Source: Streptosporangiales bacterium (GTDB lineage Bacteria; Actinomycetota; Actinomycetes; Streptosporangiales; WHST01). From it: a stretch of DNA of 36,989 nt. Of the stretch, positions 1-36,989 are shown in pieces. Below the pieces are notes generated by a model. That model made no database searches and had not been told where the DNA came from. It saw nothing but the letters and a program-made list of their open reading frames with translations. The stretch is from assembly GCA_009379955.1 (NCBI GenBank), contig WHST01000064.1, positions 1-36,989 on the forward strand. The letters run 5' to 3'. The translations under genes were made by a program, and so were the position numbers. How positions within the stretch are numbered: position 1 is the stretch's first letter; every line of letters starts with the position of its first letter.

Positions 1-16
1 GGACTACCTTGAGCAT

Positions 17-102
17 GGGCGTACCTTCCCGAACCAGCGCGCCAACGCTGGCACTGATCAGAACTACATGGGCTTCAGATCATCCTCCGGGAAGGTACGC
101 CC
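17..102. repeat. 15-bp perfect inverted repeat at the break in the SDR gene
   Basis: GGGCGTACCTTCCCG at 17-31 is exactly reverse-complemented at 88-102, with 56 bases between the arms. Inside lies a smaller hairpin, CCAGCG (34-39) with CGCTGG (46-51). The right arm falls where the minus-strand SDR reading frame stops resembling its family. This could be the footprint of a recombination or mobile-element end, or a strong transcription-stopping hairpin. No transposase is visible and the window ends 16 bases further left, so the origin stays open. Confidence 0.6.
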
Positions 103-410
103 CTCCCAAAGCACATCCACAGGTTCCGATCATTGCTCCTGGTCTCCTGTACACCGGCACAGATGACCAGGGCTGTGAGAGCTCCGAATTCTTTACACGC
201 TTGCGACATCGTCGAGCGTACAGCGTCGATGTCGCGCACGTCACCGGTGAACGCGGCGGCGTGGGATCGATGCGCGGGCGCCAGGTCGATGGGCTGCTGG
301 TCGAAGGCGGTCACCCTGTGTCCGTCGTCGATCATCGCCGCAACGATCGCCGACCCAAGTGTCCCCGCGGCGCCATTAACCATGACATGACTTCCGTGCG
401 TGGTCGCCAT
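75..410 (-). pseudogene. Truncated short-chain dehydrogenase/reductase (N-terminal half)
   Basis: The 111-residue product begins like a classical SDR. A glycine-rich NAD(P)-binding loop NGAAGTLG sits at about residues 12-19, an acidic FDQQP follows the second strand, a GDVRD segment at about 56-60 matches the adenine-contact Asp, and CAGVQ corresponds to the NAG motif. It then runs into unrelated residues and stops. The catalytic Ser-Tyr-Lys region is missing, and SDRs are normally about 250 residues. Its ATG lies three bases after the dctM stop, with GGAG upstream, so it was the last gene of the TRAP operon. The break coincides with the inverted repeat at 88-102, which suggests disruption by rearrangement rather than simple frameshift. 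A sequencing error cannot be excluded. Confidence 0.65.
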
Positions 411-413
411 GTC

Positions 414-1706
414 TCAGCGAACTCCCAGTATCGAGGGGACGACAGTGGAGATGAGAGGAAACGCGGCAAGCATGGCTAGTCCTACCAGCAGCACGGCCAA
501 GAACGGTGCCAGCTCACGGGTCACCGCTGGTACGGGAGTCTGACCGATCTGCGAGGCGATCAACAATCCTAGGCCAGAGGGCGGAAGGAACAAGCCGATA
601 CCGATGGCAGTGACCACGACGATCTGAAAGTGGACCGGGTGTACGCCGAACTCGCTCGCCACGGGGAACAGCACAGGCACAAAGATCAACACTGCAGGCA
701 TGCCCTCCAGCACAGATCCCATGACGACGAACACGAGCGCAAAGATGAGCATGATGATCGTCGAGGACTCAGTGAGCCCTGCGGCGAGGGTAGCCACCTC
801 TGCAGGTACTCCGAACCGTGCGAGAAGGAACGAGACGATCGTGGCGAACCCGAACAGAACCGCCAGCGCACCAGTCGCCACTCCGGTCTCGATCAGGCAT
901 CGACGAAGTGCCGCCAAGGAGAGTGAACGGTAGATCACGACCGCGACGAACAAGGAATACAGGTCGGCCACGGCTGCTATCTCTGTGGCCGTCGCGACAC
1001 CCAAGACTACGCCGCCGAAGATGAGGACCGGTAGGCCAAGTGCCCAGCCACAGTCCGCAGCGGCGCGAGCGATCTGCCGCGCTGGGACCGCCTGTGTGAC
1101 CGGAGCCGCGACTTCCTGTCGGCGAGTGCGCCAGACCACCATAGCCATCGTCATGACACCCAGCAGAAGCGCCGGAAGGAGCCCTGCGACGAACACCGCG
1201 AGTACCGAGGAATTGACCATCGCGGCCATGACGACCATGAGGATGCACGGAGGGATGAGGATTCCGAACGCACTGGACGCGGACACCACGGCGAGGGTGA
1301 AGGACCTGCGAAACCCGCGACGCTCCATCGGCTTGACCGTCATTGCGGAGACTGCGGAGATGTCCGCCACAGTGGAGCCAGAGATGCCAGAGAAGAACAT
1401 CTCCGCAACGACGATGGAGTTCGGCAAGCCCGACTTGAACCGTCCCATCACGCCAGTGAGCAGAGTCATGAGCCGCGACGAGATGTCTCCCTTCTCCATG
1501 ATTGCCGCAGCAAGAATGAACAGGGGTATCGCTACCAGGAGAAAATCGTCCATGCCGATGATGGTGCGATGGACGACGACATCGGGTGGATACCCGGCTG
1601 CTACCACCACGGCCGTGCCGGAGATCGCCATCGCGAATGCCACAGGTACTCCGAGAGCCAGGAGAATAAGGAACGCCGCCAGAAGCCCTATGCTGAGCAT
1701 GGTCAT
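414..1706 (-). CDS. dctM: TRAP transporter large permease subunit (DctM)
   Basis: The 430-residue, very hydrophobic protein has the usual length and character of the TRAP large subunit, a roughly 12-helix elevator-type Na+-coupled permease of the inner membrane. It begins MTMLSIGLLAAFLILLALG and carries the family-typical GVPVAFAMAISG and SSAFGILIPPCI segments, plus a late FLPPSGLGLLI stretch. The reading frame extends further upstream, but the start chosen (1704-1706) overlaps the dctQ stop by the four bases ATGA, as at the other junctions of this operon, and the upstream residues are Arg-rich and unlike the family. It works with DctQ and DctP to import an organic acid. The substrate is not readable from the sequence. 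Confidence 0.92.
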   Translation of the reverse strand: MTMLSIGLLAAFLILLALGVPVAFAMAISGTAVVVAAGYPPDVVVHRTIIGMDDFLLVAIPLFILAAAIMEKGDISSRLMTLLTGVMGRFKSGLPNSIVVAEMFFSGISGSTVADISAVSAMTVKPMERRGFRRSFTLAVVSASSAFGILIPPCILMVVMAAMVNSSVLAVFVAGLLPALLLGVMTMAMVVWRTRRQEVAAPVTQAVPARQIARAAADCGWALGLPVLIFGGVVLGVATATEIAAVADLYSLFVAVVIYRSLSLAALRRCLIETGVATGALAVLFGFATIVSFLLARFGVPAEVATLAAGLTESSTIIMLIFALVFVVMGSVLEGMPAVLIFVPVLFPVASEFGVHPVHFQIVVVTAIGIGLFLPPSGLGLLIASQIGQTPVPAVTRELAPFLAVLLVGLAMLAAFPLISTVVPSILGVR

Positions 1707-2272
1707 CCCATCATGACTTCCTTGCTGGCCAACGACTCGTCGGCTGCCGGCCGAACTTCCGGAGCGTCGAGCGCGTTGGCGGCCGCGAAGACCGCTACCA
1801 GCACACCGAAAACGAGCGGTGCGACATGCGTGACGATCACCGGGATCCCGGTCAGCACGTACACCTGCGACCCGCCATGATCCACGTACATCAGACCGAG
1901 CACTGCGAAGGCGACACCGAAGGCAAACGTCACGGTCGGGACCGCGCGGCGCTTCCACCACTGAGGAAAACGCCGGGAGAAGATCTCTATCGAGCTGTAG
2001 GCGCTCTTTCGAACTGCCAAGGATGCTCCGAGGAACACGATCCAGATGAAGAGGATGCGGCTCACTTCGAGGTTCCAGGTGAGACTTCGATCAAGAACGA
2101 AGCGTGAGAATACTTCGGCGTTGACGACCACGACCAGCAGCGCAAGCGCCAGAACGACAAGCCACTCCGCGGCCCGCTCCACGATCAGTACGGCCTGCTT
2201 GGCCGCCTTGTTGATCTGGGCGATGTGACCGCTCGGCTCTGAGCTGGCACTTCGCGGCGCTCGCGTCGTCAT
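1703..2272 (-). CDS. dctQ: TRAP transporter small permease subunit (DctQ)
   Basis: The 189-residue membrane protein has four predicted hydrophobic helices (about residues 29-50, 65-85, 105-128 and 145-165), the normal topology of the TRAP small subunit. It contains the family-like stretch NAEVFSRFVLDRSLTWNLEVSRILFIW, here at about residues 50-77, with the conserved acidic and aromatic residues between helices 1 and 2. The start at 2272 (MTTRAPRSAS) was chosen because it overlaps the dctP stop by ATGA; the longer frame begins inside dctP. The protein pairs with DctM in the membrane and is translationally coupled on both sides. Confidence 0.9.
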   Translation of the reverse strand: MTTRAPRSASSEPSGHIAQINKAAKQAVLIVERAAEWLVVLALALLVVVVNAEVFSRFVLDRSLTWNLEVSRILFIWIVFLGASLAVRKSAYSSIEIFSRRFPQWWKRRAVPTVTFAFGVAFAVLGLMYVDHGGSQVYVLTGIPVIVTHVAPLVFGVLVAVFAAANALDAPEVRPAADESLASKEVMMG

Positions 2273-3270
2273 GACAGTGATTCGATTCCGTCGAGGAGGC
2301 CACGCGGGATACGGTCCTTGTACTTCTCCCTTACCGTAAGACCCCGTTTCAACCACTGTGCCTCTTCACTGGCGTTGGGTTGGTAGATCTTGACGCCCTG
2401 GTCACTGACCTCCCGGCGTGCCTTCTGGTTGGCCTGAGTGTCCTGCTCGATGATCCACGCTTCGGTGTCCGAACCAGCGTCGCGGACCGCCCGTTGCTGG
2501 CCGTCGGTTAGGTCATCGAAACGGTTGCGATCCATCAAGAGCAGGTGCACGCCGATGACGGCGTTGACCTCCGTGACGTGTGAGACCGATTCGAAGTGCC
2601 CCGCAGTCTCACTCCAGTCGTACAGGCTGTGCACGCCATCGACCACGCCCTGAGACAGGGCGTTGTAGGTCTCGGCCCAAGCGATGGGAGTAGGACTTCC
2701 ACCCCATGCCTTGATCAGGTCGACCTCGACGGGACTGTCGACCGTTCGATACCTGACGCCTCCCATGTCGCTTGGTGAGCGAACAAGCTTGTTCTGTCCC
2801 AGCCAGCGGAATCCACTGTTCTCAAGCAGCGCAACGACGACGAGACCAGTTTCCTCTTCCACCTGCTTGTGGACATCTTCGACAGCGTCGCTGTCCAGAA
2901 TGAAGGACTTGAACGTGTCGCGGTCCTTGAAGACGTACGGCAGGTTCATGAAGAACATGCCATCGCCGAAGGCGCCATAGTTGCCGTCCGAAATGGTTGC
3001 GAGGTCCGCTTCGCTGTTCTGGACGGCATTGATCGCCGTTGCCTCGCTGAACAGGCTGCCGTCGAGATGAGTCTCGACTTCCAGACCTGCGCCGCTATCG
3101 TCGACCAGCTTGGCGAAGTGCTGCAGCGCACGACCCATGGTGATGTTCGTGTTAGCTGAGCTAGCCAGCACCAGTGTCTCACTCATGGAGCCTGCACCCC
3201 CGCAGCCGCTCGTGACGCTCAGTGCCGTCAGTAATGCGATGGCCGAGAGGAATCGGCGTGGCTTCCTCAT
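2269..3270 (-). CDS. dctP: TRAP transporter solute-binding lipoprotein (DctP family)
   Basis: The 333-residue binding protein starts with a lipoprotein signal: basic MRKPRRF, a hydrophobic core, then LSVTSGC with the lipidated Cys at residue 23. This fits an extracellular lipid-anchored receptor in a Gram-positive cell. DctP features include the segment GGVRYRTVDSPVEVDLIKAWGG, whose Arg corresponds to the carboxylate-binding Arg of the family, followed by ETYNALSQGVVDG. The ATG at 3268-3270 has GAGGAA upstream and overlaps the hydrolase stop by ATGA; earlier in-frame codons give a poor, His/Arg-rich extension. It delivers ligand to DctQM. The retained Arg suggests a carboxylate ligand, by family knowledge. 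Confidence 0.9.
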   Translation of the reverse strand: MRKPRRFLSAIALLTALSVTSGCGGAGSMSETLVLASSANTNITMGRALQHFAKLVDDSGAGLEVETHLDGSLFSEATAINAVQNSEADLATISDGNYGAFGDGMFFMNLPYVFKDRDTFKSFILDSDAVEDVHKQVEEETGLVVVALLENSGFRWLGQNKLVRSPSDMGGVRYRTVDSPVEVDLIKAWGGSPTPIAWAETYNALSQGVVDGVHSLYDWSETAGHFESVSHVTEVNAVIGVHLLLMDRNRFDDLTDGQQRAVRDAGSDTEAWIIEQDTQANQKARREVSDQGVKIYQPNASEEAQWLKRGLTVREKYKDRIPRGLLDGIESLS

Positions 3271-4115
3271 GAGTTCCTCGCAGCGAGGGATCTCTGCCAC
3301 TCGACGAAGGCGGCCGCGACCGTGGCAGGAGTGTCGATGTTGGGAGAGTGTCGGGAGTCCAGAACCACTGTCCGAACGTCGGAGGTCACGGCCTCGATGT
3401 GCGTCCACCACTCCGGTTCGTTGGTTGGATCGTTCTTACCCGCGATGAGAAGGATCGGCACGGTGCTCCCGGCCAGATCCTCGAGGAAGGAGTCGACGCG
3501 CGGCGGGCCCTCAGGAGCCCGGGGTGCGTTGGCGCGCGGCGCGACCAACGCCTGGTAGTGACCAGGCTGACGTGCCACCTCATTACGGCGGACCACATAC
3601 TCGGGGTCGGGTGGTTCGACGGCTAGCACGTCCACTAAGGCGGCCATGGCAGCCTCGGAGCCGTCGTACTCCAGCAGGGGACGCATGCCCTCCGGGACTC
3701 GCCATGGCCCACCGGTCCCACCGATACTGGTCACGGTGTTCGCGTGGAGAGGATTACCGGCACACAGGTTACGGAGAGCGACTGTGCCGCCGAAGGAGTT
3801 TCCGACCACATGGGCTTGTTCCGCATCCAGTTGGGACACGAAATCGGAGAGCGTGCGTATCTGAACCGCAAACGGTGCCTCGTCAAGAAACACCGCCTTC
3901 TGGCTGCTGCCAAAGCCCACGAGATCGGGCGCTAGGACGCGATACCCCTGCTCCACCAGCAGCGGGATTAGCCCCCGAAAGGATGTATCGGCTGACCCAC
4001 CGAATCCGCCGTCGTGGAGCAGCAGAACTACCTCGGAGCCACCATGGCCCTCCTCGAGGTAAGAGATCCGCAGGCCCGCGGATGTGAGTTCGTGACGTTC
4101 GACCGTTGACCGCAC
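3267..4115 (-). CDS. Alpha/beta-fold hydrolase (MhpC/C-C hydrolase-like)
   Basis: The 282-residue alpha/beta hydrolase has an intact catalytic triad by motif: nucleophile Ser107 in GNSFGG, acid Asp229 in AGKND and base His256 in DSRHSPN. The oxyanion-hole segment HDGGFGG is at about 34-40. The layout resembles meta-cleavage-product hydrolases and simple esterases; these cannot be separated from sequence alone. The GTG start at 4115 has GAGG nine bases upstream and lies 15 bases after the cupin stop. Its 3' end overlaps dctP by ATGA, so it is co-translated with the transporter. It probably cleaves the imported compound or an early product of it in the cytoplasm. Confidence 0.85.
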   Translation of the reverse strand: MRSTVERHELTSAGLRISYLEEGHGGSEVVLLLHDGGFGGSADTSFRGLIPLLVEQGYRVLAPDLVGFGSSQKAVFLDEAPFAVQIRTLSDFVSQLDAEQAHVVGNSFGGTVALRNLCAGNPLHANTVTSIGGTGGPWRVPEGMRPLLEYDGSEAAMAALVDVLAVEPPDPEYVVRRNEVARQPGHYQALVAPRANAPRAPEGPPRVDSFLEDLAGSTVPILLIAGKNDPTNEPEWWTHIEAVTSDVRTVVLDSRHSPNIDTPATVAAAFVEWQRSLAARNS

Positions 4116-4130
4116 TGGTTCCCGCCTCTC

Positions 4131-4676
4131 TCAGAGCTTGTAGTCCGCCGGCGGCTCTCCAACTGGCACGATGTGAGCTCGGTCGCTCTCGGTAACGAGG
4201 AGGCTGAGAACGATCAATGTCTGGTCGGGATCGGGATTGCCGGCCCGATGCGGTAGGCCGATCGGCTCGGTGACGCACTCTCCGGCCCTGACGAGATCCC
4301 TGTACTCGTACACGGCGCGGGAATCCGGGCGCGGCGGTTCTTCTCCCAGCCGCTCGATGCCCATGGTTCCCTGCAACACCACGTGATAGGCGGGGCCGTT
4401 GTGAACGTGCCAGCCGCTCCAGGTCGAGGAGAGAACCTCGGAGATGTGGTACCTGACTCTGGCCAACGGCCCACGCGGCAACCGATCCTCGAGGATCTCC
4501 CATAAGTAATGGCGGTAGAACGGGACTTCTGCCGTAGCCCTTCCCGTCAACCTGATGAAATCGTTGAGATCGATCCGCTCGAGATCGTTCGACGTACGAT
4601 TCTCGTCATGCGGAGCCGATGTGCCCACCAGGTCGACCGGACCACCAAATGTGACGCCTTCGTCACCAAACGACAT
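4131..4676 (-). CDS. Cupin-domain protein
   Basis: The 181-residue protein has a cupin core. WHVHNGPAYHVVLQG carries two metal-type histidines (HxH) and a third downstream on the first motif. A second motif region ends GLPHRAGNP, supplying a further His. Small cupins of this kind act as dioxygenases, isomerases or ligand sensors; I cannot choose among them. The start at 4676 (MSFGDEG) is preferred over an ATG 51 bases earlier because GGAGG lies eight bases upstream of it. It is the first gene of the minus-strand operon and lies 561 bp from the divergent thiolase-fold gene. Confidence 0.75.
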   Translation of the reverse strand: MSFGDEGVTFGGPVDLVGTSAPHDENRTSNDLERIDLNDFIRLTGRATAEVPFYRHYLWEILEDRLPRGPLARVRYHISEVLSSTWSGWHVHNGPAYHVVLQGTMGIERLGEEPPRPDSRAVYEYRDLVRAGECVTEPIGLPHRAGNPDPDQTLIVLSLLVTESDRAHIVPVGEPPADYKL

Positions 4677-5237
4677 GCGAATCGCCTCCGTTCGGTATGC
4701 GACAGTTGCCTGAGCCTGACACGGCAACGCCAGTCACACTAGGCAGAGATAACCAAGCGACTCATAGACAGCACCTATGGCGCACTGTGGGGAGACAGGG
4801 CCGTGCGAGGCTCGTCTGACTACGATCGGATATTGACGCCGACCCGGGCTGTGAGGCACTACCTCGGGAGATGAACAGTCGGTGTGTATGGAGGTAGGCG
4901 ACGTGGCCAAGCCACACGAATGCGCCACAGACAGACCCCGCCTGACTCCTGACGGCTCTCGGTGCACATTGACGTCCGTACCGTCAGTTGCGCGAGTTGC
5001 GCCTAGAGCGGCTCCTCCGACGAGGGATGCACCGTTGGTTGAGTTTCGTCAGGACCGAGGGCTCGACGCGGCGCGGGCTGCCTGACGAAGATCAACAAGC
5101 ACGTCGGGCAGTTGCTCGCTCGCTTGCCGTGGGGAAGCTCGATGTGGAGGTATCGCTCCATGCCGGCCTAGTCCTTGAGCACTCTCGCCTTGTGAGTCGC
5201 CGTTGCCTCGTGCGCGCCGGAGGGCTACGCTCATCGA
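4677..5237. other. 561-bp intergenic stretch between divergent operons
   Basis: No reading frame here looks like a protein: the open frames are short, shadow one another and match no family I recognise. It should hold the promoter of the minus-strand cupin/TRAP operon and of the plus-strand thiolase-fold gene. I see no convincing paired -35/-10. A short direct repeat GTTGCGC-GA-GTTGCGC lies near 4986-5002. It may contain the decayed remains of a regulator gene, but nothing supports that directly. Confidence 0.5.
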
Positions 5238-6374
5238 GTGGCCGATGATAATATATTCGTACTTGGTGTCGGGAACACCGACTATCCCGCGGACGCGCGA
5301 GAGACCCGTCAGGGTGCCCGGCTCAACCCGTACGCACTGGCGGCGCGGGCGCTGAAGCGGGCACTTGCCGACGCGGCGATGGCCAAGGCGGAGATCGACG
5401 GCATCGTCGTTGGCGGCCAGCTGGTGTACGAGCGGTTCGCCGAGATCGTCGGGAACCTCACCCACTATGGGGGAGTCGGGGACTGCTCAACGGTCATCGA
5501 GCAGGCACAGATGGCCGTGCTGACCGGCAAGTGCAAGAACGTCGCCGTCGTCTTCGCGCTGTGTCCCCGCAGCTCGCGCATGCGGTTCGGCGGGAGATCC
5601 GCGGCGGGCGGCGACCGACAGCTCCCGTACACGTACCACAACCGGGTGGGGCTCACGTCCCAAGGCGCCCTCTACGCGATGGTCGCGCGCCGGCACATGG
5701 CGGTGTACGGCACGACCGAGGAGGACTGGGGAGTCTTCTCCTGCGGCGTGCATAACAATGCGACCCCGAACGTCCAGGCGCACGAACGGGATCCGCTCAC
5801 GGTCGACGATTACATGGCACTGCGCTACATCGCCGAGCCGCTCCGCCGGCCCGACTACTGCCTGATGAACGACGGCGCGGTCTCCATGATCTTCTCCGGT
5901 ATCCCGCGCGGACCCCATCCGGTGCGGCTCGGCTACGTTGGTCGGCAGGACGACCTGAAGGACGCGACCCAGCTCAGGTCGCGCATGGACTTCTACCACG
6001 AGAACCTGGCTGCGGTGGCCGAGAGTTTCCGCGAGGCCAACGGGTTCGGCGTCGGCGACGTGGACTTCCTCGAGGTCTACGACAGCTTCAGCGTCCACAT
6101 CCCGCTGGCCTTGGAGGGACTGGGGATCGTGGGGTACGGCGAGGCCGCGAGCTACGTCCGCGACAAGGGGATTTCCGCGACGTCGGAGTTCCCCGTCAAC
6201 CCCTCCGGTGGCCACCTCGCGGAGGCGTACATGCAGGGTTGGAACCACCAGGTCGACGCTGTACGCCAGGTGCGCGGCGATGCCACGGGCGCACAGGTGC
6301 CTGGGGCGCAGCGCGGTGTGTACCTGTCCTCGGCCGTGGGGCGCACGTCGCTGCACCTCTACGAGAGGGTGTGA
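5238..6374 (+). CDS. Thiolase-fold retro-aldolase (Ltp2-like), first copy
   Basis: The 378-residue thiolase-superfamily protein resembles the lipid-transfer/SCP2-thiolase branch (VLGVGNTDY at residues 8-16, MNDGAVSMIF at 210-219). The usual thiolase chemistry residues are replaced. The CxSG nucleophile motif is absent (only GDCST around Cys83), NEAF is VYDSF (Tyr281), and the catalytic GHP His is Tyr331 in NPSGGHLAEAYMQGW. The same Tyr pair is known in Ltp2, the steroid side-chain aldolase that works with a DUF35 partner. The probable reaction is therefore retro-aldol cleavage of a beta-hydroxyacyl-CoA, not thiolysis. The GTG start has GGAGG about 13 bases upstream, a long spacing, and no later start precedes the conserved strand. 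The DUF35 gene follows directly. Confidence 0.85.
   Translation: MADDNIFVLGVGNTDYPADARETRQGARLNPYALAARALKRALADAAMAKAEIDGIVVGGQLVYERFAEIVGNLTHYGGVGDCSTVIEQAQMAVLTGKCKNVAVVFALCPRSSRMRFGGRSAAGGDRQLPYTYHNRVGLTSQGALYAMVARRHMAVYGTTEEDWGVFSCGVHNNATPNVQAHERDPLTVDDYMALRYIAEPLRRPDYCLMNDGAVSMIFSGIPRGPHPVRLGYVGRQDDLKDATQLRSRMDFYHENLAAVAESFREANGFGVGDVDFLEVYDSFSVHIPLALEGLGIVGYGEAASYVRDKGISATSEFPVNPSGGHLAEAYMQGWNHQVDAVRQVRGDATGAQVPGAQRGVYLSSAVGRTSLHLYERV
5245..5257 (+). promoter_or_regulatory. AT-rich motif ATGATA-N3-TATT, copy 1
   Basis: ATGATAATATATT lies just inside the first thiolase-fold gene, seven bases after its GTG. The same pattern recurs at 11395-11407 and 23361-23373. It is conspicuous against the GC-rich background. 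Its place over a start codon suits an operator better than a -10 box for this gene. Confidence 0.4.
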
Positions 6375-6379
6375 CCGCC

Positions 6380-6790
6380 ATGGCCGAGAAAGCGACCGGG
6401 ACGGTGTCGGCCTTCTGGTCGTTCGGCGTCGACGACGAGCCGCTGTGGGACGAGCTGGGCGAGGAACGCGTGGTCGTCCAGCGCTGCAAGGAGTGCGCGG
6501 CCTTCGTCCACCCACCCACCGTCGCGTGCGGAAACTGTCTGTCCACCGATCTCGCGCTGGCGCCGGTGACAGGTGCCGGCGAGGTGCTCGCCTGGACCCG
6601 CATGCACCTGGAGTACCTGGAGGAGTGGCCGCCGCCCTACGTCGTCGCCGCCGTGCGGCTGGACGAGGGACCGATCCTCATGTGCACCGTCACCGAAGGG
6701 GCGACCGAGGTGGGAGCGCGCGGACGCGTGGTCCCCCACGTCGCCGCGTCGTCCCTCGCGGTCTACCGCTTCGTCGACGCAGGACACTAG
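6380..6790 (+). CDS. DUF35 OB-fold / zinc-ribbon partner of the thiolase-fold protein, first copy
   Basis: The 136-residue protein has the classic DUF35 order. An N-terminal helix is followed by a rubredoxin-like zinc ribbon (CKEC at about residues 36-39, CGNC at about 52-55) and an OB fold with GAGEVLAWTRMH and RLDEGPILM. Such proteins bind the acyl-CoA and form a heterodimer or tetramer with their thiolase-like neighbour, as ChsH2-DUF35 does with Ltp2. The start chosen is the ATG at 6380, ten bases after AGAGGG. An in-frame GTG at 6371 overlaps the upstream stop but sits too close to the Shine-Dalgarno. Its TAG interlocks with the TAG of the convergent MmgE/PrpD gene within the four bases CTAG. 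Confidence 0.88.
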   Translation: MAEKATGTVSAFWSFGVDDEPLWDELGEERVVVQRCKECAAFVHPPTVACGNCLSTDLALAPVTGAGEVLAWTRMHLEYLEEWPPPYVVAAVRLDEGPILMCTVTEGATEVGARGRVVPHVAASSLAVYRFVDAGH

Positions 6791-8139
6791 GCGAGCAGCG
6801 CCCCCAGCTGGCGCACGTTTGCGAGCGTCTCGAGCGAATCGACCGTCGCGATGATCGTCTCTGCGCGGTCGGCGCCGACAACGGGGCCGGTGAGTCGGCG
6901 GAACTTGTCGGTCACCTCCGCGTTCGAGACCAGGACGTCAGGCTCGCCGATGGGATGGCCCACCGGCAGCTCGCGCACGGTGCCGTCGCGGAACTCGATC
7001 CGCAGGTGCTTCATCGTGACGAATGGCATCTCCTCGCCGTCGACCAACTCCGTCGACACTCGGTTCGCAAGCTCGACGAGTGTGGGGTCGGCGAGGTCGA
7101 CCTCGTTGTAGTCCCACCAGGAGTTCGGCCTGCCGTGGAGGTTCATCGCGACCGAGAAGGCGAGGCTGAACTGCGCGCCGAGCACGTCCGTCGGCGCCTT
7201 GATCGTGCCGACGTGTGAGACGGCGGCGGGATTGGTGCTGAAGACCCTGACGCACTCGACGTCCACCGGGTCGAACCGCTGCTCCTTCTGCAGGATCGCG
7301 ATGCCTTCGAGCACGGGCTGTATGAGGTGGCAGCAGCTGAAGAGCTTGATCGCGGTCTGCTTGACGAGGTACTTCTCGCCAAGCTCCCTGCAGAGCCAGC
7401 TCACGTCATACTCGCCGGCGAACGCGGTGAGGAAGCCGCGCTTACCCTCGAGCATCGTCGGGGGACCGGTGACGCCGGCCTGCGCGAGCAAGGTCGCGCG
7501 GATGCCGGCGCTAGCGGGGATACCGCAGTGCAGGCGCTTCACCGACCCGCCGGTCTGCGTGTACTCCATCTGCCCGCCGGAGTAGCTGCCGGCGATGGAG
7601 ATCGCGTTCAGCGTCTCGGCCGGGCTCAGCTCCATGATGCGCGCGGCCGCCGCGGCCGACGCGAACGGACCCACGGCGAGCGGCGGATGGTGGCCGCGTG
7701 CGAACATGAACGGCCGTACGGCGTACGCGATCCGCAGATGTGACTCGTACGCCGCGACGACGGCCTCGATCAGGGTCTGCCCGCTCGCACCGACGTGCTC
7801 GCCCATGGCGATTGCCGGCGGGATCGAGACGGCACCCGGATGACTCGGGCTCCAGAAATTCGAGTCGTCGGACTCGTTGCTGTGACTGAAGGTCCCGTTG
7901 AGGAACGCGGCGGTGTCGGGGGCCAGCCGGCCCGACCTGCCGACGACGGTGGAGTGGCCGGCCGCGCTGAGCGGTACGACGGCATCGAGGATCCTGTGGC
8001 TCCATGGCATCTCGACGCCGGCGATCTGGCACCCGAGGTTGTCGAGGATCAGCAGCTTCGTGAAGTCGACGACACTTCGCGGCAGGTCTTCGATCCTCAC
8101 GTTCGATACGTACTCGGAAAGCGTGGCTGTCTCATTCAC
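6787..8139 (-). CDS. MmgE/PrpD family protein 1
   Basis: The 450-residue protein belongs to the MmgE/PrpD family, which includes 2-methylcitrate dehydratase and cis-aconitate decarboxylase. By eye against cis-aconitate decarboxylase the active-site positions are present: Asp91-Asp92 in SNESDDSN, His100 in SPSHPGAV, His151 in GHHPP, Lys201 in GSVKRLH and Lys265. A His at 271 is slightly displaced relative to the usual K-x8-H spacing. The GTG start at 8139 follows AAGGAG by about eleven bases and lies seven bases after the CoA-transferase stop. The longer frame only adds an Arg/Thr-rich tail that overlaps that gene. It is co-transcribed with the CoA-transferase. Whether it dehydrates, decarboxylates or isomerises cannot be told. 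It most resembles protein 6 of this window. Confidence 0.88.
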   Translation of the reverse strand: MNETATLSEYVSNVRIEDLPRSVVDFTKLLILDNLGCQIAGVEMPWSHRILDAVVPLSAAGHSTVVGRSGRLAPDTAAFLNGTFSHSNESDDSNFWSPSHPGAVSIPPAIAMGEHVGASGQTLIEAVVAAYESHLRIAYAVRPFMFARGHHPPLAVGPFASAAAAARIMELSPAETLNAISIAGSYSGGQMEYTQTGGSVKRLHCGIPASAGIRATLLAQAGVTGPPTMLEGKRGFLTAFAGEYDVSWLCRELGEKYLVKQTAIKLFSCCHLIQPVLEGIAILQKEQRFDPVDVECVRVFSTNPAAVSHVGTIKAPTDVLGAQFSLAFSVAMNLHGRPNSWWDYNEVDLADPTLVELANRVSTELVDGEEMPFVTMKHLRIEFRDGTVRELPVGHPIGEPDVLVSNAEVTDKFRRLTGPVVGADRAETIIATVDSLETLANVRQLGALLA

Positions 8140-8146
8140 GTCGGCC

Positions 8147-10429
8147 TCACTCCTTGTTGTCCGGTCGGTGCGTGGGTGCCCCCTGGTCGCCGAGCGTGGT
8201 CGTCGCCGTCCGGAGCAGGTCGTCGTTGTCCCTTCCGAGTCGAGGTGCGGTCCGGCGCACACGCACGGGCGTCCGCGAGAACCTGAAGGGCGAGCCGATG
8301 AGCCGCATCGGACCGTGGTCGGGGACGTCGAGGGTGACGACCATCTCCCGCGCCGCGGTCTGCGCCCCCTCGATCACGTCGGGCAGGGAGGCCGGGACGC
8401 AGGCCGGCACGCCCGCGACCAGGCAGGCGGTGACGACGGCGTCAGCGTCCTGTGTCGACGTCCACGCGGACACCGCCTCCTCGATCCGGTCGCGCTGCCG
8501 CAGCCGTCCGTCGGCCGTCGTCAGCGCGAGGTCGGCCGCGAGGTCGGATCGCCCCATGGCTCCGGCAAGGGCGAGCCACTCGGCTTCGGTCTCGACGGAG
8601 AGCGCAACGGGTACGTCGCGAGTGGGGAAGCAGTCGTGCGGGCAGTGCTGCGCGTGGCGGTTGCCCATCCTGAGCACCGCAGTGCTCTCCGACCGCCACC
8701 AGTCCTCCTGGGTGGACCAGACCGAGGCGTCGTAGAGTGACGCCTCCACCGTCATTCCGCGACCCGTACGCTCCCGTGCCAGGAGCCCGACAAGGACGCC
8801 GAGAAGGCAGCTGCACGCGCCGAGCAGGTCGGCGATCGACACGGCGACCTTCAGCGGTTCGCGCTCGGGGAAGCCGGTCAGGTCCATGATCCCGGCGAGC
8901 GCCTGCACGACGGTGTCCAGCGCCTTCCGCCCGCCGTACGGCCCGTCGGAGCCGAACCCGGTCAGTGCGCCGTACACCAGACGGGGGCTTGTCGCGCACA
9001 GCTCCGCCGAGCCCAGGCCGTTACGCTCCAGCGTTGTCGGAAGGAGGTTGGAGAGGAAGACATCGGCGTCGGCGGTGAGCTCCCGCAGCTCCCGCTGGTC
9101 GCGGTCCTCGTTCATGTCGAGCGTGCAGGAGAGCTTGTCGGTGTTGTTGATGTGGTACAGGTAGGAGCCGCCAGGCATCCGCCATGGCATGTGCCGGGTA
9201 GCCTCGCCCGCGGGTGGCTCGACCTTGACCACCTCGGCTCCCATCATCCCCAGCAGCCGCCCGACCAGAGGCCCCGCGGTGAACGCACACACCTCGACGA
9301 CGCGGATTCCGTGCAGTGGGCCGAGGTCGCCGCCGTGCACCGATGTTCGTGTGGCGGGGCCTGCGGTATCCGTCGTGCCCGGCGTCGGCGTGAACCGCAG
9401 GAACCGTCCGCTGACCGGTCCGTGCGGCGTCGGGACGACTGTCCCGCGATGCCGGGCATGCTCGTCAGACAGCACGTCGCGCAGCACCGGGATCGGGCCG
9501 CAGACCACGCCTCCGCGGGAAAGGATGGCCACGGCCTCGGCCGTCGTGCGGCTGCGGGTCCACTCCTCGACCACGGCGTCGAGTGACTCGACGTTCCGGG
9601 TGCGGGCAGTGGAGTCGAGGTAGCGATGGTCGTCGACGAGCTCGGGCATGTCGATAGCCCTGGCGAAGTCCTCGAACTGCGCCTGGTTGACGGTGCAGAC
9701 GATCAACCAGCCGTCCCGTGACCGGTACGAGTTCCACGGGGCCGTGAGCGCGTGCCTGTTCCCGATGCGTGAGGGGTTCTCGCCGGTCATCTCGTACGCG
9801 GGGAGCCACGTGCCGAGGAAAGCGATAAGCGTGTCGTACTCGGCCTGGTCGAGGAACTGGCCCAGCCCGGACGCCTCCCGCTCGTGGAGGGCGGCGAGCG
9901 CACCGGCCACGCCGAGTAATGCACCGCCCATCGCGGCGACCGGGACTCCCGCCCGCACCGGCGGATCGTCGGTGTAGCCGTTGGTGGCCATGATCGCGGC
10001 CGCTGCCTGGACGGTGAGCTCGCTGCCTGGCCGTCCCTGCAGAGGGCCGGTGAGCCCGAACGGCGTGAGGCAAAGGAACACGGTGCGGGGTGCGAGCGCC
10101 ACCAGCACATCGTCGTCGAGTCCCTCGCGGGCGAGGACCGCATAAGACTCACGGTCGAGCACGACGACGTCGGACGCCACCAGATGCCCGGTAAGAACGT
10201 CCCGTGCGTCGGGGCGGGTGAGGTCTGAGGCGTGCGGATGCTTCCCCGAGGACGCCAGCCATGCGGGGCTCCGTGCGGGAGCGGCGGCGGACGGGACGGC
10301 GGCGGCTCCGGCCGTGACGACGTTGGCCCCGAGGTCGGCCAGGACCCGGCCCGCGAGAGAGGCGGAGCACCAGCCGCGGGCCGTGAGCTCCAGGACCCGC
10401 AGTCCGGCAAGTGGTGACCCGGCCTGCAT
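8147..10429 (-). CDS. Didomain class III (CaiB/BaiF) acyl-CoA transferase
   Basis: The 760-residue protein holds two consecutive family III CoA-transferase domains, about residues 6-365 and 370-745. Each begins with the typical nucleotide-like strand (LAGLRVLELTARGWCSASLAG; LHGIRVVEVCAFTAGPLVG). Each also keeps the catalytic Asp position: Asp199 in LDQAEYD and Asp567 in EASLYDA. Single-domain members are about 400 residues, so this is a natural fusion; family III enzymes normally act as interlocked dimers. It would activate a carboxylic acid by moving CoA from a donor such as succinyl-CoA. The start at 10429 follows AGAGGA by nine bases. An upstream ATG at 10456 lacks a Shine-Dalgarno, and the open frame beyond that runs antisense to the hydratase gene. 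Confidence 0.9.
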   Translation of the reverse strand: MQAGSPLAGLRVLELTARGWCSASLAGRVLADLGANVVTAGAAAVPSAAAPARSPAWLASSGKHPHASDLTRPDARDVLTGHLVASDVVVLDRESYAVLAREGLDDDVLVALAPRTVFLCLTPFGLTGPLQGRPGSELTVQAAAAIMATNGYTDDPPVRAGVPVAAMGGALLGVAGALAALHEREASGLGQFLDQAEYDTLIAFLGTWLPAYEMTGENPSRIGNRHALTAPWNSYRSRDGWLIVCTVNQAQFEDFARAIDMPELVDDHRYLDSTARTRNVESLDAVVEEWTRSRTTAEAVAILSRGGVVCGPIPVLRDVLSDEHARHRGTVVPTPHGPVSGRFLRFTPTPGTTDTAGPATRTSVHGGDLGPLHGIRVVEVCAFTAGPLVGRLLGMMGAEVVKVEPPAGEATRHMPWRMPGGSYLYHINNTDKLSCTLDMNEDRDQRELRELTADADVFLSNLLPTTLERNGLGSAELCATSPRLVYGALTGFGSDGPYGGRKALDTVVQALAGIMDLTGFPEREPLKVAVSIADLLGACSCLLGVLVGLLARERTGRGMTVEASLYDASVWSTQEDWWRSESTAVLRMGNRHAQHCPHDCFPTRDVPVALSVETEAEWLALAGAMGRSDLAADLALTTADGRLRQRDRIEEAVSAWTSTQDADAVVTACLVAGVPACVPASLPDVIEGAQTAAREMVVTLDVPDHGPMRLIGSPFRFSRTPVRVRRTAPRLGRDNDDLLRTATTTLGDQGAPTHRPDNKE

Positions 10430-10552
10430 CGCGGTGTATCCTCTCTGATAATTCATCACGAGGATTGTGACACGGCTCGGGTCTCTTCGGGAGTGTGAGT
10501 TCACTCGCCCGGACGGAGTGGCGGCCGGGCGCATCGGCGGAAGGCGGCCCGC
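10430..10552. promoter_or_regulatory. Divergent control region with AT-rich element CTGATAATTCATC
   Basis: These 123 bases separate the minus-strand CoA-transferase from the plus-strand enoyl-CoA hydratase, so promoters for both should lie here. CTGATAATTCATC at 10445-10457 is a looser relative of the ATGATA-N3-TATT motif. GATAAT within it could serve as a plus-strand -10, but I find no good -35 at 16-18 bases. Confidence 0.35.
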
Positions 10553-11335
10553 ATGGCGTACGAGCTCCTCACGGTGGAGGTCGAGGGATCGGCAGGAGTC
10601 ATCCGCCTCGACCGGCCGGAGAAGCACAACTCGTTCAGCTCGCAGCTGTTGCGCGAGTGCGAGGAGGCCGTCAAGGAGCTGGAGGTTCGTACCGGGGTCA
10701 GGGGCATCATCCTGACCGGCACGGACGTCGCGTTCTCGACGGGTGCGGACCTCAACGAGGCGCTCGCCATTGTCAACGGCACCGAGGCCGTCAGGTTCAA
10801 CCGTGGCTTCCGCGACCTGTGCACCACCATGGAGCGCAGCGCGCAACCCGTCGTCGCCGCCATCGGCGGGCACTGCATCACGGGTGGACTCGAGGTCGCT
10901 CTGGCGGCCGACATTCGCATCGCCTCGGAGAACGCGCTGTTCTCGATCACGAGCGCGAAGATCGGGTCGGTCGCCGGGGCCGGCGGTACTCAGCGCTTGC
11001 CGCGTGTGGCAGGACGCTCCGACTCGATGGAGCTGCTCTTCACTGCACGCTTCGTCGACGCAGCCGAGGCGCAACGGCGCGGCATCGTGAGCAGGGTGGT
11101 TCCTCCGGGAGGCGCGCTTGACGCCGCCAGGGAGCTCGTCGAGGAGATCGCCACCCGCGGGCCACTCAGCGTGGCATGGATGAAGAAGGCCGTGCAGGCG
11201 GGCATGAACATGGACCTGGAGTCCGCGCTGGACTTCGAGGCGGTCCTCGCAGGGATCGCCTGCGCCACCGCGGACAAGCGCGAGGGCATGAGTGCGTTCC
11301 TGGAGAAGCGGACTCCTGTGTTCCAGGGCGCCTGA
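10553..11335 (+). CDS. Enoyl-CoA hydratase/isomerase family protein 1
   Basis: The 260-residue crotonase-fold protein shows VIRLDRPEKHNSFS at the start, oxyanion-hole segments near FSTGADLNEA and HCITGGLEVALAAD, and GAGGTQRLPR. The first catalytic Glu of enoyl-CoA hydratases is present as Glu114 in TGGLEV. The second, normally in the PE motif, is Ser134 (SITSAKIG). A one-Glu crotonase is more likely an isomerase, hydrolase, lyase or weak hydratase than a standard hydratase. The ATG at 10553 follows GGAAGG and GGCGG runs within 13 bases. It is divergent from the CoA-transferase and about 235 bases upstream of the second thiolase-fold gene, which has its own likely promoter. Confidence 0.85.
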   Translation: MAYELLTVEVEGSAGVIRLDRPEKHNSFSSQLLRECEEAVKELEVRTGVRGIILTGTDVAFSTGADLNEALAIVNGTEAVRFNRGFRDLCTTMERSAQPVVAAIGGHCITGGLEVALAADIRIASENALFSITSAKIGSVAGAGGTQRLPRVAGRSDSMELLFTARFVDAAEAQRRGIVSRVVPPGGALDAARELVEEIATRGPLSVAWMKKAVQAGMNMDLESALDFEAVLAGIACATADKREGMSAFLEKRTPVFQGA

Positions 11336-11374
11336 GGTGCCCGACTGGCAGGGGAAGGGGACCGATGTGGACCA

Positions 11375-11407
11375 TTGACCATATTTCCACCGAGATGATA
11401 CTTTATT
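11375..11407 (+). promoter_or_regulatory. Probable SigA-type promoter plus AT-rich motif copy 2
   Basis: TTGACC (11375-11380) and TACTTT (11399-11404) are 18 bases apart, a reasonable actinobacterial -35/-10 pair for the gene starting at 11571. The -10 lies inside ATGATACTTTATT (11395-11407), the second exact copy of ATGATA-N3-TATT. A regulator binding there would block polymerase. A leader of about 160 bases would follow. Confidence 0.5.
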
Positions 11408-11570
11408 GCCAGCGCACGAGCAGCAGGCGTGTGCCCCTGTGTGCCACATCCCGTCGTGGTTGGTCCGGGATGGAGACATCGGTCGAGAGGAGAGCGGACC
11501 GCCGCGGTCTGACGAAGGTCTGCCGGAAGGTGCCCTCTAGGGGTGACCGGCGAACGAGAGGACCTGTCGG

Positions 11571-12734
11571 ATGACGACGAGTCTCTTGCGGGACCGGACC
11601 GCGATCGTGGGGATCGGTGAGACGGACTTCGGTGCGATGTACCGCACCAGGGACCCCGACCTGACTCCTTACGACCACGGTGGCGAGGCGTTCGCCCGCG
11701 CGCTGGAGGACAGCGGCCTGCGTGCCGATGAGATCGACGGCCTGATCTGCGCTCGGATTCCGTCCTATGCACGCATGGCCGACGTGCTCGGCCTGAAGCA
11801 TCCCCGGGTCGTCAACGTCTTCGAGGGCACGGGCCGTATGTCGGGTCTCGCGCTCCAGACGGCCGTCATGGCCATCGCGACGGGACAGGCCGAGGTCGTC
11901 GCGTGCGTCTACGGTAACGACGGGCGGTCGGCCGGTGCGCGGTACGGCGGCAGCGTGGTCGACCTGACCGGGAGCATCAACACCGCCGTGTACGACTCGA
12001 TGCACGGCATGACGTCACCCGGCGCCTACGTGGCGATGATGTACCGCAGGTACCAGTACCTGTACGGAGCGCCCGACGACGCGCTCGCGCCGCTGGCGAT
12101 CAACAATCGCAGGAACGGCGCGCTCAATCCGAACGCCGTGATGCGCAAGGCGATCACCTACGACGAGTACCTGGCGGCGCGCTGGATCACCGAGCCGCTG
12201 CGACTGTTCGACTACTGCCTCATCAACGACGGTGGTGTCGCCCTGATCATCACGACGGCCGAGCGTGCCAGGGACCTGCGCAAGCCCCCGGTGTACGTGA
12301 GCGCGACCGCCACCGCCGGCGACCTCACGAACTTCTACACGAGCCAGGACTTCTTCTTCGACGCTGCGAGCGATGTAGCCACGCGTCTCTATCGGGCCGC
12401 GGGGATCGAGCGGGTGGATGTGGACGTGCTCCAGGTCTACGACAACTTCACACCGACGATCCTGTTCTCCCTGGAAGGCATGGGCTTCGCCGATCGCGGT
12501 GAGGCATGGCAGTACGTCCGCGACGGCCGCATCGAGCTGGGCGGTGCGCTGCCCGTCAACACCGGTGGTGGTCACACCGCCGAGAGCTACATGCAGGGCT
12601 GGGCGCTGCACGCGGAGGCGGTACGGCAGGTCCGCGGAGAGGCCGGAGCCCGTCAGGTCAAGGACTGCGAGGTCGCGCAGTACGTCTGCCTCTCGCCCAT
12701 CGTGTCCAGCCACATCTTCCGGAGGGACAGGTGA
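11571..12734 (+). CDS. Thiolase-fold retro-aldolase (Ltp2-like), second copy
   Basis: The 387-residue paralog of the protein at 5238 lacks the thiolase nucleophile: the region reads EGTGRMSGLALQ with no Cys. Tyr290 (VYDNF) and Tyr340 (NTGGGHTAESYMQGW) take the places of the usual Asn and His, as in the Ltp2 aldolase. It is therefore probably a C-C lyase acting on a beta-hydroxyacyl-CoA. ATG 11571 has GAGAGG nine bases upstream. Its stop overlaps the DUF35 start (GTGA), so the two subunits are coupled. It differs widely from the first copy outside the motifs, so the two pairs probably cleave different intermediates. Confidence 0.87.
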   Translation: MTTSLLRDRTAIVGIGETDFGAMYRTRDPDLTPYDHGGEAFARALEDSGLRADEIDGLICARIPSYARMADVLGLKHPRVVNVFEGTGRMSGLALQTAVMAIATGQAEVVACVYGNDGRSAGARYGGSVVDLTGSINTAVYDSMHGMTSPGAYVAMMYRRYQYLYGAPDDALAPLAINNRRNGALNPNAVMRKAITYDEYLAARWITEPLRLFDYCLINDGGVALIITTAERARDLRKPPVYVSATATAGDLTNFYTSQDFFFDAASDVATRLYRAAGIERVDVDVLQVYDNFTPTILFSLEGMGFADRGEAWQYVRDGRIELGGALPVNTGGGHTAESYMQGWALHAEAVRQVRGEAGARQVKDCEVAQYVCLSPIVSSHIFRRDR

Positions 12735-13156
12735 GCGTGGTCGCACCCGTGGTTCCCGAGGTCACGGCGTCGAACCGGCCGTTCTTCGAGGGCGCGCGCG
12801 AAGGTGAGCTGCGCGTGCAACGGTGCTCCGCATGCGGACACCACCACTTCCCGCCCACCTCGCGTTGTGCGGCCTGCCTGTCCGTGAAGGTCGAGTGGAC
12901 TGCAGTGTCGGGCCGTGGCTCCCTCTGGTCCTGGGTCGTCATGCATCGCGCCTACTTCACCGCTCTCAAGGGGAGCCTTCCCTACGAGGTCGGGTTCGTC
13001 AGGCTCGACGAGGGTCCGATGATGATGACGCGGCTGGTCGAGATCCGCGGCCGGGACCTTGCATGCGACATGCCGGTGGAGGTCGTGTTCGAACGGGTTA
13101 CCGCGGATCTGACGCTGCCGATGTTCCGGCCGCTGACAATCGGTGATGCCCCGTGA
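12731..13156 (+). CDS. DUF35 OB-fold / zinc-ribbon partner, second copy
   Basis: The 141-residue protein has CSAC (about residues 34-37) and CAAC (about 50-53) forming the zinc ribbon, then an OB-fold region with GRGSLWSWVVMHRAYF and VRLDEGPMMM. It is the CoA-ligand binding partner of the thiolase-fold protein just upstream. The GTG at 12731 overlaps that gene's stop and has GGAGG five bases before it. A GTG at 12737 would give better spacing and would remove only two residues. Its own stop overlaps the next hydratase start. Confidence 0.87.
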   Translation: MSVVAPVVPEVTASNRPFFEGAREGELRVQRCSACGHHHFPPTSRCAACLSVKVEWTAVSGRGSLWSWVVMHRAYFTALKGSLPYEVGFVRLDEGPMMMTRLVEIRGRDLACDMPVEVVFERVTADLTLPMFRPLTIGDAP

Positions 13157-14001
13157 CCGGACGCGGCGACGGCGCCCACGGCGAGCTCGTCCTGCTCGAA
13201 CGCTTCGACGGGTACGCGGTCGTCACGCTGAACCGGCCGGAGAAGGCCAACGCGATGAACGCGGCCGCTCAGACGGAGCTCGCGGCCGCGCTCGACGCTG
13301 TGCGGGAGGACTGTCGCGCCGTCGTGCTGACGGGCGCGGGCCACCGGTCGTTCTGTGCCGGCGTCGACCTGTCCGAACGCCGAGGGCTGTCGAAGAACCA
13401 GGTGCAGGAACGTCTCTTCTCCTGGGGCGCCGACCCGTGGTTCGAGATCCAGGAGCGCATCCTCCGGCACCCCGCGGTGTTCGTCGCCGCCGTGAACGGT
13501 GCCGCTCTCGGCGGCGGACTCACCCTGGTGAACAACTGCGAGATCGCCGTGGCGTCCGACGCCGCCGTGTTCGGCATGCCCGAGATCGGGCTGGGCACGT
13601 TCCCCGCCCTCTCCGGCGCGTCGACACTGCACCGCATCCTGCCCAAACATGCCGCATACCTCGTCCTCACGGCGGATCGTGTCGACGCGGAGAAGGCGTT
13701 GCGCTGGGGTCTGGTGACTGAGGTGGTACGGCCTGACGACGTGCTGTCTCGCGCCAAGGAGATCGCGGCGATCGTGGGAAAGCTCGACCCGGTCGTGGTC
13801 GACTTCAGCAAGAGGGCGGTGCGCGAGGTACCGACCATGGACTGGTCCAGGAGTATCGACTACGGCCTGCGCACCGGGATGGTGGTCCGCGCCAACTCGG
13901 ATGCCGCCGTCGCCGGCGTCACGCGCTTCCTCGATCGCGCCGAGAGGGGAGGAGGTAACACATCGGCACCGAGCTCCACGACGGCGGAACCGCACACCTG
14001 A
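13153..14001 (+). CDS. Enoyl-CoA hydratase/isomerase family protein 2
   Basis: The 282-residue crotonase-fold protein shows VVTLNRPEKANAMN, FCAGVDLSE and VNGAALGGGL. The first catalytic Glu position is Thr124 (GGGLTL), while the second is kept as Glu144 in GMPEIGLG. This is the opposite pattern to the paralog at 10553. The GTG start overlaps the DUF35 stop by GTGA. The last 20 or so residues are Ser/Thr/Ala-rich and probably disordered. By context it acts on the same acyl-CoA as the neighbouring aldolase pair. Hydratase, isomerase or hydrolase are all possible. Confidence 0.85.
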   Translation: MTGRGDGAHGELVLLERFDGYAVVTLNRPEKANAMNAAAQTELAAALDAVREDCRAVVLTGAGHRSFCAGVDLSERRGLSKNQVQERLFSWGADPWFEIQERILRHPAVFVAAVNGAALGGGLTLVNNCEIAVASDAAVFGMPEIGLGTFPALSGASTLHRILPKHAAYLVLTADRVDAEKALRWGLVTEVVRPDDVLSRAKEIAAIVGKLDPVVVDFSKRAVREVPTMDWSRSIDYGLRTGMVVRANSDAAVAGVTRFLDRAERGGGNTSAPSSTTAEPHT

Positions 14002-14109
14002 GCCCCTACCACCATCCCTCTTCCATGTGACGCGACGCATTCCCAGGTCGCCGCCCGAACCCATCGAACCATCCACAGAGACCTCTCTTCATAGGCGCGG
14101 AGAAACGTC

Positions 14110-15243
14110 ATGGATCGCACTCCAGCCGAGCCGCTGCTCGAGGCGCGCAACCTCACCAAGTACTACCCATTGGCCCGGAAGGCGCCGTGGTCCAGGCGCA
14201 CCGGCGTGGTGCGGGCCGTCGACGGGATCTCGTTCTCACTCGGGGAGCAGGAGACGATCAGCCTGGTCGGCGAGTCCGGCTGTGGCAAGACGACCACGGC
14301 GCGAATGATCCTCGATCTCGAGAGGCCCACGAAGGGCGAGATCGTCTACCGGAGCAGGGACCTGAGAACCCTGAGGGGCAGCAGCCGCCTCGAGTACCGC
14401 ACGTCGGTCCAGGCCGTGTTCCAGGATCCGACGACCTCCCTCGATCCGCGGCGGCGCGTGCGCGCGATCGTGGGAGAGCCGCTGGCGGTGAACCGCAAGC
14501 TGAGCCATGGGGAGCTGAACAGGCACGTCGACGAGCTGCTCACTGCCGTGGGGCTCGACCTGTCCCAGGCGAGGAGCTTCCCGCACGAGCTCAGCGGAGG
14601 CATGCGCCAGCGCGTGGCCGTGGCGCAGTCGCTGGCACTGCGGCCGTCGCTGATCGTGCTCGACGAGCCGGTCTCGGCGCTCGACGTCTCCATCCGTGCG
14701 CAGATCATGAACCTGTTGAAGGACCTGCAGACCGAGTTCGGCCTCTCGTACCTGCTCATCGCGCACGACCTGGCGACGGTCCGCTACCTGAGTGACCAGG
14801 TGGCGGCGCTCTACCTCGGGCAGATCGTCGAGATCGGCGACTCCGAGATCATGTTCACCCGCAGCCTGCACCCGTACACCCTGGCGCTGATCTCCGCGGC
14901 CGACAGCTCGGAGGACCGTGACGGTCGGCCACGCATCGTGCTGCAGGGCGACGTGGCGTCGCCGGCCGACCCGCCGTCGGGTTGCCGGTTCCACCCACGC
15001 TGCTGGCTGCGGACCCAGCTCTCCGACACCGAGCGCTGTACGACCGAGGCTCCGGCGCTGCGTCCCCTCGGGGAGAACCACAGGGTGGCCTGTCACTTCG
15101 CCGAGACGCTGACCGAGCCCGAGCAGCGTAAGCGACTGCTCGATGTCGCCCGCGAGGCGAGCCGCGACCCGGCCGATACCACGCCGGCCACACCGACAGG
15201 TGTCGGTGCCGCACCCGGGCGGGGAGAGGAGGACTGGTCGTGA
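14110..15243 (+). CDS. Oligopeptide/dipeptide-type ABC transporter ATPase (DppF/OppF-like)
   Basis: The 377-residue ATPase has Walker A GESGCGKT at 54-61, Q-loop VFQDP around Gln105, signature LSGGMRQR at 161-168, Walker B LIVLDEP at 181-187 and the switch His219 (IAHD). The C-terminal oligopeptide domain has the four-Cys pattern GCRFHPRC...C...C at about 294-330. In relatives this can hold an iron-sulfur cluster. The ATG at 14110 has GGAGAAA upstream. It opens the transporter operon after a 108-base gap, and its stop overlaps the first permease start. No binding protein is encoded in this operon. Confidence 0.93.
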   Translation: MDRTPAEPLLEARNLTKYYPLARKAPWSRRTGVVRAVDGISFSLGEQETISLVGESGCGKTTTARMILDLERPTKGEIVYRSRDLRTLRGSSRLEYRTSVQAVFQDPTTSLDPRRRVRAIVGEPLAVNRKLSHGELNRHVDELLTAVGLDLSQARSFPHELSGGMRQRVAVAQSLALRPSLIVLDEPVSALDVSIRAQIMNLLKDLQTEFGLSYLLIAHDLATVRYLSDQVAALYLGQIVEIGDSEIMFTRSLHPYTLALISAADSSEDRDGRPRIVLQGDVASPADPPSGCRFHPRCWLRTQLSDTERCTTEAPALRPLGENHRVACHFAETLTEPEQRKRLLDVAREASRDPADTTPATPTGVGAAPGRGEEDWS

Positions 15244-16154
15244 CCAACTACATCCTCAGGCGACTCTGGCAGGGCGTGATCTCGATCATGCTGCTGCTGA
15301 CCCTGGTCTTCTTCTTGAGCCGGACGACGGGTAACCCGCTGGACCTGCTGGTCCCCATCGACGCCACGCCGGAGACGATCGCCAACATCTCCCGGCAGAA
15401 CGGTCTCGACAAGCCGTTGATCGTGCAGTACCTGTACTACATCGGCAACCTGTTCACCGGCGACATGGGCACGTCGATCCGCTACCGACAACCGGTGTGG
15501 GATCTCTTCAAGGACGCGTTCCCCAACAGCCTGCGGCTGGTGATTCCGTCCTTCATCTCGGCGATCGTCATCGGCATCCCGCTCGGCGTGCTCGCGGCCA
15601 CCTCGCGGCTGCGGATCGCCCGTCGCCTGTTGGCGGCCGTCGGTGTCGTCGGTATGGCCACGCCGCTGTTCTGGCTGGCGATCCTGTTGATCTTCCTCTT
15701 CTCCGTCAAGCTCGGCGTGCTGCCGTCGTCACAGATGGGAGGTATCGACCACTACGTCATGCCGGTCGCCGCGATGACGATGTTCATCATGGCGGGCCTG
15801 CTCCGGCTGACTCGGTCGAGCATCCTCGATGCGATGGACAGCGAGTACGTCAAGCTGGCGCGGCTCAAGGGCCTGTCCGAGAACCGGGTCATCTGGAAGC
15901 ACGCGCTGCGCAACTCGCTGACCGCGGCCGTGGCGTTCCTCGGCGTCCTGCTCTCGTTACTGCTGACCGGGAGCACGGTGATCGAGACGGTCTTCGCGTG
16001 GCCGGGCACGGGACGGCTCACCTACGACGCACTGGTGTCCCGCGACTATCCCCTCGTCCAGGGCATCGTGCTCATCACGGCGATCTTCATCATCTTGGTG
16101 AATCTCGTGGTCGACATCCTGCACGCCTATCTCGAACCGAGGATCCGGCTATGA
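15240..16154 (+). CDS. ABC transporter permease (DppB/OppB-like)
   Basis: The 304-residue inner-membrane permease has the DppB N-terminal helix (ILRRLWQGVISIMLLLTLVFFL), a large extracytoplasmic loop containing NGLDKPLIVQYLYYIGNLFTGDMGTS, and about five further helices. The EAA coupling loop is EYVKLARLKGLSENRVIWKHALRNS at about 201-225. The GTG start overlaps the upstream ATPase stop and its own stop overlaps the next permease (ATGA), so the subunits are translated together. Confidence 0.93.
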   Translation: MTNYILRRLWQGVISIMLLLTLVFFLSRTTGNPLDLLVPIDATPETIANISRQNGLDKPLIVQYLYYIGNLFTGDMGTSIRYRQPVWDLFKDAFPNSLRLVIPSFISAIVIGIPLGVLAATSRLRIARRLLAAVGVVGMATPLFWLAILLIFLFSVKLGVLPSSQMGGIDHYVMPVAAMTMFIMAGLLRLTRSSILDAMDSEYVKLARLKGLSENRVIWKHALRNSLTAAVAFLGVLLSLLLTGSTVIETVFAWPGTGRLTYDALVSRDYPLVQGIVLITAIFIILVNLVVDILHAYLEPRIRL

Positions 16155-17029
16155 GCGCTCTGGACCTGGGCCCGCGCGACGTGCAGGTACCGCTCGAGGA
16201 CCTGACGTTCAAGGTGAAGCGGCGCTCGCTTCCCTGGGTGACGCTGTTGATCGTGGGGTTCTTCATCTTCGTGGGACTCTTCGCGCCGCTGCTGACCTCC
16301 TACAGCCCGACGGCGCCCGATCTCATCAACCGCCTGCAGCCACCGAGCGCGGAGCACTGGCTCGGCACCGACAGCCTCGGGCGCGACATGGTGACGCGCC
16401 TGTTCCACGGGGCCAGGATCACGCTGACCGTGGTGACGTTCGCACTCCTCATGGGGTCGGGCGTCGGGCTGGTGCTCGGCATGGTGGCGGGCTACTTCGG
16501 CGGCGCGGTCGACGCGGTCATCTCGCGCATCGTCGACGCGGTCCTCTCGATCCCCGGCCTCTTCTTCGGCCTGCTGTTCGCGGCGACACTGGGCACCGGC
16601 ATCAAGTCGGTCGTCTTCGCCATCTCGCTCATCCTGTGGTCGAGGTTCGCACGGGTGATCAGGAGCGAGGTGAGGTCGATCAGGGAACGGGACTTCGTAT
16701 CGCAGTCCCGTGTGATCGGATGCTCCCGACTCCGCACGATCGTCGTGCACGTGTTCCCGAACGTGCTGAGCACGATCATGGTGCTCGTCTCCATCAACCT
16801 CGGTGAGGTCATCCTCCTCGAGGCCGCGCTGAGCTTCCTCGGGGCGGGCATCCCGCCGCCCAACCCCTCGTGGGGAGCGATGATCGCCGAGGGTCAGCGC
16901 TACCTGACGACGGCATGGTGGATGGCACTGACCCCGGGGGTGGCCATCCTGCTCGCGGTGCTGTCGGTGAACCTGCTGGGTGACTGGGTCCGTGAACGTC
17001 TCGACCCGCGGCTGCGCGACAAGGTGTGA
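16151..17029 (+). CDS. ABC transporter permease (DppC/OppC-like)
   Basis: The 292-residue permease has the DppC signatures HWLGTDSLGRDMVTRLFHGARITL near the first extracytoplasmic segment and an EAA loop, RERDFVSQSRVIGCSRLRTIVVHVFPN. Near the end, FLGAGIPPPNPSWGAMIAEGQ is typical of the family. The ATG at 16151 overlaps the DppB-like stop; the frame is open far upstream only as a shadow of that gene. It forms the translocation pore with the DppB-like subunit. Confidence 0.93.
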   Translation: MSALDLGPRDVQVPLEDLTFKVKRRSLPWVTLLIVGFFIFVGLFAPLLTSYSPTAPDLINRLQPPSAEHWLGTDSLGRDMVTRLFHGARITLTVVTFALLMGSGVGLVLGMVAGYFGGAVDAVISRIVDAVLSIPGLFFGLLFAATLGTGIKSVVFAISLILWSRFARVIRSEVRSIRERDFVSQSRVIGCSRLRTIVVHVFPNVLSTIMVLVSINLGEVILLEAALSFLGAGIPPPNPSWGAMIAEGQRYLTTAWWMALTPGVAILLAVLSVNLLGDWVRERLDPRLRDKV

Positions 17030-17033
17030 CCCG

Positions 17034-18125
17034 ATGACCGAAAAGAACGGCAGCACACCGACCGATGCGCCGGGCTCCCTGGTGCTCTCGGTGGAGGACC
17101 TGCAGATCTACTTCTACAGCCGACGCGGTGTCGGCAAGGCCGTCGACGGCGTCAGCCTCGACCTCTACCGAGGACAGACCCTCGGCGTCGTCGGCGAGTC
17201 GGGAAGCGGCAAGAGCGTGACGGCGGCCGCGCTGGTGGGGCTGCTGCCCAAGCCGGCGGCACGCATCCTCGGCGGCCGGATCCTCTTCAACGGCGAGGAC
17301 CTGACCGACAAGTCCAACGACCAGTGGCGTGCGTACCGGGGCAAACACATCGCGATGATCCTGCAGGACCCGCTGAGTGCACTCAACCCGGTCTTCACGA
17401 TCGGCAATCAGGTGTACGAGCCGCTGAAGCTGCACAAGCGGCTCTCGGGTACACCGTTGAAGCAGCGGGCGATCGAGCTGCTGAGGCTGATGCGGATTCC
17501 CGCCGCCGCGGACCGGCTCAACAGCTACCCGCACCAGTTCAGCGGTGGCATGCGCCAGCGGGTCGTCGGCGCCATCGGGCTGGCCGGCGAGCCCGAGGTG
17601 CTCATCGCGGACGAGCCGACGACCGCGCTCGACGTTACCGCGCAGGCCGCATACATCCGGCTGCTCAAGGACGTGCAGAGGCGGACCAACCTGGCGATGC
17701 TGTTCATCACCCACGACTTCGGCATCGTCGGCGACGTCTGCGACAGGGTCGCGGTCATGTACGCGGGGCGTGTGGTGGAGACCGCGAGCACGCGATCGAT
17801 CTTCCACGCGCCGTCGCATCCGTACACCAAGGCGCTACTGCGCTCCGTCCCGGACCTGAAGAAGGGCGCGGACCGCCTGGTCTCGATCCCGGGCGCGCCG
17901 CCGTCGATCTACGGCCAGCCCGCGGGCTGTCGCTTCCATCCGCGCTGCTGGCTCTACGACCAGCTGGGTCAGCCGGAGCGCTGCCGGACGGACGTGCCGG
18001 CGCTGTCGAGCGTCGCCGAGAGCCACACGGCGGCGTGCCACTTCACGGACGAGGCCATGCGGCGCGAGATCCAGGTCGAGGATCGGGCCCGTCCGGTCGT
18101 GTCACCCGCCACGGACGACGCGTGA
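17034..18125 (+). CDS. Oligopeptide/dipeptide-type ABC transporter ATPase (DppD/OppD-like)
   Basis: The 363-residue ATPase contains Walker A GESGSGKS, Q-loop LQDPLSALNP, signature FSGGMRQR, Walker B LIADEPTTALD and switch His in FITHDFG. The C-terminal four-Cys oligopeptide domain (GCRFHPRCWLYDQ...C...C) is present. The start at 17034 lies four bases after the permease stop; an earlier in-frame start would overlap the permease. With the ATPase at 14110 it gives a heterodimeric motor. Placing the two ATPases on either side of the permeases is less common than the usual A-B-C-D-F order. Confidence 0.92.
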   Translation: MTEKNGSTPTDAPGSLVLSVEDLQIYFYSRRGVGKAVDGVSLDLYRGQTLGVVGESGSGKSVTAAALVGLLPKPAARILGGRILFNGEDLTDKSNDQWRAYRGKHIAMILQDPLSALNPVFTIGNQVYEPLKLHKRLSGTPLKQRAIELLRLMRIPAAADRLNSYPHQFSGGMRQRVVGAIGLAGEPEVLIADEPTTALDVTAQAAYIRLLKDVQRRTNLAMLFITHDFGIVGDVCDRVAVMYAGRVVETASTRSIFHAPSHPYTKALLRSVPDLKKGADRLVSIPGAPPSIYGQPAGCRFHPRCWLYDQLGQPERCRTDVPALSSVAESHTAACHFTDEAMRREIQVEDRARPVVSPATDDA

Positions 18126-19339
18126 CGGCAAACGAGGCGGCGGAGGAAGGAGAGACGGCGTCCCCGCGACCGAGTGGTCTGCCGCTTGCGGCCGCACTCG
18201 CGGCCACGCTGCTCGGCATGATGCCAGCGTTCCTCATCGGTGGCCTCGCCATCTTCATCCGCCACGATTTCGGCGTGAACGAGGCCGAGTTCGGACTCTC
18301 GATCAGCATGTTCTTCCTCGTGTCCGCGGGTCTGTCGATCCCCGGCGGGATGGTTGCACAACGGCTGACGGCCCGCGGCGGGCTCGCCCTGTGCGGCGTC
18401 CTGACCGGGATCGCGCTGCTGGGGGTTGCGCTGGTCGCCGACCGCTGGTGGACCTTCATCGGGTTTCTCGCGATCGGGGGTCTCGGCAACGCGCTCGGCC
18501 AGCCCGTCTCGAACCGCATCCTCGTCGCGCTCGTCCCGTTGAATCGGCGCGGCGTCGCGTTCGGCATCAAGCAGTCGGCGGTCCCGCTGAGCGGCCTGCT
18601 CGCCGGTCTCGTCGTGCCGCTGGTCGCCTATGTCGGCGAGTGGCGATGGGTCGTCGGAAGCCTCGCGGCGGCCGGACTGGTCGTCGTGTTCGTGGGTGTC
18701 GCCCGGCTCGCGCTAGCCTCTCCCGAGGCCGCGCCGGCAGGGCTGCCGAGGCTGAGCGACCCCGTCCCGCTCTTCCTCATCGCACTCGCCGGGCTCCTCG
18801 GCTCCATCGGGGTCACGGCGACCGGATCTTTCCTGATCCTCTCCCTCGTCGACCGGGGCACGAGCGTCGGACTGGGTGGCGGCCTGCTCGCCGCAGGGAG
18901 CCTCACCGCGATCGCGGCGCGCGTGGTGCTCGGCTGGCTCGTCGACCGCCTCGGGCTCTCCAGGCACACGCTGCGGTTGATGGCACTCGTCCTGTGTGCC
19001 GGCGCTCTGGGATACGTGATCCTGTCGTTCGCGACGGCACAGGTCACACTCGTCGTCGGCGCGATGCTCGCGCTCGTCGGTTCGTCCGGCTGGCAGGGCA
19101 TGTACCACTTCTCGGTCGTGTCCCGCTACGCCGCGGTGCCCGCCACCGCGACAGGGATCGCGCAGAGCGGGATGTACGCCGGCGGGATCGTCGGGCCCCT
19201 CGTATTCGGACTGGTCGTCGTCCACGTCGGTTACGGCGCGGCCTGGTTGGTGACCACGGCGACATCGCTCACCGCGATCGTGTTCGTCGCCGTGGTCGAG
19301 CTGCGGGCGCGAGCGCGCACGGCCACGAGCGTGACCTGA
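18122..19339 (+). CDS. Major facilitator superfamily permease
   Basis: The 405-residue protein has twelve hydrophobic segments in two halves. An MFS loop motif lies between helices 2 and 3 (GGMVAQRLTARGG), and the related RVVLGWLVDRLGLSR follows in the second half. The GTG start overlaps the ATPase stop by GTGA, tying it to the ABC operon. The subfamily resembles the CynX/NarK-like and organic-acid permeases, but the substrate is unknown. It may export a product or import the same compounds at higher concentration. It ends 18 bases before the convergent CapA-like gene. Confidence 0.88.
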   Translation: MTANEAAEEGETASPRPSGLPLAAALAATLLGMMPAFLIGGLAIFIRHDFGVNEAEFGLSISMFFLVSAGLSIPGGMVAQRLTARGGLALCGVLTGIALLGVALVADRWWTFIGFLAIGGLGNALGQPVSNRILVALVPLNRRGVAFGIKQSAVPLSGLLAGLVVPLVAYVGEWRWVVGSLAAAGLVVVFVGVARLALASPEAAPAGLPRLSDPVPLFLIALAGLLGSIGVTATGSFLILSLVDRGTSVGLGGGLLAAGSLTAIAARVVLGWLVDRLGLSRHTLRLMALVLCAGALGYVILSFATAQVTLVVGAMLALVGSSGWQGMYHFSVVSRYAAVPATATGIAQSGMYAGGIVGPLVFGLVVVHVGYGAAWLVTTATSLTAIVFVAVVELRARARTATSVT

Positions 19340-19357
19340 CCGTAGGGATCGGTGCCG

Positions 19358-20689
19358 TCAGCCGAGAGGGAGGGTGGCGACGGGAGCGCCGGCTCGCTGC
19401 CCGCGGGTGAACGCGGTTCCAAACGGCTTGGAGAGCTCGTCCAGCGTGTCGAGGATCGCCTCGCCCTCCGCGCCGGTCGCGAGCGCCGGCTCGCCGCGCC
19501 GGTAGACGAGCTCGCCACTGCTGAGCACGAGCGGACGGATCTCCAGGGACGCGGAACCGCCACCGACGTCGAGGCTCACCATGATCGCCTCCCAGAACCG
19601 GCGGTGCGCGGAGAATCCCACCTCCACGGCGTCGAAGTAGTCGCGTGGCGTCGACGTGGCCGCGTCGACGCCCTGGAGCAGGTAGGCCGCCTCGGGGAGA
19701 TATGGCACGGTCTCGGGCGTGAAGAAGAAGTTCCCTGTCGAGTAGAGGATCGGCTTGCCCTGGTAGACCTCCACGCCACGGATGCAGTGCGGGCCGTGGC
19801 CGATGACGACGTCGGCTCCGGCGTCGATCCACCGGTGGGACGCCTCGACGAGGAAGTCCGGGAGGTCGTACGAGTTCCAGCCGTCTGCGGCTCCCTCGTG
19901 GCAGTGCACGCTGACGGCGACGACATCGGCGGACCTGCGTGCGAAGTCGACGGACCGGTCGATGTCGTCGAGGTCGTGCGGGTGCGCTCTCGTGTTGACC
20001 CTCGTCTCGTCACCCACCGTGAAGACGGTGCCCGCGAACGGCACGGTGGAGCCGGCGCGAACGTTTGGGCCGCCGGTCATGAAGATCCGCGACTTGCTTG
20101 CCGCCACCCGGTCCACCCTGGCGGCCGCCGTGCCGAGGCGCTCGTCGAGATCGGCCAGGTAGCGGATGTCGTCCTCCGTGACGGAGTAGGTCGTGGACCA
20201 ACGCAGCGGGTTGACACCGGAACGGCCCGTCGTACGGAGGTTCGGGTCCGTGGCGAGGCTGACGTCGGCGGTGCTAGCACACACACCCACGAGGGCAAAC
20301 CGTCCCGCCGGACTGTCGACGAACACCGGTTCCCGTGCCTCACCGAGCGTACGACCGGCACCGGCGAACGGCAGCCTCGCCGCGGACAGCCTGGCGATCA
20401 GGTCGTCGAGTCCGCGGGTGGAGTAATCGAGCGCGTGGTTGTTGCCGATGTTCACGACGTCGATGCCGAGCCAGCGGAGGTCTTCGATCGTGTCGGGGTG
20501 GCCCATGAGGTGCATCCCGTGCCGGACCGGACCGGGCGTGGCTGGCAGGTCCGGCAATGCCGCCTCAAAGTTCGTGAACGCGATGTCGGCGCCGCGGAGC
20601 GCGTCCCGGATGGGTTCGAAGGGCGAGTCGTCACCACGGTGGGCGAGGCGCCTGGTCAGGATGGCGTCTCCGGTCGCGAGGAGCCTCAT
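19358..20689 (-). CDS. CapA/PgsA-type metallophosphatase-like protein
   Basis: The 443-residue protein has the CapA-family (calcineurin-like) metal motifs in order: ATGD at 5-8, TNFEAAL at 39-45, GNNHALDY at 82-89, a VHCHEG segment, GHGPHC and STGNFFF. The family is named for poly-gamma-glutamate capsule synthesis but is widespread, and many members sit in catabolic or modification clusters with unknown substrates. No other capsule gene is near. No signal peptide is seen, suggesting a cytoplasmic protein. The start at 20689 has AAGGGG eight bases upstream; longer frames run through the divergent promoter region. It may hydrolyse a phosphoester or cyclic ester in the pathway, which is inference. 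Confidence 0.82.
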   Translation of the reverse strand: MRLLATGDAILTRRLAHRGDDSPFEPIRDALRGADIAFTNFEAALPDLPATPGPVRHGMHLMGHPDTIEDLRWLGIDVVNIGNNHALDYSTRGLDDLIARLSAARLPFAGAGRTLGEAREPVFVDSPAGRFALVGVCASTADVSLATDPNLRTTGRSGVNPLRWSTTYSVTEDDIRYLADLDERLGTAAARVDRVAASKSRIFMTGGPNVRAGSTVPFAGTVFTVGDETRVNTRAHPHDLDDIDRSVDFARRSADVVAVSVHCHEGAADGWNSYDLPDFLVEASHRWIDAGADVVIGHGPHCIRGVEVYQGKPILYSTGNFFFTPETVPYLPEAAYLLQGVDAATSTPRDYFDAVEVGFSAHRRFWEAIMVSLDVGGGSASLEIRPLVLSSGELVYRRGEPALATGAEGEAILDTLDELSKPFGTAFTRGQRAGAPVATLPLG

Positions 20690-20710
20690 CGCAGCAACCC
20701 CTTCCGTAGG

Positions 20711-20738
20711 AGGATCTGATACAAGATAATCCATACCC
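20711..20738. promoter_or_regulatory. Divergent control region with CTGATACAAGATAAT
   Basis: The 49-base gap between the CapA-like gene and the LLM gene contains CTGATACAAGATAATCC (20716-20732). GATAAT at 20725-20730 would serve as a -10 placing transcription start at about 20737-20739, on the LLM start codon itself. On the other strand TATCTT is possible. It is a loose relative of the ATGATA-N3-TATT motif. Confidence 0.4.
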
Positions 20739-21815
20739 ATGAGCACCGTCGAGCAGTCGTCCGCCGCAGGCATTCGCCTCGGCCTCCTCATCAGCCGGGA
20801 CGAGCCGGGCACCAGCGATCCGGTGGTGACCCTGGCGCAGAGCGTCGAGCGCGCCACGCGGGCACGGGACGCCGGATTCGAGATGATCAGCGTCGCGCAC
20901 CGGTACTCGTTCGGTCCGTCCGCCGACGCCGACGAGGCCTCGCTGTTCACCTGGCGCTTCCAGCCCTTCCTGATGCTGGCGTACCTCGCCGCCCGGCTGG
21001 GGGACACGGTCGACTATGCGACCAGTGTGCTCGTCTCTCCCGGACTGCATCCGGTGCAGCTGGCCGAGGACGTCGCCACGCTGGACGCGATGTGCCACGG
21101 GCGCCTCAAGGTCGGCATCGGGTTGGGCTGGATGCCCTATGAGTTCGAGGCGTTCGGCGTCACCAGCACCGGTCGGGCCAGGCGGTTCGACGAGCTGCTC
21201 GAGACCTATCGGGCGTTGACGACGCAGGACTCGGTCACCAGCGCCGGCCCGCACTTCCCGGTCGCGGGCAGGTCGCTGGTGGCGCATGGCATCCAGCGCC
21301 CGGTGCCGCTGTGGATCGGGGCGTCGGCCGACGCGGCGGTTCGTCGTGCCGCACGTTACGGCGACGCATGGGTGATGACCGCTCACATGGACGTCGCTAC
21401 GCTGGTGGAGCAGCAGCGGCTATACCATGCCGAGCTCGCCCGCTGGGATCGCCCCCGTCCTGCCCGCGTTCCCGTCAACCGCATGCTGGCCATCGCCGAG
21501 GACAGGGACACCGCGCTACGGGAGATCCGCCCGATGATCGAGGACTGGTACCGCAAGCGCGGTACCTGGGGATGGTTCCTCACCGAGGACACCGCGTCCG
21601 ACATCACGGCGATCGGCGACAGGTGGATCGTCGGCGATCCCGACGACTGCGTCGAGCAGATCCTGGCGCTGCGCAGGGAGCTGGGCGCGACCGACGTCAT
21701 CCTGGCGACACCGTTCCCCGGAGCGGACCAGGTCACGCGCCTGCGCATGATTGATCTGGTGGGGGAGCACGTGATCCCGCGCCTCGCTGCGGCGGCGGCG
21801 GAATCGGTGGCCTGA
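20739..21815 (+). CDS. LLM-class flavin-dependent oxidoreductase (luciferase-like)
   Basis: The 358-residue luciferase-like TIM-barrel protein carries LGLLISRDEPG at strand 1, AARLGDTVDYATSVLVSP and GRLKVGIGLGWMPYEFEAFG near residues 125-144, and PLWIGASADAAVRRAARYGDAW at about 188-210. These segments are typical of F420- or FMN-dependent members in actinobacteria. It would oxidise, reduce or oxygenate an intermediate. There is no Shine-Dalgarno before ATG 20739, and a -10-like GATAAT ends nine bases earlier, so the message may be leaderless. It is convergent with the PrpD-type gene, 20 bases away. Confidence 0.88.
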   Translation: MSTVEQSSAAGIRLGLLISRDEPGTSDPVVTLAQSVERATRARDAGFEMISVAHRYSFGPSADADEASLFTWRFQPFLMLAYLAARLGDTVDYATSVLVSPGLHPVQLAEDVATLDAMCHGRLKVGIGLGWMPYEFEAFGVTSTGRARRFDELLETYRALTTQDSVTSAGPHFPVAGRSLVAHGIQRPVPLWIGASADAAVRRAARYGDAWVMTAHMDVATLVEQQRLYHAELARWDRPRPARVPVNRMLAIAEDRDTALREIRPMIEDWYRKRGTWGWFLTEDTASDITAIGDRWIVGDPDDCVEQILALRRELGATDVILATPFPGADQVTRLRMIDLVGEHVIPRLAAAAAESVA

Positions 21816-21835
21816 ACTGGTTCCTGCTGCCGCGG

Positions 21836-23314
21836 CTACTCGCAGAGCAGGTCGACGAAGGCGTCGACCGGCAGGTCGAGTGGCGCAGGACCGTCCGCGA
21901 AGGTCCGCAGGATCTCCCGCGTCCTGGCGACGGAGAGGCGCGCGGCGAGGTTGTCCTCGAGTTTCTCCCTGAGCTGCACCCTGCCGGCGTCGCGGCGGCT
22001 CGGGTGCCCGACGGGGAAGCGGATCTCGACGCGGTCCGTCGACGTCCCGTCGGTGAAGGTCACCTGGATCGCGGTGGCGATCGCCATGACCTCCGGGTCG
22101 ACATAGTCCTCGGTGTAGCGGGGATCCTCCTCGACGTGCATCCGCTCGCGCAGGGCGTCGATCCGCGGATCCGTGGCGAACTCGTCGGAGTACATATCGG
22201 CGTCTAGCCGACCCTGCATCAGCGCAACGGCGACGATGTACTGCAGGCAGTGATCCCGGTCCGCGTAGTTGTGCAGGGGACCCGTCTTGCTGATGATCTG
22301 GATCGTCGGCCGCTGCGTAGTGATCACGATCGTTGCGATGTCGTCCAGACGGTCCCGTACCGCCGGGTGCAGCACCTGGCAGCACTCGAGCGCAGTGGCT
22401 CCGTGGAACTCGACCGGAGCGGTCTTGAACAAGACCCGTTCCATGACGTAGTTGCCGAGCGGTTGCGCCAGCGTGAGACGGTGCCCGCGGAAGAGCGCGT
22501 CATTGAACCCCCAGCGCGGGACGCTCAGCACGGACGGCGCCGCAGGCTCGCCCCGCAACGCCAGGAGGGCGAGCTCCAGGCCACGGCTCCCCGCGTGTCC
22601 GGCGGCCCACGACTTCCGGGGACCGGTCAGCGGTGCGTGCCGGTACGCGCGCAGGTTGCCGCCGTCCATCCAGGCGTGGGACACGGCCGAGACCACGGCA
22701 TCGACGTCTCCATCCAGCATGGCCGTCGTCACTGCAGCGGACGCGACGCGGACCAGGACCGTGTGGTCGATCGCCGCCCACTCGCGGAAGCCGTTGTTGA
22801 CGCTGAGGATTCCCTGGATCTCATGGGCCTTGATCATGGCGGTGAGCACATCGCCGACGGACGGCCGCGCTGCCGCACCGAAGGCACCACGGGCCAGGGC
22901 ATCGGCCGCCGCGAGGATCGGTCCCAGGTTGTCCGACGGATGGCTCCCCTCCAGCGACAGCCATGCGTCGTTGGCGTCGATCCATCGGACGAGCAGGCCG
23001 GTGTCGTGCGCTGCCCGCACGGGGTCGAGGACGTCGCCGGTGAACGGCACCCGCGCACCGCCGGGGACCGGTACGACGGTGCCGGGGACGACGGGTCCGA
23101 GGTGGGCGAGACAGTCGGGCCTGGTGGCACCTCGGGCCGCGCACCCCACGGCGTCGAGGAACGACAGGAGCGCGGTGTCGACGGCGCGGTCGGAGAACGC
23201 GCGGTCGGCGACCGCGTACTCGGCGATCTGGGTGAGCAGAAGGTCGGGTTCGGGGAGCTCGTTGGGGTCTGCCGCCGCACTGCCCATGCCGCCGCCCACT
23301 CTCATGTCCACCAT
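21836..23314 (-). CDS. prpD: MmgE/PrpD family protein 2, closest to true PrpD (2-methylcitrate dehydratase-like)
   Basis: The 492-residue protein has the PrpD-type signatures missing from the other five paralogs. These are WIDANDAWLSLEGSHPSDNLG (Asp116, His125), DHTVLVRVAS (Asp183-His184), TGPRKSWAAGHA (Lys234), FKTAPVEFHG (Lys297, His304) and TGPLHNYADRDHCLQYI at 344-360. Length matches PrpD (about 480). PrpD dehydrates 2-methylcitrate to 2-methyl-cis-aconitate in the methylcitrate cycle. No PrpC or PrpB lies nearby, so a role on another tricarboxylate is equally possible. The start is uncertain: ATG at 23314, 23305 or 23287; none has a clear Shine-Dalgarno. It is divergent from the flavoprotein gene. 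Confidence 0.87.
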   Translation of the reverse strand: MVDMRVGGGMGSAAADPNELPEPDLLLTQIAEYAVADRAFSDRAVDTALLSFLDAVGCAARGATRPDCLAHLGPVVPGTVVPVPGGARVPFTGDVLDPVRAAHDTGLLVRWIDANDAWLSLEGSHPSDNLGPILAAADALARGAFGAAARPSVGDVLTAMIKAHEIQGILSVNNGFREWAAIDHTVLVRVASAAVTTAMLDGDVDAVVSAVSHAWMDGGNLRAYRHAPLTGPRKSWAAGHAGSRGLELALLALRGEPAAPSVLSVPRWGFNDALFRGHRLTLAQPLGNYVMERVLFKTAPVEFHGATALECCQVLHPAVRDRLDDIATIVITTQRPTIQIISKTGPLHNYADRDHCLQYIVAVALMQGRLDADMYSDEFATDPRIDALRERMHVEEDPRYTEDYVDPEVMAIATAIQVTFTDGTSTDRVEIRFPVGHPSRRDAGRVQLREKLEDNLAARLSVARTREILRTFADGPAPLDLPVDAFVDLLCE

Positions 23315-23360
23315 GCGATCAGGTCGTCCTGAAGTCTGGCGGAGCCAGGTGGAACGATCT

Positions 23361-23373
23361 ATGATATTTTATT
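23361..23373. promoter_or_regulatory. AT-rich motif ATGATA-N3-TATT, copy 3, in a divergent promoter
   Basis: ATGATATTTTATT lies in the 101-base gap between the PrpD-type gene (minus) and the flavoprotein (plus). On the minus strand TACAAT overlaps its edge and has TTCGGA 16 bases upstream, a possible promoter for the PrpD-type gene. On the plus strand TATTTT could be a -10, but no -35 is evident. It is the third exact copy of the motif at 5245 and 11395. Confidence 0.45.
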
Positions 23374-23415
23374 GTAACGCACCAGAGAGTCCTCCGAACA
23401 GTCTGGGAGCCCTGC

Positions 23416-24897
23416 ATGGTCCACAAGGATGTCGTCGTCGTCGGAGGTGGGAACGCCGGGCTGTGCGCCGCGCTCTCCGTGCGGGAGGCCGGTCTGGACG
23501 TGCTGGTCCTCGACCGAAACTCGCGGGAGTCGTCGGGCGGCAACACGCGCTTCACCGGTGGCGGCTTCCGGGTCGTCGTCGCGAACGAGGAGCAGGCGAA
23601 ACAGCTCGTCCCCGACCTGACCGACACCGAGCTCAAACAGTTCCTCTACTACGAGGAAGGCAAGTTCTTCGACGACTGGGCGCGAGTGACACGTGACCGT
23701 GCCGATTCGGACCAGGTCGAGACGATTATCAAGAACAGTTTCGACACGCTCGTCTGGATGAAAGGGAAAGGCGTTCCGTTTCTCCCGTGGCATGAGTGGC
23801 ACGGAATTCCTGTCGGCGTGTCCGGTGCCGGTGCGGGGCTCGTCGAGGCGCTCACGACGGCCGCGACCAAGGCTGGCATCACGATCTCCTACGACTCCAG
23901 GGCGACCTCGCTCCGCAAGGAAGAGGGATGCGTCGTTGGGCTGGTGTACGAACACGGAGGGGAGGTCATCGAGGTGACGGCAGGAGCGGTGATCCTGGCC
24001 GCCGGTGGCTTCCAGTCCAGCCCCGAGTGGCGCACGCGCCACCTGGGCCCCGGCTGGGACCTGGCTCGCGTGCGTGGCACGTGGACGAACACCGGAGACG
24101 GTATCCGGATGGCCGTGGAGCAGGGCGCGCAGACCTACGGCCACTGGTCGGGATGTCACGCGACCCCGTGGGACTACAACGCGCCGACGTTCGGTGACCA
24201 CAGGATCGGAGACATGTTCAAGAAGCACTTCTACCACCTGGGCATCACCGTCAACGCGGCCGGCGATCGCTTCGTCGACGAGGCGAGCGACTTCAAGTCG
24301 TACACCTACGCCAAGTTCGGCCGCGAGATCAGTACTCAGCCGGACCAGCTCGCGTGGCAGGTGTTCGACGCGAAGGTGACCAACCTGCTCGGCGACGAGT
24401 ACCGGATGAAGCGGATGACCAAGGTCAAGGCCGACACCCTCGAGGGCCTTGCGGACAAGCTGGCCGGCGTCGACAAGGAGGGCTTCCTGCGGACTGTCGC
24501 CGACTACAACGCTGCGGTGCAGACCGACAAGGAGTTCGACCTCGACGTCCTCGACGGTCGAGCCGCCCCCGGGCTGCCGGTGCCGCGCGCGAACTGGGCG
24601 AACGCACTCGACACCCCGCCGTTCGAGGCGTACGAGGTCACCTGCGGGATCACCTTCACCTTCGGCGGCGTCCGGATCAACACCCGGGCGGAGGTCGTCG
24701 GCTTCGACGACCGGCCGATCCCCGGCCTGTACGCCACCGGCGAGATGGTCGGCGGGAACTTCTACTTCAACTACCCGGGCGGCTCCGGTCTCACGTCGGG
24801 ATCGGTGTTCGGCAGGATCGCGGGTCGAGGGGTGGCGGCACTCTTCGGCTCCGGCGCGGCCGGAGCCACGGGGCGGCCGGCGGTGAGTGCGACATGA
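23416..24897 (+). CDS. tcuA: FAD-dependent dehydrogenase, tricarballylate dehydrogenase (TcuA)-like
   Basis: The 493-residue flavoprotein belongs to the fumarate reductase/succinate dehydrogenase group. The dinucleotide-binding loop GGGNAG is at residues 10-15, the adenosine-contact acid is at about Asp33, and RESSGGNTRFTGGGFR follows at about 37-52. Near the end GLYATGEMVGGNFYFNYPGGSGLTSGSVFGR closes the FAD site and is the TcuA style rather than the fumarate reductase style. TcuA oxidises tricarballylate to cis-aconitate; here the substrate could be another saturated polycarboxylate. No TcuB electron-transfer partner is present. ATG 23416 has GGGAG six bases upstream. It overlaps the next MmgE/PrpD gene by ATGA, which suggests that gene acts on its product. 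Confidence 0.8.
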   Translation: MVHKDVVVVGGGNAGLCAALSVREAGLDVLVLDRNSRESSGGNTRFTGGGFRVVVANEEQAKQLVPDLTDTELKQFLYYEEGKFFDDWARVTRDRADSDQVETIIKNSFDTLVWMKGKGVPFLPWHEWHGIPVGVSGAGAGLVEALTTAATKAGITISYDSRATSLRKEEGCVVGLVYEHGGEVIEVTAGAVILAAGGFQSSPEWRTRHLGPGWDLARVRGTWTNTGDGIRMAVEQGAQTYGHWSGCHATPWDYNAPTFGDHRIGDMFKKHFYHLGITVNAAGDRFVDEASDFKSYTYAKFGREISTQPDQLAWQVFDAKVTNLLGDEYRMKRMTKVKADTLEGLADKLAGVDKEGFLRTVADYNAAVQTDKEFDLDVLDGRAAPGLPVPRANWANALDTPPFEAYEVTCGITFTFGGVRINTRAEVVGFDDRPIPGLYATGEMVGGNFYFNYPGGSGLTSGSVFGRIAGRGVAALFGSGAAGATGRPAVSAT

Positions 24898-26267
24898 ACA
24901 TCACGTCGGAGTTCGCGGACTTCGCCCTCGGCATCGACATCGACGCGCTGCCCGAGCGGGTCGTGTCGGCGGCGGAGACCGTCCTCCTCGACCACATCGC
25001 GGCGGGGATGTATGGCTCGCGCCAGCCGGCTAGCCGGGTCGTCGCGGAGCACGCGCTGCGCGAGATCGCCGGCGCCCAGGGGCGGGTGCCGCTCTACGGT
25101 CGCACCGAGCTCGTGCCGCCGGGCCATGCCGCGCGCGTCAACGGGACGGCAAGCCACGGCTTCGAGCTCGACGACGTGTATGAGCCCGGAGGGATCCATC
25201 CGGCAGCGGTCGTCATCCCCGCGGTCGTGGCATCGGCCGTCGACCGCGGGGCCACGGGCCGTGAGCTGCTGACCGCGATCATCGTCGGTTACGAGATCGT
25301 GGGCCGCATCGCCTTGGCGGCCGGGTCACAGTTCACGGCCTTCCACAGCACGGGCACCCACGGCATCTTCGGCACCACCGCCGCGATCGGTGGGCTCGCC
25401 GGTTTCGACGCCGAACGGCTCATCCAGGCATGGGGCATCACGGCCTCCTTCTCCGGTGGCCTCAAAGCGTTCCAGAGCGGTGGCGGCGAGGTAAAGCGGA
25501 TCCACGGTGGTCGTGGCGGGGAGAATGCATTGCTGGCCGTCAGTTTGACCGAGGCCGGCCTGACCGGACCGGTCGACATTCTGGACAACGACCGCGGGTT
25601 CTTCGCCGCGTACGGGAAGAACCTCGCGCTCGACGGCATCACCGAGCCCCGCGAACGGTGGGTGGTCGAGGACGTCTACTTCAAGCCCTACGCGAGCTGC
25701 GCCGCTACCCACGCCGTCATCAACTCGGTCAAGACGATCCTCGCCGGCGACAGCATCGCCGTCGACGACGTCGAGAAGGTGATCGTGCGCACGTCTCAGC
25801 GCGGGGTCAGCCAGAACAGCATCCCGGTGCCGAGCGGCACGATGACGGTGCAGTACAGCATCGAGTCCGCGGTCGCGCTCGCACTGCTCGGCACGGTCGA
25901 TGAGCCGTCGTCGTTCGTCTACGACACCTACGTCTCGTCGGGTGCGCCGGACGTCGCGTCCCGGGTCGACGTGCGGCTCGACGCGGAACCGGAGGCCGCC
26001 TACCCGGCAAAGCTCGCCGGCGGTGCCGACATCGTGCTCAAGGGTGGACGTGTCCTGTCGGCCTATGAGCCTGGTCTGCGTGAGCTGACCGAGCCGGCCG
26101 AACGGTACGCCGCCACGCTCGACAAGTTCCACCGGGTGACCCGCGGCCTGCTGACCGAGGACGCGCAGCGCGAGGTCGTCGAGCTCGTCGGGCGTCTCCG
26201 GTCGACCGGGTCGCCGAGCGAGCTCGCCGACCTCATCGGACCGCGTTCGGTGGCTGCCGAGAAGTAG
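24894..26267 (+). CDS. MmgE/PrpD family protein 3
   Basis: The 457-residue protein keeps all active-site positions I can place against cis-aconitate decarboxylase: Asp93-Asp94 (HGFELDD), His102 (GIHPAAV), His151 (AFHSTGTHG), Lys201 (GEVKRIHGG), and Lys264 with His273 (FKPYASCAATH). It is the most complete site among the family members here outside the PrpD-type one. The ATG overlaps the stop of the TcuA-like flavoprotein, so the two are translationally coupled. If that enzyme makes cis-aconitate or a homologue, this one could dehydrate, hydrate or decarboxylate it. That link is inference; the family cannot be split by eye into dehydratases and decarboxylases. Confidence 0.88.
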   Translation: MNITSEFADFALGIDIDALPERVVSAAETVLLDHIAAGMYGSRQPASRVVAEHALREIAGAQGRVPLYGRTELVPPGHAARVNGTASHGFELDDVYEPGGIHPAAVVIPAVVASAVDRGATGRELLTAIIVGYEIVGRIALAAGSQFTAFHSTGTHGIFGTTAAIGGLAGFDAERLIQAWGITASFSGGLKAFQSGGGEVKRIHGGRGGENALLAVSLTEAGLTGPVDILDNDRGFFAAYGKNLALDGITEPRERWVVEDVYFKPYASCAATHAVINSVKTILAGDSIAVDDVEKVIVRTSQRGVSQNSIPVPSGTMTVQYSIESAVALALLGTVDEPSSFVYDTYVSSGAPDVASRVDVRLDAEPEAAYPAKLAGGADIVLKGGRVLSAYEPGLRELTEPAERYAATLDKFHRVTRGLLTEDAQREVVELVGRLRSTGSPSELADLIGPRSVAAEK

Positions 26268-26276
26268 GCCGGACCA

Positions 26277-26291
26277 CGCTGATATTCAGCG
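26277..26291. promoter_or_regulatory. Perfect palindrome CGCTGA-TAT-TCAGCG
   Basis: A 15-base palindrome with a three-base centre occupies most of the 38-base gap between two MmgE/PrpD genes, 14 bases before the second gene's GTG. It includes CTGATA, as do other upstream sites in this window. It may be an operator or a small RNA hairpin next to the ribosome site. Confidence 0.35.
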
Positions 26292-26305
26292 AGAGCGAGG
26301 ATGCT

Positions 26306-27703
26306 GTGAGCTGGAGCGAGGACATGGTGGCCCGGGCCTTCGAGGCTCGGAAGAACGAGCTGCCCGCCGAGGTGGCGGCGCAGACCAAGCGCATCATCCT
26401 GGACTCGATCGGATGCATGTACGGCGCGGCCGACACGAAGATGGCCGCGGCCCTGGTGACCGGTCTACCCGACCTGGGCGCGGGTGAGCAGGCCACGTTG
26501 CTCGGTCAGGCGCGGAGGGCGGGCATCGAGGCGGCGTTGCTGTTCAACGGCGGCCTGCTCAGGTACCTCGACCTCAACGATGTGCAGTCCTCCGAGCGCA
26601 TCAACCAGCCGCGCCACGGACACAACTCGGAGTTCCTGCCGGTGGTCCTCGCGCTGGCGGAGCGCCAGGACCTTTCCGGCCGGGAGGTCGTCGCCGCGCT
26701 GTCCAGGTCGTTCGACCTGGCCACCGCGTTCACCGAGTGTGTGACCGGACCTTCGCTCGAGGAACGCGGCTGGAACATGGACCTGCGTGCCGCGTTCGTG
26801 GTCCCCGTGGTGGCAGGACAGCTGCTCGGCATGAGCGAGGCGCAGATCGTGCACGCGGTCGGCATCTCGGGTTCTCGCTCGGGTGTTCTGGGGATCCTGG
26901 ACAGCGACACCGAAGAGAACTCGATGGCCAAGAACCTGCGGTTCCCGTTCACGGCCCTGACCGCGCTGTACTCGACGTTCCTCGCCAAGGCCGGCGTCTC
27001 GGGACCCGTCAACGTCCTCGAGGGCCACGCTGGCTTCGCCTCGTCAGTCCTCGCGGGCGACTTCGATCCCGCACCGCTGTCGACGGAGTACCTCGAGCAT
27101 CGCGTGCTCGACGCGATCCTGAAGAACTTCGCGTCGTGCTTTGCGACGCATGGGCACCTCACCGCGACCCTCGCACTGGTCACCGAGCACGACATCCGTC
27201 CCGACCAGGTCGAGCGGGTGGACGTCCTCACGACCACCCGCGGAGTCCGGCATACGGGCCAACCGGTGCGCCGCAAGCCCACCACCAAGGAGACGGCCGA
27301 CCACAGCGCGTTCTACGTCCAGGCGACCCTGATCAGGGAACGTCGGCTCGGTCCCGAGCAGTACAAGGATGGTCGGATGAAGGACCCGGAGGTGCACGAG
27401 CTGATGGACCGGGTCTTCATCGAACCTGATGAGCGCTTCGACAGCCAGTATCCGGCGGCAGAGGTGCGGATCACTCTGAAGGATGGTCGTCAGCTAACCC
27501 ACGTCGCCCCCTATGCCCTCGGCCACCGGCAGAACCCGATGTCCGACGCGCAGATCGAGGACAAATACTTCGGCATGACCGTGCCGCATGTCGGACAGGA
27601 GCGTGCAGAACGCATGAGAGATCTCATCTGGCGCCTGGACGAGCTCGACGACCTCGAGCAGCTCTTCACCCTCCTGCGTGGCTCCGAGTCGCGAGGTAGC
27701 TGA
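26306..27703 (+). CDS. MmgE/PrpD family protein 4, MmgE-like branch
   Basis: The 465-residue protein reads more like MmgE (2-methylcitrate dehydratase branch) than its neighbours: LRYLDLND (Asp92), PRHGHNSE (His104/His106), RGWNMDLR (Trp156 where others have a His), MAKNLRFPFTA (Lys209), and ILKNFASCFATH (Lys273, His282). The Trp for His exchange is normal for the MmgE branch and would change chemistry or substrate. GTG 26306 has GAGG five bases upstream. It follows protein 3 by 38 bases and probably shares its transcript. Two different MmgE/PrpD proteins in a row suggest two steps or two substrates. Confidence 0.88.
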   Translation: MSWSEDMVARAFEARKNELPAEVAAQTKRIILDSIGCMYGAADTKMAAALVTGLPDLGAGEQATLLGQARRAGIEAALLFNGGLLRYLDLNDVQSSERINQPRHGHNSEFLPVVLALAERQDLSGREVVAALSRSFDLATAFTECVTGPSLEERGWNMDLRAAFVVPVVAGQLLGMSEAQIVHAVGISGSRSGVLGILDSDTEENSMAKNLRFPFTALTALYSTFLAKAGVSGPVNVLEGHAGFASSVLAGDFDPAPLSTEYLEHRVLDAILKNFASCFATHGHLTATLALVTEHDIRPDQVERVDVLTTTRGVRHTGQPVRRKPTTKETADHSAFYVQATLIRERRLGPEQYKDGRMKDPEVHELMDRVFIEPDERFDSQYPAAEVRITLKDGRQLTHVAPYALGHRQNPMSDAQIEDKYFGMTVPHVGQERAERMRDLIWRLDELDDLEQLFTLLRGSESRGS

Positions 27704-27747
27704 CGAGAGTGCAACGTCCGGCGTGCCGACGAGGCGCGCCCGTTCAC

Positions 27748-27765
27748 CGCCGCCACGGGGCGGCG
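27748..27765 (+). terminator. GC-rich tetraloop hairpin, possible terminator
   Basis: CGCCGCC (27748-27754) pairs with GGCGGCG (27759-27765) around the loop ACGG, 45 bases after the MmgE/PrpD stop. There is no T-run. A second small hairpin, seven pairs around CTCA at 27800-27817, lies just before the Shine-Dalgarno of the next gene and could affect its translation. Confidence 0.4.
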
Positions 27766-27840
27766 ACCGGTTCATCTGTCCGCGGGGGATGTCGGTTCGG
27801 CAGGCGCTCACGCCTGCATTCGGCCAGGAGGCACACTGCC

Positions 27841-29502
27841 ATGACGGTTCGATGGCTTCACCGGGGTATGGCGTGGTTCGTTGCGGTGGTGCTGTGCGCC
27901 TCGCTCGCCGCGTGTGGTGGGGAGGGCGACGAGAAGTCCACCAAGGGTGGCGCGGCGTCCATCAAGGTGGCGTTGTCCACGTTCGGCAACGAGCAGCTTG
28001 ACCCGACGATGGAGAGCCGGTCGCAGGTGCTGCAGATGCTGCTGCCGATGTTCGACACAATCCTCGAGATTGGTCCGGACGGGGAGCTGAAGCCGGGCCT
28101 GGCGGAAAGCTGGGAGGCCGCCGACGACAACCTGTCGTGGACGTTCAAGCTGCGCAAGGGCGTGCAGTTCCACGGTGGCTACGGCGAGCTGACCGCGGAG
28201 GACGTCAAGTTCAGCCTGGAGCGCTGGTCGAACCTCGAGGCGACGAACGACCAGGCGGCGACGGTCGACGATGCGATCGACAGTGTCGAGGTGGTGGACG
28301 ACTACACGTTCATCATCCACACGAAGGGCGTCCGTATCGACCTGCCGTACGTCATCGCGCCCCACCAGGCGACGGCCGGGATCGTGTTCTCGAAGAAGTA
28401 CCTGACCGAGGTCGCCGGTGACGACTTCGACGCTCAGGTGGCGGCGATGAACGAGAAGCCGGTCGGCAGCGGGCCGTTCGAGTTCGTGTCCCACACGCGT
28501 GGCTCGTCGGTGGTGATGAAGGCGGTGGCGAAGCACTGGCGCAACACCCCGAAGGTGAAGCGGGTGGAGTTCCTGCTGGTGCCGGAGGTGTCGACGCAGG
28601 TGTCGATGCTGAAGAGCGGTGACGCTGACGTCATCGAGGTCAGTGGTGACCAGGCCGACGAGGTCGAAGGCTCGGGTGGCGGGCTGGAGATCCGGTCGAT
28701 CCCCGACGGCCTGGGCGTCAGCCTGCTGATCCCCGGGTTGTACCGGCCGGGCGCGAAGAACCGGCCGACGCAGGACGTGCGGGTGCGCCAGGCGATGTCG
28801 CTGGCGATCGACCGCAAGGCGATCCTGCAGGCAATGCTCGGCGGCCGCGGTGACCTACCGACGACTCCATGGAGCACGACCGAGGCGACTGCCGACGTCG
28901 ACGTCGAGCACTTCAAGAGCAAGTACGCGACCTCGATGTCGTACGACCCGGAGAGGGCCAAGACCCTCCTCGCGGAGGCCGGCCACCCGAACGGCGTCGA
29001 CGGGATCACCCTCGACTCGTTCAACCGACCGGGCGCCGCGAACCTGCCGCAGCTCGCCGAGATCGTCGCCGCGCAGTGGGCGAAGGTCGGAATCCGCGTG
29101 AAGATCCGGACGCAGGACTACGGCAACTACCGCCCGCACTTCACCAGGGCCAAGCTCGCCGACGACTACAACGCCGGGTGGCCGGTCGTCTACTCCAGCA
29201 CCGCGCGGTACGAGGCGTTCGGCGCGGCGAACACCTACCTCCGCTACGAGGGTGGCGCCTCGGTCCAGTTGATGCGCAACCCCGACCTGGACACCAAGAT
29301 CCCGCGGATCAATTCCACCGTCGACGACGCTCGGCGTAAGGCACTGGTGACGGAGATATTCGACACGGCGGACGACGCATGGGTACAGATGCCGCTGTTC
29401 AACGCCGATTTCACCTACGGCGTCAACAGCGAAACCGTCGGCAAATGGACGACGTATCCGGGGTGGGCATTCCTCGGTCGAATGCTCGAGTCGCAGAAGT
29501 AG
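27841..29502 (+). CDS. ABC transporter solute-binding lipoprotein 1 (SBP_bac_5, DppA/OppA-like)
   Basis: The 553-residue family 5 binding protein has a lipoprotein signal ending CASLAAC, lipid Cys at residue 25. Family features are NEQLDPTMESRSQVLQMLLPMFDTIL near the start, LTAEDVKFSLERW, IGSGPF-like VGSGPFEFVSH, and VRVRQAMSLAIDRKAIL. The C-terminal region ends in the shared block PLFNADFTYGVNSETVG. The ATG at 27841 has CAGGAGG nine bases upstream. No permease or ATPase adjoins it; the ABC core at 14110-18125 lacks a receptor and is the likely partner. The ligand need not be a peptide: family 5 receptors also take sugars, nickel chelates and organic acids. Confidence 0.92.
   Translation: MTVRWLHRGMAWFVAVVLCASLAACGGEGDEKSTKGGAASIKVALSTFGNEQLDPTMESRSQVLQMLLPMFDTILEIGPDGELKPGLAESWEAADDNLSWTFKLRKGVQFHGGYGELTAEDVKFSLERWSNLEATNDQAATVDDAIDSVEVVDDYTFIIHTKGVRIDLPYVIAPHQATAGIVFSKKYLTEVAGDDFDAQVAAMNEKPVGSGPFEFVSHTRGSSVVMKAVAKHWRNTPKVKRVEFLLVPEVSTQVSMLKSGDADVIEVSGDQADEVEGSGGGLEIRSIPDGLGVSLLIPGLYRPGAKNRPTQDVRVRQAMSLAIDRKAILQAMLGGRGDLPTTPWSTTEATADVDVEHFKSKYATSMSYDPERAKTLLAEAGHPNGVDGITLDSFNRPGAANLPQLAEIVAAQWAKVGIRVKIRTQDYGNYRPHFTRAKLADDYNAGWPVVYSSTARYEAFGAANTYLRYEGGASVQLMRNPDLDTKIPRINSTVDDARRKALVTEIFDTADDAWVQMPLFNADFTYGVNSETVGKWTTYPGWAFLGRMLESQK
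28554..28625 (+). repeat. 72-bp tract identical in binding-protein genes 1 and 3
   Basis: These 72 bases recur without change at 35789-35860 in the third receptor gene, including all third codon positions. The corresponding stretch of receptor gene 2 (from about 30386) differs at several sites. The tract encodes the segment around LVPEVSTQVSMLKSGD. Such a long identical run in otherwise diverged paralogs points to recent exchange. Confidence 0.85.
28767..28830 (+). repeat. 64-bp tract identical in binding-protein genes 1 and 2
   Basis: These 64 bases recur at 30599-30662 in receptor gene 2. Receptor gene 3 differs there (for example Glu for Gln in VRVREAMS and a different Arg codon). Together with the 28554 tract this shows that gene 1 matches different partners in different segments. 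Confidence 0.85.
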
Positions 29503-29521
29503 AGGGCACCGCTGAGGGATC

Positions 29522-29546
29522 GCGCGCCGGCGGCTGTGGGGCGCGC
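29522..29546 (+). terminator. GC hairpin after binding-protein gene 1, possible terminator
   Basis: GCGCGCC (29522-29528) pairs with GGCGCGC (29540-29546) across an 11-base loop, 19 bases after the receptor gene stop. No T-run follows, which is usual in high-GC actinobacteria. It would separate receptor 1 from receptor 2. Confidence 0.45.
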
Positions 29547-29563
29547 TCCCACGAAGGCGCTGT

Positions 29564-29592
29564 TCGAGATGAAAGATAAATGATATGCTCCT
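29564..29592 (+). promoter_or_regulatory. AT-rich island upstream of binding-protein gene 2
   Basis: GAAAGATAAATGATATGC (29571-29588) is an isolated AT-rich patch 70 bases before the gene. It includes ATGATAT, resembling the left half of the recurring motif, but lacks TATT at the right position. GATAAA or GATATG could serve as a -10; the -35 is unclear. Confidence 0.35.
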
Positions 29593-29657
29593 GACGTTCC
29601 TGAGGGACGCGGCCGGGGGCCACGCAGAGCGGCGTTGTCGGCCGGGAGGTGTCTTCC

Positions 29658-31346
29658 ATGGCGGGTCGGTCGGTTCGCGTCGATGCGCGCGCGCGTCGGT
29701 GTATGGCCTGGTGCGTCACTGTGGTGCTGTGCGCCTCGCTGGCCGCGTGCGGCGGCGAGGGTGATGGCGACACCGGCCAGGGTGACTCCTCGATCACGAT
29801 CGCGCTGTCCACATTCGGCAACGAGCAGCTGGACCCGGCGATGGAGAGCCGCTCACAGGTGCTGCAACTCCTGCTGCCGATGTTCGACACGATCCTCGAG
29901 ATCGGCACCGACGGCGCGGTGGAGCCAGGGCTGGCGGAGAGCTGGAAGGCCAGCGAGGACGGCCTGTCGTGGACGTTCAAACTGCGCAAGGGCGTGCAGT
30001 TCCACGGCGGCTACGGCGAGCTGACCGCGGAGGACGTCAAGTTCAGCCTGGAGCGGTGGGCGAACCCGAACGGCGGCAACTCCGAATCGGGCACGGTCGC
30101 CGGTGCGATCGACCGCGTGGAGGTCGTGGACGACTACACGTTCGTCATCCGCACCAAGGGCGTACGTACGGACCTGCCGTACCTGCTCGCGCCACATCAG
30201 TCGGCCGTGGGCATCGTGTTCTCGAAGAAGTACCTGACGGAGGCTGCCGGCGACGACTTCGAGGCTCAGGCGAAGGCGATGAACGAGAAGCCGATCGGCA
30301 GCGGGCCGTTCCAGTTCGTGTCACACACGCGCGGGTCGTCCGTCACGATGAAGGCGGTGACGAAGCACTGGCGTCGCACGCCGAAGGTCCGCCAGGTCGA
30401 GTTCCTGCTCGTGCCAGAGGTGTCGACGCAGGTATCGATGCTGAAGAGCGGTGACGCCGACATCATCGAGGTCAGCGGTGACCAGGCCGACGAGGTCGAA
30501 GCCGCCGGCGGCGGTCTGGAGGTCCGCTCCATTCCCGACGCGCTCGGCGTGGGGTTCCACGTTCCCGGCATCTACCGGCCGGGCGCGAAGGACCGGAAGA
30601 CGCAGGACGTGCGGGTGCGCCAGGCGATGTCGCTGGCGATCGACCGCAAGGCGATCCTGCAGACCCTGCTCGGCGGTCGCGGCGACCTGCCCACGACCCC
30701 GTGGAACACGACCGAGGCGACCGCGGACATCGACGTCGAGCACTTCAAGAGCAAGTACGCCGAGACGATGGCCTACGACCCGGGGGAGGCGAAGCGCCTG
30801 CTCGCCGAGGCCGGCTACCCAGACGGAGTCGACGGCATCACGCTCGACGCCTTCAACCGGCCTGGTGCGGCGAACCTGCCGCAACTCGCCGAGATCATCG
30901 CTGCACAGTGGGCCAAGGTCGGGATCGACGCGAAGATCCGGACGCAGGACTACGGCAACTACCGCGCGCACTGGTCGCCCGGCGGCCCGGTGAGCGACCT
31001 GCTCGACGATGACTACAACGCGGGCTGGCCGGTCGTCTACTCCAGCACCCCGCGGTTCGAGGCCTACGGAGCAGCCATCACCTACCTCAACTACGAGGAG
31101 GGACCGATCGGGCTGCTCCGTGACGCCGAGCTCGACGAGAAGATCTCGACGATCAACGCGACGACCGACGAGGAGAAGCGGCGGGCGCTTGCCACCGAGA
31201 TCTTCGACACCGCCGACGACGCGTGGGTCATGGTGCCGCTCTTCAACGCCGACTTCACCTACGGCGTCGACACCGAGACCGTCGGCGAGTGGACGACCTA
31301 TCCGGGGTGGGCGTTCTTCGGGCGGATCCTGGAGACCGTCGAGTAG
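29658..31346 (+). CDS. ABC transporter solute-binding lipoprotein 2 (SBP_bac_5)
   Basis: The 562-residue paralog of the receptor at 27841 has a lipoprotein signal VVLCASLAAC with lipid Cys at residue 31. The start is ATG 29658 with GGGAGG eight bases upstream; a GTG nine bases earlier overlaps that Shine-Dalgarno. It is the most divergent of the three. It has an insertion of about six residues (SPGGPVSDLLDDD) where the others read FTRAKLADD or FVRAKASDG, and it reads PRFEAYGAAITYLNYEEG beside the pocket-lining WPVVYSST segment. This suggests a different ligand. It is followed after 47 bases by an MmgE/PrpD gene, making a receptor-enzyme pair. Confidence 0.92.
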   Translation: MAGRSVRVDARARRCMAWCVTVVLCASLAACGGEGDGDTGQGDSSITIALSTFGNEQLDPAMESRSQVLQLLLPMFDTILEIGTDGAVEPGLAESWKASEDGLSWTFKLRKGVQFHGGYGELTAEDVKFSLERWANPNGGNSESGTVAGAIDRVEVVDDYTFVIRTKGVRTDLPYLLAPHQSAVGIVFSKKYLTEAAGDDFEAQAKAMNEKPIGSGPFQFVSHTRGSSVTMKAVTKHWRRTPKVRQVEFLLVPEVSTQVSMLKSGDADIIEVSGDQADEVEAAGGGLEVRSIPDALGVGFHVPGIYRPGAKDRKTQDVRVRQAMSLAIDRKAILQTLLGGRGDLPTTPWNTTEATADIDVEHFKSKYAETMAYDPGEAKRLLAEAGYPDGVDGITLDAFNRPGAANLPQLAEIIAAQWAKVGIDAKIRTQDYGNYRAHWSPGGPVSDLLDDDYNAGWPVVYSSTPRFEAYGAAITYLNYEEGPIGLLRDAELDEKISTINATTDEEKRRALATEIFDTADDAWVMVPLFNADFTYGVDTETVGEWTTYPGWAFFGRILETVE

Positions 31347-31393
31347 CGCAGGAGACCAGTGGTGCTGTACCAGTTCGAGAGGGTCGACTGATC

Positions 31394-32767
31394 GTGAGCA
31401 ACACGCTAGAGCTGGCTCGCTTCGTGACGACGTTACGGTTTGCCGACCTGCCGGCAGAGGTGGTGACCAAGGCCAAGGAGATCGCGCTGCACGCCTGGGG
31501 CGTCCAGCTCGCGGCCTCGACGCTGCCGTGGTCGGCGCAGGTCTACCGGTTCGTCGAGTCCCAAGGAGGCGTGCCGGAGAGCACTGTCGTCAACTACGGG
31601 TTGCGCACGTCGGCGATCAACGCGGCCTTTGTCAACGGTTCGTTCTCGCACGGGTTCGAGATGGACGACAACCACGCGCGCACCGGCACGAAGCTGGGCT
31701 GCGTGACGGTCCCGACCGCCACGGCGTTCGGCGAGCGCGACCACATGTCCGGCGAGGACTTCCTCACCGCGATCGTCGCCGGGTACGAGGTGGCGACCCG
31801 GGTGGGGCTCACGATCCGGCCGGGGCTCGACGTCCAGTCCGCTCATCCCACCGGGAGCGTCGGAGCGTTCGCCGCGGCGGCGACGGCGGGATGGCTGCTG
31901 GGTCTGGACGAGCAGACGATGGCCCACGCCCTCGGCGGCGCGGGCGCACAGCGGTCGGGCCTCAACGAGATCCCGACGAGCGGCAGGGGTCACCTCAAAC
32001 GCACCTTCGGCGGGATGGCGGCTGCCGGCGGGATCCGGTCGGCGCTGCTCGCAAGGGAGGGCCTGACCGGACCGCTGACGACGCTCGACCTCGGGTCCGG
32101 CTTCACCCGCACCTTCGGCGTGGACGAGTCGACGATCGGAAACCTGACCGAAGGGCTGGGCAAGGAGTGGGAGATCCTCACTGTCCACTACAAGATCTAC
32201 GCCCAGGACGGCTACATCCAGCCGATGTCGGAGGCGTTCGAGAAGCTGCGGGCACGGCACCCGTTCAGGACCGAGGACATCGCCTCGGTGTGGCTCGGCA
32301 CCAACAGCCTGGCGCACGACGACATCATCGGTCCGATCACGGATCCGCAGGACGTGACCGACGCACAGTTCAGCGCGAACTACAGCGCCGCCCTGTACCT
32401 CGTGAAGGGTGGCGCAGCCTTCGACGAGTACACCGAGGAGAACCTGCACGACCCCGCGGTACGCGACCTGGCCTCACGGGTCACGCTGACCGTCGACCGC
32501 GAGATCGAGGACGACCACGTGCGCTTCCGTCCCCGTGGCGCGAAGGTCTCGGTGACGCTGAAGAACGGCGACGAGTACCACGAGACGGTGAAGGACCTCA
32601 GGAAGATGGCTCCGGAGGACCTGGACGAGAAGTACCGGAACCTGTCCCGGCGGGTCCTGGACGAGGAACGGAGCGAGAAGCTCCTCGAAACGGCCCACCA
32701 GCTCGACGCGGTCGCCGACCTGTCCACGGTCACCCCGCAGCTCGTCGGTGAGCGGCAGAACCCGTGA
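31394..32767 (+). CDS. MmgE/PrpD family protein 5, altered active site
   Basis: The 457-residue member has Asp91-Asp92 (HGFEMDDNH), His151 (SAHPTGSVG), Lys202 (GHLKRTFGG) and Lys267. Two family His positions are lost: the one equivalent to cis-aconitate decarboxylase His103 falls in TKLGCVTVP, and the one after Lys267 is absent (YKIYAQDGYIQP). The enzyme probably has changed chemistry or substrate, or a different general acid. The GTG start has GAGAGGG ten bases upstream. Its stop overlaps the SDR start by GTGA, so its product may be a substrate for that dehydrogenase, or the reverse. Confidence 0.87.
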   Translation: MSNTLELARFVTTLRFADLPAEVVTKAKEIALHAWGVQLAASTLPWSAQVYRFVESQGGVPESTVVNYGLRTSAINAAFVNGSFSHGFEMDDNHARTGTKLGCVTVPTATAFGERDHMSGEDFLTAIVAGYEVATRVGLTIRPGLDVQSAHPTGSVGAFAAAATAGWLLGLDEQTMAHALGGAGAQRSGLNEIPTSGRGHLKRTFGGMAAAGGIRSALLAREGLTGPLTTLDLGSGFTRTFGVDESTIGNLTEGLGKEWEILTVHYKIYAQDGYIQPMSEAFEKLRARHPFRTEDIASVWLGTNSLAHDDIIGPITDPQDVTDAQFSANYSAALYLVKGGAAFDEYTEENLHDPAVRDLASRVTLTVDREIEDDHVRFRPRGAKVSVTLKNGDEYHETVKDLRKMAPEDLDEKYRNLSRRVLDEERSEKLLETAHQLDAVADLSTVTPQLVGERQNP

Positions 32768-33531
32768 CCGAGGGGACCGGCGGAGGCGCGGCGGCGGTGG
32801 ACGGACGTGTCGTCGTGGTCACGGGTGGCGCGCAGGGCATCGGCCTCGCGATCTGCAGGCGCCTCGCCGCTGAGGGAAGCCGGGTCGTCGTCCTCGACCG
32901 CAACGAGGAGGGCGCGATCGCGGCGGCCGAGTCGCTCCCGCGCCGGGGGTTCGGCTACGGGTGCGACGTCGCCGACCAGGCCGGGGTCGACACGGTCGCC
33001 GCCCGTGTCAGGTCCGAGGTGGGACCGGTCGAGGCGCTCGTGTCGAACGCGGGGATCGGCTCGCACGCCACGTTCGCCGAGACGACTCCAGAGTTGCAGC
33101 GCCGACTCGTCGACGTCAACATGCACGGTGCCTTCAACGTCACCCGCGCGTTCATGGACGACATCGTCGACTCCGGTTCCGGGCGGATCGTCTTCATCAG
33201 CTCCGACGCCGCGCGCGTCGGCGTCGCCGGCGAGGCGGTGTACGCGGCGGCCAAGGCGGGGCTCATCGCCTTCGCGAAGTCGCTGGCCGTCGAGCTTGCA
33301 CGCTACCGGGTGACGGTCAACGCGGTGTGCCCCGGCAGCACCAACACGGAGATGTTCCGCGGAACGTACGACGAGGAGCAGATCGCCAAGCGCATGCGGA
33401 TCCATCCGATGCGACGCCCGGCCGAGGCGGACGAGGTCGCGACCGCGGTGCAGTACTTCGCGAGCCGTGACGCGTCGTTCACGACCGCGCAGGTCATCAG
33501 CGTCAGCGGCGGCATGTCGCGCGTCGGCTGA
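32764..33531 (+). CDS. Short-chain dehydrogenase/reductase (FabG-like)
   Basis: The 255-residue classical SDR is complete. It has the TGGAQGIG cofactor loop at 20-27, Asp45 at the end of strand 2 favouring NAD over NADP, GCDVAD at 66-71, NAG at 95-97, and catalytic Ser147, Tyr160 and Lys164 (YAAAK). It would interconvert a secondary alcohol and ketone, likely a hydroxy acid or hydroxyacyl-CoA in this setting. The GTG start overlaps the preceding MmgE/PrpD stop; the next MmgE/PrpD frame opens right after its own stop. It is unrelated in detail to the broken SDR at 75. Confidence 0.92.
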   Translation: MTEGTGGGAAAVDGRVVVVTGGAQGIGLAICRRLAAEGSRVVVLDRNEEGAIAAAESLPRRGFGYGCDVADQAGVDTVAARVRSEVGPVEALVSNAGIGSHATFAETTPELQRRLVDVNMHGAFNVTRAFMDDIVDSGSGRIVFISSDAARVGVAGEAVYAAAKAGLIAFAKSLAVELARYRVTVNAVCPGSTNTEMFRGTYDEEQIAKRMRIHPMRRPAEADEVATAVQYFASRDASFTTAQVISVSGGMSRVG

Positions 33532-33576
33532 GTGTCACGGTACGGCATGGTTCGAAGGCCCGAGGAGGCGCACGAG

Positions 33577-34944
33577 ATGGTCGAGGGTGCAACGCGACGC
33601 CTGTCCGAGTTCGCCGCAGGGTTGCGCCTGGATGACGTCCCGGCCGACGTCGTGTCGAGGATCAAGACCCTGATCCTCGACCAGTTGGGCGCCGAGGTCT
33701 TGGCGTCCGGGCTGCCCTGGGTGAGCGGCATCCGGAGCTATGCGACGCGCTACTCGCGCAGCGGCGAGGCGCTCCTCGTCGGGACGGGTGAGTCGCTCGA
33801 CGCCGAGTACGCCTCTCTCGTCAACGCGACGGCGGGCCACGGCTTCGAGATCGACGACTACCACCCGGCGCCTACGCACATCGGGTGCGTGGCTGTGCCC
33901 TCGGCGATGGCCGTCGGGCAGGAGCAGCGTTCCAGCGGCCGCGACGTGCTCGAGGCGACGGTCGTCGCGTTCGAGATGATCGCGCGGGTGGCCGACGCCA
34001 CGATGCCGTCCATGATCTTCGACCGCGGGTTCCACGCCACCGGTGCGCACGGGGTGTTCGGGTCGGCCGCCGCGGCCGCATGTCTCATGGGGCTGTCCCC
34101 GCAGGAGTCGCTGATGGCGCTTGCCCTGGCGGGAAGCCACGCGTCGGGGACGGTCGAGTACACCCAGACAGGAGGAGACGTGAAGCGTTTCCATGCCGGC
34201 GTGGGAGCGGCCGGCGGGATACGTTCCGCGCGGGCAGCGGCGGTCGGCATGACCGGGCCGCCGACCGTGCTGGAAGGCAAGAAGGGGATCCTCCTTGCCT
34301 TCTCCGCCGCACCGGACGTCGACGCCCTCACCGAGGGACTCGGTGACAAATGGAGCCTCATGGCCACGGCCATCAAGCCCTACACGGCGTGTGGGCTGCT
34401 CAACCCGCAGATTGACGCGTACCGCGCCGTCATGGCGCGCAACGGCCTGCAGACATCCGATGTGGAGCGTGTCGTCGTGGGCGGTGACCGCTTCGCCGTC
34501 GTGCACGTCGGCACGATCGGCCCCGAGCCGACGTCGATCGTCGGTGCACAGTTCAGCACGCACTACTCGCTCGCGATGGCCGCCGTGCTCGGTGCGAACG
34601 ACTTCCAGACATACCAGCGGATGGAGCGGGAGGGCTTCTGTGACCCTGCCGTGCTCGAGATGGCGCACCGCATCGAGCTCGTCCTCGACTCCGAGTGCGA
34701 CGCCCGGTACCCGGACATCTCCAAGGCGACGATCAGCATCCGCACCAGGGACGGCAGGACGTTCGACGGTGAGGCCTACAGCTACCGGGAGCTGCCACGG
34801 GAGGAGGTCGAGACCAAGTTCCGGAAGCTGGTCTCGGAGACCCTCACCGATGAGCAGGCGGACGGCGTGGTCGACTCGATCGCGCGGCTCGAGGATCTGC
34901 CCGACGTCGCCGGCCTGGCGCGGCTGCTTGTCCGTCGGGGTTAG
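33577..34944 (+). CDS. MmgE/PrpD family protein 6
   Basis: The 455-residue member resembles protein 1 (VEYTQTGGDVKRFHAG against MEYTQTGGSVKRLHCG; TGPPTVLEGKKG against TGPPTMLEGKRG). Active-site positions are Asp93-Asp94 (HGFEIDDYH), His101 (PTHIGCV), His153 (GFHATGAHG), Lys203 and Lys267. The His usually nine residues after the last Lys is missing (KPYTACGLLNPQ). The start at 33577 is preferred because GGAGG lies eight bases before it; in-frame GTG 33532 and ATG 33547 lack one. It closes a receptor - MmgE/PrpD - SDR - MmgE/PrpD set and is followed after 125 bases by receptor 3. Confidence 0.87.
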   Translation: MVEGATRRLSEFAAGLRLDDVPADVVSRIKTLILDQLGAEVLASGLPWVSGIRSYATRYSRSGEALLVGTGESLDAEYASLVNATAGHGFEIDDYHPAPTHIGCVAVPSAMAVGQEQRSSGRDVLEATVVAFEMIARVADATMPSMIFDRGFHATGAHGVFGSAAAAACLMGLSPQESLMALALAGSHASGTVEYTQTGGDVKRFHAGVGAAGGIRSARAAAVGMTGPPTVLEGKKGILLAFSAAPDVDALTEGLGDKWSLMATAIKPYTACGLLNPQIDAYRAVMARNGLQTSDVERVVVGGDRFAVVHVGTIGPEPTSIVGAQFSTHYSLAMAAVLGANDFQTYQRMEREGFCDPAVLEMAHRIELVLDSECDARYPDISKATISIRTRDGRTFDGEAYSYRELPREEVETKFRKLVSETLTDEQADGVVDSIARLEDLPDVAGLARLLVRRG

Positions 34945-35069
34945 GAGGCGGAGTCGATATCCGGTTTGCGCGTCCCTTGTCTCCACGCAACAGCAATTCA
35001 TCGATCAGCGGGGGTCAATCGGTCGCCAGGCGTGCATGACTGCGTTTGTCGACCCGGAGGTGTTCGTCC

Positions 35070-36737
35070 ATGGCGGGTATGTCGGTAAGAGGTTTTCGTC
35101 GAGGTCTGGCATTGGTGGTCGCGACGGCGTTGTGCGTCACGCTCACCGCGTGCGGAGACGACGGTGAGGACAACAACGAGAGCGGTTCCGGGGGCTCGAT
35201 CAAGGTGGCGTTGTCGACGTTCACCAACGAGCAGCTGGATCCGACGATGGAGAGCCGGTCGCAGGTGCTCCAGCTGCTGCTGCCGATGTTCGACACGATC
35301 CTGGAGATCGGTTCGGACGGTGCGGTGGAGCCGGGGTTGGCGGAGAGCTGGGAGAACAGTGAAGACGGCCTGTCGTGGACGTTCAAGCTGCGCAGGGGCG
35401 TGCAGTTCCACGGTGGTTATGGCGAGTTGACCGCGGAGGACGTCGAGTTCAGCCTGAACCGTTGGATGAACCCCGAGGGCGCCAACGAAGAGGTCGAGAC
35501 GGTCCAGGGTGCGATCGACCGGATCGAGGTGGTGGACGACTACACGTTCGTCATCCACACCAAGGGCGTGCGCACGGACCTGCCGTACCTGCTCGCGCCC
35601 CACCAGGCGACGGCCGGGATCGTGTTCTCGAAGAAGTACCTGACCGAGGCGGGGGAGGATTTCAAGGCCCAGGTGGCGGCGATGAACGAGAAGCCGATCG
35701 GTAGCGGGCCGTTCGAGTTCGTCTCCCACACGCGCGGCTCGTCGGTGGTCATGAAGGCCGTGGCGAAGCACTGGCGCAACACCCCGACGGTGAAGCGGGT
35801 GGAGTTCCTGCTGGTGCCGGAGGTGTCGACGCAGGTGTCGATGCTGAAGAGCGGTGACGCCGACATCATCGAGGTCAGCGGTGACCAGGCCGACGAGGTC
35901 GAGGCCTCGGGCGGCGGGCTGGAGATCCGGTCCATCCCGGACGGGCTCGGCGTGGGGTTCTTGATCCCCGGCACGTACCGCGAGGCGGCGAAGGACCGGC
36001 CCACGCAGGACGTGCGGGTGCGCGAGGCGATGTCGCTGGCGATCGACCGAAAGGCGATCCTGGACAGCCTGATCGGTGGTCGCGGTAGCCTGCCCGTCAC
36101 ACCGTGGAACACCACGAAGGCGACGGCGGACATCGACGTCGAGTACTTCACCGAGAAGTACGCGACCACGATGGCCTACGACCCGGAGAAGGCCAAGAGC
36201 CTGCTCGCCGAGGCCGGGTATCCCAACGGTGTCGACGGCATCACGCTGGACACCTTCAACCGGCCCGGTGCGGCGAACCTGCCACAGCTTGCCGAGATCG
36301 TGTCGGCGCAGTGGGCCAAGGTCGGGATCAAAGCGAAGATCCGGATGCAGGACTACGGCAACTACCGCCCCCACTTCGTCAGGGCCAAGGCCAGCGACGG
36401 CTACAGCGCGGGGTGGCCGGTCGTCTACTCCAGCACCGCGAGGTTCGACGCCTTCGGCGCGGCGAACACGTACATCAGGTACAAGGATGGGCCGTCCATC
36501 CAGCTCCTGCGTGATCCCGAGCTGGATGCGAAGATCCCGCAGATCAACGCGACCGCCGACGACGAGAAGCGCATGGCGCTGGTGACGGAGATCTTCGACG
36601 AGGCGGACGAGCAGTGGGTGCAGGTGCCGCTGTTCAACGCCGACTTTACCTACGGCGTCAACAGCGAGACCGTCGGCGAGTGGACGACGTTCCCCAGCTG
36701 GGCCTTCCTCGGTCGGATGCTCGAGACCGCGAAGTAG
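35070..36737 (+). CDS. ABC transporter solute-binding lipoprotein 3 (SBP_bac_5)
   Basis: The 555-residue receptor has a lipoprotein signal ending CVTLTAC, lipid Cys at residue 28, and an acidic Asn/Ser-rich linker GDDGEDNNESGSGG. ATG 35070 has GGAGG nine bases upstream; a TTG frame start 24 bases earlier has none. It is close to receptor 1 over most of its length (shared 72-bp identical tract) but differs in the hinge and pocket region (EYFTEKYATTMAYDPEK, SGTYREAAKDRP-like GTYREAAKDRP). It has no adjacent transporter core. A strong hairpin follows. Confidence 0.92.
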   Translation: MAGMSVRGFRRGLALVVATALCVTLTACGDDGEDNNESGSGGSIKVALSTFTNEQLDPTMESRSQVLQLLLPMFDTILEIGSDGAVEPGLAESWENSEDGLSWTFKLRRGVQFHGGYGELTAEDVEFSLNRWMNPEGANEEVETVQGAIDRIEVVDDYTFVIHTKGVRTDLPYLLAPHQATAGIVFSKKYLTEAGEDFKAQVAAMNEKPIGSGPFEFVSHTRGSSVVMKAVAKHWRNTPTVKRVEFLLVPEVSTQVSMLKSGDADIIEVSGDQADEVEASGGGLEIRSIPDGLGVGFLIPGTYREAAKDRPTQDVRVREAMSLAIDRKAILDSLIGGRGSLPVTPWNTTKATADIDVEYFTEKYATTMAYDPEKAKSLLAEAGYPNGVDGITLDTFNRPGAANLPQLAEIVSAQWAKVGIKAKIRMQDYGNYRPHFVRAKASDGYSAGWPVVYSSTARFDAFGAANTYIRYKDGPSIQLLRDPELDAKIPQINATADDEKRMALVTEIFDEADEQWVQVPLFNADFTYGVNSETVGEWTTFPSWAFLGRMLETAK

Positions 36738-36752
36738 GAGCGGCATGACGGT

Positions 36753-36786
36753 CGGGTGACGGCTCCCTGCCCTTAGCTGTCACCCG
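36753..36786 (+). terminator. Intrinsic-terminator-like hairpin after binding-protein gene 3
   Basis: CGGGTGACGGCT (36753-36764) pairs with AGCTGTCACCCG (36775-36786), a 12-pair stem with one G-U pair and a ten-base loop, 15 bases after the receptor stop. No long T-run follows. Its position fits the end of the receptor 3 transcript. Confidence 0.6.
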
Positions 36787-36797
36787 ATCCCGTCACT

Positions 36798-36859
36798 TAG
36801 GAGGTTGGTGTGAAGCGTGCTCGTCGCGCAGCAGAGCGACGTTTCACGCCAGCCTCCTA
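36798..36859. repeat. Long 62-base hairpin between convergent genes
   Basis: The arms 36798-36817 and 36840-36859 pair along 20 bases as RNA, with three G-U pairs and no mismatch. One further T-A pair lies inside, then an inner stem GCTC (36819-36822) with GAGC (36834-36837). The ends read TAGGAGG and CCTCCTA. It lies between the receptor 3 gene and a likely minus-strand gene end, so a bidirectional terminator is the simplest reading. A small mobile repeat is also possible. Confidence 0.6.
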
Positions 36860-36870
36860 GTAGTACTTTG

Positions 36871-36989
36871 TTATGTCGAGTCTGCGGGGGTGGGTGGGCG
36901 TGGCAGGACGGGTTGCAGGCAGAGACGGCAAGCGCCGGTCCAGACGCCGAGTAGGGCCTGGAGTTCGCGGAGGACGGCGTAAAGAGTCA
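36871..36989 (-). CDS. 3' end of an unidentified minus-strand gene (partial)
   Basis: On the minus strand the last 39 codons of one frame read as a plausible protein end, LYAVLRELQALLGVWTGAC followed by a Cys/Pro-rich tail RLCLQPVLPRP and a TAA at 36871-36873. The rest lies outside the window. I do not recognise the family. The two other minus frames are Arg/Pro- or Ser/Pro-rich in the way shadow frames are. The hairpin at 36798-36859 lies just beyond the stop. Confidence 0.35.
   Translation of the reverse strand, partial: TLYAVLRELQALLGVWTGACRLCLQPVLPRPPTPADST

Follow-up and report, generated by a model that had tools for sequence, protein, structure and literature searches.

Two gene pairs, THL1-DUF35-1 and THL2-DUF35-2, located in a window of 36,989 nt (the whole stretch of DNA that was analysed), probably encode heteromeric retro-aldolases which, with zinc-ribbon partners and no catalytic cofactor, would cleave non-steroid β-hydroxyacyl-CoA esters. 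We infer the activity, residue roles and substrate from the predicted fold, residues, gene pairing, clade and neighbourhood. The reading was reached because the nucleophile Cys is missing, a Tyr pair is conserved and 6OK1 is the best structural match, and also because of the DUF35 pairing, the neighbouring genes, the precedent of IpfDE and a genome in which neither KstD nor an above-cut-off Ltp2 was found. An earlier note on this DNA had proposed C-C lyases in place of thiolases, and the lost Cys, the Tyr pair and the DUF35 partner favour that proposal at the level of sequence and model. The genes are listed in Table 1.

Table 1. Genes of the two pairs and other genes of the window
Feature	Position	Strand	Description
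THL1	5238..6374	+	Thiolase-fold retro-aldolase candidate, YDSF subfamily; 378 aa, GTG start; key residues Tyr281, Ser283, His326, Tyr331; nucleophile loop shortened
DUF35-1	6380..6790	+	C4 zinc ribbon + OB-fold, predicted THL1 partner
MmgE/PrpD paralogue a	6787..8262	-	Between THL1 and CoA-transferase; true start probably ~8145
Fused double class III CoA-transferase	8147..10522	-	CaiB-CaiB, ~790 aa
Crotonase 1	10553..11335	+	Enoyl-CoA hydratase family
THL2	11571..12734	+	Thiolase-fold retro-aldolase candidate, YDNF subfamily; 387 aa; nucleophile site Gly88; key residues Tyr290, Asn292, His335, Tyr340
DUF35-2	12731..13156	+	C4 zinc ribbon + OB-fold, predicted THL2 partner
Crotonase 2 (ECH2)	13153..14001	+	Probable hydratase
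OppF, OppB, OppC, OppD	14110..18125	+	OppF, OppB, OppC, OppD-type ABC importer
PrpD	21836..23314	-	2-methylcitrate dehydratase/aconitate hydratase; NCBIfam 583 bits (cut-off 575)
TcuA-type	23416..24897	+	FAD-dependent tricarballylate dehydrogenase; 504 bits (cut-off 369)
MmgE/PrpD paralogues (two)	24771-26267 and 26306-27703	+	
MmgE/PrpD	31223-32767	+	
SDR	32764-33531	+	
MmgE/PrpD	33532-34944	+	

Both THL ORFs were intact and matched Thiolase_C_1 (Pfam). As the earlier note had described, each is followed directly by its own DUF35 zinc-ribbon gene, DUF35-1 after THL1 and DUF35-2 after THL2, both matching zf-ChsH2 and OB_ChsH2_C (Pfam); the GTG start of DUF35-2 overlaps the THL2 stop. Single chains of THL1 and THL2 were modelled (pLDDT 92 and 94) and a thiolase fold without a nucleophile Cys was predicted for both. 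The best match of each model was the Ltp2-DUF35 aldolase structure 6OK1 (THL2, Z 51.4, rmsd 2.1 over 371 residues; THL1, Z 45.8, rmsd 2.2 over 360 residues), compared with Z of approximately 33.5 and 31 for classical thiolases. A near-equal match for THL1 was 4U4E, a putative thiolase from Sphaerobacter thermophilus which likewise has the YDSF Tyr and no nucleophile Cys, and carries His (GLSYTHPG) where THL1 has its second Tyr.

The motifs read VYDSF...GGHLAEAYMQGW in THL1 and VYDNF...GGHTAESYMQGW in THL2. In TcLtp2 (6OK1), from which residue roles were taken, Tyr294 and Tyr344 are reported as catalytic (PMC12329534), and they align with Tyr281 and Tyr331 of THL1 and with Tyr290 and Tyr340 of THL2. 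Tyr at both thiolase sites, as first proposed, is therefore borne out by this alignment; the description of the first site as a replaced Asn is not, since the closest SCP2-type thiolases have His there (HDxF). The canonical nucleophile Cys aligns with Gly88 of THL2 and Val80 of THL1, in which the nucleophile loop is about 5 residues shorter. Cys83 of THL1, which lies near this loop, was considered as a nucleophile and rejected, as the other members of the subfamily that were checked have Ala at this position. The earlier note had named a Cys in the nucleophile pocket as grounds for giving up its reading, and on this check the reading stands. The SCP2-type set of nucleophile Cys, HDxF and GHP is thus absent, with Gly88 or Val80, Tyr and Tyr in its place. 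Canonical thiolase paralogues of the same genome (L116-L118) retain Cys, HDxx and GHP and served as an internal control. The Tyr pair is not a chance occurrence, because it is kept in seven relatives (L114, L132-L137) recovered by profile searches which did not select for it.

Comparison with described systems revealed likenesses to several and identity with none. The steroid aldolase Ltp2-ChsH2(DUF35) (TcLtp2) has in common with THL1 and THL2 the thiolase fold, Tyr pair, DUF35 partner and missing nucleophile Cys; it differs in clade and in surrounding genes, is 27-34% identical, and its oxyanion His296 and Gln339 correspond to Ser283 and His326 in THL1 and to Asn292 and His335 in THL2. The bile acid aldolase CtSal-CtShy(DUF35) (9MYR) shares the thiolase fold, the catalytic YDxF Tyr and a DUF35 partner and, as in THL2, has Gly at the nucleophile site. 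However, it reads Y-C-Q-Q, with an essential Cys304 (YDCY) where THL1 and THL2 have Ser283 and Asn292 and with Gln352 replacing the second Tyr, and its DUF35 partner has a C3H1 zinc site and is fused to a MaoC domain. Since THL1 and THL2 have replaced His296, and its CtSal equivalent, Cys304, is essential, their active site duplicates neither of these two exactly, which counts against the retro-aldolase reading. Relative to Ltp2, a His appears to have moved between two positions of the site. IpfD-IpfE (pIBU218) resembles the THL pairs in that it too has a DUF35 partner, both Tyr residues and the His of GGH; unlike them it reads Y-A-H-Y, with Ala at the 296 position, forms a separate lineage in the tree and is used with a CoA ligase and a ring dioxygenase. 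IpfDE, from ibuprofen degradation, has been described as a retro-aldolase releasing propionyl-CoA and 4-isobutylcatechol, and an ipfD transposon mutant did not grow on ibuprofen (PMC9195938), so that a non-steroid retro-aldol step has been proposed there with mutant evidence.

The THL pairs sit inside a cluster of polycarboxylic-acid enzymes, with six MmgE/PrpD genes in the window. The fused CaiB-CaiB gene is likely the counterpart of the CaiB pair adjoining THL1 homologues elsewhere (L007, L134-L137), and ECH2 is a recurrent partner of THL2-DUF35 across loci. ECH2 keeps one of two catalytic Glu residues, the other being Thr, and no aldehyde dehydrogenase was found within the window; both observations count against retro-aldol cleavage. 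DUF35 lies directly downstream of 90 of 97 Tyr-Tyr genes, and within 8 kb at 80 loci CaiB was found at 63, crotonase at 28 and aldehyde dehydrogenase at 22. In the clade a DUF35 partner is nearly always present, CoA-transferases are the usual neighbours, and a crotonase and an aldehyde dehydrogenase are frequent. The aldehyde dehydrogenase neighbours fit aldol cleavage and not thiolysis.

By analogy with TcLtp2, the YDxF Tyr (281/290) would remove the β-hydroxyl proton, the C-C bond would break to give a carbonyl compound and a CoA enolate, and the second Tyr (331/340) would protonate the enolate. The GGH His (326/335), together with Ser283 or Asn292, may replace the enolate-stabilising His296 and Gln339 of Ltp2. 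The pathway might begin with class III CoA-transferases loading the acids with CoA, followed by hydration of the CoA ester by a crotonase (ECH2 for THL2) and THL cleavage; the carbonyl product would then be oxidised, as the aldehyde dehydrogenases near relatives suggest. The likely substrates here are branched or polycarboxylic acids esterified to CoA.

The earlier note had termed the pairs Ltp2-type, which holds in the sense of working alike (Tyr pair, DUF35 partner, 6OK1 match) and fails as family membership. That THL1 and THL2 are true Ltp2 orthologues, acting as steroid side-chain aldolases with CoA esters of sterols or bile acids as substrates, is very unlikely in spite of those three shared features. 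Grouping with the steroid Ltp2 clade was rejected by an AU test (p = 1.06e-5), with SH-aLRT support of 99 for each of the two clades, and the NCBIfam Ltp2 model NF005892 gave 181 bits for the lower-scoring protein and 287 for the other against a cut-off of 469. All 23 steroid-type Ltp2 sequences read Y-H-Q-Y at the four sites, whereas the code Y-N/S-H-Y marks the THL1/THL2 clade in at least six phyla, members including Chloroflexota, Synergistota and anaerobic Bacillota. The absence of visible steroid-ring genes was confirmed, with none seen in the window and neither a KstD (3-ketosteroid dehydrogenase) family match nor an Ltp2 above the NCBIfam cut-off in a search of the genome. The FAD protein at 23416-24897 was considered as a steroid dehydrogenase and rejected, its best KstD model scoring 139 bits (cut-off 789) versus 504 (369) for TcuA.

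That the proteins are SCP2-type thiolases, as annotation would have them, is extremely unlikely. The fold and the Pfam match agree with such a function, and a DUF35 partner also accompanies the archaeal acetoacetyl-CoA thiolase and the benzoylsuccinyl-CoA thiolase BbsAB (7PXP), but Cys is absent, HDxF has become YDxF and the GHP His is Tyr, while the same-genome paralogues retain all three. BbsAB, which shares the thiolase fold and DUF35-type subunit, keeps the canonical residues (HDAF, GHP), and the NCBIfam BbsB model gave only 57 and 111 for the two THL proteins versus 750. It is unlikely, though less so, that the Tyr scaffold performs other C-C chemistry, namely a decarboxylation, an aldol addition or a PhlABC-like C-acyl transfer. 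Polycarboxylates, on which decarboxylation is possible, are suggested by the nearby MmgE/PrpD and CoA-transferase genes, and TbSLP has weak malonyl-CoA decarboxylase activity; CtSal, however, has none (PMC12329534), the acyl-accepting Cys of same-fold acyltransferases is absent, and retro-aldol cleavage fits the aldehyde dehydrogenase and hydratase neighbours.

The two pairs proved distinct in a stronger sense than first claimed: each belongs to an old subfamily of its own, and the two subfamilies differ in their usual partners. Recent duplication was rejected, as THL1 and THL2 are 35% identical and fall in different subclades, each with closer kin in other phyla. THL1 lies on a long branch (1.64) and its function could have drifted. 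Both genes occur together in P. caribensis (L003) and at L060, L076, L078, L079 and L081-L083; a separate, independent search for THL1 within Burkholderiales recovered six further loci (L132-L137), with no THL2 in the surrounding 14-20 kb, so that co-location is not a rule and an obligate two-step partnership was rejected. No close THL1 orthologue was found at E 1e-90 among 298 order-level relatives, nor a close THL2 orthologue at E 1e-80 among 395 phylum-level relatives. Relatives occur in hundreds of genomes (480 stretches in one pattern scan), and on plasmids are annotated as acetyl-CoA acetyltransferase, thiolase or lipid-transfer protein.

The Y-N/S-H-Y clade is a separate and widespread family, apparently an uncharacterised one. 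We know of no assay for any of its enzymes; none was found in the literature searched, nor anything relevant on PrpD with DUF35 or on the YDNF motif. A rather unlikely proposal is that this clade, which reaches into at least six phyla, represents a third kind of DUF35-dependent retro-aldolase, one that cleaves polycarboxylic or carboxyl-rich acids carried as CoA esters. Its enzymes would then act alongside dehydratases of the MmgE/PrpD family and class III CoA-transferases, converting a tertiary β-hydroxyacyl-CoA to a 2-oxo acid or aldehyde and an acyl-CoA, and would be thiolase-fold equivalents of the CitE-type lyases for citryl-CoA or citramalyl-CoA.

If THL1 and THL2 are retro-aldolases, pathway reconstructions which place a β-oxidation thiolase at these genes are wrong, and the Y-N/S-H-Y code would separate the clade from thiolases and steroid Ltp2 in annotation. 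Because a His appears to have shifted from one site position to another, the clade also offers a natural test of oxyanion residue placement in thiolase-fold aldolases.

The window is one entire contig of 36,989 bases from a genome assembly of 6.6 Mb split over 225 contigs (completeness 97.4%, contamination 3.8%). The earlier note had observed two thiolase-fold proteins with Tyr in place of thiolase catalytic residues, each with a DUF35 protein encoded after it, and this was correct. Both genes (THL1 and THL2) are intact, and each shares its strand with the DUF35 gene behind it. When aligned with the steroid side-chain aldolase TcLtp2 (PDB 6OK1; E 1e-57 for THL2, 2e-32 for THL1), Tyr294 and Tyr344, the reported base and acid (PMC12329534), corresponded to Tyr290 and Tyr340 in THL2 and to Tyr281 and Tyr331 in THL1. 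The nucleophile Cys of P. furiosus thiolase 7YVY aligned with Gly88 of THL2 and fell on Val80 of THL1 when kept in helix register; three canonical paralogues from the same genome (L116-L118) retained the Cys and both His residues.

Principal features of the window
Feature	Position	Strand	Remarks
THL1	5238-6374		intact
DUF35-1	6380-6790	same as THL1	zinc ribbon and OB-fold
MmgE/PrpD	6787-8262	-	
Fused CoA-transferase	8147-10522		two class III CoA-transferase domains, single chain
THL2	11571-12734		intact
DUF35-2	12731-13156	same as THL2	zinc ribbon and OB-fold
ECH2	13153-14001		crotonase
PGA_cap (CapA-like)	19358-21007	-	
MmgE/PrpD	21836-23314	-	
MmgE/PrpD	24771-26267		
MmgE/PrpD	26306-27703		
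MmgE/PrpD	31223-32767		
MmgE/PrpD	33532-34944		

Both AlphaFold2 models (mean pLDDT 94.0 for THL2, 91.7 for THL1) superposed best on 6OK1, at Z 51.4 and rmsd 2.1 across 371 residues for THL2 and at Z 45.8 and rmsd 2.2 across 360 for THL1. Against the THL1 model 4U4E scored about 1 Z unit less, and classical thiolases scored about 33.5 (THL2) and 31 (THL1). Because strand 77-81 of the THL1 model passes almost directly to helix 83-95, as against a five-residue loop (85-89) in THL2, most of the nucleophile loop is predicted to be gone from the THL1 subfamily. The proposal that these proteins are C-C lyases and not thiolases is well supported by the Tyr pair, the replaced Cys site and the structural match.

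The family name "Ltp2-type" was not borne out. The window proteins fell within a 50-row clade (SH-aLRT 99) apart from the Ltp2 clade (SH-aLRT 99), and constraining them into Ltp2 was 146 log units worse (AU p 1.06e-5). At TcLtp2 positions 294/296/339/344 steroid Ltp2 has Y-H-Q-Y as against Y-N-H-Y in THL2 and Y-S-H-Y in THL1; the bile acid aldolase CtSal has Y-C-Q-Q and IpfD of the ibuprofen pathway Y-A-H-Y, so that IpfD, THL1 and THL2 have both Tyr residues and the His of GGH in common. Among 134 homologues, for part of which the scan pattern [LT][SA][END][SA]Y[ML]QGW presupposed the second Tyr but left 296 and 339 free, 84 were YNHY, 23 YHQY and 11 YSHY; the Tyr pair was also present in L114 and L132-L137, loci found with other profiles. 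Since the CtSal side chains at the last three of these positions (Cys304, Gln347 and Gln352) are described as hydrogen-bonded (PMC12329534), we infer that loss of His at 296 and its gain at 339 look like a relocation inside one network, a reading that depends on few events on the tree (2 and 3 changes). THL1 and THL2 are best regarded as retro-aldolase candidates outside the Ltp2 family. No true Ltp2 (NF005892 above cut-off) or KstD (NF005882, E 1e-50) was found in this draft genome, and an order-level relative (G001) has both; with a draft assembly and a search limited to these two models, absence of steroid genes is not proven.

L066 (5178-10752) and L072 (5524-11140) each held three distinct Ltp2-like genes (YDAF/GGM..Y, YDSF/GGH..Y and YDNF/GGH..Y), accompanied by DUF35 genes, a hydrolase of the cyclase family and a CoA ligase. 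In L004 (5490-6662) and L073 (1559-2740), from Rhodococcus and Amycolatopsis, the genes belong to a sister lineage that reads YDAF and GGLLxEAH, the second site again being His; their clusters also encode PQQ-type proteins and proteins resembling indolepyruvate ferredoxin oxidoreductase. The closest THL2 locus (L011, 4985-9695; 72-73% identity) had two thiamine-diphosphate enzymes of acetolactate synthase-like fold close to the THL2 operon.

The window also encodes a second crotonase, an Opp-type ABC importer, an MFS protein, a luciferase-like oxidoreductase, a TcuA-type dehydrogenase, three SBP_bac_5 proteins and an SDR. It has six MmgE/PrpD paralogues; the genome as a whole has 24, an expansion over the 0-9 in 40 relatives. 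Within 8 kb of 80 non-independent loci from GTDB genomes we found DUF35 at 78, CaiB (class III CoA-transferase) at 63, crotonase at 28, Opp/SBP at 23, aldehyde dehydrogenase at 22 and MmgE/PrpD at 16, the last well above background because the 40 relatives average about one such gene per genome. Typical operons were THL2-DUF35-ECH2-CaiB-aldehyde dehydrogenase (Cupriavidus, Streptomyces, Rhizobium) and CaiB-CaiB-THL1-DUF35 (Burkholderiales, L134-L137). The two adjacent genes in the latter, the fused chain in the window and a similarly fused, long CaiB reading frame immediately 5' of THL1 in S. fredii GR64 (L007) suggest that the CaiB pair is an obligate heterodimer. A Chloroflexota locus (L033) mirrored the window (PrpD, Opp, SBP, luciferase-like oxidoreductase, CaiB, ECH2, THL2-DUF35), and L053, L059, L061 and L069 had ECH2-THL2-DUF35 together with PrpD and PGA_cap; in these four PGA_cap adjoins MmgE/PrpD and THL2-DUF35. 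Loci L038-L050, mostly Dehalococcoidia/Chloroflexota MAGs, shared a recurrent set of genes in which a TcuA-like dehydrogenase (scoring as high as about 440 bits against that of the window) stands with an acyl-CoA dehydrogenase, THL2-DUF35 and a pair of CaiB genes; OppBC was frequently present too. The TcuA-type dehydrogenase and PrpD of the window both scored over their cut-offs, which hints at polycarboxylic or tricarboxylic acids, with no direct tie to THL1 or THL2.

In alignments ECH2 and its homologues kept the second catalytic Glu (FGMPE), the first being mostly Thr (GGGLT) in contrast to canonical crotonases, a state which we take to be a little like that of hydroxycinnamoyl-CoA hydratase-lyase. 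In the pathway that probably operates, the CoA-transferase would activate an acid, a crotonase would hydrate it, THL-DUF35 would carry out retro-aldol cleavage and the carbonyl product would be oxidised. Aldol cleavage calls for an enzyme such as the neighbouring aldehyde dehydrogenases, and thiolysis does not. IpfDE is described as a retro-aldolase whose products are propionyl-CoA and 4-isobutylcatechol, and transposon disruption of ipfD abolished growth on ibuprofen (PMC9195938); by analogy, a non-steroid precedent exists for the putative THL-DUF35 step.
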